A DNA stretch of 64,000 nucleotides from the NCBI GenBank assembly GCA_025093985.1, contig JACAAK010000013.1, positions 682,001-746,000 of the forward strand, given 5' to 3'. Of this stretch, positions 1 to 64,000 are shown piece after piece (within the stretch, counting starts at the first letter, position 1; each line of letters begins with the position of its first letter). The notes beneath the pieces are model-generated. The model was not told the origin of the DNA. It made no database searches and was given only the letters and a program-made list of their open reading frames with translations. The DNA is from Calvatia gigantea (lineage: Eukaryota > Basidiomycota > Agaricomycetes > Agaricales > Lycoperdaceae). The position numbers and the translations under genes are program-made.

Positions 1-1074
1 TTCCCATTTGAATTTCTTCATTTTGGATAGTAGGGCATTAAGCAGTTGAGAGATGTTGGCATAGCAATGTATAAACTTCTGGTAGAAGTTGCAGAATCCC
101 ATGAATTTTCTGACATTGCAGGTAGTACATGGTTTAGGCCACTCCTTGATTCTGCAGAGTTTGGTATTGTCCATTTCAATCTTGTCAGGGGAGATTATCA
201 TGCTGAGATATTCAAGATGGGTTTTATCAGATTCACATTTTTCCAGTTTCAGGTATAGATCATTGTCTTTCAGGATTTGGAGTGCTTCCAATGTAAGATG
301 ATTCATTTCTTCCTGAGTTTTCACATAGATGAGAATGTCATCCATGTAGATTATAATTCCTCCTTTATCAAGCATTTTGGCAAATATTGTGTCCATCATT
401 TTCTGAAAGGTAGCAGGGGAATTGCACATTCCAAAGAACATGACATTTGGTTTGTACAGTCTGATGGGAGTTTTAAAGGTGGCTTTCCATTGATTTCCTT
501 CTTGAATTCAGATGTTGTTGTATCCAAGTCAGACATCCATTTTAGTGAAGAGTTTTGCTTCTTGGAGTTTATCCATAATAGTTGTAATCATGGAAATGGG
601 GTAAGCATTCTTCTTTGTGTGTTTGTTTAGGTACCAGTAATCCTGGCATGGTTGGAGTTTCCCATCCTTCTTTTCTACAAAGAAGAATGAAGAGGCTATG
701 GGAGATTTGGACTCTTGGATGTATCCTTTCTGGAGGTTTTTGTGTATGAACTTTTTGAGTTCTTCAGTTTCTAGGGGAGATAGGGGATATGTTTTTTCTA
801 ATTCTGGTTTGAACATGTCAAGGAGTTTGATTTTGTGATTATATAGCTGGCTTGGTGGGAATTGTTCTAATTTCTTAGTATTGAATGATGATGTGAATTT
901 CTTGTATTTCCCAGGTAGCTTGGCTTCTGTTTTTGGGATGGACTTCTGTGCTAGGCTAGTAGCTTGGGTAATTTTCATGTTGATTTCAAGTTTGTGTGGG
1001 GTTTGAGTAATTCCATTGAGTTCATGTTCCAAACAAAATTCATTGAAATTGATATTTTCCAAGTAGACTTTCAA
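1..1074 (-). pseudogene. Family B (copy B1) reverse transcriptase region of pol, 5' part only
   Basis: Ty3/Gypsy reverse transcriptase, which copies element RNA into cDNA. The minus strand shows the run-up to RT (YPLSPLE, then a KKDGKLQPCQDY motif), a MDV motif near 530, FFGM near 440 and the catalytic YMDDILI near 330-350, followed by the GFCNFYQKFI motif near 80. RNase H and integrase lie beyond the window edge. The frame is broken at about 528 (MDV-stop-LGYNN) and again a few codons later (NNI-stop-IQ). Both stops are TGA where Gypsy RTs usually have Arg, consistent with CGA to TGA decay. The second family B copy at 23.8-25 kb has the same order of motifs. Family identity is secure; the copy is not functional. 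Confidence 0.88.
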
Positions 1075-1289
1075 TTCATCAATTGAGAGTTCTGGCTTGT
1101 CTGAGTGAATGAATGCTTCAAAGACTTTTATGGCAAGTGGATCAAAGTCTTCATCTAGGTAGGTATATTATTTGGTGTTATTCATTCCATGAATATCTAG
1201 AGTGATTTCATTGATGGTAGTGGGTCCATTTGTGGATTTCACAATAAAAGGTACAATGTAATTGTTGTTTCACCATCTAAACTCTTTGG

Positions 1290-1760
1290 TAGTCCAGTTT
1301 ATATCCAGATTCATTTGTTATAGCCATAGGTATCCAAGGATTAGGTCCTTCAATCCTATTCCTGAGACATAGGCTTCAAAATGACATTGTTTTCCATCTA
1401 CAAAAGCATTTAGTTCAACACTTTCATAGATTGATCCATTTTCATTGAGAGTTCTGTCTACATTGGATACTTTGATGGATTGATTGATGGTGTGGGTTTG
1501 GAGTTCATGAGCATTAGTGAATATCAATGAGATAAAGTTTCCTTGGGCTCCTGAGTCAATTAATGTAGTGACTGGGATCTTTCATAGGTGGTCTTGGTTT
1601 AGTTCAATAGGAAGGAAGATTGATGCTTTGTTGTCCAAGATGGGAAGTTTGATTAGATTTATTTGTGAGTCACCCAGCAATTCCTTTGGAGGATCAGGTG
1701 ACATCTTCAAAAATTCCCAAAGGGTTTTAGTGTCAGGTCAGAGATATATGCTTCTCTGAA
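1290..1760 (-). pseudogene. Family B (B1) aspartic protease region
   Basis: Retropepsin-like protease that would cleave the Gag-Pol polyprotein. On the minus strand the active-site motif LIDSGAQGNFIS is readable near 1530-1565, and the downstream flap and C-terminal motif DLILGYLWL near 1318-1345. Members normally have D-S/T-G at the catalytic turn and a hydrophobic-hydrophobic-G motif near the end, and both are present. A stop follows directly after LGYLWL, where copy B2 reads LGYPWLQQTNPDINW, so the link to RT is broken. It sits between the gag zinc knuckle (about 2000) and RT, the normal Gypsy order. Confidence 0.8.
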
Positions 1761-1769
1761 TTCTATTTG

Positions 1770-3625
1770 TTCTTTAATTGGGAGTTCTCTGATCATGGCT
1801 TGAATGTCAAGTGCAGAGATTTTTTGGTTTGGGTTTGAATTAGGATTGGAGTGGTTTCCTAAGGGTTGATAATGTTGGGGTTGTAAGTATTGCAGTGGTT
1901 GTGTAAATCTTCATAGTAAAGGATTGGGTTGTCTGGGAGGCAGTTTGTTTTTAGACAGGTTTGGGTTGGGGTTCAGACAATTGCTGATTAGGTGTCCAAA
2001 TCTTCTGCAACCTATGCATTTCCCAGACTGGTAGCACGCAACTTGCTTAGCAGTAAATACAGCATTTAACTATAGTTCAGGATTGTCAGGATCATAAGTA
2101 ATATAGGCATTATCTGATTCCTGTTCAGGGTAATATGGAACTTTGTCCTCATATAGTAGTTTATAATAGTCTTGCAGTTTGACCTGTATTTTGTTAATAG
2201 TTTGTCAGAGTTGGTTATTTTGTTGGAAACAAGATTGGTAATTCTGCTGAGGGAATTGTGGTAGTTGATATAGATTTGGATTTCATGGGTAGTTTTGTGG
2301 CCATAGTGCATCAGCTTGGTAATTAATTGAATTGTGTCATACTGCTTCTGTATACCATTCATCAATGGTCTTGGGTGGCCCTTTTTTTCTTGTCCAGATT
2401 TCTCTGGCTAGAGGAGGGTTTAGTGTACATTTGTATTGTTTGATTATGGCTTGATTATTTCCGATGCCTACTATTAAGACAAGGCTTTGGAATTCCAGAT
2501 TAAAGTCAGCTGCTGTGGATTTGCCTTGCTTTAATTCATACTATTGTCATTGTACAGTAATTTGTTTGTCTGCCAGTGTGAATTGTTTCAGAATTTCTGT
2601 TTCAAATTCTTTAAAGGTAGAGTATCTCCAGAGTATGGGTCTTCCATAAGCAGTGATTTGGCTGTGGTAATACTGTTTAGACCAAGTTTTGGCTTTTCCT
2701 TCAACTATAAGGCCAAGGCCAAATCTAATTTGTTGTTGGTCATCTATGAATACTCTGGAGTTTATTTTGAGGTAGTTTTTGACTAGCATCCACCAAGTTT
2801 TGAATCTTGGGTTTACTCCATCAAAGTTCAGGGGTTTCTGTCTGATTTCCTTTAAGTTCCCATCATTCCCTATAAATTGAATGATAGGAGTTTGATGTCT
2901 TTGTCAGCCTCCTTCTCCAAGTGAGAAAGAGAATAGAATGGATAGAGCATTGCTGGGACTTTGTAATGAGAGAGGAAAGGGAGAGGGCACTCTGCCTCTT
3001 TGACCTCTGTTTGGGGATCTTCTGCTAGGAGGTTTTTGTACTCTGATTCTAAAAATTGGAGTTGATGCTCTGGATTGTGATAGAGATTGGTTGGATGGTC
3101 AAATGTTTATTTTAGTTTGCATTTGAGTTGAAGTAGCCATTGTTTTGGTTTCTGGATGTATTGGTTCTTGTGATTCAAAACCAGGGATATCTAGGTATTT
3201 GAAGGTGTCTGGAGTATATAGAAGATAAGTACCTTCTTGATTTTGGATGTCTTGTGTTGTATCTGGTTGTTCCAGTAGTTGGTGATAGGTTTTATCATCT
3301 GAGTCATCTTCAAGGATGGATGGTAGTGTTTGGGGGTTTTCAATTCCAAACTGGAAAGGGAATATGGCTCTGGATGGGGTTTGTGGTGGTAATTCCTGAG
3401 GTAGGTCTTGTTTGGGTAAATTGGATTGAAAATAGTCAAATTTGCCACTTTGAGATGGTCTTGGTTCTGGTTCATTAGATTTTCTTGTGGGTGTGGGTAA
3501 TTCTTGTAATAGTTTGGGTTTTTGAGATCTTGTTCACAGGGTATAATAGATTCTTTCCAAGTATGGTGCTGCAGGTCCTTTTGGTTGGTTTGCATGTTGG
3601 GGTGGAGGTGTAGTAGGTAATTCAA
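1770..3625 (-). pseudogene. Family B (B1) gag with one CCHC zinc knuckle
   Basis: Capsid/nucleocapsid protein of family B. The N-terminal part is acidic and proline-rich; a block reading TLPSILEDDSDDKTYHQL near 3290-3330 is matched by TLPSILEDDTDNETFHQL in copy B2 (near 52,000). An in-frame MATSTQMQTK near 3140 may be an internal Met rather than the start. The central gag domain shows as KTWSKQYYHSQI and RYSTFKEFETEILKQF (2590-2700). The knuckle CIGCRRFGHLISNC (CX2CX4HX4C) is at about 1975-2020. Several frameshifts and stops break it. The start codon cannot be fixed because both copies are damaged upstream. Confidence 0.78.
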
Positions 3626-3999
3626 AGGAGTGTTGGGTCAAGGTGTGAAATGATTGTTCTAGGAATGAGGAAGGAGAGTATAAGGAACATTTCCCTTTTC
3701 AAGATGTGGTGGAAGAAAACAGCTAGTGGTGACCAGGCCTGCTCTACTTGATGCTGGTTAAGGCAGAGGCTTCTCAATATGTCAATACATGGAGGACAAT
3801 AGAAATAACAGACTAGCAGTGAACAGTCCTGCTCTTCTCAATGCTGTTTGGTGGAGGATGAAAACCTAGTAGACCCAAAGTTTTACTTTTCTTAACTCTA
3901 TTACCAGGAAGGCTTCTTGACATCAACTGGATAGAGGAATAATCAGCAGAAGCTGGCCATAAGAAACAAGAGTCATGTAGAAACAAGAGAAAGGGGTGA
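3626..3999 (-). other. Untranslated leader of family B element B1
   Basis: Sequence between the 5' LTR and gag. It shares phrases with the B2 leader at 52,380-52,799, including one copy of a 102-bp unit (about 3867-3968) that is doubled in B2. No primer-binding site starting with TGG is visible next to the LTR edge at 4000, so the priming mode of this family is unclear. No gene is seen. Confidence 0.6.
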
Positions 4000-4617
4000 T
4001 GTTACATGTATTACCTTACTTTACAACTAGGCCTGAATTATCTCCACTCAGGGAGAGGTTCAATGCTATAGCCCAGAAGTATTAACAAGTCTCAATGACC
4101 TCTGTGCAGACTTTGGATTGCTCCCTCAAGTTGGAGCTCACACTTGTCTAAGAAGTCTGAGTTAAGTGTCACTGCAGTCCCTAAGTTGTTAACTTTGTAG
4201 CAGACAAGTGAAGATAAGGAAGCTTGTTACTAGAATAACCTAAGGTAATACAGAGGTACTACTTAGGATTATATACTAGCTACAAGTCAGAAGTGGGAGA
4301 TTATGTAGTAAAAGGATATGAGTCAATGGAAGACTTCTATAAGTTAATTGGTAAGTTAAGGAGTCATAGGAAATAAGTAATGAATAGAGATAGAAGACAA
4401 AGATGAGTAAATAGAAGTCCAATAATGGGAATGAGAAATGAGAAACAGAAACATGACTCAGAAATGAGTCATAAGAAGCAAAGATAGAAATACATGTGAT
4501 AGATAAATAAAGATAAGACTGGGGCATAAGGAAAATAGAAAGATCTAGAAAGTAGGTTAATATGTTAACAGAGAAATAAGGTTTGTCCATGATAAGTCCA
4601 TGAGTAAGTTCATAACA
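4000..4617 (-). repeat. Family B LTR (618 bp), shared by two tandem B copies
   Basis: Begins TGTTACATGT and ends GTTCATAACA on the plus strand, so both ends are TGTTA/TAACA. Homologous LTRs lie at 19619-20247 and 52800-53435. To its left is the gag leader of B1; to its right is the 3' end of a B element (compare 20248 onward). It is therefore the 5' LTR of B1 and also the 3' LTR of the next copy, a head-to-tail arrangement. Confidence 0.87.
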
Positions 4618-5002
4618 TTAGCCTATCTCTAGGTAAATTACTCCAAAATTTATGCAGAGAGACAAGAAAAGTCAAGGGAGACACCATCATCATAGTCTTC
4701 ATCATCAAAGGCATCACAGGGGTTGGAGTATACAAGGGGTTGATAGCATTCTTTCATTCAATTTACTGCTTCTACATGTTTGGGGTAGTGAGGGCAGTGT
4801 TTGGGTTTATGTTGGGGATTTTGGGTTTTGCAGATTCAGTAGAAATATTGGGGACAGGACCACTTATAGTGTCCTGGTTTTGTCTTGTGACAGATGGGGC
4901 ATATGGTATATTGACAATGGCTAGTCCAATGGCCAATTACTGGAAGGTGGAGCTTTTTGCATTTCTTACAGAATACTCCTGGGATAAAGCTTGGGTCATT
5001 CA
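4618..5002 (-). pseudogene. 3' end of a second family B copy: C-terminal zinc-knuckle part of ORF3
   Basis: Minus-strand reading gives CKKCKKLHLPVIGHWTSHC, then CPICHKTKPGHYKWSC, then a third motif ending QHKPKHC. These are three CX2CX6-9HX4C zinc-knuckle-like motifs, conserved with ORF3 of B2 at 20,290-20,640. In the third motif a TAC (Tyr) stands at the first cysteine and the next codon is TGA, so that motif is damaged. The rest of this copy is lost where the family A element begins at 5003. The product is probably nucleic-acid binding by motif; its role is unknown. Confidence 0.7.
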
Positions 5003-5306
5003 TGTTATGACCTTAGTCTGAGTAAACCTCAGGTTGTAACTTAGGCTAAGACTCAAGGGCAAGTAAGGGGAAGAGAACTAAGTGGTTAAGCATACTGAAT
5101 ACAAGAGTGTGTATATACACTTAAATACTAAGAGCATCCAGTTGAATAGATGGAAGTAACTACATGAAATGTCCAATGACAATGGCATAGTAGTTCTGTG
5201 AGTCAACACTTGGAGATTGCTGGACTGGAATAGAGGAAACAGGTATGAGGTAAAACAGAATGCAGACAAGTATGGAGTGGACATGAATAGACAAAAGTTC
5301 ACAACA
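5003..5306 (-). repeat. 3' LTR of A1 (304 bp)
   Basis: Plus-strand ends are TGTTATGACC and TTCACAACA. The same repeat occurs at 8098-8403, 11386 (partial), 13553-13859, 27201/43548 (split), 51408-51712 and 59551-59856. This copy contains no CpG at all, unlike the solo LTR at 8098, which suggests it is older or more heavily mutated. Confidence 0.92.
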
Positions 5307-5316
5307 ATACCCCCCA
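5307..5316 (-). other. Polypurine tract of A1
   Basis: On the minus strand CTGGGGGGTAT directly precedes the 3' LTR start TGTTGTG. A2 has the same tract at 43762-43770. In LTR elements the tract primes plus-strand cDNA synthesis, and its position fixes the minus orientation of the element. Confidence 0.75.
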
Positions 5317-6314
5317 GTCAGGCTTCATGCCTCAGGAAGCTCATCAAAGTCTCCGTTCACTACAGCAGCTATGAGTGCTTTCTTGGTGGTGGTGATGAGG
5401 AACTTTCCATTGTTGGATTGTACAAAGAAGATAGGTAAGTGGCTTTGGCCATCTTGTCAGATAGGGACTGAGACACCATTGAATGGGAAGTCGGTGGTGG
5501 TGGAACTATCCCAGTAGTTCTTAACTATCGAGCTCCAGTAATGTTGGTCCTTTTCTTGTCCTGGTAGTACAGTGTGGAACCTTGTGGGTAGGAGAAAAAC
5601 TGATACAAGTTGTGGCAGGGTGATGGTTTTTATGAAGTGACAGAGGGCATTGACTTCCTCTTTCATGGAGACAGTGGTTTCTTCGTCCATGGGGGTGTCG
5701 GTGTGGGATGGTGGTATAGGGTTGACTGTGTCGTGCAGTTTGGAGAGGGTGATGTGGATCCTATTGACTAAAGTATTAATGTTGGGGTCTTCATTTGATT
5801 TGTCTCTTCCAAGCAGTTTCATGGCTATATCTGCAAGCTCGAGGAATATATTGGTGATGTCGAGGTGGTTGAAAACCTTGAGACCTAAGTCAATTCGGCT
5901 TTAGAGCCCCTGAATGTGATCTCATTCATTGGGGGTGAGGGTGGATTGGTCTAAGGCTCAGAAGATGGTGGGGATGTGTTGGCTGGTGGAGGAGGATGCA
6001 TTGGTGAATCCCACATACATGTCAGCAAAGGTAATGCAGGTGGTGGTGAGAGTGATGTGTCAGTTCACAACTAGTCGTTTGTTTTGGGTGGTAATGTTGT
6101 CTATTTCACTGCTGGTTGCCTTGTCAATGTCTTTGAGCAGGGTTTCAAGGAGGCCTTGTGCTGGGGATGGTGTTTTGGCGAGGTTGTAGTGAGTTCCTTG
6201 GGGGGCTGGTGCTCTGCTGTTGCCTAGCTCTAGGAACGGTAGGGATGAGATTCTGGTAGGGGTGGGATGGATGAGGGAGTCAATAGCGATACAGTTAGAT
6301 TGAGAGGCAGACAT
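5317..6314 (-). pseudogene. Family A ORF3: extra gene after integrase, function unknown
   Basis: A reading frame of about 330 codons, same strand as pol, between the chromodomain and the polypurine tract. It begins MSASQSNCIAIDSLIHPTP (start codon at 6314, just after the pol stop near 6321) and contains LLGRDKSNEDPNINTLVNRI and VSVFLLPTRFHTVLPGQE. It ends near the tract with FLITTTKKALIAAVVNGDFD. A2 (43,775-44,574) has the same frame, so it is a family component rather than chance. The interior looks helical and soluble; I see no zinc motif, signal peptide or membrane segment. Several TGA/TAG stops break it. I do not recognise the protein. An envelope-like or nucleocapsid role is possible but unsupported. 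Confidence 0.6.
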
Positions 6315-6320
6315 GCTTGT

Positions 6321-7720
6321 TTAGTTTTCTTGTCTGGGTTGTCTGTTCAATGCTTTTTTGTGTGTTCTGCCCCCCTTTTTATGGGTATCCTCTGGATGCC
6401 TTTTCAGGTAATCTCGTATGGTGTCTTTTGCATTCTCCAAGTTGGACTCCATTGTCCACGTATCTTCCTCATTGCTATACCCTTTCCAGTGGACTAAGAA
6501 TTGATAGCCCCTTCCCCATTTTCTTTGTCTGCAGATCTCTTCTACTTCATACTCCTCTTTATTGTTGATGATCACTGGATTGGGTGCTGATGGCTGTTTT
6601 TGACTCAGAAACTTGGCCTGGTGTGCTGGTATCAGGAGCTGTTCATTGAACACATCATGGATGGCCCATCCATCTGGCAGCGTTAGCTGATATGCTGCTT
6701 CTCCTATCTTTTCCTTCATGAGGAAAGGCCTATACCATTTTTGGCCTAGCTTCTTTGATGTCTGATTGGTATGGATGTTAGTGTTCTCCAACCACACTAC
6801 ATCTCCTATCTGATATGCATTGGCATGGGTTCTACTGCGGTCATGTTGCTGTTTCATCTTTTCTTGATATGTCCATAGTGCTAATGAGGCATTATCTTGG
6901 GCGGCCTGTAGTTGTTCTAGGAATTCTGTGGCAACAGGGTTGTTTGTTGTTGGCTCATTCTTGCCTTTCCATGGGTTTCTTCCGTAGTTTAGGAAAAATG
7001 GTGTTTCTTGTGTTCCCCCATGCTGCTTGTCATTGTATTGGAATTCTGTAATAGGGAGCCATTCTGCCCAGTCATCCTGGTCATAATTGCAATATAAGCG
7101 GATGTATGTTTCTACTTCTCTGTTGATGCATTCCATTTGTCCATCTGTTTGTGGGTGGTATGCCGTCAATAGATTTTGTTCTATGCCAAGTCCTTTGAAT
7201 AATTCCTTGGTGAATTCTGATGTGAATTGAGGTCCTCAGTCACTGAGAACTTTCCTCGGCAGTCCATGTAGCTTCCATATCTCATTTCAATATATCTTTG
7301 CGATGCCTTTAGATGAAATGTCTGTAGTTGTTGCTGTGAGCCATATCATTTTTGTGAAACGGTCTATGATGACCAGGATTGCACCTTTTTCTCCTGACTC
7401 CAGTAGCAGTCTGATCATATCAATGCTAATTTCTTCCCAAGGTCCATTTGGTATCAGGAGGGGGTGTAGTGGTGATTTGAGTGGTATTGTTCTTGCTTTG
7501 TTCCTTTGACAGGCTTGGCACCCTTGGATGTATCTCTTTACATCTTTCCACATCATTGGCCACCAGTAATTATGGTTGATTAGTTCCATCATTCTGTGTT
7601 GGCCTGGGTGTCCTGCATCTGGAACATCATGATATTGTGTCAGGATGTCCTCTCATAATTTTTGGTCAGGTGGGACATATGTGCTGTTTTGTTTGTAGAT
7701 GACTCCGTAGTGCTCAGTAA
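6321..7720 (-). pseudogene. Family A (A1) integrase with C-terminal chromodomain
   Basis: Integrase inserts cDNA into the chromosome; the chromodomain can direct it to marked chromatin. Minus-strand motifs in order: HHCC zinc domain (HDVPDAGHPG, then GCQACQRNK near 7520), catalytic core with ISIDMIRLL near 7400, a QFTSEF motif near 7220, MTAYHPQTDGQMECIN near 7130-7169, and chromodomain EYEVEEICRQRKWGRGYQFL with HWKGYSNEEDTW near 6440-6560. The conserved Arg in the SD-R-GPQF motif is TGA (near 7219), and the same codon is TGA in both A2 integrase copies. The chromodomain is followed by a short basic tail before the stop. Confidence 0.87.
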
Positions 7721-8097
7721 GTTTGGATTCTGGTTTCTTCAGCTCCATGAGTACTGCTGTTTTGCACTGTGTCCTATTGCAGATTTGTTCCAAAAATGTT
7801 GGTTCAAGGAACAGTTCTGCCCATAGGAGCACTGAATCATCTGCGCTCTCTGTTTGGAGCCAGCTTTCTCAGATCATTGTGACTAGTTTGTCCTCCTGTT
7901 CTTCTGGTATCTGGTGAATTCAGGATAATAGGTCGGCTTTCATGTTTGTCTTGCCAGGCACATGCCATAGTACAAAGTCATAGTCTTGTAATTATAGGTA
8001 CCATTAGGCTTGTCATCCATTTAGCTTCTGTGGTTCCTGGTAGTATTTTAGGTTTTCATGGTTGGTCCATATTTCAAACTTTTCTTCAGCATCCAGC
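7721..8097 (-). pseudogene. Family A (A1) RNase H C-terminal part and RNase H-integrase linker
   Basis: Continues the RNase H broken by the solo LTR. On the minus strand LDAEEKFEIWTNHENLKYY follows directly from the RHYL motif at 8404 once the solo LTR and one target duplication copy are disregarded. Further on comes VLWHVPGKTNMKADLLS, the typical Gypsy RNase H end. At least three TGA stops interrupt it. Confidence 0.82.
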
Positions 8098-8403
8098 TGT
8101 TGTGAACTTCCACCTGATCATATCTGCCCCATGCTTGTCTGCATTTCTTCCCACTCTGTACCTGTTTCAGCTATTCCTGCCTGCACGATCTCCAAGTTCT
8201 AACTCATAACTACTACACCATAGTTATTGGACGTTTCATGTAGTTATCTCCATCCATTCAACTGGATGCTCCTTCTGTACTTAAGCATACATACACACTC
8301 TTGTATTCAGTACGCTTAACCACTTAGTTCCTCTCCCCTTACTTGCCCTCAAGTCTTAGCCTAAAGTTGCAACCTGAGGTTTACTCAGACTAAGGTCGTA
8401 ACA
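8098..8403 (+). repeat. Solo family A LTR nested in A1 RNase H, TSD CCAGC
   Basis: A complete 306-bp A LTR in the plus orientation (TGTTGTGAAC to GGTCGTAACA). It is flanked on both sides by CCAGC (8093-8097 and 8404-8408), the 5-bp target duplication expected of a Ty3/Gypsy integrase. A full element inserted here and was later reduced by LTR-LTR recombination. It holds four CpGs, whereas the A LTRs at 5003, 13553 and 59551 have none that I could find, so it is probably a young insertion. Confidence 0.93.
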
Positions 8404-9620
8404 CCAGCAGATAGTGTCTCCATTCTTTTAGGGCATGAACAATGGCTAGTAATTCTTTGTCATATATTTTGTAGTTCCATTCTGCCAGCGATAGTGTTTG
8501 TGATGTGAAGGCAATCAGGTGCCACTTGTCTTCCTGTAATTGTGATAGTACGCCTCCTAATGCATAGTCTGATGCATCAACTTCTACTCTGAACTGGCCT
8601 TGTCTTTGTGGTAATGTCAGGATGGGTTCTTCGGTGATGCATTTCTTAAGTTGGTCAAATAAGGCTTGGTGTTCTCGTGTCCATTCCCATGTGGTTACTC
8701 CTTTGAGTTTGTTTAATGGTCCCACAATCTTGCTGAAGTTCTTGATGAAGCATTGGTAGTAGTTGGCAAAGCCCAGGAATTTCTCTACTCCTTTGGTGCT
8801 TTTGGGTTTGGGCCAATCTCATACCAATTTCACCTTTTCTTCCTTCATTTCAATTTGTCCATGTCCTACTTTGACTCCTAGCATTGGGATTTCTTCCACA
8901 TTGAAGATGCATTTGGTTTGTTTGAAACATAGGTTGTATTGGGCTGCTCATTCTAGGAATCATATGGTTCATTCCTTTAGTTGCTCCTTGGTGTTGCCTG
9001 GGATGGTGAAGTTGTCCATATAGTTTATAATATCTCCATTTTGTAGGAGGTCACAGAAGATGCTCGTCATCATTCTGGAGAATGTTCCTGGTGAGTTGCT
9101 TAGACCAAAATATATGACTGTTGGTTCAAAAAGTCCCTCATTGGTGAGGAACACTGCTTTCCATTTGTCTCCTTCCTTGATCTGGACATTGTTATATCCC
9201 CAGATAATGTCGAGTTTGTTGAAGTACCTTGCCTTTCCAAGTTTGTCAATGACTTCGCCAATTCTTGGTAGTGGCGTTTTGTTCTTGACTACTATGTTGT
9301 TTAGTCGTCTGTAGTCCTGAATAAGTCTTTTGGATCCATCTTTCTTTGGGATGAAGAATGTTGGCACTGCATATGGGGATTTCGATGGTCATATTCGTCC
9401 TGATTCTAGATTTTCCTTGATAAATGCTTTGAGTTCATCTTGTTCTTTGATCGTCATATTATATGTTCCTGCACTTATTTCTTTTGGAGTGTCTTCCATT
9501 AGGATTATCTCATGATCCCATTCAGTTCATTCTGGGAGTTTATTGAAAGTGGTTTTGTTGAATAGATATGTGAATGGTTGTACGTAGTCTGGTAGGTCTT
9601 CCAGTTTGGTCGGGTCTGGT
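8404..9620 (-). pseudogene. Family A (A1) reverse transcriptase and N-terminal RNase H
   Basis: RT motifs on the minus strand: FFIPKKDGSKRLIQDYRRLN near 9310-9360, YFNKLDIIWGYNNVQIKEG near 9190-9240, LSNSPGTFSRMM near 9080 and the catalytic site INYMDNFTIPG near 9010. The usual YMDD reads YMDN here; A2 has YMDD with GACGAC, so one G-to-A change at a CpG removed a catalytic Asp. RNase H follows with VEVDASDYALGGVLSQ and YKIYDKELLAIVHALKEW. Stops lie between 8725 and 8969, again mostly TGA at Arg sites (E-stop-T, I-stop-FLE). Confidence 0.88.
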
Positions 9621-10052
9621 TTATCTTCTTCTTCTCATACATAAGTCTTCTATAATGGCCATGCTTCGTATTTTTCCTATGATGGGGATGTTCTGATGGG
9701 GGAATTGACAGTTGGGCAGGCATCGAGTGAATTTGATTTCTCCATTGTTCCAGTCTACCTCTGGGTTGTGCTTGATTAACCAATCGTGTCCTAGGAAGAC
9801 TTCTGCCCAGTCTTGTAGTTGTACGACTGAGGCCTCGATTTGTTCCTTATGTCCTTGAATGTCTATGTCAATTGTGGCCATTTTGGTTACTTTTCCTCCT
9901 TGATTTGGAGTTCCATCTGCATTTAGTACCAAGATTTGCTGTTCTAATTTCTGGATGGGGAGTCCTTCTTCATCTACTAGTCTCTTGCTGATGCTGCTGG
10001 TCATGCATCCTGAGTCTATGATTGTACTGACCGTGATTTCTTTTTTCACCAT
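9621..10052 (-). pseudogene. Family A (A1) aspartic protease
   Basis: Retropepsin-like domain. The active-site turn is TIIDSGCMTSSISKRL near residues 9-24 of the open stretch and the C-terminal motif VFLGHDWLIKHNPEVDW near 9770-9800. It lies between gag and RT, as expected. It is open for about 140 codons and is one of the better-preserved domains of A1. Copy A2 (49,8-50,075) reads DLGCMTSSIS, having lost the catalytic Ser. Confidence 0.85.
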
Positions 10053-10199
10053 TTGTATTTTCCCTTTTAGGTTTAGTTCATGCTTTCTTCTCTGAGGAAT
10101 TGTGTAGAATTTGTCTGATATCCTAGATACAAGCTTTTTGACTCTCCAGGTAGTGCCTACTCAGAGTCTTTGGAAAAATCCTTCCTCTCTTCTTCAGTG

Positions 10200-11305
<1,106 letters not shown>

Positions 11306-11385
11306 AAACTAGCTCCTGGGTTCGTTGTTGTTCAGGCCTATTTTAGCCTTCTCCTTGCAAGGTGAGGTGGGGATGCTTAACCAAA
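11306..11385 (-). other. Family A leader with primer-binding site
   Basis: On the minus strand TGGTTAAGCATCCCCAC begins two bases inside the 5' LTR (plus coordinates 11367-11383). The same 17-mer or a near copy follows the 5' LTRs at 13553, 51408 and 59856, so it is the likely tRNA primer site. I could not assign the tRNA. Confidence 0.65.
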
Positions 11386-11499
11386 TGTTACAACCTTAGT
11401 CTGAGTAAACCTCAGGTTGCAACTTAGGCTAAGACTTGAGGGCAAGTAAGGGAAGAGAACTAAGTGGTTAAGTGTACCAAATACAAGAGTGTGTATGTG
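11386..11499 (-). repeat. Truncated 5' LTR of A1
   Basis: Matches the first 114 bp of the A LTR (TGTTACAACC to GTGTGTATGTGG), then switches abruptly to gag sequence at 11500. Confidence 0.85.
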
Positions 11500-11925
11500 G
11501 CATGGTGGCTACAGTATTGTCTGCCATTTCATTTCTGATTCGGTATCTTCTGAGCTTTGTCTCATCTGACTCTGATGTCTTCCTGTTCTGTTCTAACCTC
11601 TCTTCTGCTAAGTCGAGTTCATTAGAAGTTCTGATATAACTTCTTCTTTGGCTGGGTTTGTTCCTTGTGTATATTCTCTGGGTTCGTCATGTTCAGTTGT
11701 TTCAGCAGATACTTCAGGATCCCTGTCTCTTCTTCATCTGATGTTTCTGACTTGTCATCTGTGTACTTCGAGATTTGTGTTCTCTATATTCATCTGGGTT
11801 CAAGCTCATAACTAGCTCCTGGGTTCGTTGTGTCAGGCCTATTTTAGCCTTCTCCTTGCAAGGTGAGGTGGGGATGCTTAACCAAATGTTACAACTTAGT
11901 CTGAGTAAACCTCAGGTTGCAACTT
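11500..11925 (-). repeat. Error-rich duplicate of family A gag start, leader and LTR edge
   Basis: Repeats 10993-11420 almost base for base but with many single-base insertions and deletions (for example CTTTGTC for CTTGTC, GATGTCTTCC for GATTCTTCC). It ends in a second LTR start at 11887. Frame-destroying indels without many substitutions resemble uncorrected long-read error rather than evolution. Confidence 0.8.
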
Positions 11926-12420
11926 CAGGTAGATAGGCAACTAAGAATGACGTATGGTTAAGGATTATTCAATGGCGTTGAAATCTCAGAGATCCTTTGG
12001 GATGAGGCTACTGATTCTAGTGGATGTAAGTGGTCTGTGAGTTCCAAGTGCTGAATTAGTAGGGTAAAGAAGTGGGTAAAAGAAAGTGTTGATAGACAGA
12101 GTGGTGGGTAAAAATTAGCACGATTATGGGGAAATTAAGGTCAAAAGGAGCAGGTCCTAGGAGTAGGAATAGTGAGTCGATATGGAAAGTAGGTGGAACA
12201 GGACATATTAGAATTTAATTATAGATCAAAGGAATATGAATATTAACAATGGAGAGGGTATATGTATGGAGAAGTTGAAGACTGAATTGTCAAGGTGTGA
12301 GCCAGAATGTAAGTATACAAGTTTCTTGGTAAGATTGAATGGATACTGGAAATCTTTTTCTGAGATCATTTGGTATCCCCGCTGAAATTAATTGTGGTGG
12401 TTTATATAGTGCCATTTACA
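11926..12420. other. Unassigned 495 bp
   Basis: Purine-rich plus strand, no open frame of note, and no match I could find elsewhere in the window. It joins two family A pieces. It could be flanking DNA, or LTR sequence too damaged to recognise. Confidence 0.4.
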
Positions 12421-13471
12421 GTTATAGCATGTCAACTCCTTGGGTTTTTTTGCAGTTTTTGGCAATATGGCCAAAGATGCCACAGTTGTAGCATTTCAGT
12501 TCTCCTTTGTCATTGAAGATGTGGTATCTGCTTCCTATTTCCATTGGTTTACCCATTCCTCCATAGGTGGTCCCAGTGTTGGTCTTCTTGTCTCCTCAGT
12601 ATTCAGATGCTTTGTATCCTTGTTTGACAGAAAGTATAGCTTCCTTCCATTTCTCATATGTGTCTGGTCTAGCAATGGGTGGGTACCCTGTGATCATGTG
12701 TATAATGTCTTGTTGGATGTTCTTTCTGAGTAAAAACATGGCATGTTTACTATCTGTCTTAGCCTTGTTTTTCAGAACTTCAAATCTGATTAGGTAGTCA
12801 GCTGTGTTCCAGTTTTCCTGCTTGAATTTTTTGATTTGTCATTCTGCTTTGCTGTTCAAAGTGTCATCCAAGAAGGTCTTTCTAAATTCCTCTGAGAATA
12901 CCTTCTAGTCCACTGAGTCTTTGGATTCTAGAACTGTTGGTGCTTTCATAGCTGCATATGCTCCTGCTGTCCCTCCTCTTAGCCTGGCTAAGACTGCTAT
13001 GGCTTTGTCATCTGCCAAGATGATTTTGTTGAATTTCATGAAGAGCATCATTGCTCTCCACCAATCATCAAATTTGGTGCAGGTACCATCAAAGAACCTG
13101 GGGTCTGGCACTAGGCCTTTCCTACTGGATGCTATTACAGTGGCTATGGTGTTGTCTGTCATTTCTGGATCTGTCTTTGTTGAGTTGGCTTTTTCTGAAC
13201 TCAATTCATCTGATTCTGATTCCTCCTGTTCTTGTGTTGGATTCTCCAGATGTCCTAATTCTTCTTCTGCTAAGTTGAGTTCATTTAGAAGTTCTAATAG
13301 TACTTCTTCTCCTGTTGGGTTTGCTTCTTGTGTCTAGTCTCTGGGTTCATTGTATTCAATCAGTTCTACAGGTACTTCAGGGTTCCCTGTTTCTGACTTA
13401 TCTGAAGTTTCTAACTTGTTGTCTGTGACTTCAAGGTTTGGTTCTCTATATTCATCTGGGTTTGAGCTCAT
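12421..13471 (-). pseudogene. Family A gag fragment (copy A4)
   Basis: Start codon at 13471 (MSSNPDEYREPN). Reads the acidic N-terminus, FFDGTCTKFDDWWRAMMLF, then [19 protein letters not shown] and the first knuckle [14 protein letters not shown] near 12460-12500, after which homology stops at about 12421. The rest of the element is absent. Three or more stops (TGA/TAG) interrupt it. It keeps TGC at the codon that is TGA in A1 and A2, so it split from them before that mutation or took a different path. Confidence 0.85.
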
Positions 13472-13552
13472 ATACTAGCTCCTAGGTTCATCATTTGTTC
13501 AGGCCTATTTCAGCCTTCTCCTTGCAAGGTAAGGTGGGGACACTTAACCAAA

Positions 13553-13859
13553 TGTTATGACCTTAGTCTGAGTAAACCTCAGGTTGCAACTTAGGCTAAG
13601 TCTTGAGGGCAAGTAAGGGAAGAGAAACCAGGTGGTTAAGCATACTGAATACAGGAGGTTGTATGTATGCTTAAATACAGAAGGACATCCAGTTGAATGG
13701 ATGGAGTTACTACATGAAACATTCAATAAGTATGGCAGTATAGTAGTATGAGTCAATACTTAGAGATTGCTGGGACAGTAATAGACAAAACAGGTACAGA
13801 GTGCATCAGAAGTAAGAGATGAGTATAGTGGTGCAATAGGAATGGTGAAATTCACAACA
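13553..13859 (-). repeat. Family A 5' LTR of copy A4 (307 bp)
   Basis: TGTTATGACC to TTCACAACA, directly upstream (minus sense) of the A4 leader, which carries the primer site at about 13534-13550. The flank beyond, CCACC, does not match the flank of the 3' LTR at 5003 (ATTCA), so it does not pair with A1. Confidence 0.88.
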
Positions 13860-13862
13860 CCA

Positions 13863-14830
13863 CCTCATTGTCCCAGCTCATCCACAGAATCTCCAGAGTG
13901 TTCTGCTCCAAGGCAGACAGACCCTGCATCTGAATTGTTCTGTCCTATCTGTTGACAGGACTGTATGTCTTCTTCAGTATCAGACAGTAAGTAGTAAGAA
14001 GAAGGTACTGACCTGCACCCTTCATCAGAGCTGTAATTCATCTTATCATCACTATTGGTGAAGGATGTGATAGTCTCCTTTGGTGCCTGCTTCTTTTTAA
14101 GTGGCTTGGGCTTCTTGATAATTGCTGGCCTCTCATACACTGGTGCTGGCCATGCTACTTTATCCTCTTCTCTCAAGACCTGTGATAGAGAAGGATTCTC
14201 AACATTTATTAGGTCAAACTACTTCCATATCTCCTCTAAACTTTCATCTGATGAAGAAGTTGCATTGAGACATTCATCCCACTTCTTCAGTGTAGTGACC
14301 TTGGCTTTTACTAAAGGTTTGCAACAATGTTCAGACTTGGGTGCAGTGATACACAATACAAACAGAGTGGCATTGCTGTCTGTGGCAGCAGAGCTAGAGG
14401 AAATGGAAGGTGTCTTGGCTTGACACATCTTCTCCATGAGAGCATAAGTGGATGGTGGCAGCACAATATGTGCCTGTGATACATAATCTATATCCTGGAC
14501 ATAACTGGAGATGGCGGCATTAGCCTGCACACCCTCTTTCCCCTTTCCTTTACCCTTGCCACAAGGGCACCAGCAGTGCTTCTTCTCCTTATTACCTTCA
14601 GACAGCTTCTGCTGCTGCTGCTACTGCTGCTGGGGTTTTTTATTCCCCTGGGGTTGCTGCTGGCCTTATAGCTGCTGTCCACTCTACTGCTCCTGGCACT
14701 GCTGCTGTTGCTGCCCACCTCCTTGATGTGGAGTAAAGTGTACATATTGCATGTAAGCAGTCTGATTTGATACTGTGGAGATCGGATGGCACCTGACACT
14801 GAAAAGTGTTATGTACACATCCTCCTCCCA
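13863..14830 (-). pseudogene. Probable Ty1/Copia-type Gag, C-terminal half
   Basis: Minus strand. A Gln-rich linker (CAG/CTG repeats at about 14600-14720) leads into KKHCWCPCGKGKGKGKEGVQ, a basic, cysteine-bearing stretch like a degenerate nucleocapsid. Then comes AHIVLPPSTYALMEKM and a Ser-rich acidic tail with LSDTEEDIQSCQQ ending near 13865. Together with 15520-16347 the layout (gag-like domain, Gln-rich linker, basic region) fits basidiomycete Copia Gag proteins. No pol follows. It may instead be a captured host gene. Stops and a shift near 14220 break it. Confidence 0.45.
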
Positions 14831-15519
14831 CTACTCCACTTCACTGATGACACCTTTCACTTCTGAGAACAATGACCAAGACACTGACCCTGAAAATTCC
14901 ATTTCCAAGCCATTCAAAAATCTGGATCATACATGATTTCCTAATTTGGAAGTCCCAACCATGGAAGCTCCAACCTCCAAACTCCACCTTACCTGCCTGT
15001 ACTTCTTATTTCTGACTCTAAAAAAAACTTACAGACTGCTTTTCTATTTAATTATTATACTTTTTCTACATTCCTCATAATTTAGAGCTTCATAGAATGA
15101 GTTTCTGGACCATTTTCATCTTCACTCAGTATGTTTTTCTTTGTTCTCTCCTTAAAATTTATATTCTACTCTTTGTAATCTGAGCACACAGCCCACTGTT
15201 TTCCTCTATAAAAACCTGTATACTTTGTTGTAGTCAGGTAGCTACGAATTAGCCAACTTTTAACTTGAAGTCTCTGTCTCTAGCTTATTTCTCTAATCTA
15301 TCTCTCATTCTCTCTCCTCTCTCTCATCTCAACACCAAATTGCCATACAATTATAAACATCACCTTCTAAACACTCAGTAATCACTCTTGACACCTTTCC
15401 AGACCCTTCTCTCATTGTTCTGAGCCTTCAGAACAGAATTATCCATTATTCTATTGTCTGATCATTCTTGTGACCTCCACTCTTACCCTCCTTTTTCCAA
15501 CACATCCCCTCAGTCAAGA
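14831..15519. other. Non-coding insertion splitting the gag remnant
   Basis: About 690 bp without coding signal. On the plus strand it has a TATA-like CTATAAAAACC at about 15208 and a strongly pyrimidine-rich CTCT tract at 15280-15340, an arrangement seen in fungal promoters and some LTRs. I could not find matching terminal ends, so a solo LTR is only a guess. Confidence 0.4.
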
Positions 15520-16347
15520 ATAATGTCAGACAGACACTGACATGCTCACATATCTAGCTGTAGCCCCCCTTTTCAATGCATAAGCAGCAATGATACCATT
15601 ACAGGCCTTGTCCCAGGTTAAATCATGGAGGGACATGTTAAACATGAGGAGCATCTGAGCTACATGGCTCAAAGACAGGTGTAGGAAATGGAGTAGGATC
15701 ATTGTTTCAATTTCCAGGGTGATTCCACTATCCATGGCATCAAGCTGCCTGAAAATCTGCTGGAGCTCACTCATCTTGAGCAAGGGGTCACCACCAAGTG
15801 GAAGCTTAAATGTGATTGCACAAATGAACTCATTATATACCTGAGCCAGACCTGATAAATCATACTGGCTCACCAAGTGGGACTACAGGATGTGAGCATT
15901 GCAAGTAGAATGCTTTAGCATGCTATTGGGGAGAATGGACTCAATCAACCCAAGTGTGTGTGTCTGCAAGCTGTTAGCTTGCTCCATACTGCAGTACTCA
16001 TTCACAGTCATTGGGATTGGAGATCCCAGACATAATGGACAGGCCAGTGAAATGGAGGTAGCAGCAACTGTGAAGTGGTCAGGGCCATATAACTGCTCAT
16101 ACTATGGCAGTTCCACAGAAGCCCCCAAGAAATCCCATCCAGTTCATTCATAGTTATTCAAGGAGATACACATAAGTGCAGATCGAAGGTAGAGTGACCA
16201 GATCATGTTGTTACCCATCCCTAAGAGGACAGAAAGCTGCCTGTAAGGAGTTTGAACAAACCCCAAAGGAGCAGAGTTCAGTTTTGACATATCTAGAATT
16301 GGGTTAATACATGTTAGTATTATGTAGGACTGCAGTGCATGGTGCAC
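15520..16347 (-). pseudogene. Probable Ty1/Copia-type Gag, N-terminal half
   Basis: Minus-strand frame with RQLSVLLGMGNNMIWSLYLR, DFLGASVELP, QTHTLGLIESILPNSML, then HLVSQYDLSGLAQVYNEF and LLKMSELQQIFRQLDAMDSG and LLHFLHLSLSHVAQML. The spacing resembles the Copia gag_UBN2 pattern: a W-containing LGxxNY region, an AxGxI region, then a stretch ending in LLxxLPxxY. Family knowledge is the basis, and the match is by eye. Two or three stops are present. The upstream region 16348-16870 would hold its leader or LTR. Confidence 0.5.
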
Positions 16348-16872
16348 ACATCACAACATGGGATAGACTAGGGATCAAGTGGACCATAGGACTACCATTT
16401 CCCAGGTTGCATACAACCATAGCCTCCTACACTCTACCAGTATCACTAAACATGGTCCAAGTGAGTGGCAGTCAGAGCCCATAACCTGTTGAGATGAGTA
16501 CACCACAGTAGCTAAATGCTAGTGGTGGAGGGTAGTCATACTCACTGGGAATGTTGAGAACTTGTTAATAGAACTTGCTAAGAGTAAAGATTTAAGTAAA
16601 TGAAGACTAGAATTGTCTAAGGAATATATGCATACTACATAGAGCTTTTATAGCTAAAGTCTCTGGTCTGTATGCCATTCTACCTATACAGGTGAGGTCT
16701 TATCTACCAGTAGCATATATTGAGTATACTGTGTACAAGGTCATGTATCTAATAGACCATAGCCAGCAACCTAGAGTGCAGTCTAGTACATTGTCCATAG
16801 CTCATTTATCTCTCTTCAAGAGTGAAGTACTCAAGAATCTGTTTCAGCTATAAATAGACTGAACCAACATAG
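16348..16872. other. Unassigned 525 bp between gag remnant and family C fragment
   Basis: No open frame. There is a TATA-like GCTATAAATAG at about 16846. It may be the decayed 5' LTR of the Copia-type remnant (minus strand), but no second copy is in the window to prove it. Confidence 0.35.
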
Positions 16873-17414
16873 TGGTATGGATTGAGATTCAACACCTATA
16901 CCTGCATACAAGCCAGATGACAAAGTTTACCTTAAAGTGGACAACATCCAGACTACCCACCCATTGAGGAAACTTTCTCACCAATGCCTCAGACCATACA
17001 TCATAGACAAGCAAGTCAATGCCAATGCCTACTGTCTTTGCCTCCCCCACTCCATGCAATGCCTCTACCTGGTTTTCAATGTCATTAAACTCACACCTGC
17101 ACTACCTAATCCAATCAAGAACTGCCACATGAAACCTCCACCCAATCCCATCATTGTTAATGAAGAAGAGGAATGGAAAGTTGAAGAAGTCCTTAACAGC
17201 CACATCCACTGAAGACAACTTCAATAGCTTATTAAGTGGAAAGGCTTCAGAATAGAACACAACTCATGGAAGCCAGCTGATGGAGTCCATATCCCAGAAC
17301 TAGTCCAGGAGTTCTACTGCAAACATTCTGGCACCCCTTGCCTCATCTGCACACTTACTTTTGGCTCACTTCCCTTCCAACCAATTCAACACCACACATT
17401 AAGACACTGCAATT
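16873..17414 (+). pseudogene. Family C integrase C-terminus with chromodomain
   Basis: Plus-strand remnant of a chromovirus. It reads KPDDKVYLKVDNIQTTHPLR (the GPY/F-like region), then NPIIVNEEEEWKVEEVLNSH and LIKWKGFR, a chromodomain, then ELVQEFYCKHSGTPC. It matches family C at 60,749-61,250 on the other strand at most positions. The frame stays readable past the polypurine tract into the LTR. Stops in HIH-stop-RQLQ-stop disable the chromodomain. Everything upstream of the integrase tail is missing. Confidence 0.83.
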
Positions 17415-17430
17415 TTGGAGGGGGAGTGGA
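17415..17430 (+). other. Family C polypurine tract
   Basis: TTGGAGGGGGAGTGGA lies immediately before the LTR start TGTCAG. The same tract, inverted, is next to the LTR at 60732. Confidence 0.8.
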
Positions 17431-17768
17431 TGTCAGAGCAACTCCTGATGGTCTCCTTGGACCATCCCACAACCCCATGCCCTCACCTGCTCTCAGCCAT
17501 GCAGACATGAGTAACAACTGGAAATTCCAAAGAATAATGATAGACTTACATATATAATAAAACAATAGGACAATGGACAGAAGAGTAGTATATATCAACC
17601 TGTACACCTGCAGGGGACCCTTATCCAATTCTCTAAGGATTCTCCCACAGGTATGTAGTCTGTATACATGTTTATAATATAACTAAGGATTTCCCTGCAG
17701 TTACCTGCTCACTCACCTCACAAAAGCCTCATGTCCCCAAGTTACTCAGACTATGGGTTGCCCTTACA
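17431..17768 (+). repeat. Family C 3' LTR (338 bp)
   Basis: Starts TGTCAGAGCAACTCC and ends GGGTTGCCCTTACA; the two ends form an imperfect inverted repeat. Its partner family LTR is at 60392-60732. The right flank is GCCGG; no second flank is available for a TSD check. Confidence 0.87.
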
Positions 17769-18865
17769 GCCGGCAGAATGGACAGTTTGTGTAATGAGTG
17801 AGGAATGTGTGGATTGGTGATGAATCAGTGAATAGTTAGGGTGACAGAATCTTTGGAAGGCAGACTAATTAGTGTGAGATGCTCATTGGGCACCATTCTG
17901 AAGGCAGCCAATGTGCAGCCTCCACAGGAGCTTAGTTGACTTCCTTGACAGTACCCCTTTATATATTATTCCATCATTTTGATTTTGATGACCAAGGTAT
18001 GATGGTGGTAATAGGAGTGGTAGCAGGTACAACAATAGAAAGATAAGGGGAGGACCCTCCTGTTCACACTGCCACTTGCCATATTTTAAATATTCTGTTT
18101 CTCAACTGGCAAAGGGCAAAGGAAATAGGATATGGTATTATAAATTGGACATGCCTCTACAATCAGTATCACTTGGTTACTGTCTGCTAGGGAAAAAGAA
18201 ATACAAAATCAGGTTTTTTAAAGTCCATGGGATTTACAATCAATATTCAAGCCATTGGCTGGGGCATGAATAAAATTCCACCATACTGCAATGACACACT
18301 GTCATTTGTTGAATTGCCAAACTGCTCTGAGACATCTGGAGTGCCATACTGGCCATCAGAGTGCCTACTGTCATACCAGTTAGACTTGTACAGTAGGCAC
18401 CTATTTTGTAGATGGACATTTAACATAGTGCTGTGACTCTTAGATACACAAAGTTTTCATGTATGACCCTGCCTTATGATATTGCTTAAGTACCATAGTC
18501 TCATTAGCTGAATACCTCAGTTCTTGTACATATAACAAGTTACTGAGGTATGTTATCCTTTCTTCTGTAGCCAGACCCAAGCTCATTCTATCACCAGTTT
18601 ATACAGGTGACTAATACATGAGTTCTTGTGTGTATAACAAGTTACTGAGTTTATACAGTTTCTACATTATTGTTATCCAGAACCTTAACTTTCAGTATTC
18701 AACATCTGCTAAATGCCCCTACATTATGGGCTATGAACTGAGATGGCCAGAGAGAGAGTTGCTTATGTTCCATCATTATTATAGTGAGGCTGGCTTTGTC
18801 CTTCACAGGCCCAGTATCTACTGGTTACAGTGATACCAAAGGGAACTCCTTTTCAAAGGCTTGTC
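17769..18865. other. Non-coding flank, no gene seen
   Basis: About 1.1 kb with no credible open frame or transposon signature. Together with 53441 onward it is the host DNA into which B2 inserted, as the TGGGG duplication shows. Confidence 0.5.
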
Positions 18866-18905
18866 AGCTATTTATAGTTACTCTTAAAAGTAACTATCAA
18901 TAGCT
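18866..18905. repeat. 40-bp inverted repeat, 17-nt arms
   Basis: Left arm AGCTATTTATAGTTACT, loop CTTAAA, right arm AGTAACTATCAATAGCT; one mismatch between arms. It would form a strong hairpin. A second pair, ATAACTCTTAT at 18944 and ATAAGAGTTAT at 19022, is perfect over 11 nt. This could be a fold-back element core. Confidence 0.8.
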
Positions 18906-19587
18906 TTATATCTTACAATCAGTTGTCTGTTAGCCTTCAATAGATAACTCTTATGAAGTCTTATAATGTAAGCTCAGTTGATGAGAAGAGGTTCCTTAAG
19001 ATCAGATTATAAGAGAGGATAATAAGAGTTATATATTGAGTCTCCACCAAACTAAGTAGAAACAATGAGGTCTACCAGTCAGATTGAGGGGTTTATATAC
19101 TATAATAATGTACTATTGTATTGTACTATATTAATATGTTACTTGCCTACTTATAGTATTTAAAAGTAGTATGACTTCAAAGTGGTATGACTTTGAAGTA
19201 TTATATAAGTTGTTCTATTTATGACTATTAAGTTCTAGGCATAGTCTAGTATGTTCTAGATAGATTCTAATTATAGTATATATCTGGGTTGTTCTAGTTT
19301 AGTCTAGATTGTTACTAGACTTATGTCATAGATCTAGGTCATATTAAGTATTAGAATAATACTTAATCTATTGTTATTATCTTGTTGTATAGATTATGCT
19401 AAGATATGTAGTTGTCTTCAAGTAACTATACTCATTGTAGTATAGTCATTATATGACTAAGTATATGACTTGATCTTGTTATACTGTTAACACTAAGACT
19501 TCTGATGAATGTCTTTGTATTATACAAGTCTTATGAGACATTGTATTAACCATCATATAATCAATATGTTATCATCTATATAGAGTG
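18906..19587. other. AT-rich, CTAG-rich non-coding stretch
   Basis: Mostly A+T with at least six CTAG tetramers between 19230 and 19350 and no open frame. CTAG clustering is unusual. No function is inferred. Confidence 0.5.
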
Positions 19588-19618
19588 GGATAATAGGGTG
19601 TTTGGGGGGTATTTGGGG
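19588..19618 (+). repeat. G-rich TTTGGGGGGTA repeat, left half of B2 target site
   Basis: Reads GTTTGGGGGGTATTTGGGG up to the LTR. The other half, GGGGGGTATTTGGGGGGTATG, resumes at 53436. Removing B2 restores about three units of TTTGGGGGGTA, a possible G-quadruplex. Confidence 0.75.
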
Positions 19619-20247
19619 TGTTATGTGCATTATCTTACTTTGTAACCAGGCCTGGATTGTCTCCACTCAGGAAGAGGTTCAACACTATAGCCCAGAAGTA
19701 TTCAACTAGTCTCAATAACTTCTGTGCAGACTTTGGATCGCTCCCTCGAGTAGAAGCTCACACTTGTCTAAGAAGTCCGAGTTAAAGGTCACTGCAGTCC
19801 CCAAGGTTGTTAACCTTGTAGCAGACAAGCGAAGATAAGGAAGCTTGTTACTAGAATAACCTAAGGTAATACATGGGTACTACTTAGGATTATATACTAG
19901 CTACAAATAGGAGATGGGAGATTATGTAGTAAACAGATATGAGTCAATGGGAAACTACTACAGGTTAATTGGTAATGTAAGGAATTATAGGGATAAGTGA
20001 AATGAATAGAAAAGAAGAGATACAAGTCACAAGAAGATAGGGGATGAGTAAATAGAAGTCTGATAATGAGAAAGATGAAGGTAAAACAGGAACATGATTC
20101 AGAATGAATCATAAGAAGTAAAGATAGAAGTACATGTGATAAATAAATAAAGAACAGACTGGGGTATAGGGGAAAAAAGGGAGAAAGTCTAAATAGAAGG
20201 TTAATACGTTAATGGGGAGAGTCCAGGAATGTGGTAAGTTCATAACA
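19619..20247 (-). repeat. B2 3' LTR (629 bp)
   Basis: TGTTATGTGC to GTTCATAACA, homologous to 4000-4617 and 52800-53435. Immediately inside, minus strand AGAGATGGGCTAA is the only purine-rich candidate for the tract, and it is weak. Confidence 0.9.
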
Positions 20248-22028
20248 TTAGCCCATCTCTAGGTAAATTGCTCTGAAAATTTACATGGATAGGACTAAGT
20301 AGTCTAGGGATACTCCATTATCATAGTATTTGTTGTCAAAGGTGTCTCAGGGGTTCTCAAGAACTTGTTCCTGAAAATGTTGCTTCATGTTTTCTACAGC
20401 CTGTATGTGGTCAATGTATTTTGGGCAATCCTCAGGTTTATGCTGGAGATTGAGGGTTTCACAGAGTCAGCAGAAATATTGGGGGCAGGTCCAATAGTAG
20501 TGTCCAGGGTGGGTTTTTCAGCAAATTGGACAGGTAGTATGGGCACAATCACTAGCCCAGTGACCTACAGTGGAGAGGTAGAGTTTGGCACATTTTTCAC
20601 AAAAGGCCTTCAGGTCGAAATTCAGGTTGTTCATTGCTTGGGGTTGGGTTGAGGTTCTTCCTTGTCCTGAGTTGGGGGGGAGTGGTTTTCTTGCTGGCTT
20701 TGAAGGGCCAGCAGTTGGTCCAGGTGGGCCATTAAGTTGTACATGGCCATTTCAAGTCATTCAGGTGGGATTTGCTCATCCAGATGGGACAGATGGAGAT
20801 GAGGGAGATGCATTCGATTTGGGGAAGGGATTTCTCTTGGGGAAATTGGTTTGTTGGTGTGGTCTGACCTGAGAAGGGCCAGTTTGCTGGTTGGGTGGGA
20901 TAGGCTCAATGCTATGTTCATTGAGGTAGCAGACGTAAGCCTGAGGTAATCCAAGGCTTTGTGATGCCTGGATAAATAAGGCCACTCAATCAGCAGCATG
21001 CTCATAATCCCAAGAAAGATGTTTTAGCTGTGAAATGGCATTGCAGATAATGTACCAGTAATTTCGCTGATTAGCATAATGTAAATATTTGGTGTGGAAG
21101 TGAGTTCAATGGTCTCCCTTGAGGACCATCATACAGAGGGATCCCTCAGATGAGAAATTAGTTCAAGCCCATAACTCCATGGGCAAAGGTTGACCATTCT
21201 CAATAGGGAGTTCGGGACTAAACTGGGCTCATCCAGTTGGGTTGTTGTCAGTGGGGTTGGCTGCAATAGTTGTAGGGGATTTAGAAGAGGGACTGGAGGT
21301 ATGATTGGAGATATGTCATTGATTGACAATGGGAAGTTCTGCCCTAGCAGATTTCAGAATCCCAGCTCATTCTGAGGGGAGTGTTGGGGTAGGTTGTCAA
21401 CCCAGATTGGGTAGATATACTTGGGCTTTGGCAACCAGAGGAGTCACTGGGAGGTCAATTTCGTATCATAGGTGGCAGTATGGGGAGTGGTTCCAGTGAT
21501 GACACTGGAGAAGGAGACTGGTGGGTCTCAGGATTCAGTGTTGGAGGGTAGGTTTCATATCTCTGTCAGTTGGGAATGAAATTCGGATACCTTGGGGCTA
21601 CTTTCCATTCTTGTGGGGTAGGTGAGTTTATCCCAGGTGGTGCTGGGAGTTGATTTGGTAGAGGAGGAAATGTAGATACACTCAGGTCCAATGAAGACAT
21701 TGACCCAGAAGTGTTTGTTCTGGTCCACAAATTGTTGGAGCTTGTCTCTAGTAAAGACAGCATTTGGCAGGGTGATTATAGGCTTCTCCAGTAGTTCATT
21801 TATCTGGATAGCCAGAAAGATTGAGGTGGAGGCTTCATAGTCCACAGGTGTGATGGTGAGAGGGTTGGATACAGAAATATGAGGGAAGGAGGGGAGAGAT
21901 TGGAATTTTCTGATTGGAGAATTATTTTTTGTAGAAAGTAAGGAGATGGAGGAGAGAGAAGGAGAGGGGGATGAGGCCACAATTGCAGCTTTCTTTCCCT
22001 TTTTGTAGTTTTTCTGGGTAGGTGCCAT
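20248..22028 (-). pseudogene. Family B ORF3: extra gene with three zinc-knuckle-like motifs
   Basis: A roughly 570-codon frame on the pol strand between the integrase chromodomain and the 3' LTR. It starts MAPTQKNYKKGKKAAIV at 22028. The N-terminal third is Ser/Pro-rich and then has KHFWVNVFIGPECIYISS. The middle has LRMVNLCPWSYGLELISHL and THFHTKYLHYANQRNYWYII. The C-terminus has CEKCAKLYLSTVGHWASDC, CPIC-stop-KTHPGHYYWTC and C-stop-LCETLNLQHKPEDC, three CX2CX6-9HX4C motifs in a row; both stops are TGA. The copy at 4618-5002 conserves the spacing. By motif it should bind nucleic acid. It may be a second Gag-like protein; nothing here shows its role. Confidence 0.65.
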
Positions 22029-22099
22029 TGGTGGTTTAGTTTGTAGAAATGCTGTTGAGAGGTGATGGAGAAGTTGGGAGAACCTTGGATTATTTATAT

Positions 22100-23600
22100 C
22101 TTCTCCATTGTTTAGGTGGAGTGGAGTTTAGTTGGTGTTCTTGTTGATATTTTCATAACAGTTCTTGGGCATGTGGTAAGAGCTGTGCTTCATTTTCCCA
22201 AGAGTTTTCTTCATAGTTGTAACCTTTTCATTTGATGTAGTATTCTCTTTGTTTGTTTTTGGTTCTATAGTTCAAGATACCTTCAATTTCGTATTCTTCT
22301 TCTCCTTCTATTATGTCAGGGAGGGGTGGTTCTGGATTTGGTCCATGGATATTGTTTTCAGTGTATTCAGAGAGAAGGGTAGTGTGGAATACATCATGGA
22401 TTTTCCATGTTTCAGGTAGTTTTAATCAGTAGGAGAGTGGCAATAAAACTTCTTTGATAGTAAATGGTCTGAGGCATTTCAGTGCTATTTTGTTTGATTT
22501 GAATGGGAGTTTCAGGTTTCTCCATTCTAGCCACACTTGTTGTCCTAGGGTGAAGGGTTTGAATTTAGATTTGATTTGCTGTTCCATGTGTTCCATAGCT
22601 AGCTTGTGGGCAGCTATTGCTTCTCTTCATGCATGGTCCAGGGATTCTATTCTTTCTTCAGTGGTGGTGAAGTTTGATTCTTCAAGAATCATAGGTATTC
22701 CATAGGGTTTTGTTCCATACATGAGTTCAAAGGGGGTTTGTTTTCGATCAGAATGTACTCATGAGTTGTGGGAGAACTTGAGGATTGGGAGTGCTTCAGA
22801 CCAGGTGGAGGGGTTTCCTGTGCAATAGATAGACAGGTACACTGTGATTTCCTGGTTGAATCATTCTGTGGTTCTATCGGATTGAGGGTGATAGGCTAAT
22901 GAGAATAATTGGATGATTCCAAGGCATTTCATGAGAGCTTGACTGGAATTTGCTTGGAATCTGGGGTCACAGTTGAAGATTATCTTGTCCAGTAGTCCAA
23001 ATCTGGCATAGACCTTGTCTATAATTATGTTGGCAATTCCTTTGGCAGTGATTTCTTTTGTGCAAGGAGTGAGAATTATCCCCTTTGTAAGTTCATGGTC
23101 CACTATGGACAGAATTGAGTCAAATCTGTGGGATTTAGGTAAATCAGTAAGTAGATCCATAGTGATGTGAGTAAATGGTCTGGTTGATATTGGCAGTGGT
23201 ATTGGTTGTAATGGTGGATGGGAAGGATTTTGGTTGATTTTGAATTGTTGACATATGCTGCATCCCTTGATGTAGTTTTGTATGAAGGTACTCATTCCTG
23301 GCCAATATACTTCAGTCTTGGCCATATGATAGGTTTCTTGTTCACCAGGGTGTCTGGCCAAAGGGTGGTCATGGTACTGTTGGATAATGCATTGGCAGAG
23401 TTCTACATCTTCTGGGATAATGATTTTCCCTTTGAATGTCACAAAGTGTCCAAGTGGCATGGGAATAATTCTGTATTTCAGGTTGATTGCTTCCAGTGAT
23501 TCTGATAGAAGTCATTTCATGGCTTCCATGGTAGCTTCATTATATTTGGATGACTTTATGATATCATTCTGTAATTCTTGATTGACCAGGGAGATGAATA
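22100..23600 (-). pseudogene. Family B (B2) integrase with chromodomain
   Basis: Minus-strand motifs: zinc domain HDHPLARHPGEQETYH and GCSICQQFK near 23,240-23,370, core ITMDLLTDLP near 23,150, IIFNCDPRFQANS near 22,970 and AYHPQSDRTTE near 22,870. The chromodomain near 22,160-22,310 reads EYEIEGILNYRTKNKQREYY and IKWKGYNYEENSWE. The zinc and core parts form a 200-codon open stretch (22861-23460); the region between core and chromodomain has stops. ORF3 begins about 130 bp further on. Confidence 0.86.
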
Positions 23601-25390
23601 GTTCATTTGGTAATATGATGATTTCATTGAGGAATACTTCCTCAGGTAAGACAACAACATTTTCATTGTCATTGTCATCATCTGGGGTGTGATCTGGTTG
23701 GCATGAAAGAGTATCAGCAGCTGGTATTTTGGTTTCTGGGATGTACTCAATTGCAAAGTCAAAGTGTGTGAGGAATCCAAGCCATTGGGCTTGTCTTCTG
23801 GAGATATTTTGGGGTTTCCTCCCAAAGGTAAGATTCTTGTGATCAGTTCATATGGTTATGCAATGTTGGGCTCCTTCTAGGTAGTGTCGCCATTCTTCTA
23901 ATGTGGTGATTATGGCAAGGAGTTCCCTGTCATGTATTTTGTAATTGTGCTGGGTGGGGTTGAATGCTTTGGATAGGAAAGCTACTGAATGGCAGTTTCT
24001 GTTTGTGTCCCATTGTGATAAAACAGCTCCTAATGCATATTTCGAGGCATCTGTTTTGATGAAGAACAGTTTTGTTTGGTCTGGCATTAGCAAAATGGGT
24101 TTTTTCATGAATTTGGATTTTAGTTGGTTGAAGGCTTTGTTTGCCTTGTTTTCCCATTCAAATTTCTTTGTCTTGGATAGGAGGGTGTTAAGTGGTCGGG
24201 AAATGTCAGCATAGTGATGTATGAATTTTTGGTAGAAGTTGCAGAATCCCATAAATTTTCTGACATTGCAGGTAGTGCGGGGTAAGGGCCATTCTTTGAT
24301 TCCACAGAGTTTGGTGTCATCCATTTCGATCTTGTTGGGGGAGATTATCATGCCGAGATATTCTAAATGAGTTTTGTCAAATTTGCACTTCTCCAGTTTC
24401 AGATATATATTGTTGTCTTTCAGAATCTGGAGCACTTCCAGAGTAAGGCAATCCATTTCTTCCTGGATTTTCACATAGATGAGGATGTCATCCATATAGA
24501 TTATAATTCCTCCTTTGTCTAGCATTTTAGTGAATATTGTATCCATCATCTTTTGGAAGGTGGTGGGGAAGTTGTACATTCCAAAGAACATGATGTTTGG
24601 TTTGTAAAGTCTGATGGGAGTCTTGAAGGTGGCTTTCCATTGATCACCTTCTCAGATTCAGATATTATTGTATCCAAGTCAGACATCCATTTTGGTGAAT
24701 AATTTTGCTCCTTGAAGTTTATCCATAATGGTCATTATCATGGGAATGGAGTATGCATTCTTTTTGGTGTGTTTGTTCAGATAACAGTAGTTCTGACATG
24801 GTCAGAGTTTTCCATCCTTCTTTCCTACAAAGAAGAAGGATGAGGCCATGGGAGATTTAGATTCTCAGATATATCCTTTCTGAAGGTTTTCATGTATGAA
24901 CTTCCTGAGTTCTTCTATTTCAAGGGGTGATAGGGGATATGTTTTTTCTAGTTCTGGTTTAAAGGTATCCAGAAGTTTGATCTTGTGATCATATGGTCTA
25001 GTCAGGGGAAATCATTCAGATTTCTTGGTGTTGAATAGAGATGTGAATTTCTTATATTTCCTAGGCAACTTCATATCAACTTTTGGGGTTGATTCTTGTG
25101 AGGCTCATGGCCTGGGTGATTTTCGTGTTGATTTTGAGTTCATGCAGAGTTTGAGTGATTCTGTAGAGTTTGTGTTCCAGGTGAAATTCATCAAAATCGA
25201 CATTTTCCAAGTAGAGTTTGAGTTCGTCAATTGAGAGTTCTGGTTCTTCAGAGTGAATGATGGCTTCAAAGACTTTTACTGCAAGTGGATCAAAGTCTTT
25301 GTCTAGATAGATATATTGTTTGGTATCATTCATTCTGTGAATGTCTAAGGCAATCTTGTTGATGGTGGTAGGTCCATTTGTGGATCTCAC
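23601..25390 (-). pseudogene. Family B (B2) reverse transcriptase and RNase H
   Basis: The open stretch 23848-24591 runs from FFGMYNFPTTFQKMMDTIF through the catalytic GGIIIYMDDILIYV and GFCNFYQKFIHHY to RNase H motifs FFIKTDASKYALGAVLSQ and YKIHDRELLAIITTLEEWRH. Upstream 24,600-25,000 carries the first RT motifs (KKDGKL, QNYCYLNKHTKK) with stops. 25076-25390 is the protease-RT linker (DLDPLAVKVFEAII-like, LSIDELKLYLENVDFDEF). The YMDD box is intact. Better preserved than B1. Confidence 0.88.
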
Positions 25391-25417
25391 AATTAGAGGT
25401 ATGATGTGGTTATTGTT

Positions 25418-25858
25418 TCACCATCTGAACTCTTGAGTAGTCCAGTTTATGTCTGGGTTTGTTTGCTGTAGCCAAGGATATCCTAAGATCAGGTCTTTTG
25501 ATCCTATTCCTGAGATGTAGGCTTTGAAGTGGCATTGTTTTCTGTCAATTAAAGCATTTAGTTCGACACTTTCATAGATTGATCCATCTTCATTAGGGGT
25601 TCCATCTGCATTGGATACTTTGATAGGTTGATCAATGGTATGTGTTTGCGGTCTGTAGATGTTTGTAAATGTAGAGGAAATAAAATTTCCTTGGGCTCCA
25701 GAGTCAATCAAGGTGGTGACTGGGATATTTCGTAAATGGTTCTGATTGAGTTTGATAGGAAGGAAAATTGACACTTTGTTGTTCAAGGTAGGGAGTTTAA
25801 TTAGATTGATTTGTGGGTCACCCAGCAATTCCTTTGCAGGATTGGGTGATGCATTCAA
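25418..25858 (-). pseudogene. Family B (B2) aspartic protease
   Basis: 146-codon open stretch: VTTLIDSGAQGNFISSTF with the catalytic DSG near residues 38-40 of the frame, then DLILGYPWLQQTNPDINW at the end. Same order and wording as B1 near 1320-1560. A typical retropepsin-like fold is expected for the family. The flanking gag and RT frames are broken. Confidence 0.86.
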
Positions 25859-27200
25859 AAATCCCCAAAGGGTTTAAGCATCAGGTCAGAGATATAGGCC
25901 TCTCTGAATTCCATTTGTTCATCTATTGGAAGTTCTCTGATCATAGCTTGGATGTCAAGGGCAGAGATTTTCTGGGTTTGGTTGGGAGTGGCACCAGAGT
26001 AGTTCCTAGAGGGTTGGGGTCATGATGGTTGTGAGTATCAGAGCAGTTGCATAAATCTTCGCTGTGGAGGATTAGGTTATCTAGGAGGTGGCTTTTCCTT
26101 GGACAGGTTTGGGTCAGGGTTCAGACAATTGCTAATGAGATGTCCAAATCTTCCACATCCTATGCACTTTCCAGCTTTGTAGCAAGCAACTTGTTTAGCT
26201 GTGAATACAGCATTTAGCTGTAATTCAGGGTCATCATGATCGTAGTTTTCGTAGGTATGGTCCAATTCCTGCTCAGGGTAGTATAGTTCTTCATCTTCAT
26301 AAAGTGGTTTATAACAGTCTTGAGATTCTGTTTGTATTTCATGTATTGTTTGTAGAAGTTGTTAGTTTGGCTGAAAATGAGTGCAATAATTTTGTTGGGG
26401 AAATCATGGTGGTTGGTAGGGGTTTGGATTTTGGAGGAAGTTTCTAGGCCACATTATGTCAGCTTGACAATTAACCAAGTCTTGTCTTACTGCATTGGTA
26501 TACCATTTAGCAATGGTTTCAGGTGGTCCTTCTTTCCTAGTCCAAACTTCTCTTGCTAACGAAGGGTTGAGTCCTTGTTTATATTGTTTGATTAATGCTT
26601 CATTGTCCTGAATTCCTCCAATGGAGGCTAGGCATTGAAATTTGAGGTTGAAGTCTGCAGCAGAAGATTTGTTCTGCTTCAGTTCATACCATTGTCTTTG
26701 TGCTGTAATCTGTTTGTCAACTAGAGTGAAGTGTTTTAGGATTTCAATTTTGAATTCTTTGAATGTAGAGTATCTCCAGGGAATAGGTCTTCCATGAGCA
26801 TTAGTAATTCAGCTTTTGTAGTATTGCTCAGACCAAGACCCTGCTTTCCCTTCAACCATGAGGCCAAGAATGAATCTGATTTGTCATTGGTCATCCATAA
26901 ATGCTCTGGGGTTCATGTTGAGGTAGTTCTTGACTAGCATCCACCAAGTTTTGAATCTTGGATTTGTTCCATTGAAATTAAGAGGTTTTTGTCTGATTTC
27001 CTGTGAGTTTCCATCATTTCCTACAAATTGAATGGCTGGAGTATGATGTCTTTGTCTGCCTCCTCCTTTTCTTTCAAGAGAGAAAGAGGATGGAGTGGAT
27101 AAACCATGGCTGGAGTTTCATGATGGGAGAGGGGAGGGAGAGGGCACTCTTCCTTGTCAACTTCTATAGGGAGGAGGGTCTTCTCCTGGGGGCCTTCATC
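25859..27200 (-). pseudogene. Family B (B2) gag, C-terminal part, cut by A2
   Basis: Knuckle CIGCGRFGHLISNC near 26,110-26,170, preceded by NAVFTAKQVACYKAGK. Upstream is the gag domain (RYSTFKEFKIEILKHF region near 26,720-26,790 and NMNPRAFMDDQ near 26,890). The reading is interrupted at 27200 by the A2 LTR and resumes at 51713. TCATC is present on both sides. Stops and shifts are frequent. Confidence 0.82.
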
Positions 27201-27377
27201 TGTTATGACCTTAGTCTGAGTAAACCTCAGGTTGCAACTTAGGCTAAGACTTGAGGGCAAGTAAGAGGAATATACCAGGTGGTTAAGCATACTGAATACA
27301 GGAGGTTGTATGTATACTTAAATACAAAGAGAGCATCCAGTTGAATGGATGGAGAACTACATGAAACATTCAATAAG
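27201..27377 (-). repeat. A2 3' LTR, left fragment
   Basis: First 177 bp of the A LTR, ending CAATAAG at the junction with D. Its last 86 bp (27292-27377) are repeated on the far side of D at 43548-43633. Confidence 0.88.
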
Positions 27378-28685
27378 ATAAAGAGGCAGAAATAGCACTA
27401 CTAAATGTGATATGGATGTATGGCTTAGCTTAAGCTGATGGAATAGATTTTTAAAGATTTCTGCACAAGGCAAGTTTGTGGGGAGGCAATCTGACAATAT
27501 GAGGGACAATTCCACAAAATAATGCAAAACAACAATGCATAGAGAACACCAGAATAACTAGCTGTCTTCACTAAGAAGAGTAAAGCCAAGTTACACTATA
27601 AAAAGCACAACTCGCATCCCTTATCTAAGAAGTTAACAAGACACAGAACCTCAGGTACTCCCTAAGATTCACCCTTATCAAGTCAACAACCAGAAGTGCA
27701 CTGTCCTACACTTGTGATACTCCAAGTACCAGGGTGTAGTGATGCAATACACTCTTAATCTAAGCTCACTTCGCAAGTAAGCCGAGGTCTTCTTCTTAGA
27801 TTACAAAGGTCTCAACCTTAGCTCAAGTCACTTAATCCAGTTAATCTCAAAAGAACTTATTACTTTGCTTTGCTCAGGCACAATAGATTGCTTTTCACTG
27901 TGCTCTGAAGGCTGAGCAATAGCTAGTAGGTTCCTTGCTATGTCTGACACCTCAGAGGGGGTTTATATATTATTTGGGTGCTTGTTATGACAAGATAATG
28001 ATTACACGACTAGGAACATATTATCAAGCAAAGTACAAACCAGTAGATTAGATCACACACCAAGAGAGCTGCAACCTGTTAGATTAGTGAAATATTGGAA
28101 ATACAGGAGGATTCTGGGTATCTGTTTGTTCTGGGCTGGGTTTTAGCCCATCCTCTGGGTCTGCATTCTTCTCTAAATATGTAGAACATCTAAGATTTTG
28201 GATGTTGCATGAACTGTTCTCCTACATGTCCCTATGGATTGTATATGAACACATTCATACACATCATTAGTGCTGAGTGATGTTCATTAATCTAACAACA
28301 GTGGCATTTCCATGTGAACACACCAATCATCCTTTTAGATTAAGCATGTTGGACTTATTTCCTGAGTCAAGGCTCATTGGAGGGGTCCCATAGCTCTGTA
28401 TAGATGCATTGGAATGGTTTTACCACCTGGTCCAGCCAGAATCACGACTGGTTATATAGTACACTATTAAAATTGCTTTTTGTTAAGCTCAGTGGTCATC
28501 CCATAGCTCCCGCTATCCATCATCAATGGCCATAGTGTTCTACAGTGATCGAGTACTCTTTTATTATACTGTTGGGCTCTTAGATTAGGTCATACTACTA
28601 CAGGAAGGTTTGATGCAATCATTAGATTAGGCTTGTATGCCTTAAATTAGTGATTTTCATGCATGAAAATGGCTTTGCTGTTATA
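27378..28685 (-). repeat. Element D 3' LTR (1308 bp)
   Basis: Aligns end to end with 42239-43546. Minus-strand start is TATAACAGC, where the 5' LTR has TGTAATGGC, so the terminal TG is mutated. The other end, CTTTAT, does not finish in CA, so a few terminal bases may be missing. Differences from the 5' LTR are mostly C/T and G/A at former CpGs. Confidence 0.87.
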
Positions 28686-28698
28686 TCTCCCCCTCACT
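28686..28698 (-). other. Element D polypurine tract
   Basis: Minus strand AGTGAGGGGGAGA ends at the 3' LTR edge. A similar tract sits at 31721-31733, between the two antisense genes. Confidence 0.72.
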
Positions 28699-29137
28699 AT
28701 AGATGATTGCCCTCAGTCCTCCATTAAGTCTGACATGATCACTAAGTAGCAACTTTGCTTTCTCTCTTTTTTGCTGATCTTTAAGCGTGCACAGAAGCAC
28801 CTGGTTCAATCAACTAGAAGTATTTTTATGCTTCATGGTAAAGTCTTTGAGAGATGATCTGATTTCACCCTCTTTGACGTCGAGTTCCCCTTTCAGTAAC
28901 CCTGTCACCATTAGCAGCTAATACTTCTCACAGCTAATATCCACTGTTGCTATCTTAAGCCTTTCATAGCTGCCTGTTATTCTAAACATTTTTATATGTT
29001 TTGTGTGTATCTTAGATACATTCCTTTTGCTAAGTATGATACCAGGTTGTAGAACCTCGCTCATCCATTTTGGACCATGAGATTAAGAACCTAGCCTTAT
29101 CATGTTGCGTTAGCTTAACCTTTCCTCAATTCTGTAG
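28699..29137 (+). promoter_or_regulatory. Upstream region of antisense gene 1
   Basis: About 440 bp between the tract and the TATA box with no open frame. It is pyrimidine-rich in places (TTTCTCTCTTTTTTGC near 28760). It would carry the promoter of gene 1 if that gene is transcribed on its own. Confidence 0.4.
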
Positions 29138-29145
29138 TATATAAG
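29138..29145 (+). promoter_or_regulatory. TATA box of antisense gene 1
   Basis: TATATAAG, 47 bp before the ATG at 29192, with a pyrimidine-rich stretch between them. Box and spacing fit a fungal RNA polymerase II promoter, given a short leader. Confidence 0.55.
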
Positions 29146-29191
29146 AACGGCACATGTTTTTTCTTCCTAATTTCATGCATCTATCATTGTT

Positions 29192-31409
29192 ATGGCTGCC
29201 CCACATGATTCCAACACAAATCTGGTCACTCCGGCCTCCATTCACAACAGCCTGGTGGCTCAGGGTTTCAAAGGAGAGGAGCTAGAGAACTGAGTTGTGG
29301 AAATGGTGGACATGCTGTGTCCAGGGTGGACAGGTATGCCCCTTTTTTCTTCTCTGGTACTCAGTGTACTAATCTTTGCTTCTAATCTCAGGTGGACTGC
29401 TCCAAGCACCCATGCTGCTTATTTGGCCAGCACCCACATTTACCACACTGCCTCCTCCCATTGGTCTCCCACAGAACGAAATGTTTACATTCCCTCCCAT
29501 TCAGACCTCCTTCAATGCTTCTGGGCCTTTGATTAGGCCACAGCCCGTTATCTACCATCTAGGAACCAGTGCCCATATTCCTCCAGGTATGCAGACCATG
29601 ATGCCACTGCCAGCAACTATGGGTACTTTTCTTTTTTACTCTATTTTGTCATTCCTGAACTGACTTGTGATCTTAGCTGCAAGTCAGTCATCACGGTCTT
29701 CCTCTAAGCCAAAGAAGTCCTGGAAATGTGCCAGAAAAGCACATCATTCATCTACTTTTAACTGTATTTCTTGTTTGACCATTTATCTAACAGAACCTCG
29801 ATGTTCCGACCCCAACTTCAGCAGGTCCATCTGTCTCTACTAACCCTCCAATGTCTTCCATGGCAATAGGAGGACCTATTGCAACCAGCCAGCCTGATTG
29901 CATAGCTGCTCCCAAGACTCCCAGTGCCCTTGTCAACATAAATCATTTGATTTATGACTGTTTTTATCTTAATCTAATTTCATTCATCTAGCCTGTGGCT
30001 GCTCATCTTGCCTTGTTGGCTGCTCAGGCAAAGGCATAGGCTCAGACTCATCAACGAGCTACAAACACATCACCAGATGATGCCCCACCCAAGAAACATG
30101 CTTGCAAGGCTGTCACATCAGCCAGGAAGACTCTCACTGTTCCTGCCCTCTCTATATCGTTGTTTGTCTCTATGACAAATTCTTCCAAACTGAAACCTCA
30201 CTGGGTGATCCTGAAGATCCCCGTCAGGGAAGAGACAGTAACCGCCCTCCTCGAGGCTCTTCTGGAGACAATCTGTCCCACTTTTTCACCAGTGGGAGAG
30301 ATTGATGTCAAGGAGGTTGAAAAACCCCCCAGGAATGTTCTGGAGCCTGCAAAGCCCTGAACCTAGTCATCTCCGTAAGTCTCTTTTCATCAAATCTTGT
30401 CTTTCTTTGCTAATCTAACAGGTGCTGCTTGTCATATGGATGAGGACCTTGTTGAGGAGTGCAGCTTGAAGGCAGCTGCCTCCTTCTTCTCTGATGTTGG
30501 GCCAGCATTCTCACTGCTCAACGCTGAGCCTTATGTGAGTGTTTTCCATAGAAGGTACACCTTAATCTAATACTTTTCTAGGGCAGCACTGGACAGCTTC
30601 AGTGCTTAAACTGCATGAAGCTGTTTTTGCCTGACTGCACTCCCAGTGGCAAGGACTAGGATGGCAAAACTTGCAAGTGCAAGCAATGCCTTGCCCAGAA
30701 TGCTGCCCACTGTTCAGATACCAAGCCAGCACCCCTCCTTCAGTACTAGGCTGAAGGTGCTTGGCTTCACTCCCTGACCAGCAACCACTGTAAGTTGTTT
30801 TTATTCTTTTATCTAAGTTGTTATGTTGGCTGACCAACACTATTTCTTGTTAATCTAGACCTTGCCAACTGATTCTGAAACCTGACGGTGGCCCACGCTC
30901 AAGTTTTTTGGCTCGAAACTTTCCTGGACATGGCTTATATGAACTACCACACCCTTGTCTACTTGTTTGCAAAGAACATCTAGATTGCATGTCAACTTCA
31001 TGGTTGTGAGTCCTCCTTCTGGGTTGAGTCTGGGCTCTGCAAGACCCAAAGCAACGCCTCCAACCTGTTTACCTTCATTGACAGATTCCTCGATGAAGTC
31101 TATGCTTTGGAAGATCCTGATTTTGCTCGCTGGTCTTACTTCACTCATGGCCGTTTTCTCAATGTGCTGTCTGGTCTGTACAGGGAGGCACCCAGGACAT
31201 GGCCTGGCATGTCTTCTACCCCATCCTTCACTTTGAAACACACTGACTTTACCAATCTCTCCATCCCTTGTGTTAAGAAGACCCACTCCACCAAATCTAA
31301 GGGGAAACAGTGAGCAGCATCACCCCCTCCTTCCTCAAGCCTGCCTATCAGTGAGGAGGAGTTCAATTCTGGGGATGACGCAGCAGCATCTTCTGACTAC
31401 AAATCCTGA
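29192..31409 (+). pseudogene. Antisense gene 1 of element D: multi-exon, Pro-rich with Cys cluster, function unknown
   Basis: Starts MAAPHDSNTNLVTPASIHNS at 29192, after a TATA box. Exons are joined by short GT-AG introns, e.g. 29334-29391 and 29623-29676, others near 29764-29823, 30376-30420, 30534-30581 and 30790-30858. Most have TAATCT or TAATCTAAY near the acceptor. Parts in order: Pro-rich (LPPPIGLPQNEMFTFPP), basic (KPKKSWKCARK, KKHACKAVTSARK), LKPHWVILKIPVREETVTAL, then a Cys cluster (LQCLNCMKLFLPD, KTCKCKQCLAQN), then VFWLETFLDMAYMNYHTLVY, LFTFIDRFLDEVYALEDPDF and YFTHGRFLNVLSGLYREAPR, ending in an acidic tail. Four or more TGA/TAG stops replace likely Arg/Gln codons. I do not recognise the family. 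The Cys cluster may bind zinc. Confidence 0.62.
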
Positions 31410-32063
31410 GGTTCATGCAGCGTTTTTTCTTATTATATCTTGGCAGTCTTTGGAGTAGATACATTACTGTAGTAGTGTATTCTGCTCCCCCAACATCTTG
31501 CTAGATATCTAGGTACATCATACTTAGATACATGTTTTTACTTTAGTCTTTCTGCATCTTTGGGTGGTACCCTGGATGCTCAATTCAATCTGCTTGTGCA
31601 CATTTTTGTGTGAATCTATAAATCTTAAATTTTTCAGAAGTAAGTGTGTGGATTCACCAAAATTTTGTACTATTGCATGTATATTGCACATCTAGTCAAA
31701 TCTAAGTCTCTGCAGTACACACTCCCCCCCACTAAAACAGACAGGTGCCCTCACCCTTATGCTATCCATTTCAGAGACATGTGAGAGGTGTTGCTATGGT
31801 ATGACCTATTTCAAATCTCAGTGACTTTTTGCATTTCAAAGCATCGCAGCTCATCATTCAAAATTTGCCAAAAGCAGCTGAATTTTTCATTCTTATCTTA
31901 CACAGGTTTTTCTGCTAATCTCAAGGTCTTTTTCACTGGCAGTTTGAGCCGTATTTCTAGATAGACCCTTTTTTGATGTAGCTACATATAATCTAAATGC
32001 AGGGAACTTGTACCTCAGTTCTCCTTGCTGTATATCTTGCTAGGATCTCTTGTCATTCTCTTC
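31410..32063 (+). other. Spacer between antisense genes, with a second polypurine-like tract
   Basis: No open frame. CACTCCCCCCCACTA at 31719-31733 followed by GTGCCCTCA resembles the tract and its neighbourhood at 28686-28720. Promoter elements of gene 2 would lie here; ACATATAATC near 31984 is a weak TATA candidate. Confidence 0.5.
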
Positions 32064-33402
32064 ATGTCTGCTGATACTGTTAACACTCGTATTGAGCTAG
32101 ATGATGCAATTAGTACCTTTTAGCACCGATTGCAACATTTTCAGCATCAGAAGAGCACACAGGCTTCTGTATTTAATGCTTTGAATGATGCTACTGCCCC
32201 AGCCATAAGTCTTAGATTAGCACCTTCAACCATTGTTGTCAATAGCTAATATGTCTATCCTTTCAGTCTCAGTTCCTTCATCAACTTTCAGGCGATGCTG
32301 CTGGTTTAGAAGATGAGAAGAATGTCAATCTCATTTTCCGTGCTTGCAAGATCTTTGAGACCTGGCAGAACGAACATGACAGGGCTTTCAAGATGCCAGA
32401 AGTTTACAAGAAACTTCAAGACTTCTGTGCTCAGTACAAACGCTCCAAAGCTAAAGCCAAGTCAAGTTCATCTGGACCAGCAAGCCCTGCTGCAACTCCC
32501 ACATCTACAATGACTACTACTGGCTCAGGTCCTCTAACCAAAAAAGTGCACAAAATCTTTAATCTAAGTTGATCCATTGTTATCTCAATAATGTCCACTA
32601 GTGTCGTCGCAGTAAGCAAGTCATTTCGCCCAAGACCATTGATAACTCTGACAAAGAGGAGACATCAAGGACTGTAAGTTATTCTGATATCTCCTATTCC
32701 CTTAATCTAACGTTGTTCTTGCCATAGGAGACCATGCAAGTTGATGATTCTGGCCCTCCAGGAACAGTCATATCTCCTGATGATGACCGAACCAGTAGCA
32801 CCATGGTGCTTGAGCCTCAAATCACCACTACTGCTGTTAACCAGGTAAATCATTCTTTCTCCCATCGCCACAGCACATCGTTCTCAGCTGTGGTTTGTCT
32901 TGCTTTCTTCATTAATCTTGGTTAGCTATTGCTAAGACTCATTAATCTACACTTGCAGAAGACAGCTGTGGCTGATACTTGTGCTGAGACAGTATATATA
33001 CCTTATGCCTTTGTGCCTGGCTTAGATATCAGCAGTAGTGCTTATAAGTGAGCCATACAGCTTACTACTGGTGTGAAGTATGTTCATTTTTTGCCTTCCA
33101 CTCCGGAACAAGGTCAGCCTTTCAGAACACCTTAGTATATCCTAGCTGATAACCAAATTCCATAAGTTGTGGCTCTAACAAAGGTCATTGAGCTGTTGAC
33201 TCTCAAGAATCATGAGCTCTATGCTTACTATGTCACTCGTTGCGAGAGTGCCATGCTTTAGACTGGTCTCCTTGATACCAGCTCTGAGCTAATCTCAGCA
33301 GCCCAGGCATTGGAAGCTGCTGCTTGCCACTATGAAGTCTTAGCTAAACAGTAGGAATATCTCTTTGTTCAGTTAGAGAAGTTATTAGGCCATTCTGCTT
33401 AG
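32064..33402 (+). pseudogene. Antisense gene 2 of element D: multi-exon, coiled-coil-like, function unknown
   Basis: Starts MSADTVNTRIELDDAIST at 32064. After an intron ending TTTCAG at about 32268 it reads FRACKIFETWQNEHDRAFKM and VYKKLQDFCAQYKRSKAKAK, a charged helical region, then a Ser/Thr/Pro-rich linker (SSSGPASPAATPTSTMTTT), a short basic exon CRRSKQVISPKTI, an acidic exon MQVDDSGPPG and a long last exon with VVALTKVIELLTLKNHELYA and ISAAQALEAAACHYEVLAKQ, again helical. Introns near 32545-32600, 32676-32728 and 32846-32958 are GT-AG with TAATCTAA or TAATCTA before the acceptor. Four stops (TAG/TGA) sit at likely Gln/Arg codons. The composition suggests a scaffold or regulatory protein, but this is inference only. 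Confidence 0.58.
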
Positions 33403-33518
33403 ATTACCTCTAGCATTCTTCAATCACCCATTTTTACTTAGATAGTTTTTACCCTCAGTTTGTATGCGTTCACACAAACAGAGTTTTCTATCTTATGATG
33501 AAATTCAGTGTGATCATG

Positions 33519-35140
33519 TCAGTTCTTGATGTCTGAGTCTGTTAGCTTTGCCTCTGACTCATCTTCCATGATTAATCTATCCAAACCATCCTTAGATAGA
33601 TCAATTAAACATTTGATTTTCTTGTCCAGCATTAGCTTAGACTGTGCTAAGTAAGGTATTACTCTAAAAGCTGCGACCTTATTTTGCCATATGGATCCAT
33701 CCAGTTCTGCTAAGATATACATGCCACCCTTAAGTCGCTGAATCACTACCATAGGTCCTAGATACCTTGGCTTTATTTTGCGATCCACTGACATTTGTAT
33801 GGCTGAATTCTTAACTAAGACTAACAATCCCAGCTTTAGGTCAAAGTCTTTTATCTTATATTTCATTTCTTCTTCTAGTTTTAATGCCCTATTTAACTTT
33901 TCGTTAGATAGATGTTTTTGCATTTCATCTATGTGGTCTACATGTTTAGCTAAGGCCAGTGCTCGTAGACTGATAAGTTCTTCTGTAGATAGGAAGCATT
34001 CTGGGTATTTAACTAACCAGGTTGCTTCTGTTATATGTAATGGTAACGTTGGGTGTGCTCCCGTTGCCATAAAGTAAGGCGAACATCCCATACCCTTTCT
34101 TATTGTTATCCTATCAGCCCACATTACATGGTGGAGATACCAGTACCATTTTCTGACATTGCCATTTGTGGCCTTATACAGCATTTGTCTAACATCCTAG
34201 TGGGGTCTTTCTATTGTCCCGTTAGCTTGTGAGTTGTAGGGAGAGATAGTGACTCCTTTAATCCCATACTTCTCAGCTAACCAGCCAACCACTTTCTTAA
34301 ATGGTGAGCCATTATCTGTGACAATCTTCACAAGACTTCCCCATCTGCAGATGATATCTTCGAAAAGCCATTGTCTGATAGACTTGGCGTTCTCTTTTCT
34401 TAAGGCTCTGGCCTCCATCCAGGATGAAAGTCCATACCATCTGTGGACAATATAACTACAACTATTTGATGCTGAAGTCATATGTATTGTATCTGCATGT
34501 AAGATTTGGAAAAGCGACGGAGTATATGTCACTACCAGGTGGCAATTCTAATGCCATCTTCTGTCTAATCTGACACAGGTGACATGTCTTTACATACTAT
34601 GCTATGTCGCCCTCCATTTCTGGCCACCAGAACCTCTGAGCTATGAGCTTTGTGGTTGCGCATACTTCTCTGTGCCCTAGCTTATCATGACAAGTTTTCA
34701 TAATTCTCATCTGATGTTCTTTAGCTAAGATGAGTGCAGGGTTTCCACCACTCAGCAGACTTCCTGTATAAGTGACTGTCGTTATCTAGCCAAAAGTGTG
34801 AGGCTGCCCTTACAAATTTAGCTTGATCAGTATCTATTTTACTGATGTCAAATCCCTTCAGGTTGTTAGCTAACCTATTCCCAGATTCAACTGAGTCGTT
34901 TATCTTGTATTTTAGCTGTCTCCAGCCTCCAGTCTTCATTATAGGGTGCTAGTTCTTTGTCAGTCAGGTTCTTTATCTAAGTTTTCTGACTCTAAGGTAG
35001 TGACCCTATCTAAGAAAGCACGGAGCAACTCAGGATATTTTTCCTGGTTAGCTATCATGTGTCTGGTCTTTATGTCTTGTTGGGTAGATTCCTTAATGTT
35101 ATCTAAGTCATTTTGGAAGTCTACCAACAGGCTCATTACT
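33519..35140 (-). pseudogene. Element D integrase
   Basis: Zinc domain near 34,560-34,660 (REVCATTKLIAQRFWWPEME and CHLCQIRQK). The catalytic core has LHADTIHM (first Asp) near 34,490, KIVTDNGSPFKK (second Asp) near 34,300 and SPYNSQANGTIERPH (Glu) near 34,210. Then comes a GPY-type C-terminal region, [19 protein letters not shown], near 33,730. No chromodomain is seen, unlike A, B and C. The C-terminal part 33519-34184 is 221 codons open; a TGA after IERPH separates it from the core. All three catalytic residues are intact. It ends about 115 bp from the 3' end of antisense gene 2, so the two transcripts converge. Confidence 0.85.
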
Positions 35141-35157
35141 TGCTGCATGTAGCCTGT

Positions 35158-36757
35158 TCAATTATCTATTTCTTCATAGAATTCCTCTAAATCTAATGGG
35201 TCTTCATCTTCTGGGTTAGCCTTAGATAGAATAAAGTCATCCCCATCGTTCTCAGATCCATTATCAAAGGCACGTTCTACTGGGTCCCCTGGGTACCAAG
35301 GTCTTCTTGAGAGTCCATCAGGCCCAAAGGCCTTACCTTTCTTATGTATAAGTTTGAAATGAAAGTTTGTCTGTATATAATCTACCCAGTGATTTATCAT
35401 TGCATTAGGCAGTCTTCTGGGGTTGTTCAACATTCCAAACAAATACTTAGCATTTGTCTCAATAATTAGATTTCGACAACCAGTCAATAGATAAGTCTCT
35501 TCTTCTAAGACCATTCTTAGACTACACAATTCTCATTTAGGTTGTGAATATCTTTGTTGTCATTTGTCCATAAGCAAAGAGTTAAACTTCACATAATGGA
35601 TTATTTTAGGATCTTCCTCATCTCTTTGATAGAGATAATATCCTACTGCTCTCCAGGACGAAGTCAACCGATAGGACTATGGGCTGAGTGCTTGGAAACT
35701 TCAGATTTCTAGTATGAAAGCAGTTTTTAATTGCTTCCTTTAGATTATCCTGGCCTGTCTGCTGTTCAGGTCCCCATTCGAATGCTACATGCATCTTGCA
35801 CATATTATATAATGGTGCAGCGATTATCACAAAGTTTGGAATGTGATTCCTACATCTAATGGCTGTCCCCAAGAAAGATCTGGTTTCTGAAGCATCCTTA
35901 CAAGTGCCCCATCATAATATAACACCAATGGTGTCTGCTGTTGGTTTTCTTCCTTTATATGAGCAGTCAAATCCTACAATAGTTGTATGATCTGCACATA
36001 TTATTGTCTTTGGCCCAGAAAAGGTGCCTCCCACATATTTCATTCATTGTAATATGTGGTTCACTGTGTTCATATGTTCCCATATGAATCGCCTAATGCC
36101 TGGGTTCCCTTCTATAACCTCATAATCACTGTTAGATAACTCATAATGCATAGGTGGTCCCTGTATAGGCACGTCATCAATATAGGGGACTGTATGTTCC
36201 AGAATTTCATCTGACAATATATATGTAACATCATCATGAAAGATAGGTACTGAGTTAGTCCACCCCATAGGCAATGTTACTAATCTAAGGGCTCCGAATG
36301 GTGTTTGGAAAGTTGTTAGATCTCTAGATGACTCCGCCAACTGCCTTTCGTCATACTCTATATATAAATCTAATATGCCACTACAAGCCCTTCCTGAGAA
36401 GTGCATAGCAAGTTCTTCTGTTGCGGGCGGTAGACCCGAGTGTGCAATTGTTACTCTGTTTAGAGGCTCTAAGCTATGTACTAGTCTGAGACTCTTTCTG
36501 TCTTTCTTAAGTATGCAAAACCATTTAGACCTATAAGACAAATTCGAGGGTTCATATACCCCCGCATCTATTTTTCTTTTGATAATTCTACATACTTCGT
36601 CATAGATTGCTGGGGGAATCCTGAAATGTCTTTCTACCCATGGTATATGGGCAATAGTGGGGATCTCTATCAGAGGGAAAAACTCCTCCTTAAATTTGCC
36701 CCTTTCAGTATCATCCCAAGCAAATGCTTTATTGTGTTCTGCAATTAACCAATGCAT
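35158..36757 (-). pseudogene. Element D reverse transcriptase and RNase H
   Basis: RT 36044-36757 is open for 237 codons: WVERHFRIPPAIYDEVCRII, KWFCILKKDRKSLRLVHSLE, LDLYIEYDERQLAESSRDLT, FGALRLVTLPMGWTNSVPIF and the catalytic VPYIDDVPIQGP. YIDD replaces the usual YMDD or YVDD but keeps both Asp. RNase H follows (35158-35872) with IVLSVDFVLES and LRMVLEEETYLLTGCRNLII, plus stops between 35530 and 35620. The layout is Ty3/Gypsy, clearly distinct from A-C. Confidence 0.86.
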
Positions 36758-36763
36758 TAGCTT

Positions 36764-37288
36764 TCACTCCTTGTAAGTCAAGAAGTCCCCATTATGAGCT
36801 GTGTCCATCTTGTTTTTCCATTCTTTGGTATACCTGCCTTTAGATTTGAAGGTTGGCGGGTTAACCAGCAGGATTGGCAGCTCAGCCAAGGGATCTCCAA
36901 TTATCTCTTGTTTTATTCTGTATTTGTCTGGTAGTTCCCCCAGTACAGGTCTCACTTTCAATGTGACTGGTTTATATTTCTTAGCTAAACAAAGAATATG
37001 TTCCTCCTCTATAGGTGGTCCATAGATTTCATCTAATGCTGTCACTCTTTGAATAACTCTGCTGGGACTTACAATCTGAGATAAGAACATAGTAAGTAGT
37101 TCTTTATTGCAAGACTGCTGCATCACTAAACTCTTCTGTAAGTATATTAGATTAACTTCATTGGCAGTCATAGATTTTACATCAACTACCAACATTTCAC
37201 TAATATATGGTTTATTCTTGTTGTCTAAGCTAATTATAAGAGCAACCTCTCCTTTGATGCCTTCTTCGAAGTCATCAAGGCTACTCAA
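36764..37288 (-). pseudogene. Element D protease-RT linker
   Basis: 174-codon open stretch, MSSLDDFEEGIKGEVALIIS to FLTYKE, between protease and RT in the pol frame order. No catalytic motif is seen. It is charged and probably helical. In this class of element such linkers precede the RT fingers. It is a polyprotein segment, not a separate gene. Confidence 0.7.
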
Positions 37289-37407
37289 AAATTTTGCTCT
37301 TTAATTTGCAGTAATTGGCCTTTAGCATAAGTAGGCAACATCGCTCTATTCTTTGTATTGGGATTGGTAATGACTATCATTTGCACTCCTTCAGCAGAGT
37401 TCACCAC

Positions 37408-38364
37408 TCAACTTTCTGTCAGGATGTCAAAAGGTCTGCCTAGTAATATTGAGTATGGTGGACTGTCGACTACATGGACTTGTAGATAGACTGTCATGTC
37501 TCCAAAGCTAAATGGCACATTCTTAGCTAGACTATAAGTCTGGCTTATCTGGCCATTCACACTCTGCATGTTGATAGTTGTGTCTGGATCCCATGTGATT
37601 CTACAATCTATCGCTGTATTTCTGGACATGGATACAATTTGTGAACCACTATCCAACAAAGCCTCTTCTTCTCTAAGATTGTTCACTAATGTTGGAATGA
37701 CTCTTAGCAAGGCCATATCTTTGGCCATTATAGTCCCATTATTATCTAATGAGAATATATGCTTGCCTCTATCTTCCCAAGGTACTGCTTCCAAGTACTG
37801 TAGGATAGGATCAGTAATTCTCCAAGTTAGATAGGGACGTCCTTCAATGTCCAAAACTTTCTCTGCGACTTTCTCTGGTTTCACGAGCGTTGAGACCTGT
37901 ACTAGGTTAATGATAGGCTCCTCACTTTCCAAATCAGATTCATTATCTTCAATATGCAATGCATTGTTAGATTTAATTGCTACACGTCTTTTAGCAATTT
38001 GGTCTTTGTACTTCTCTCAGAGTTTGGGGGAAATAGCCAACAATTCTTTGTGAGATAGAGAAATGTCTCCTTTGAGAATTCTCTCCAATATTTTATCTAA
38101 TTCAACCCCATCCTCAATCTCTGTCTTGTGTTTATATAATGGTTGCTTTTGTGCGCGCAAGTACTTTGCAGGCACAGGTGGGACTTCTACAACTGGCCTA
38201 AGAGATCTAACATTTTTATAGGGAAAATCATTGACCTGCTTAGATTTCATTGGTTCTGTATTTTTCTTGTCTTTGGTACTTAGATTAGGATCATCTTCTC
38301 TATTGCTCTCTGATTTCATCTGTTTCCTGGTGGGGATCTTCCATCCAGGGGACGGTTTCTTCAT
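37408..38364 (-). pseudogene. Element D protease and its upstream pol segment
   Basis: 38017-38364 (MKKPSPGWKIPTRKQMKSES onward, basic, ending ELLAISPKL) leads through one TGA into 37408-37959. The latter reads EEEALLDSGSQIVSMSRNTA (catalytic DSG) and PYSILLGRPFDIL at the end, a retropepsin pattern. Upstream IEGRPYLTWRITDPILQYLE precedes the catalytic turn. A partial second copy of this region (down to GTI) lies in the tandem duplicate at 40145. Confidence 0.82.
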
Positions 38365-38372
38365 TGAACTGC

Positions 38373-40090
38373 TTAAAAACCTGACTGATTCTTTTTAGAG
38401 CTGTCCTTCTTTTGAGCCCAAGCCAAAATCTTTGCAAGCTGGCTGGCCAGGTTGTCAGAATCGTCTTCTTCATTGGACACTGGTTCAGGATCTTTAGCTT
38501 TGCATGATTTCACAGGCTTAGTGCTAGATAGCAATGTTTTAATTGTATTAAGATGGCCTTTTAGATTTTCTAGTTCTAAGCCATGTCTATCTAACACTTG
38601 CCTACTCTCTTCAATTATACTATCTCTAGTATCTTTGAGTTGGTTTGTGTAGATGGAAAGCTCAGGTGCATGACCATAAGATTGGTAGGGACCTAGATCA
38701 GGTACTTCCTCTTCTTGAGGCAATTTGGGTTGCATGCCTAGGCATACCAATAGCGTGCTTGGTAAATACTTCACTATGATAGCCTTAATAGACATCCCTT
38801 CAATCCTAGGTATGGGTGAGCTGTCTGCAAATCTAAGTTGATTTCCGTTGACTTTAATTTTTCCATCTTTCACATCCTGGTCTTTTTCTGGACATGCAAG
38901 CCAATGATGCTTTGGATTGAAACAATAGTAGCATCCTCTGTCTATCCTGGCCACAGCCTCATTATTCTGTCTCAGCTGTCCCTGACCATAGTTTACAGGG
39001 TTTGCAGGACACATAAATTTTGTCTGCATTGTAGCTTTCATGGAGTCCATAAAGCTCTGCATATTTTTCTGATTAACAGCCAGAGTATCTTTTAGATTAG
39101 TGATTTCTTCGCGTAAGTCCAACTGCTGCTCAGTGGGCTCATGTTTTACTTGCGGCAGTATAGCTCAAGACATAGTAGCCAGATTGTTATCATATTTTAG
39201 CACTTTAGCTATGGTCTTTCTACTGACCAGCTCCACTGCTTTAGCAACGACTTCAGTCCAATTGTATGGATCTTTGCCTCAGGCCATGCCTCCTGTGTGA
39301 GCACAACCATTGATACTTAATCTAGTATTCAGGTTCTCTTGGAAGTGTTTGTCTAGACTTCCAACAAACATTTCTACCAGTTCTTGGTTTGTTACGAGTG
39401 GCAGATTTGTTAGACATTTTTCTGCTTGTAAAGAGAACTTCCTCTTGAAAGCTAAGAGGCACTCTTCGTCAAATATACTAATGTGTTTGTATTCTCATCC
39501 TAATGCTCATAATCTAGCAACTGAACCTTGTTCTTCTGCTACGAGTTCTGGATACTCCTGCTTCAAATGATTTTTAAAACCATTCCAGTCTGGAGTTATA
39601 TATTCCAGGAAACTTGACCATTCATCTTGTATGCTAGGCTCTACATAGCTAATGGCCCATTTTACTTTGTCTTCAATGTCTGTGATACTAGAGACATCAA
39701 ATAAGTGTTCTAGACGCCATAGGAAGTCTCAGAGTGTAGCTCCTTGACTATCCCATACTGGGGCTCCTGTAGCCATGGGGTTTGGCATAGCAGGGCTAGG
39801 CATAGCATTTGGCTGATTTGAGTTCATTTGAGAGGTAGTTTGGGTCCATGGTTGTGTCTGTACTGGAAAGTTTCGTGCTAGATTAGGTGAAGGGTCCACA
39901 GACACAGCAGGATTTACTGTTCGTGAAGTGCGTTTGTGAGCTGAACTTTTGCCAAAAGTATCTGAGCATTGAGAATAGCAGGCATTTCTAAGCAACTGCT
40001 CTGGATTATCTAGCTTCAGTAACAGCTCTGTTCTTCTAGAATTTTGAGTCTCTCAACCTTTGGGTTTTGTTTTGTTCTGTTCTGGTACAG
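38373..40090 (-). pseudogene. Element D gag with zinc knuckle
   Basis: Reads LLLKLDNPEQLLRNACYSQ near 40,000, a Pro/Asn-rich stretch (MNSNQPNAMPSPAMPNPMA), then a gag domain with KVKWAISYVEPSIQDEWSSF and DWNGFKNHLKQEYPELV near 39,560-39,680. It ends with the open stretch 38373-39122, where the knuckle CYYCFNPKHHWLAC (CX2CX4HX4C) is near 38,890-38,940. Four TGA codons (e.g. GATL-stop-DFL, ARL-stop-ALG) interrupt it. Start not fixed. The pol frame follows with a shift near 38370. Confidence 0.8.
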
Positions 40091-40144
40091 GATGTGAAGT
40101 AGCAATCTGCTTTTTATATACTCCAGGTGGATGCCCGAAGCTCG

Positions 40145-42166
40145 TATAGTCCCATTATTATCTAATGAGAATATATGCTTGCCTCTATCTTCCCAAGGTA
40201 CTGCTTCCAAGTACTGTAGGATAGGATCAGTAATTCTCCAAGTTAGATAGGGACGTCCTTCAATGTCCAAACTTTCTCTGCGACTTTCTCTGGTTTCACG
40301 AGCGTTGAGACCTGTACTAGGTTAATGATAGGCTCCTCACTTTCCAAATCAGATTCATTATCTTCAATATGCAATGCATTGTTAGATTTAATTGCTACAC
40401 GTCTTTTAGCAATTTGGTCTTTGTACTTCTCTCAGAGTTTGGGGGAAATAGCCAACAATTCTTTGTGAGATAGAGAAATGTCTCCTTTGAGAATTCTCTC
40501 CAATATTTTATCTAATTCAACCCCATCCTCAATCTCTGTCTTGTGTTTATATAATGGTTGCTTTTGTGCGCGCAAGTACTTTGCAGGCACAGGTGGGACT
40601 TCTACAACTGGCCTAAGAGATCTAACATTTTTATAGGGAAAATCATTGACCTGCTTAGATTTCATTGGTTCTGTATTTTTCTTGTCTTTGGTACTTAGAT
40701 TAGGATCATCTTCTCTATTGCTCTCTGATTTCATCTGTTTTCCTGGTGGGGATCTTCCATCCAGGGGACGGTTTCTTCATTGAACTGCTTAAAAACCTGA
40801 CTGATTCTTTTTAGAGCTGTCCTTCTTTTGAGCCCAAGCCAAAATCTTTGCAAGCTGGCTGGCCAGGTTGTCAGAATCGTCTTCTTCATTGGACACTGGT
40901 TCAGGATCTTTAGCTTTGCATGATTTCACAGGCTTAGTGCTAGATAGCAATGTTTTAATTGTATTAAGATGGCCTTTTAGATTTTCTAGTTCTAAGCCAT
41001 GTCTATCTAACACTTGCCTACTCTCTTCAATTATACTATCTCTAGTATCTTTGAGTTGGTTTGTGTAGATGGAAAGCTCAGGTGCATGACCATAAGATTG
41101 GTAGGGACCTAGATCAGGTACTTCCTCTTCTTGAGGCAATTTGGGTTGCATGCCTAGGCATACCAATAGCGTGCTTGGTAAATACTTCACTATGATAGCC
41201 TTAATAGACATCCCTTCAATCCTAGGTATGGGTGAGCTGTCTGCAAATCTAAGTTGATTTCCGTTGACTTTAATTTTTCCATCTTTCACATCCTGGTCTT
41301 TTTCTGGACATGCAAGCCAATGATGCTTTGGATTGAAACAATAGTAGCATCCTCTGTCTATCCTGGCCACAGCCTCATTATTCTGTCTCAGCTGTCCCTG
41401 ACCATAGTTTACAGGGTTTGCAGGACACATAAATTTTGTCTGCATTGTAGCTTTCATGGAGTCCATAAAGCTCTGCATATTTTTCTGATTAACAGCCAGA
41501 GTATCTTTTAGATTAGTGATTTCTTCGCGTAAGTCCAACTGCTGCTCAGTGGGCTCATGTTTTACTTGCGGCAGTATAGCTCAAGACATAGTAGCCAGAT
41601 TGTTATCATATTTTAGCACTTTAGCTATGGTCTTTCTACTGACCAGCTCCACTGCTTTAGCAACGACTTCAGTCCAATTGTATGGATCTTTGCCTCAGGC
41701 CATGCCTCCTGTGTGAGCACAACCATTGATACTTAATCTAGTATTCAGGTTCTCTTGGAAGTGTTTGTCTAGACTTCCATTGGGGCTCCTGTAGCCATGG
41801 GGTTTGGCATAGCAGGGCTAGGCATAGCATTTGGCTGATTTGAGTTCATTTGAGAGGTAGTTTGGGTCCATGGTTGTGTCTGTACTGGAAAGTTTCGTGC
41901 TAGATTAGGTGAAGGGTCCACAGACACAGCAGGATTTACTGTTCGTGAAGTGCGTTTGTGAGCTGAACTTTTGCCAAAAGTATCTGAGCATTGAGAATAG
42001 CAGGCATTTCTAAGCAACTGCTCTGGATTATCTAGCTTCAGTAACAGCTCTGTTCTTCTAGAATTTTGAGTCTCTCAACCTTTGGGTTTTGTTTTGTTCT
42101 GTTCTGGTACAGGATGTGAAGTAGCAATCTGCTTTTTATATACTCCAGGTGGATACCCGAAGCTCG
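40145..42166 (-). repeat. Tandem duplicate of the element D gag-protease boundary region
   Basis: Nearly identical to 37729-40144, with one internal deletion equivalent to 39364-39758 and a few one-base homopolymer changes (TGTTTTCC for TGTTTCC near 40737). Units join head to tail at 40144/40145. It contains a second knuckle-bearing open stretch (40789-41538) identical in translation to 38373-39122. It is either a recent duplication or an assembly artefact. Confidence 0.85.
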
Positions 42167-42238
42167 TTTTGAGAATGGTAAAAGGGTGTGGAAATAAAGT
42201 GGCTCTCACACTGAAACTCCCCTCATGGTGGGCTCCAG
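42167..42238 (-). other. Element D leader with candidate primer-binding site
   Basis: Minus strand TGGAGCCCACCATGAGG (plus 42221-42237) starts about one base from the LTR edge and begins with TGG as tRNA primer sites do. The tRNA was not assigned. Confidence 0.5.
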
Positions 42239-43546
42239 ATAAAGAGGCAGAAATAGCACTACTAAATGTGATATGGATGTATGGCTTAGCTTAAGCTGAT
42301 GGAATAGATTTTTAAAGATTTCTGCACAAGGCAAGTTTGTGGGGAGGCAATCTGACAATATGAGGGACAATTCCACAAAATAATGTGAAACAACAATGCG
42401 TAGAGAACACCAGAATAACTAGCTGTCTTCACTAAGAAGAGTAAAGCCAAGTTACACTATAAAAAGCACAACTCGCATCCCTTATCTAAGAAGTTAACAA
42501 GACACAGAACCTCAGGTACTCCCTAAGATTCACCCTTATCAAGTCAATGACCAGAAGTGCACTGTCCTACACTTGTGATACTCCAAGTACCAGGATGTAG
42601 TGATGCAATACACTCTTAATCTAAGCTCACTTCGCAAGTAAGCCGAGGTCTTCTTCTTAGATTACAAAGGTCTCAACCTTAGCTCAAGTCACTTAATCCA
42701 GTTAATCTCAAAAGAACTTATTACTTTGCTTTGCTCAGGCACAATAGATTGCTTTTCACTGTGCTCTGAAGGCTGAGCAATAGCTAGTAGGTTCCTTGCT
42801 ATGTCTGACACCTCAGAGGGGGTTTATATATTATTTGGATGCTTGTTATGACAAGATAATGATTACACGACTAAGAACATATTATCAAGCAAGGTATAAA
42901 CCAGTAGATTAGATCGTGTGCCAAGAGAGCTGCAACTTGTTAGATTAGTGAAACATTGGAAATACAGGAGGATTCTGGGTATCTGTTTGTTCTGGGCTGG
43001 GTTTTAGCTTGTTCTCTGGGTCTGCATTCTTCTCTAAATATGTAGAACATCTAAGATTTTGGACATCACATGAACTGTTCTCCTATGTGTCCCTATGGAT
43101 TGTATACGAATGTGTTCATACACGTCATTAGTGCTGAGTGATGTTCATTAATCTAACAACAGTGGCATTTCCATGTGAACATGCCAATCATCCTTTTAAA
43201 TTAAGCACATCAGACTTATTTCCCGAGTCAAGGCTCATTGGAGGGGTCCTGTAGCTCTGTATAGATGCATTGGAATGGTTTTACTGCCTGGTCCAGCCAG
43301 AATCACGACTGGTCATATGGTACACTGTTAGAATTGCTTTTTGTTAAGCTTAGTGGTCATCCCATAGCTGCCGCTATCCATTATCAATGGCCATAGTGTT
43401 CTACAGTGATCAAGTACTCTTTTATTATACTGTTGGGCTCTTAGATTAGGTCATACTACTATAGGAAGGTTTGATGCAATCATTAGATTAGGCTTGTATA
43501 CCTTAGATTAGTGATTTTCATGTGTGAAAACAGCTTTGCCATTACA
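42239..43546 (-). repeat. Element D 5' LTR (1308 bp)
   Basis: Partner of 27378-28685, same length. Its minus-strand start TGTAATGGC is intact. The flank after 43546 is A LTR sequence. Confidence 0.88.
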
Positions 43547-43547
43547 C

Positions 43548-43761
43548 CTGAATACAGGAGGTTGTATATATGCTTAAATACAAAGAGAGCATCCAGTTGA
43601 ATGGATGGAGAACTACATGAAATGTCCAATAAGAATGGCATTGTAGTTAGTTGGAGTCATACTTGGAGATCGCTCAGTAGGAAATAACTGAAACAGGTAT
43701 GCAAGCTGATAGGAATGTAGATGAATATAGGTCATGATGTGATCAGTGGAAATCCACAACA
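43548..43761 (-). repeat. A2 3' LTR, right fragment
   Basis: Resumes the A LTR at CTGAATACAGGAGG and ends CCACAACA. It overlaps the left fragment by 86 bp with several transitions between the two. Confidence 0.88.
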
Positions 43762-44574
43762 ATACCCCCCAATTTGGCTTCATGCCTCAGGAAGCTTGTC
43801 AAAGTCTCCATTCACTACAGCGGTGGCAAGGGCTTTTTTGGTAGCCCTGATGAGGAATTTTCCATTGTTTGATCATGTGAAGAAGACAGGTAAATGGCTG
43901 CAACTGTCTTGGCAGATAGGGACTGGAACACTGTTGAATGGGAATTTGGTGGTGGTGGAACTGTCCCAATAGCTCTTGACTATTGACTTCCAGTAGTGTT
44001 GGTCCTTTTCTTGTCCTGGTAACATAGTGCGGAATCTTGTGGGTAGGAGAAAAACTGATACAAGTTGTGGTGGGGTGATGGTTTTTATAAAATGGCAGAG
44101 GGTGTTAACTTCCTCTTTCATGGAGACTGTAGCTTCTTTGTTCATGGGGGTGTTGGTGCAAGATGGTGGAGTAGGATTGACAGTGTCATGCAATTCAGAG
44201 AGGGTGATGTGGATTCTATCAACCAAGGTGTTGATATCAGGGTCTTCATTTGTTTTGTCTCTTCCGAGCAACTTCATAGCTACAGTCAGCGAGTTCAAGG
44301 AATATATTGGCAATATTGAGGTAATTGAAGACCTCAAGTCCTAAGTCAATTTGGCTTTGAAGGCCCTGGACACGGTCCTGCTCACTAGGGGTGAGGGTGG
44401 ATTGATCTAGGACTCGGAAGATGGCAGGGATGTGTTGGCTGGGTTGTAGCATGTTCCTTGGGGAGCAGGTGCTTGGCTGTTGCCTAGTTCTGGGAACGGG
44501 ACAGAGGAAATTCTGGTAGGGGTGGGGTGAATGAGGGAGTCAATGGTAATGCAGTTGGATTGGGAAGAGGGCAT
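43762..44574 (-). pseudogene. A2 polypurine tract and ORF3
   Basis: The tract is at 43762-43770. ORF3 starts MPSSQSNCITIDSLIHPTP (44574), then loses roughly 180 bp relative to A1 near 44450 and continues LLGRDKTNEDPDINTLVDRI and VSVFLLPTRFRTMLPGQE. The open stretch 43873-44337 is 154 codons. Most differences from A1 are conservative at the protein level, which suggests past selection. Function unknown, as for A1. Confidence 0.6.
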
Positions 44575-44579
44575 GTTTA

Positions 44580-46855
44580 CTTAGTTTTCTTGTCTGAGCT
44601 GTTTGTTCGATGTCTTTTAGTGTTTTCTGCCCCCCTTTTTATGGGTATCCTCCAGATGCCTTTTTAGGTAGTCTTGTATGGCCTCCCTTGTGTTTCCTAG
44701 GTTGGATTCCACTGTCCACATATCTTCTTCATTGCTGTACCCCTTCCAGTGGACCAAGAATTGATAGCCCCTTCCTTGTTTCCTTCGTCTGTAGATTTCG
44801 TCTACTTTGTATTCCTCTTCATTGTTGATAATCACTGGATTGGGTGCTGATGGCTGCTTCTGGCTCTGGAATTTGGCCTTATATACTTGTGTCAGGAGCT
44901 GTTCATTGAACACATCATGGATGGCCCATCCTTCTGGTAATGCTAGCTGATATGCTGCTTCTCCTAGTTTTTCCTTAATAAGGAAAGGTCCATACTGTTT
45001 TTGGCCTAGTTTCTTTGATGTTTGATTGGTATGGATGTTAGTGTTCTCCAGCCACACTGTATCTCCTATCTGATATGCGTTGGTATGGGTTTTTCTACAG
45101 TCATGCTATTGTTTTATCTTTTCTTGATATGTCTGTAGTGCTGATGAGGCATTATCTCGGGCAGTCTGTAGCTGTTCCAGGAACTCTGTGGCAACAGGAT
45201 TGTTCGTGGCTGGTTTGCTCCTGCCTTTCCATGGGTTCCTTCCATAGTTTAGGAAAAATGGCATTTCCTGTGTTCCCCTATGCTACTTGTCATTGTATTG
45301 GAACTCTGTGATGGGGAGCCATTCTGTCCAGTTGTCCTGGTCATAACTGCAATATAGGCAGATATATGTTTCCACTTCTCTGTTGATATGTTCAGTTTGC
45401 CCATCCATTTGTGGATAGTATGCTGTTGACAGATTTTGTTCTATGCCAAGCCCTTTGAATAGCTCCTTGGTAAATTCTGATGTGAATTGAGGTCCTCAGT
45501 TGCTGAGCACTTTCCTTGGTAATCCATGTAGCTTCCATATTTCATCTCAATATATCTTTGTGACATCTTTGGATGAAACATCTGTGGTTGTCACTATGAG
45601 TCATATCATTTTTGTGAAACAGTCTACAATGACCAGTATTACATCTTTTCCTTTGGACTTTGGTAATGGTCTGATCATATCAATGCTAATTTCTTCCCAA
45701 GGTCCATTTGGTATTGGGAGGGGATGTAGTGGCAATTTAAGCAGTGTTGTTCTTGCTTTGTTCCTTTGACAGGCTTGGCACCCTTGAATGTATCTTTTTA
45801 TGTCTTTCCGTATTGATGGCCACCAGTAATCATGACTGATTAGTTCCATCATCCTGTGCTATCCTGGGTGCCCTGCATCTGGGATGTCATGATACTGTAT
45901 CAGGATTTCTTCTCGTAGTTTTTGGTCGGGTGGGACGTATATGCTATTCTGCTTGTAGATAACTCCATTGTCTTCGGTGAGTTGGGATCCTTGTTTCTTT
46001 AGTTTGGTTAGAACTGTTGTTTCTTATTAGGTTTGATTTCAAATCTGCTCCAGGAAGTCTGGCTTGATGAACAGTTCTGCTTGTAGAAGTACCATGCTGT
46101 CTGTGCTTTTGGTTTGCAGCCAGCTTTCTCAGATTATGGTAACCAATTTATCCTCCTGTCCTTCTGGCATTTGGTGGATTTGGGATAGCAGGTCAGCTTT
46201 CATGTTCATTTTCCCAGGTACACATCGTAATGTGAAGTCATAATCTTGTAATCACAAGTACCATCATACTTGCCATCCATTCAGTTTCTGTGGTTTCTAG
46301 TAGTACTTCAGATTTTTGTAATTGGTCCAGATTTCAAATCTTTCTTCGGCATCTAGGAGGTAGTGTCTCCACTCTTTCAGGGCATGGACGAATAGCTAGT
46401 AGTTCTTTGTTGTATATTTTGTAGTTTTGTTCTGCTGGTGATAGCATTCACAATGTGAAGGCAATGGGGTGCCATTTGTCTTCTTGTTGCTGTGATAGCA
46501 TGCCCCCTAGTGCGTAGTCTGATGCATCGACTTCTACCCTGAATTGGCCTTGTCTTTGTGGTAGTGTCAGGACCAGTTCTTCAGTGATACACTTCTTGAG
46601 TTGGTCAAAGGCGGCTTGGTGTTCTTTGGTCCATTCCCATGTGGTTGTTCCCTTGAGTTTGTTTAATGGTCCCACAATTTTGCTGAAATTTTTGATGAAG
46701 TGTTGGTAGTAATTAGCAAAACCCAGGAATCTTTCCACTCCTTTGGTGCTCTTTGGTTTGGGCCATTCTCGTACTGATTTTACTTTTTCTTCTTCCATTT
46801 CAATTCATCCATGTCTTACTTTAACTCCTAGCATTGGGATTTCTTCAGCACAAAG
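44580..46855 (-). pseudogene. A2 integrase, chromodomain and RNase H, block i
   Basis: Same order as A1: chromodomain EYKVDEIYRRRKQGRGYQFL and HWKGYSNEEDMW near 44,700-44,830, core with SIDMIRPL near 45,680 and a TGA in the SN-stop-GPQF motif near 45496, zinc motif GCQACQRNKA near 45,780, then RNase H VEVDASDYALGGMLSQQQ near 46,520. RT homology stops near 46,850. Confidence 0.87.
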
Positions 46856-47130
46856 TGCTGGTTCATTTGAATGGTGTATTGAGCAGCCCTGGAATCAACT
46901 GTTCACTCTTAGTTGGTCCTTGGTTCACCTGGGAAGCAGAAGTCGTCCATGTAGATTTCATGTATCTGGGCCATTTGAAGCAGGTCGTGAGTGCTTGCCA
47001 TTCTGGAGAAGAGTTCCCAGTGATTCTAGGCCAAAATGATGAATGCAGTCAATAGACCTTCATTGGTGGGAAGGCTGTTTCCTTAGTTTTCTTGATCTGA
47101 ATGTTGTATCAGATGCTTTGTAGTTTTTGA
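46856..47130 (-). repeat. Error-rich junction between the two A2 blocks
   Basis: The left half is a deletion-riddled copy of 48,935-49,200 (RT); the right half is a deletion-riddled copy of 44,580-44,700 (pol end). The quality drop exactly at the join of two near-identical blocks suggests an assembly bridge. Confidence 0.75.
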
Positions 47131-48925
47131 AGTCCTTTTGGGTTCCTCAGATCCTTTTTAGGTGTCTTGTATGGCCTCCCTTGTATTACTAGGTTGGATT
47201 CCACTGTCCACTATTTCTTCATGTGTACCCCTTCCATGGACCAAGAATTGATAGCCCCTTTCTTTTCCTTCGTCTGTAGATTTCGTCTACTTTGTATTCC
47301 TCTTCATTGTTGATAATCACTGGATTGGGTTGATGCTGCTTTGGCTCTGGAATTTGGCCTTATATACTTGTGTCAGGAGCTGTTCATTGAACACATCATG
47401 GATGGCCCATCCTTCTGGTAATGCTAGCTGATATGCTGCTTCTCCTAGTTTTTCCTTAATAAGGAAAGGTCCATACTGTTTTTGGCCTAGTTTCTTTGAT
47501 GTTTGATTGGTATGGATGTTAGTGTTCTCCAGCCACACTGTATCTCCTATCTGATATGCGTTGGTATGGTTTTTCTACAGTCATGCTATTGTTTTATCTT
47601 TTCTTGATATGTCTGTAGTGCTGATGAGGCATTATCTCGGGCAGTCTGTAGCTGTTCCAGGAACTCTGTGGCAACAGGATTGTTCGTGGCTGGTTTGCTC
47701 CTGCCTTTCCATGGGTTCCTTCCATAGTTTAGGAAAAATGGCATTTCCTGTGTTCCCCTATGCTACTTGTCATTGTATTGGAACTCTGTGATGGGGAGCC
47801 ATTCTGTCCAGTTGTCCTGGTCATAACTGCAATATAGGCAGATATATGTTTCCACTTCTCTGTTGATATGTTCAGTTTGCCCATCCATTTGTGGATAGTA
47901 TGCTGTTGACAGATTTTGTTCTATGCCAAGCCCTTTGAATAGCTCCTTGGTAAATTCTGATGTGAATTGAGGTCCTCAGTTGCTGAGTTCTCGTAGTTTT
48001 TGGTCGGGTGGGACGTATATGCTATTCTGCTTGTAGATAACTCCATTGTCTTCGGTGAGTTGGGATCCTTGTTTCTTTAGTTTGGTTAGAACTGTTGTTT
48101 CTTATTAGGTTTGATTTCAAATCTGCTCCAGGAAGTCTGGCTTGATGAACAGTTCTGCTTGTAGAAGTACCATGCTGTCTGTGCTTTTGGTTTGCAGCCA
48201 GCTTTCTCAGATTATGGTAACCAATTTATCCTCCTGTCCTTCTGGCATTTGGTGGATTTGGGATAGCAGGTCAGCTTTCATGTTCATTTTCCCAGGTACA
48301 CATCGTAATGTGAAGTCATAATCTTGTAATCACAAGTACCATCATACTTGCCATCCATTCAGTTTCTGTGGTTTCCAGTAGTACTTCAGATTTTTGCGAT
48401 CGGTCCAGATTTCAAATCTTTCTTCGGCATCTAGGAGGTAGTGTCTCCACTCTTTCAGGGCATGGACGATAGCTAGTAGTTCTTTGTTGTATATTTTGTA
48501 GTTTTGTTCTGCTGGTGATAGCATTCACAATGTGAAGGCAATGGGGTGCCATTTGTCTTCTTGTTGCTGTGATAGCATGCCCCCTAGTGCGTAGTCTGAT
48601 GCATCGACTTCTACCCTGAATTGGCCTTGTCTTTGTGGTAGTGTCAGGACCAGTTCTTCAGTGATACACTTCTTGAGTTGGTCAAAGGCGGCTTGGTGTT
48701 CTTTGGTCCATTCCCATGTGGTTGTTCCCTTGAGTTTGTTTAATGGTCCCACAATTTTGCTGAAATTTTTGATGAAGTGTTGGTAGTAATTAGCAAAACC
48801 CAGGAATCTTTCCACTCCTTTGGTGCTCTTTGGTTTGGGCCATTCTCGTACTGATTTTACTTTTTCTTCTTCCATTTCAATTCATCCATGTCTTACTTTA
48901 ACTCCTAGCATTGGGATTTCTTCTG
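47131..48925 (-). repeat. A2 integrase and RNase H, block ii (duplicate of block i)
   Basis: Near-identical to 44,680-46,850 but missing the part equivalent to about 45,500-45,890 (integrase core and zinc motif); the join is at about 47986. RNase H 48525-48875 translates identically to 46448-46798. This block is colinear with the RT that follows, so it is probably the original one. Confidence 0.87.
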
Positions 48926-49690
48926 CATCAAAGATGCATTTGGTTCATTTGAAACATAGGTTGTATTGAGCAGCTTGCTCTAGGAATCATACTGTTCATT
49001 CTCTTAGTTGGTCCTTGGTGTCACCTGGGATAGCAAAGTCGTCCATGTAATTTATGATATCTCCATTTTGCAAGAGGTCGTGGAAGATGCTTGTCATCAT
49101 TCTGGAGAAGGTTCCCAGTGAGTTGCTTAGGCCAAAATACATGACTGTCAGTTCAAAGAGCCCTTCATTGGTGAGGAAGGCTGCTTTCCATTCATCTCCT
49201 TCTTTGATCCTGACATTGTTGTATCCCCAGATGATGTTGAGTTTGTTGAAGTACTTCACTTTTCCAAGTTTGTCAATGACTTCGCTGATTCTTGGCAGTG
49301 GCGTCTTGTCCTTGACTACTATGTTGTTTAGTCATCTGTAGTCTTGGATTAGCCTTTTGGATCCATCTTTCTTTGGAATGAAGAATGTTGGCACTGCATA
49401 TGGGGATTTCGATGGTCATATTTGTCCTGATTCTAGATTCTCCTTGATGAATGCTTTGAGTTCATCTTGTTCTTTGACCATCATATTATACGTTCCTGCA
49501 CTTATTTCTTTCAGAGTGTCTTCTGTTAGGGTTATCTTGTGGTCCCATTCAGTTCATTCTGGAAGTTTATCAAACATGGTTTTGTTGAACAGATGTATGA
49601 ATGGTTGTACATAGTCTGGTAGGTCTTCTGGTTTGGTCAGGTCTAGTTTGTCTTCTTCTTCCCATAAGTCCTCTGTAATGGCCATGCTTT
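48926..49690 (-). pseudogene. A2 reverse transcriptase
   Basis: Minus-strand motifs KYFNKLNIIWGYNNVRIKEG, LSNSLGTFSRMM and the intact catalytic INYMDDFAIPG near 49,030. Upstream, FIPKKDGSKRLIQDY is readable near 49,340-49,380. TGA stops at E-stop-T and V-stop-FLE match those of A1 position for position. Confidence 0.86.
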
Positions 49691-50075
49691 GTATTTTTCC
49701 TGTGATGGGGATGTTCTGATGGGGAAATTGACAGTTGGGTGGGCATCAGGTGAATTTGATTTCTCCATTGTTCCAGTCTACCTCTGGGTTGTGCTTGACT
49801 AACCAATCATGTCCTAGGAAAACTTCTGCCTAGTCTTGTAGTTGTATGACTGAGGCCTCGATTTGTTCTTTGTGTCCTTGGATATCTATATTGATTGTGG
49901 TTGTTTCGGTTACTCTTCCACCTTGATTTGGGGTTCTGTCTGCATTTAGTACCAAGATTTGTTGTTCTAATTTCTGGGTGGGAAGTCCTTCTTTGTCTAC
50001 TAGTTTCTTGCTGATGCTACTGGTCATGCATCCCAAATCTATGATTGTGTTAACTGTAATTTCCTTTCCTATCAT
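49691..50075 (-). pseudogene. A2 aspartic protease
   Basis: Reads VNTIIDLGCMTSSISKKLVD: the active-site DSG is DLG here, and A1 has DSG. The LGHDWLVKHNPEVDW motif follows near 49,790. A TAG after LVVQLQD-like sequence (LQD-stop) breaks the frame. Inactive. Confidence 0.8.
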
Positions 50076-50229
50076 TTGTATTTTCCCCTTCAGGTTTAGT
50101 TCACACTTTCTTCTCTGAGGAATCGTGTAGAATTTGTCTGATATCCTAGATACAAGCTTTTTGACTCTCGAGGTAATGCCTACTCAGAGTCCTTGGAAAA
50201 ATCCTTTTTCTCTTCTTCATTGGCTTCTT

Positions 50230-51328
50230 CTACTCCCCGGACCTAGATCTTTCTGGGTATGGTGCAGGTTTTGGCTATGTGTCCTTTCTTGCCACAGTTG
50301 TAGCATATTAACCCCTTGGGCCTTTTGCAGTCTTTGGCGATGTGGCCAAAAATGCCACAATTGTAGCATTTTGGTTCTCCTTTGTCATTGAAGATGTGGC
50401 GCCTACTTCCTATCTCCATGGGTTCACCCATTCCTCCATAGGTGGTGCTGGTGTTGGTTTTCTTATTTCCTTGGTATTCGGACGCTTCATATCCTTGTCT
50501 GATGGAGAGTATTGCTTCTTTCCATTCTGTGTATGTGTCTGGCCTGGCTGAAGGTGGGTAACTAGTAATAGTGTGTATGATGTCTTGGCGAGCATTCTTT
50601 CTGAGTAAGAACATGGCATGTTTGCTATCAGTTTTGGCTTTGCTTTTCAAGACTTCAAATTTGATTAGGTAGTCAGTGGTGTTTCGGTTTCCCTGCTTGA
50701 ATTTCTCAATCTGCCATTCTGCTTTACTGTTTGATGCATCATCTGAAAAGGTCCTTCTAAACTCCTCGGAAAACACCTTCCAGTCTACAGAGTCCTCTGA
50801 TTCTAAGATGGCTGGTGCTTTCATAGCTGCATAAGTTCCTGCCATTCCTCCTCACAGCCTGGCTAGAACTGCTATAACTCGGTCATTGGCCAAGGTGATC
50901 TTGTTAAATTTCATAAAAAGTGTCATAGCTCTCCACCAATCATCAAACTTGGTTCAGGTTCCATCAAAGAATCCTAGGTCAGGCACTAAGCCCTTCCCAC
51001 TGGGTGTTACTGGTGTTGGTGTGGTGGCTATGGTGTTGTCCACCATTTCTATTTCTGATTCGGTATCTTCTGAGCTTGTTTCATCTGATTCTGATTCCTC
51101 CTGTTCTTGTCCTAACTCTCCTTCTGCTAAGTCAAGTTTGTTTAGAAGTTCTGATATGACTTCTTCTTCAGCTGGGTTCATTCCTTGTATATATTCTCCG
51201 GGTTCGTTGTGTTCAGTTGTTTCTGCAGGTACTTCGGGGTTCCCTGTTTTTTCTTCGTCTGATGTTTCTGACTCATCATCTGTGATTTTGAGATTTGGTT
51301 CTCTATATTCATCTAGGTTTGAGCTCAT
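50230..51328 (-). pseudogene. A2 gag with two zinc knuckles
   Basis: Start codon at 51328 (MSSNLDEYREPN). Acidic N-terminus, KFDDWWRAMTLFMKFNKIT, then a 200-codon open stretch (50243-50845) ending with two intact knuckles, [14 protein letters not shown] and [17 protein letters not shown] in FFDGT-stop-TKF as in A1, and a second stop in ARL-stop-GG where A4 reads ARLRGG. The best-preserved A gag of the window. Confidence 0.9.
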
Positions 51329-51407
51329 AAACTAGCTCCTGGGTTCATTGTTGTTCAGGCCTGTTTCAGCCTTCTCCTTGCAAGGTGAGGTGGGATGCTT
51401 AACCAAA

Positions 51408-51712
51408 TGTTATGACCTTAGTCTAAGTGAACCTCAGGTTGCAACTTAGGCTAAGACTTGAGGGCGAGTAAGGGGAATATACCAGGTGGTTAAGCATACT
51501 GAATACAGGAGGTTGTATGTACACTCAAATACAAAGAGAGCATCCAGTTGAATGGATGGAGAACTACATGAAACATCCAATAAGAATGGCATTGTAGTTA
51601 GTTGGAGTCATACTTGGAGATCACTCAGTAGGAAATAACTGAAACAGGTACACAAGCTGATAGAAATGTAGATGAATATAGGTCATGACATGATTGGTGG
51701 AAATCCACAACA
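51408..51712 (-). repeat. A2 5' LTR (305 bp)
   Basis: TGTTATGACC to CCACAACA; primer site on its inner side at 51390-51405; followed by TSD TCATC and family B gag. Confidence 0.93.
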
Positions 51713-52379
51713 TCATCGTCCAATTCCGAAGATGGGAGTTGTGGCTTCTGATCAGGGTAGTGTTTGGTCAGTTGGCTCAACATTAGTTTCAGTTTGCATT
51801 TCAGTTGAAGTAGCCATTGTTTCAATTTCTGGATGAACTGGTTCTTGTGATTCAAAACCAGGAATATCTGGGTATTTGAGGGTGTCTGGAGTATATAGAA
51901 GGTGAGTTCCTTCTTGATTGAGGATGTCTTGGAATTCAGGTGGATGTTTAGGCAGCTGATGGAATGTCTCATTGTCAGTGTCATCTTCAAGGATGGATGG
52001 TAGGGTTTGGGGGTTTTCAATTCCAAATTGGGAAGGAGATACAGCTCTAGACAGTGTCTGTGGTAGTGATTTCTGAGGTGGGCCCTGCTTGGGCGAATTG
52101 GATCAAAAATAGTCAAATTTGCTACTTTGCAATGGCTTTGGAAGTTCTGGCTCAGTAGATTTCCTTGTGGGTGCAGGTAATTCTTGTAGTAGTTTTGGTT
52201 TCTGTGATCATGTACATGGGGTGTGATAGATTCTTTCTAAAAATGGGGCTGAAGGTCCTTCTGGTTTATGAGTACATTGGGGTGGTGGTGTAGTAGAAGA
52301 TTTGAAAGAGTGTTGGGTTGGTGTGTGAAATGATTGTTTTGGAGATGAGGAAGGAGAGTGTAAAGGATGTTTCCCTTTT
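51713..52379 (-). pseudogene. Family B (B2) gag, N-terminal part
   Basis: Continues the gag cut at 27200. Minus strand MATSTEMQTETNVEPTDQTL near 51,770-51,815 and upstream LYTPDTLKYPDIPGFESQEP and TLPSILEDDTDNETFHQLPK near 51,840-52,000, then a Pro-rich start region. Parallel to 3000-3625 in B1. Start codon uncertain. Confidence 0.75.
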
Positions 52380-52799
52380 TGTGATGTGGTGAAGAAAGAC
52401 AGATAGTGGTAACCAGGCCTGCTTTACTCAATGCAGTTATGTGGAGGCTTCTCAATGTGTCAATACATGGAGAATAAGAGAAATAACAAAATCTAGTGGT
52501 GAACAGTCCCACTCTTCTCAACACTATCTAGCAGAGGATGAATAAAACAAAGCTAGTAGACCCAAAGTTCTACTCTTCTTAACCCTATTACCAGAAAGGC
52601 TTCTCAATGTCAACTGGACAGAGAAATGATCAGCAGAAGCTGGCCACAAGAAACACAGTAGACCCAAAGTTCTACTTTTCTTTACTCTATTATCAGGAAG
52701 GTGTCTCAATGTCAACTGGATGGAGGAATGATTGACAGAAGCTGGCCACAAGAAACAAGAGTCATATAGAAATGAGAGGAAGGGGTAAGGTTATTCTTA
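52380..52799 (-). other. B2 leader with a doubled 102-bp unit
   Basis: AGTAGACCCAAAGTTCTACT starts at 52555 and again at 52657, giving two 102-bp units that differ by scattered substitutions; B1 has one. No gene. Confidence 0.75.
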
Positions 52800-53435
52800 T
52801 GTTACATGTGTTACCTTACTTTGCAACTGGGCCCAGATCATCTCCACTCAGGGAGAGGTTCAACACTATAGCCCAGAAGTATTCGACCAGTCTCAATGAC
52901 TTCTGTGTAGACTTTGGATTGCTTCCTCAAGTAGAAGCTTGTGCTTGTCTGAGAAGTCTGAGTTAAAGATTACTGCAGTCCCCAAGGTTGTTAACCTTGT
53001 AGCAGACAAGCAAAGATAAGGAAGCTTGTTACTAGAATAACCTAAGGTAATACAAAGGTACTACTTAGAGTTATATACTAGCTATGAATAGGAGATGGGA
53101 GATTATGTAGTAAACAGATATGAGTCAATGGGAAACTACTATGGGTTAATTGGTAATGTAAGGAATCATAGGAATAAGTGAAATGAATAGAAAAGAAGAG
53201 ATACAAGTCACAGGAAGATGGGGGACAAGTAAATAGAAGTCTGATAATAAGAAAGATGAAGGTGAAACAGGAACATGATTCAGAATGAATCATAAATCAT
53301 AAGAAGTAAAGATAGAAGTACATGTGATAAATAAATAAAGAACAGACTGGGGTATAGGGGAAAAAAGGGAGAAAGTCTAAATAGAAGGTTAATACATTAA
53401 TGGGGAGAGTCTGGGAATGTGGTAAGTTCATAACA
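52800..53435 (-). repeat. B2 5' LTR (636 bp)
   Basis: TGTTACATGT to GTTCATAACA; right flank TGGGG matches the left flank of B2. Confidence 0.92.
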
Positions 53436-53456
53436 TGGGGGGTATTTGGGGGGTAT
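53436..53456 (+). repeat. G-rich repeat, right half of B2 target site
   Basis: TGGGGGGTATTTGGGGGGTA, continuing the repeat interrupted at 19618. Confidence 0.75.
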
Positions 53457-53553
53457 GCTGACAAATTTTAGTCAGGATTGATAATCCTGTGCTGTTTTTG
53501 CACAGTCTTAGTCAGAATAGCACAGGCTTTGTCAGGCTTTGTCAGAATAGCAC

Positions 53554-53579
53554 ATGATTAGTCAGAACTGACTAATCAT
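53554..53579. repeat. Perfect 12-nt-arm palindrome
   Basis: ATGATTAGTCAG, spacer AA, CTGACTAATCAT. The half-motif TTAGTCAG and its inverse recur several times in 53,470-53,650. Confidence 0.8.
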
Positions 53580-53689
53580 TTGTAAGCCTTCATTCCACTC
53601 TCTTATGCTGAGCACAGCATTCATTAGAACTGACTAAGCAAAAAACTTCCCACTGTCCATTCTTCCACTCTCTAATGACTAAAGGCTGG

Positions 53690-54100
53690 CCAGATTATCA
53701 GTTTGGCCAAACATTGTTGATAACATGATTATACATTAACATGGGCTAATAAATTAACTGAGTAGGTTAACATGGGCTAATAATGAAACCAAGTAGATAG
53801 GCTGGTAACAGATAATATACTAATAGTAAGATAACAACTGATAATGACATTACCTTGGCTAACATGATTATAGAAGTTAACATTGACTGATAATTTGGTT
53901 GAGTAGATTGGCATAAACTGATAGCAGATAATGATGTACTAATAACAACTGATAATGAGATTAACTTAGCTATTATAAAAGTTAACATTGACTAATAATG
54001 AAAGTTAAGTAGATTGACATAGAACAATAGCAGATAATAATTGATACAGGATAATGATATGTAACTTAGCTAACAATGTCTGACATTAAATGAGATTAAA
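53690..54100. repeat. Degenerate AT-rich satellite, block 1
   Basis: Units built on TTAACATTGACTGATAAT and AAGTAGATTGACATA recur about every 105-110 bp (53789, 53898, 54004). Related blocks lie at 55735 and 58530. Short reverse-strand frames within it are by-products. Confidence 0.75.
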
Positions 54101-54743
54101 TTATACTCTCCACAATTCAACTTGGTTCAGGTTCCATGAAGAATAAGGTAGCACTAACCCTTCCAAGGTCTTCTGGTGGGGGCTAGGTGTTTCACCGTTC
54201 CTTTGATAGGTATCTTCAGCTTGTTCATCTGTTGATCCCAGTTCTTGCCTAACTCCATGCTAATCAAGTTTGTCAGAAGTCTGATGACTCATCTACAGCT
54301 GGGTTCATTCTGGTATAATTTCCAAGTTGTTGTGTCAATTTTTCCAGTACTTGGGGTTCCTTGTTTTTTCTGATGTTCTGTCTCATCTGGATTTTGAATT
54401 GGTCTCTATATCATCTAGGTTTGAGCTCATAAACGCTCCTGGGATCATTATTGTCATCCCGTTTCAGCTTCTCTTCCAAGGGCGTGGCACTTAACCAATG
54501 TTATGACCCAGGCAAGGACCTAGGTTGAATTAGCTAACTTGAGGCCAGTAGGGAATATCCAGGGTTAACTACTAAACAGGAGTATTGTCCTCAATACAAA
54601 GAAGCATCCAGTGATGGTGGATCTTAATACCAATAAGAGGCATTGTTTTGGATATACTTGGAGATCAGTCAGTGGATATTTAACTGAACAGGTACACAAG
54701 CTGATAGAAATGAGTAATAAGGTCATGCATGATTGGTGGAATC
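54101..54743 (-). repeat. Error-rich copy of A2 gag start, leader and 5' LTR
   Basis: Follows 50,947-51,712 in order, with many small deletions, up to the LTR-B2 junction CCAACATCATCGTCC. Not a functional element. Confidence 0.78.
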
Positions 54744-55596
54744 CAACATCATCGTCCAATTCCGAAGATGGGAGTTGTGGCTTCTGATCAGGGTAGTGTT
54801 TGGTCAGTTGGCTCAACATTAGTTTCAGTTTGCATTTCAGTTGAAGTAGCCATTGTTTCAATTTCTGGATGAACTGGTTCTTGTGATTCAAAACCAGGAA
54901 TATCTGGGTATTTGAGGGTGTCTGGAGTATATAGAAGGTGAGTTCCTTCTTGATTGAGGATGTCTTGGAATTCAGGTGGATGTTTAGGCAGCTGATGGAA
55001 TGTCTCATTGTCAGTGTCATCTTCAAGGATGGATGGTAGGGTTTGGGGTTTTCAATTCCAAATTGGGAAGGAGATACAGCTCTAGACAGTGTCTGTGGTA
55101 GTGATTTCTGAGGTGGGCCCTGCTTGGGCGAATTGGATCAAAAATAGTCAAATTTGCTACTTTGCAATGGCTTTGGAAGTTCTGGCTCAGTAGATTTCCT
55201 TGTGGGTGCAGGTAATTCTTGTAGTAGTTTTGGTTTCTGTGATCATGTACATGGGGTGTGATAGATTCTTTCTAAAAATGGGGCTGAAGGTCCTTCTGGT
55301 TTATGAGTACATTGGGGTGGTGGTGTAGTAGAAGATTTGAAAGAGTGTTGGGTTGGTGTGTGAAATGATTGTTTTGGAGATGAGGAAGGAGAGTGTAAAG
55401 GATGTTTCCCTTTTTGTGATGTGGTGAAGAAAGACAGATAGTGGTAACCAGGCCTGCTTTACTCAATGCAGTTATGTGGAGGCTTCTCAATGTGTCAATA
55501 CATGGAGAATAAGAGAAATAACAAAATCTAGTGGTGAACAGTCCCACTCTTCTCAACACTATCTAGCAGAGGATGAATAAAACAAAGCTAGTAGAC
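54744..55596 (-). repeat. Near-perfect duplicate of B2 gag N-terminus and leader
   Basis: Matches 51,713-52,560 with only a few indels, then breaks at CTAGTAGACCC into satellite-flank sequence. It begins with the same A2/B2 insertion junction, so it copies this locus. Confidence 0.88.
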
Positions 55597-56015
55597 CCTT
55601 CCTCCCACTCTCTTATGCTGAGCTAGCCAAATAGCACAGCATTTATCAGAACTGACTAAGCAAAAAACTTCCTACTGTCCATTCTTCCACTCTCTAATGC
55701 CTGAAGCTGGCCAGATTATTAGTTTGGCCAAAAATCATTGATAAGATAATTATGCATTAACATGGACTGATAATAAAACTGAGTAGATTGGCATAGACTG
55801 ATAGTAGATAAGAATGGACTGATAGTAAGATAATAACTGATAATGAGGTTAACTTGGCTAACACTAGCTGATAAGGTGATTATACAAGTTAACATTGACT
55901 GATAATGAAGTTGAGTAGATTGATATGGACTGATAGTAAGGTAACAACTGATAATGAGATTAACTTGGCAAATACAGGCTGATAAGATGATTATAGAAGT
56001 TAACATTAACTATTG
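55597..56015. repeat. Satellite flank and AT-rich satellite, block 2
   Basis: 55597-55735 repeats 53,600-53,720 (CCACTCTCTTATGCTGAGC and following). Satellite units then run to 56015. Confidence 0.72.
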
Positions 56016-56348
56016 GCATGAACTGATTTTTCCCAAGGTTCTTTAGCTATGCCAGTTCAGTGCATTTAGACTGTTCTGATTTGTCTTGCAGCTTGCCCTT
56101 GGTATATCTTTTTAGTCTTTTCTATTGATGCCCGTATCTGGATCATTACACCGGTTCCTGGGTATTCATCTGGAGTCAGTTTGATCAGATTTCTTCTCGA
56201 GTTCTGTGGGCGGAGTATTGCTATTCTGTAGTAAAAGCCATTCTTGTGATTGGGATCCTTGTTCTTTAGTTTGTTAGAACTGTTGTTTCTATTAGGTTTG
56301 CTTCAATTGTCAGGAAGTTTGGCTTCGATGAACATTCTGCTTGTAAAA
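56016..56348 (-). repeat. Error-rich fragment of family A integrase region
   Basis: Follows 45,690-46,095 of A2 with many deletions (e.g. GGGATCCTTGTTCTTTAG for GGGATCCTTGTTTCTTTAG). Ends at the homopolymer block. Confidence 0.7.
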
Positions 56349-56800
<452 letters not shown>

Positions 56801-58340
56801 CGTCTTCATATTCTCTCAACTTTGTGATTTTGATGGGCATCTTGGTTCCAAGCAATCAAGTTTGTAAGTCATTGATTCTTTTGGCTTCCGTTGATCGCAT
56901 GACCATCTGTCATGCATTCTCCCTAGTCCTTTAGTTTGAAGTGACATGTTGATCATGTATCTTTTTGTTCTTGAGGCTTACTCTATCACTTTTTATGTTT
57001 TTCATTTGTGCCACATCTTCTATTATAGGTCTCTCCTGTTTCCTGGGTGCCTACTCGTTGATATTTAGATTTTTCTCGAATTTAGGTCGGCGATATGTAT
57101 TTCCTTAGTAATCACCTTTCTGTTAGGACCTTTTCTTATCTATGAAGTTTTTCTTAGGTAAGCTTCATCAGCCTGGAAATGTCATATCATTCTCTGAAAG
57201 TACTACTACGGGCCTTAATTTCTGGGTTTCAGCATTGACTAGTATCCTTTTCCATTTATTTGGGTTACGTTGCAGGGGCTTTCATGGTGATTTGCCAAGT
57301 CACATAGCAAATCGTTTCTTTGATCCAAGAACCATACTTGCATCTCAGGTCAGGTTTCCTGCAGGTGGAGTTTGTGTTCATTCTAGGAAATGTCTTGCAT
57401 CTAAAGGTATGGCATTCTTTGCCTCAGATAAGTCCCTTTATAATTCATAGTACATTTGTTGGAATCTTCTGATATAAACAAGGCATTCTTGCTTAGTTGT
57501 AAAGTTTACTCTCAATCAAATGATATACTCACGATGGATCCTAATAGCTATTGGACTGTTTAGATACATTTAATTTAACACTGAAAAGCTCATAGTGTCC
57601 TTCCTGATTCTCTGACAAGTCAGGCCTATACTTAATTTAGAAAACTGGTAGATTCAAAACCAGAACCATTTCCAATGGTTCTTGGTTAGGACATTCTAAC
57701 ATTCTACATCCATAATTTGAGGTCCATGTCACTAATCAGATGGACTTTCCAATGAGTATGATTGGTTGAGCATATTGTCCTTCAGTACATGAACTTTATT
57801 TTTCATTTTCTGTTCTCCTTATGTCCCCGATTTGTAAGTCCAATACTTAGATCTCCTTGTAAGCATACATGCTTCATACTTGAATGTTCCCGTTTTGTTA
57901 GGCCATATAATTTAGGTTAAGGTTCTTCGGTGGAGCTACCATTGCTCAATTATTCTGATTGTTGTATTCCCCAGGTGTTCACCTTTAAGTATTTTGTTAT
58001 GAAGCTTGTTATTTTTCAACTAAATGTTTCTTAGGTGCCATATTTATCTAATGTACCTTGAATTAACCTGTGGGATTAATTGAGAAGAGGTATGATATGG
58101 GTTATTGAAGTTATCATCCTAAATTTTCTGAATAAAATTGAAGTTCTGCATTAGATACATGAATAGACTTAATAATTTGGACATTTTGTTCAACTAATCA
58201 TAAGCAAGAACTTATGAACTGAAAATAAAGTATCAACTTTTTATGACAGAATGGGAAATCACAAAAGGCTAATGCGAGATGGAGTGTGGTTAGTCAGGTA
58301 CATTTGTCATCCTCAAATTGCCACAACTTCGCTCAGCCTT
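56801..58340. other. Unassigned, compositionally distinct 1.5 kb
   Basis: I found no match to any element in the window from about 57,000 on. It has a T-rich plus strand with splice-like sites (TTACGTTGCAG/GG near 57273; AG/GTAAGC near 57158; AG/GTATGG near 57408) and one 102-codon frame (57142-57450) with RGFHGDLPSHIANRFFDPRT. It could be a host gene remnant, foreign DNA or a mis-joined contig. No function assigned. Confidence 0.45.
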
Positions 58341-58529
58341 GTTGTAACTGAGGCCTCGATTTGTTGTAGTCCTGGATGTCAATGTTGAAGTGGTGTCTTG
58401 TTACTTTCCACCTTATTGGTGTTCTGTCTCATTAGTACCAAATTTATTGTTCTATTTCCAGGTAGGGAAGTCCTTCTTATCTACTAGTTTTTGCTGATGC
58501 TCTGGTATGCATCCCTGAATCTATGAAAA
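58341..58529 (-). repeat. Error-rich fragment of family A protease
   Basis: Follows 49,845-50,045 (GAGGCCTCGATTTGTT to GCATCCCTGAATCTATGA) with deletions. Confidence 0.72.
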
Positions 58530-59550
58530 TAACTATGAACCTTAACATTGATTGATGATAAAGTTGAGTAGATTGACATAGACTGATAACAGATAAAGAT
58601 GTACTGATAATAAGATTAACCTGGCTAACACTGCCAATAAGGTAATTATGGAAATAAATATTGACTGATAATAAAGTTGAGTAGATTGACATGGGCTGAT
58701 AGTACATAAAGATGGACTAATAGTAAAATAAAAACTGATAATGAAACTAACTTGACTAACACTAGCTAATAAGGTAATTATAAAAGTTAACATTGACTAA
58801 TAATAAAATTGAGCAGATTAGCATGTACTGATAGCAGGTAAAAATATACTGATAACAACTGATAATAAGACTAACCTAGCTACTGTAATACTGCTAATAA
58901 AATAACTATGAACCTTAACATTGATTGATGATAAAGTTGAGTAGATTGACATAGATTGATAACTGATAATAATATACTAATAATAACTGATAATGAAGTT
59001 GAGTAGATTAGTACAGACTAATAACAGATAAGGATGTACTAATGACAACTAATAATAAGATTAACTTGGCTAATACTCACTAATAAGGTAATTATAGAAG
59101 TTAACATTAACTAATAATAAAGTTAAGTAGACATTGGCTAATAAAGTGATTACATAGATTAATATAGACTAATAATGAAGTTGACTAAATTAACACAGGC
59201 TGATAGCAGATAAGGATGCACTGATAATGAGATTAACTTGGCTAATACTAACTGATAAGGTGACTCTCAACATCAATACAGATTAATAACAAATATATGA
59301 GATAAGATACACTGATAGCAAGATAATGACTGATAATAAGACTAAACAGATTAGAATGGACTGATAATATGATTAAGTAAACTAAACATAAACTAATAGC
59401 TAGAAAATGACTAGGAAAGTTTAGGTTAACTAATATATATTGATTAATGATAATAGTTGATTAATTAGACTAGCTTAGTAATGAATAAATGACTGGTAGC
59501 TAAATAATTAATGATGATATAACTATATAATGAAAATAAATGGCTGGTAA
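58530..59550. repeat. Degenerate AT-rich satellite, block 3 (about 1 kb)
   Basis: Units with GTTGAGTAGATTGACATA at 58563, 58676, 58808 (variant), 58936 and 58998, most 113-132 bp apart. No coding content. The longest block and closest to the right-hand family A copy. Confidence 0.78.
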
Positions 59551-59856
59551 TGTTGTGAACTTCCACTGGTTACATCATGTTCTATATCCATTTACATTCC
59601 TATCAGCCTGTGTACCTGTTTCAGCTATTTATGTTGAGTGATCTCTGAAGTATGACTTGTATTAACTACAACACCACTCTTGTTGGATGTTTCATGTAGT
59701 TCCCCATCCATTCAACTGGATTACCTTCTTGTATTTAAGTGTACATACAGCCTCCTGTATTCAGTATACTTAACCACTTAGTTTCCTTCCCCTTACTTGC
59801 CCTCAAGTCTTAGCCTAAGTTGCAGCCTGAGGTTTATTCAGACTAAGGTCATAACA
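59551..59856 (+). repeat. Family A 5' LTR, plus strand (copy A5, 306 bp)
   Basis: TGTTGTGAAC to GGTCATAACA, followed two bases later by the primer site TGGTTAAGCATCCCCAC. Left flank GGTAA. Confidence 0.92.
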
Positions 59857-59929
59857 TTTGGTTAAGCATCCCCACCTCACCTTGCAAAAGGAAAGGCTGA
59901 AATAGGCCTGAACAAACAATGAACCTAGA

Positions 59930-60391
59930 AGCTAGTATATGAGCTCAAACCTAGACTGAATACAGAGAACCAAACCTTGAAGTTACAGATGATGAGTCAG
60001 AAACTTCAGACAAAGAAGAAGAGAACCCCAGAGCACCTGCAGAAACAGCAGAACATGATGAACCTGAAGAATACACACAAGAAACAAATCTAGCAGAGAA
60101 AGAAGTAATATCAGAACTTCTAAACGAACTTGACTTAGCAGAAGAAGAGTTAGGACACTAGGAGAACCCAAAACAAGAACAGGAAGAATCAGAATCAGAT
60201 AAAACAAGCTTAGAAGAAGCCAGTTCAACAGAATCAGAACTAGAAATGATAGACAATACTGTAGCCACTGCACCTGCACCAGTACCTAGTGGAAAAGGAT
60301 TAGTACTGGACCCAGGGTTCTTCAACAGAACCCATGCCAAATTCAACAACTGGTGGAGAGCAATGACACTCTTCATGAAATTCAACAAGAT
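59930..60391 (+). pseudogene. Family A (A5) gag, N-terminal part, cut by family C LTR
   Basis: Plus strand. Begins in MSSNLD-like sequence near 59939 and reads ETSDKEEENPRAPAETAEHD, then EEVISELLNELDLAEEEL, then MIDNTVATAPAPVPSGKGLV and FFNRTHAKFNNWWRAMTLFM, ending FNKIA at 60391 where LTR C starts. The Arg-decay codon is CAT (His) here. Stops are few. Confidence 0.82.
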
Positions 60392-60732
60392 TGCATGTAA
60401 GGGCAACCCACAGTCTGAGCAGCTCAGGATGCGAGGCTCTCACGAAGCAGGCAAGCAGGTAACTGTGGGGAAATCCTTAGTTGTATTACAAATATGTGTA
60501 CAGACTACATACCTGTGGGGAAATCCTTAGAGAATCGGATAAGGGTCCCCTGCAGGTGTACAGGTTAATATATACTACTCTTCTGTCCATTGTCCTATTA
60601 TTTCATTATGTACATAAGTCCGTCATTGTCCTTCAGGATCTCCAGTTGTTACTCATGTCTGTGCAGCTGAGCGTGGGTGAGGGCATGGGGTTGTGGGGTG
60701 GTCCAGGGGGACTGTTGGGGGTTGCCCTGACA
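60392..60732 (-). repeat. Family C 3' LTR (341 bp)
   Basis: Plus-strand ends TGTAAGGGCAACCC and GGGGTTGCCCTGACA, an inverted repeat of about 12 bp. Inside, CTGTGGGGAAATCCTTAG occurs twice about 50 bp apart. Left flank TTGCA; the other LTR is outside the window. Confidence 0.88.
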
Positions 60733-62040
60733 TCCACTCCCCCTCCAAAATTGCAGCGTCTCAATGCGTGGTGTTGGATTGGTTGGAAAGGAAGTGAGCC
60801 GAAAGTAAGTACACGGATGAGGCAAGGGGCACCCGGATGTTTGCAGTAGAACTCCTGGACTAGTTCTGGGGTGTGGACTCCGTCCACTAGCTCCCACAAG
60901 TTGTGTTCTGTTCTGAAGCCTTTCCACTTGATGAGGTATTGAAGTTGTTTTTGGTGGATGTGGCTGTTAAGGACTTCTTCGACCTCCCATTCCTCTTCTT
61001 TGTTAACGATGATGGGATTGGGTGGAGGTTTCACATGGCAGTTCTCAATTGGATCAGGTGGTGTGGGTGTGAGTTTAATGATGTTGAAAACTGGGTGGAG
61101 GTATTGCATGGAGCTGGGGGAGGTGAAGACAGTAGGCATTAGCATTGACTTGCTTGTCTATGATGTACAGTCCAAGGCATTGGTGCAAAAGCTTCTTCGA
61201 TGGGTGGGTGGTCTGGATGTTGTCTGCTTCGAGGTAAACTCTGTTGCCTGGTTGGTATATGGGTGCAGGTGTACATCAGTTGGTTGTAGTAGTGGGTCAT
61301 GTCATCTTTCGCCTTGACCAGTGCAGATTTCACTTCCTCTAGTGTCGACTTCATTCACTTCGTAAACTCATTCACTGATTCGATCTTCGAGGGCAGCTGA
61401 CACAGCTCAAATCCCATGCATGGGTGACGTCCAGTGTCTAAGAGGAAGGGGGAGTATTGGGTGGAAGCATGGATGTGGTTGTTGTGCTGGAATTCCACAA
61501 GTGGGAGGAGGTCATGCCAGTCGTTCTGTCACTCATTTACAAAGAGGTGGAGGTACTGATCAAGTTCCTAGTTTACCCGCTCTGTCTGCCCATCAGTCTG
61601 TGGATGCCAGGCAGTTGAGGCAGCCATCTTGATCCCCAGGAGTTGGTAAAGCTCTTTCGTGAATGCAGTGACAAACTGTGGTCTGTGGTCCAAAACGACG
61701 GCATTGGGGAGTCCATGGAGTTTCCAGACATTGTGGAGGAAGAGCTATGCTGTGCCTTCGGCCGAGACAGTAGTGTGGGTTGGGATGAAGTGGGCTTGTT
61801 TAGAGACAGAGTCCACCACTGTCATGACAGCATCATAGCCTGCAGATTCCGGGAGTTCAACCATGAAATCTACACTCAGCGTGTCCCAGCAGGCTTCAGG
61901 GATGGGGAGCAGATGGAGTTCTCCTTGTGGAGAACGGTGGATGGGCTTGGTGCGCATGCAGAGGTCACAGGTAGAGATGTACTGACCAATGTATTGAGCC
62001 ATCTAGGGCCACCAGTAGTTGTGGAAGACGAGTTCTAACG
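60733..62040 (-). pseudogene. Family C integrase with chromodomain
   Basis: Polypurine tract at 60733-60748. Motifs on the minus strand: zinc motif STCDLCMRTK near 61,960, LSVDFMVELP near 61,880, AWHPQTDGQTERVN near 61,560-61,610, GPY-like region QPGNRVYLEADNIQTTHPSK near 61,200, chromodomain EEEWEVEEVLNSHIHQKQLQ and YLIKWKGFR near 60,930-61,010. Several frame changes. The C-terminal frame stays open across the tract into the LTR (stop near 60633). Confidence 0.86.
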
Positions 62041-62199
62041 TTTTCCATTGCCTAGCGTGTCCTGTGATCTTCGTGTTGTAGTGGAGAGCCACTATCCTTC
62101 ACCTAAGATCAGAGCCCATTGGGATGTAGATCTTCCCTCAGAACAGGAGTAGACCATCCTGCTCTGTCCATTCTGCACTCCTCATAGTCTTGGTGGATG

Positions 62200-63450
62200 A
62201 CTGCTTAAGTTCCTGTGTGGCTTTAGCGACTGCCTCCTCTTGTTCACCCATGTGGTTTCCAGTGTGGATATCCTTCAACAGGAGCTGCTCCTCTCCTTCC
62301 ATCGAAATCCCTTTGAGTGCACAAATGGCAAAGAGTCCATCAGGTAGGAGGGTGATGTTCTCATTGTCGTGGGCTCCTGTGCCATGGTCAGCTCTGCAGG
62401 ACAGTGCATCGGGTTTCCCTATAGTTCAGCTGGGACAATGGTGCAAGAGGAAATCAAAGTGGGAGAGTACAAGAGACCAGCAGGCTTGGCGACAGTTGAG
62501 TTTCTTGGCAGACATAAAGTACTCTAGGTTTTTGTGGTCCATCCAGATCTCAATTTGGTGGCATGTGCCTTCAAGGAAGTGTCTCCATTCTTCTAGTGCA
62601 CGGATGATTGCCAGCATTTTTTTGTCATGGATCTTGTAATTCTGTTCAACCACCAAGAGGGATTTCAAATAGAACACCACCGGGTGCCATTGGTCCAAGT
62701 CTACCACTTTCTGAGAGAGAACCGCACCCGTCACAAAGTCTGAGCTGTCTGCTTCAACGCAGAAGGGAGCAGAGTCATCGGGTGAGAGGAGAACTGGGGA
62801 GGAGGTGATTGCATCCTTGAGTGCTTGGAAAGCCATTTCTTCTGCAGCGCCCCATTTCCACTTGGTACTCACCTTGGTGAGGTTGAAGAGTGGGCAGGCT
62901 ATATGGGAGAAGTCATGGATGAAGTGGCGGTAAAAGTTAACAAACCCCAGGAATGCCTGCGTTTCCCTTACGTTGGCCAGAGTGGGCCAGTCTCGTACCT
63001 CTGTGACCTTGACTGGGTCCATCTCTACACTGTTCTCCGATATGATGAGGCCAAGATACTTGACATGGGTTTTCTTGAACTCACACTTTTCAGATTTAAG
63101 GAAAAGCTGGTGCTGTTCAAGAATTTGCAAGACCCAGTAGGGTGACGTCTTGGTGTTCTTCAATCGTCTTCATGAAGATCAGTATGTCATCCATGTATAC
63201 CACAACAATGCCCTCCATGATGAGCTCATGGAAGATGTCGTTCATCATGGTTTGGAAGGTGGCTGGGCTATTGGTGAGGCCAAAGAACATGACCAGTGGC
63301 TCGAATAATCCACGATTCGTCTGGAACATGGCCTTCCACTCATCATCCAGTTTAATCCACACATTATTGAATCCCCATCGAACATCCAATTTAGTAAAGT
63401 ACTTGGCTCCACGAAGCTATGAAATGAGTTCAGGTATGAGTGGAAGAGGG
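62200..63450 (-). pseudogene. Family C reverse transcriptase and RNase H
   Basis: [22 protein letters not shown] near 63,340-63,400, [19 protein letters not shown] near 63,240, catalytic [13 protein letters not shown] near 63,180. The open stretch 62426-63163 continues through GFVNFYRHFIHDF into RNase H (FCVEADSSDFVTGAVLSQ, YKIHDKKMLAIIRALEEWRH). 62040-62420 is the RNase H-integrase connector with stops. The catalytic box is intact. The G+C and CpG content is visibly higher than in A and B. Confidence 0.88.
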
Positions 63451-64000
63451 TACTTGTTCTTCACTGTGATGGCGTGAGAGTATGGTAGTCCTGGATGAGA
63501 CAGAGGGATCCATCCTTCTTCTTGATGAAGAAGACAGGCGAGGCCATGGGGGATTTGGAGGGGTGAATGTGACCAGATGAAAGGTTCTCCTGGATAAACT
63601 CGTCCAACTGTGACTGCTCAGTGGGTGAGAGTGGATATACCTTGCAGTCCTTCAGGTCAGTGCCTAGGATGAGCTCAATCGTGTGGTCCCATAGTTGATG
63701 CTCTGGCAGTGTGTTGAAGAACTCTTTGGTGAACACAGCTTCAAAGTCATGAAGGTAGGAGGGGACGATTTCCCTAAACCTAGTAGGGCAAGTCGGCTGA
63801 CTGGGAGTTGCAGTAGAAGGCTTCAGCCAGCCGTTGGGATGTGGTATCCATTGCACAAATCTCTTCTGGATGTGGAAGGAGGTTGATAGCGAAGATTCAG
63901 TCATCATCCTCATAGAGATCAGTGGGAGCAGATGGCAGGGCAGGTGAATCATCCTCTTCTTCCACTTCTTCTACACAGGCAGGGAAGGAGCCCAGAGTGC
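63451..64000 (-). pseudogene. Family C protease-RT linker and start of RT, running off the window
   Basis: 63461-63952 reads EIVPSYLHDFEAVFTKEFFN, LPEHQLWDHTIELI, LSPTEQSQLDEFIQENLSSG and FFIKKKDGSLCLIQDY, the standard Gypsy lead-in to RT. A frame change at about 63,460 separates it from the MDVRW motif. Protease and gag lie beyond 64000. Confidence 0.85.

Follow-up and report, generated by a model that had tools for sequence, protein, structure and literature searches.

A Ty3/Gypsy element of Calvatia gigantea, here called D, carries two intron-rich accessory genes between pol and its 3' LTR. Both run antisense to gag-pol; A comprises 8 exons (610 aa) and B comprises 6 (332 aa). Substitutions among D copies argue for purifying selection, clear for B and also for the whole of A, although uneven along the latter. 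We propose that A and B are spliced antisense genes with nuclear products that act on D via a dispersed 8-mer, TAATCTAA/TTAGATTA, most likely against silencing, a proposal that as a whole we regard as plausible yet somewhat short of probable.

Gene structure and decay of element D

D is about 14 kb long (14,145 bp in the full copy used for word counts) and has the LTRs (1.3 kb), short target duplications (4 bp, by inspection) and polypurine tract of a Ty3/Gypsy element; on its minus strand reverse transcriptase (RT) precedes integrase, the pol order of that group. Pfam matches on copy c12 are Integrase_H2C2 (1.8e-18) and, both below the Pfam cut-off, rve (7.9e-6) and RVT_1 (2.1e-4). In copies c11, c12 and c45 the polypurine tract abuts the 3' LTR and the LTR pairs are 98.9-99.6% identical. 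TGGAGCCCACCGCGAG directly follows the 5' LTR, at the primer-binding-site position; two of the 12 genomic matches to its complement were examined with ARAGORN and neither is a tRNA. In the window, the 64-kb stretch of DNA analysed, the features of D are:

27376..28685, minus: 3' LTR of the window copy, by identity to 42237-43539
28686..28699, minus: polypurine tract, GAGGGGGAGA in the minus-strand reading, by sequence
29138..29145, plus: TATATAAG, candidate TATA box of gene A, kept in 15/15 copies covering the site
29192..29333, plus: gene A exon 1
29392..29622, plus: gene A exon 2
29677..29738, plus: gene A exon 3 (GC-AG model of intron 3; end 29763 under the GT-AG model)
29794..29937, plus: gene A exon 4 (GC-AG model; start 29825 under the GT-AG model)
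29992..30374, plus: gene A exon 5
30422..30534, plus: gene A exon 6
30582..30789, plus: gene A exon 7, with cysteine cluster CX2CX7CX13CX2CX7C in open copies
30859..31409, plus: gene A exon 8, conserved helical part and basic/acidic tail
32064..32204, plus: gene B exon 1
32267..32545, plus: gene B exon 2
32602..32673, plus: gene B exon 3
32728..32844, plus: gene B exon 4
32959..33112, plus: gene B exon 5
33167..33402, plus: gene B exon 6
33519..42080, minus: gag-pol (gag zinc knuckle, protease, RT, RNase H, integrase)
42237..43539, minus: 5' LTR of the window copy, by identity to the 3' LTR
27376..43539, both strands: dispersed word TAATCTAA/TTAGATTA, exact sites in the window

The two plus-strand exon sets (29192-31409 and 32064-33402) are confirmed where an earlier note had placed them, in a minus-strand Gypsy element between its polypurine tract and the end of its integrase. 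They belong to the element, as that note held, since the region recurs in other D copies (36 genomic matches to the interval between pol and 3' LTR). Spliced, copy L002 reads without stops through 608 or 610 codons of A, depending on the model of intron 3, and 332 of B; among the copies covering each gene, A is open in 3/12 and B in 5/14. Over 182 combinations of intron and copy, donors are kept in 160 and acceptors in 180; each of the 22 donor losses is a GT-to-AT change. Because of the long stop-free spliced frames in L002 and the splice sites kept across copies, the exon sets are judged to lie far beyond chance, and chance open reading frames were rejected as their source.

The GT-AG introns described earlier hold, with the exception of A intron 3, probably better read as GC-AG (29739-29793). 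One 1-nt deletion common to L008, L009 and L010 and another in L012 lie beside its GT donor, exonic under the GT-AG model and intronic under the preferred GC-AG model; these four copies carry further indels in A under both models. The upstream box was likewise found as described, at 46 nt rather than 47 nt from the first ATG of A. Exons of A have a GC content of 0.60 and introns of 0.35. Retrotransposition strips introns from the packaged strand. Those of A and B would stay in D since it is the opposite strand that is packaged as RNA, an arrangement that fits retrotransposition logic. With its twelve conserved introns, D cleanly exemplifies genes maintained in antisense to the RNA that transposes.

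The host genome evidently decays D at CpG: in the window copy, whose LTRs are 95.4% identical and whose gag-pol is broken and contains an internal tandem duplication, 279 of 363 C>T/G>A changes are at CpG. Both genes are dead there through CpG-to-TpG changes, A with nine in-register stops, a 1-nt insertion and a lost intron 4 donor, B with four in-register stops and a lost intron 1 donor.

The dispersed word and possible roles of A and B

The word TAATCTAA/TTAGATTA occurs 29 times per D copy (0.7 expected), on both strands and in LTRs, introns and pol. Each LTR (1307 bp) holds 8 sites against 0.08 expected and the A/B introns (732 bp) hold 6 against 0.05, while the A/B exons (2826 bp) contain one. 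All 29 exact sites in the window lie at 27.2-43.7 kb. Across the genome 2734 sites carry the word and 1494 its reversed form. Another word that is dense in the window, ACTGATAAT (53.8-59.4 kb), falls on one strand within local repeats that belong to a different element. In a related RT family (54% identity, C6:1059580), represented by part of one copy, the 6 kb downstream contain no site of the TAATCTAA/TTAGATTA word and no obvious antisense gene.

The earlier note had seen in TAATCTAA a recurrent branch motif; because it stands on both strands and in the LTRs and pol, it is not mainly a branch signal, and a branch-point-only reading was rejected. Word sites are intact in 100/105 site-copies versus 1009/1402 for matched words. 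This extra conservation is clear only in the introns (63/66 versus 289/408), and there a role at the branch point might account for it; within the part of the LTR covered, word sites (25/27) and controls (41/45) are equally intact.

Starting from the observed gene structures, recurrence and purifying selection, we infer that A and B would be transcribed from the integrated DNA copy and then spliced to yield two nuclear proteins: A, which has basic tracts and a cysteine motif resembling a zinc cluster, and B, which is smaller and has a KKRRRSK tract. A and/or B would recognise the word, which is dense in the LTRs and introns of D but rare elsewhere in the DNA examined, and this would limit their action to D copies; the most likely outcome would be that the LTR promoter and the antisense genes are kept active against CpG-based silencing, a reading that the CpG decay of D favours. 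Control of silencing or transcription by these products, as the earlier note suggested, gains indirect support from the element-wide word. In its strongest form, the proposal is that D makes its own sequence-specific anti-silencing or self-activating factor and has seeded the binding word across its LTRs, introns and pol, which would restrict release from CpG silencing to D copies; such an independent VANC-like system in a fungal retrotransposon is possible but doubtful. VANDALs are DNA transposons. VANC/VANDAL elements of Arabidopsis resemble D in having an extra protein and a short family-private motif dense in noncoding parts, including accessory-gene introns; they differ in that their motifs form same-strand tandem arrays whereas D sites are dispersed in both orientations, and in that motif binding and demethylation are demonstrated there and conjectural for D. 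Should the anti-silencing reading be true, element-encoded sequence-specific counter-silencing would have evolved more than once.

A host factor could instead read the word. That a host transcription factor reads TTAGATTA while A and B act elsewhere (RNA export, nuclear entry of the particle, integration-site choice) is rather unlikely, although the basic tracts in both proteins would suit such roles and Grande GENE23 is described as nuclear and of unknown role in part of PMC7264820. Neither A nor B has a recognised DNA-binding domain: against Pfam, NCBIfam and PDB the results were empty or far below cut-off, with no known family, A having no Pfam match up to E 1 and B only a weak RFX match (0.066), which also weighs against recognition of the word by A or B. 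The cysteine spacing of A, counted by eye, breaks the Zn(2)-C6 fungal transcription factor pattern, which we take to be CX2CX6CX5-12CX2CX6-8C, and gave no Zn2Cys6 Pfam match. A host site, however, would oddly be absent from the 47.5 kb of the window outside D, clustered in groups of three or more at 73 of 100 sites among the genomic matches listed, and, for a promoter element, present in introns and pol.

It is unlikely that A and B or their RNA instead damp D transcription or copy number, much as HTLV HBZ/APH dampen transcription of the sense strand. The layout is similar, with a spliced antisense gene from the 3' end yielding a nuclear regulator (part of PMC10186651), as the D products would be, and the word evidence serves a repressor just as well. 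HBZ/APH differ in their 3' LTR promoter, where D has an internal TATA-like box as candidate promoter, in their fewer introns, and in that A and B lack bZIP or any other Pfam domain. On general grounds, self-restraint is less directly favoured by selection on mobile copies than activation or escape; the sign of regulation is not readable from sequence.

It is very improbable that branch-site use and the Leu-Asp codon pairs of pol account for the enrichment of TAATCTAA as their by-product. Six of the 29 sites are intronic, four of these within 20 nt of an acceptor, and in-frame TTA-GAT recurs in pol; against this, 16/29 lie in LTRs in both orientations, and the two sites in introns 1 and 2 of B lie closer to the donor than to the acceptor. 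In gag-pol the looser ATCTAA/TTAGAT is found in every frame that avoids a stop, so that enrichment there is not a protein effect. The by-product reading fails as a whole through the LTR sites and remains a partial cause within introns and pol.

Selection on A and B

The earlier note had proposed a comparison of substitution classes across copies. Counting distinct transversions only, with L002 as reference and 19 other D copies, the nonsynonymous/synonymous ratio is 0.38 for A (45 per 1428 nonsynonymous versus 33 per 398 synonymous sites, Fisher p 3e-5) and 0.12 for B (6 per 818 versus 11 per 181, Fisher p 2e-5); the integrase tail of D gives a similar ratio, 0.11, from five events. Noncoding D has 33 transversions per 733 sites in introns and 66 per 1279 in spacers, and nonsynonymous changes differ from introns and spacers together at p 0.012 for A and 2e-9 for B. 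Changes at codon position 3 exceed those at positions 1 and 2 combined in both genes (A 41/78, B 10/17). A exon 2 shows no constraint (nonsynonymous 14/173, synonymous 5/58), and in middle-aged copies A has 6.5 nonsynonymous transversions per kb, close to introns (7.0) and spacers (6.8).

Protein-level constraint would not be expected if antisense transcription itself mattered, with the RNA pairing with genomic RNA and feeding RNA silencing and the proteins incidental; we consider this reading, proposed for plant elements in part of PMC7264820, highly improbable. Least weight of all falls on A and B being host genes captured once and carried without function: introns and GC-rich exons resemble host genes, but ratios well below 1 for B and A as a whole led us to reject neutral capture, and A/B sequence was absent outside D in this genome at E 0.01 (compared by eye with D matches). 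Capture may still be their origin.

Known antisense genes and relatives of A

According to PMC7264820 and PMC11963269, the function of antisense accessory genes in LTR elements has yet to be established. Such genes are already known in Grande, Retand and fungal Boty. In the plant Ty3-Gypsy elements Retand and Grande, antisense ORFs (TRP28 proteins; gene23) likewise lie in a long interval between pol and 3' LTR and encode proteins that are preserved across copies and whose role is unknown; gene23 of Grande has a promoter of its own upstream and a nuclear product, the counterpart in D being the conserved TATA-like box, a candidate. D differs in its fungal host, in its two genes with 7 and 5 introns (the plant genes being compared without intron content), in a private dispersed 8-mer in place of tandem arrays, and, from Retand, in lacking the TRP28 domain (PF04195).

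The earlier note knew of no spliced antisense gene pair in a fungal Gypsy element, yet a single-gene case is in print: Boty-like elements of Botrytis/Sclerotinia carry brtn antisense between pol and 3' LTR, according to parts of PMC7264820 and PMC8365987. The comparison with D covers gene number, one there against two here. Novelty is therefore limited to the intron-rich pair and the private word, which look new. As A and B come with a candidate target word seemingly private to D, the question of function would be reducible to a binding and a reporter test.

Searches with full-length spliced A and B proteins gave no match (for A, 7996 candidates sharing most words were scored), nor did A have relatives in the viral contigs and prokaryote genomes scanned. 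With only exon 8 of A as query, two metagenomic relatives came up, P0001 and P0002 (42-52%), and one of them shares an intron position with A. AlphaFold2 on P0002+P0001 gave four helices at a mean pLDDT of 60, too weak for a fold search. The relative P0001 retains the last three cysteines of the A cluster.

Antisense genes A and B and the copies of D

The earlier note had placed two intron-containing genes on the plus strand of the minus-strand Ty3/Gypsy retrotransposon D, and both hold. In L002, the reference copy of the interval that carries them, removal of seven short introns yields gene A and removal of five yields gene B (332 aa), each free of stops. Introns of this shortness fit the fungal host given in the earlier note.

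27376-43539, minus strand: window copy of D
28686-33518: interval between pol and 3' LTR
29192-31409, plus strand: gene A
32064-33402, plus strand: gene B

Intron 3 of A can be modelled as GT-AG (608 aa) or GC-AG (610 aa). We favour the latter, which places a 1-nt deletion of L008, L009 and L010 and a different one of L012 inside the intron; its GC donor and AG acceptor are conserved in 13 of 13 copies, and those four copies have further indels under either model. A is open in three of the 12 copies covering the whole gene (L002, L003, L005) and B in five of 14 with coverage of at least 0.99 (L002-L006); stops and donor losses occur in the remainder, the window's included, along with some indels. 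The open copies of A share the cysteine pattern CX2CX7CX13CX2CX7C, and basic tracts (KPKKSRKR, PPKKRAR, KKRRRSK) were found by eye in the A and B proteins.

Other copies of D carry the interval, whose absence from them would have spoken against the earlier note: it has 36 matches in the genome (46 Mb, 77 contigs), nine of them almost full length including the window's own, and is without a match at C56:2032605, a copy with D-like RT (90%). Queried with the LTR, the genome gave at least 41 matches (40 of 231 first-look candidates scored). The minus strand of D encodes gag with a CX2CX4HX4C knuckle, protease (both identified by eye), RT, RNase H and integrase. Three further copies of D (c11, c12, c45) are complete at 14.1-14.3 kb, with LTRs of 1307-1309 bp, LTR-pair identities of 98.9-99.6% and, by eye, 4-bp target duplications (TCGG, CCGC, GCGG). 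They look young, since 13, 5 and 14 bases differ within their LTR pairs and CpG-type transitions account for 10, 4 and 9 of these.

Measured against the column majority, which was used solely for direction of change, the window copy has 363 C>T or G>A changes, 279 of them at CpG. In place of 4-bp duplications it is bounded, outside the LTRs, by 87-bp direct repeats (94% identical; 27292-27378 and 43548-43634). Internal tandem duplications of 99.7-100% identity and about 2.0-2.5 kb spacing occur in this copy (37729-42080), contrasting with its otherwise heavy mutation, and in a neighbouring chromodomain Gypsy element (44779-48768); they reflect either recent duplication or an assembly artefact.

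Selection and relatives of A and B

The dN/dS-type comparison across copies proposed in the earlier note points to constraint on both genes. Counting transversions only, to sidestep CpG decay, and each distinct change once without a tree, between L002 and 19 other copies of unequal coverage, A has 45 nonsynonymous changes per 1428 sites and 33 synonymous per 398 (ratio 0.38, p 3e-5), and for B the corresponding figures are 6 in 818 sites and 11 in 181 (ratio 0.12, p 2e-5), these and the following p-values being rough because relatedness of the copies is left out. Introns (33 per 733) and spacers (66 per 1279) together exceed the nonsynonymous rates of A (p 0.012) and B (p 2e-9). The ratio for A is flattering, as its synonymous rate (83 per kb) exceeds the intron rate (45 per kb). 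Constraint is uneven along A, being strong in exon 1 (nonsynonymous 2 of 115, synonymous 8 of 27) and absent in exon 2 (14 of 173, 5 of 58). The six oldest copies give 0.31 for A and 0.07 for B, and the last 55 integrase codons 0.11 (five events). In middle-aged copies nonsynonymous changes in A (6.5 per kb, pooled) are not rarer than those in introns (7.0) or spacers (6.8), as expected if most changes post-date insertion; because the counts include such neutral changes, true constraint on A and B is stronger than measured.

Neither gene matches the genome outside D places, overlap with interval matches being judged by eye, and Pfam, NCBIfam and PDB searches gave no relative, weak matches far under the cut-off being disregarded. 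Exon 8 of A alone retrieved two metagenomic proteins, with identities of 52% and 42%. Of the two, P0002 ends short of the cysteine region, and P0001 conserves the last three of A's cysteines. P0001 extends into the preceding exon through an extra stretch without counterpart in A, exactly at the intron 7 site (SDY-CK...SLID-LADRF). We read this stretch as retained intron 7, so that gene A and this intron would be old.

A short word dispersed through D

The 8-mer TAATCTAA/TTAGATTA, which the earlier note had read as a branch signal, occurs 29 times in c12 against 0.7 expected from dinucleotides.

Occurrences of the word by region, observed (expected)
Each LTR: 8 (0.08)
A/B introns: 6 (0.05)
Spacers: 1 (0.07)
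A/B exons: 1 (0.02)
gag-pol: 5 (0.44)

Relaxed to ATCTAA/TTAGAT, the word is in 5-fold excess in gag-pol (30 against 5.8) and found there in all stop-avoiding frames. The word is absent from the 47.5 kb of window outside D and from 6 kb around a related family, and occurs once in 12.3 kb of D flanks. Across the genome the word has 2734 sites and its reversed form 1494; of the 100 sites that head the listing, which come from a single contig, 73 belong to clusters of at least three, several of these clusters coinciding by eye with D copies and LTRs. Ten non-coding sites in 15 decayed copies have survived unchanged in 100 of 105 cases, compared with 1009 of 1402 for matched AT-rich, CpG-free words (p 4e-9; site-level permutation against 506 AT-rich words, p 1.5e-4). 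By region, the difference is seen in introns (63/66 against 289/408), the single spacer site is in agreement (12/12 against 679/949), and an LTR stretch does not differ from controls (25/27 against 41/45); the eight LTR sites, followed across ten LTRs without control words, have survived in 73 of 80 cases. A second dense short word in the window, ACTGATAAT, occurs within local repeats of another element (53837-59369), 16 times on one strand and once on the other.

Proposed mechanism, precedents and related families

Retrotransposition would strip introns from the strand that is packaged, and it spares those in antisense. Gene structures, selection and word excess are established for D, and the mechanism that we infer is testable: A and B would be expressed, their products would be nuclear, as the basic tracts suggest, and they would act on D DNA through the word. 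The closest worked-out parallel is VANC21 of VANDAL21, whose 9-base motif is dense in non-coding parts of that element and rare elsewhere, and whose localisation accompanies loss of CG methylation (PMC5735166, PMC10398659); unlike there, the words of D are dispersed and on both strands. Action of the opposite sign, an HBZ-like repression of D by A and B (by analogy with PMC10186651), is a less probable alternative. D's kind of arrangement is already known, a fungal Gypsy element with an antisense gene, Boty/brtn, being in print (PMC8365987). Its variant looks new: the available part of a study of bdelloid rotifer elements with extra ORFs (PMC5408684) has no comparable antisense or intron case, and searches of a mainly open-access literature, judged by titles and abstract openings, yielded no fungal element with an intron-rich pair of antisense genes.

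A related Gypsy family (49% RT identity) is probably young, since its six copies share one RT score and their reading frames stay open over as many as 1950 aa; neither A nor B matches any of the six places. Elsewhere in the genome there are further exact matches to the complement of the site proposed to bind D's primer, and no matching tRNA gene was found among those of them that were checked.

Related-family places (contig:position in the same genome, G000)
Copies of the 49% family: C45:2950774, C10:40709, C12:387139, C34:742027, C74:1982036, C74:2137789
Primer-site complement within about 4 kb of related-family RT matches: C4:1136895, C6:1063685, C23:320798, C77:3152717

Given the position of the complement near related-family RT at the last four places, the candidate primer seems common to the lineage.
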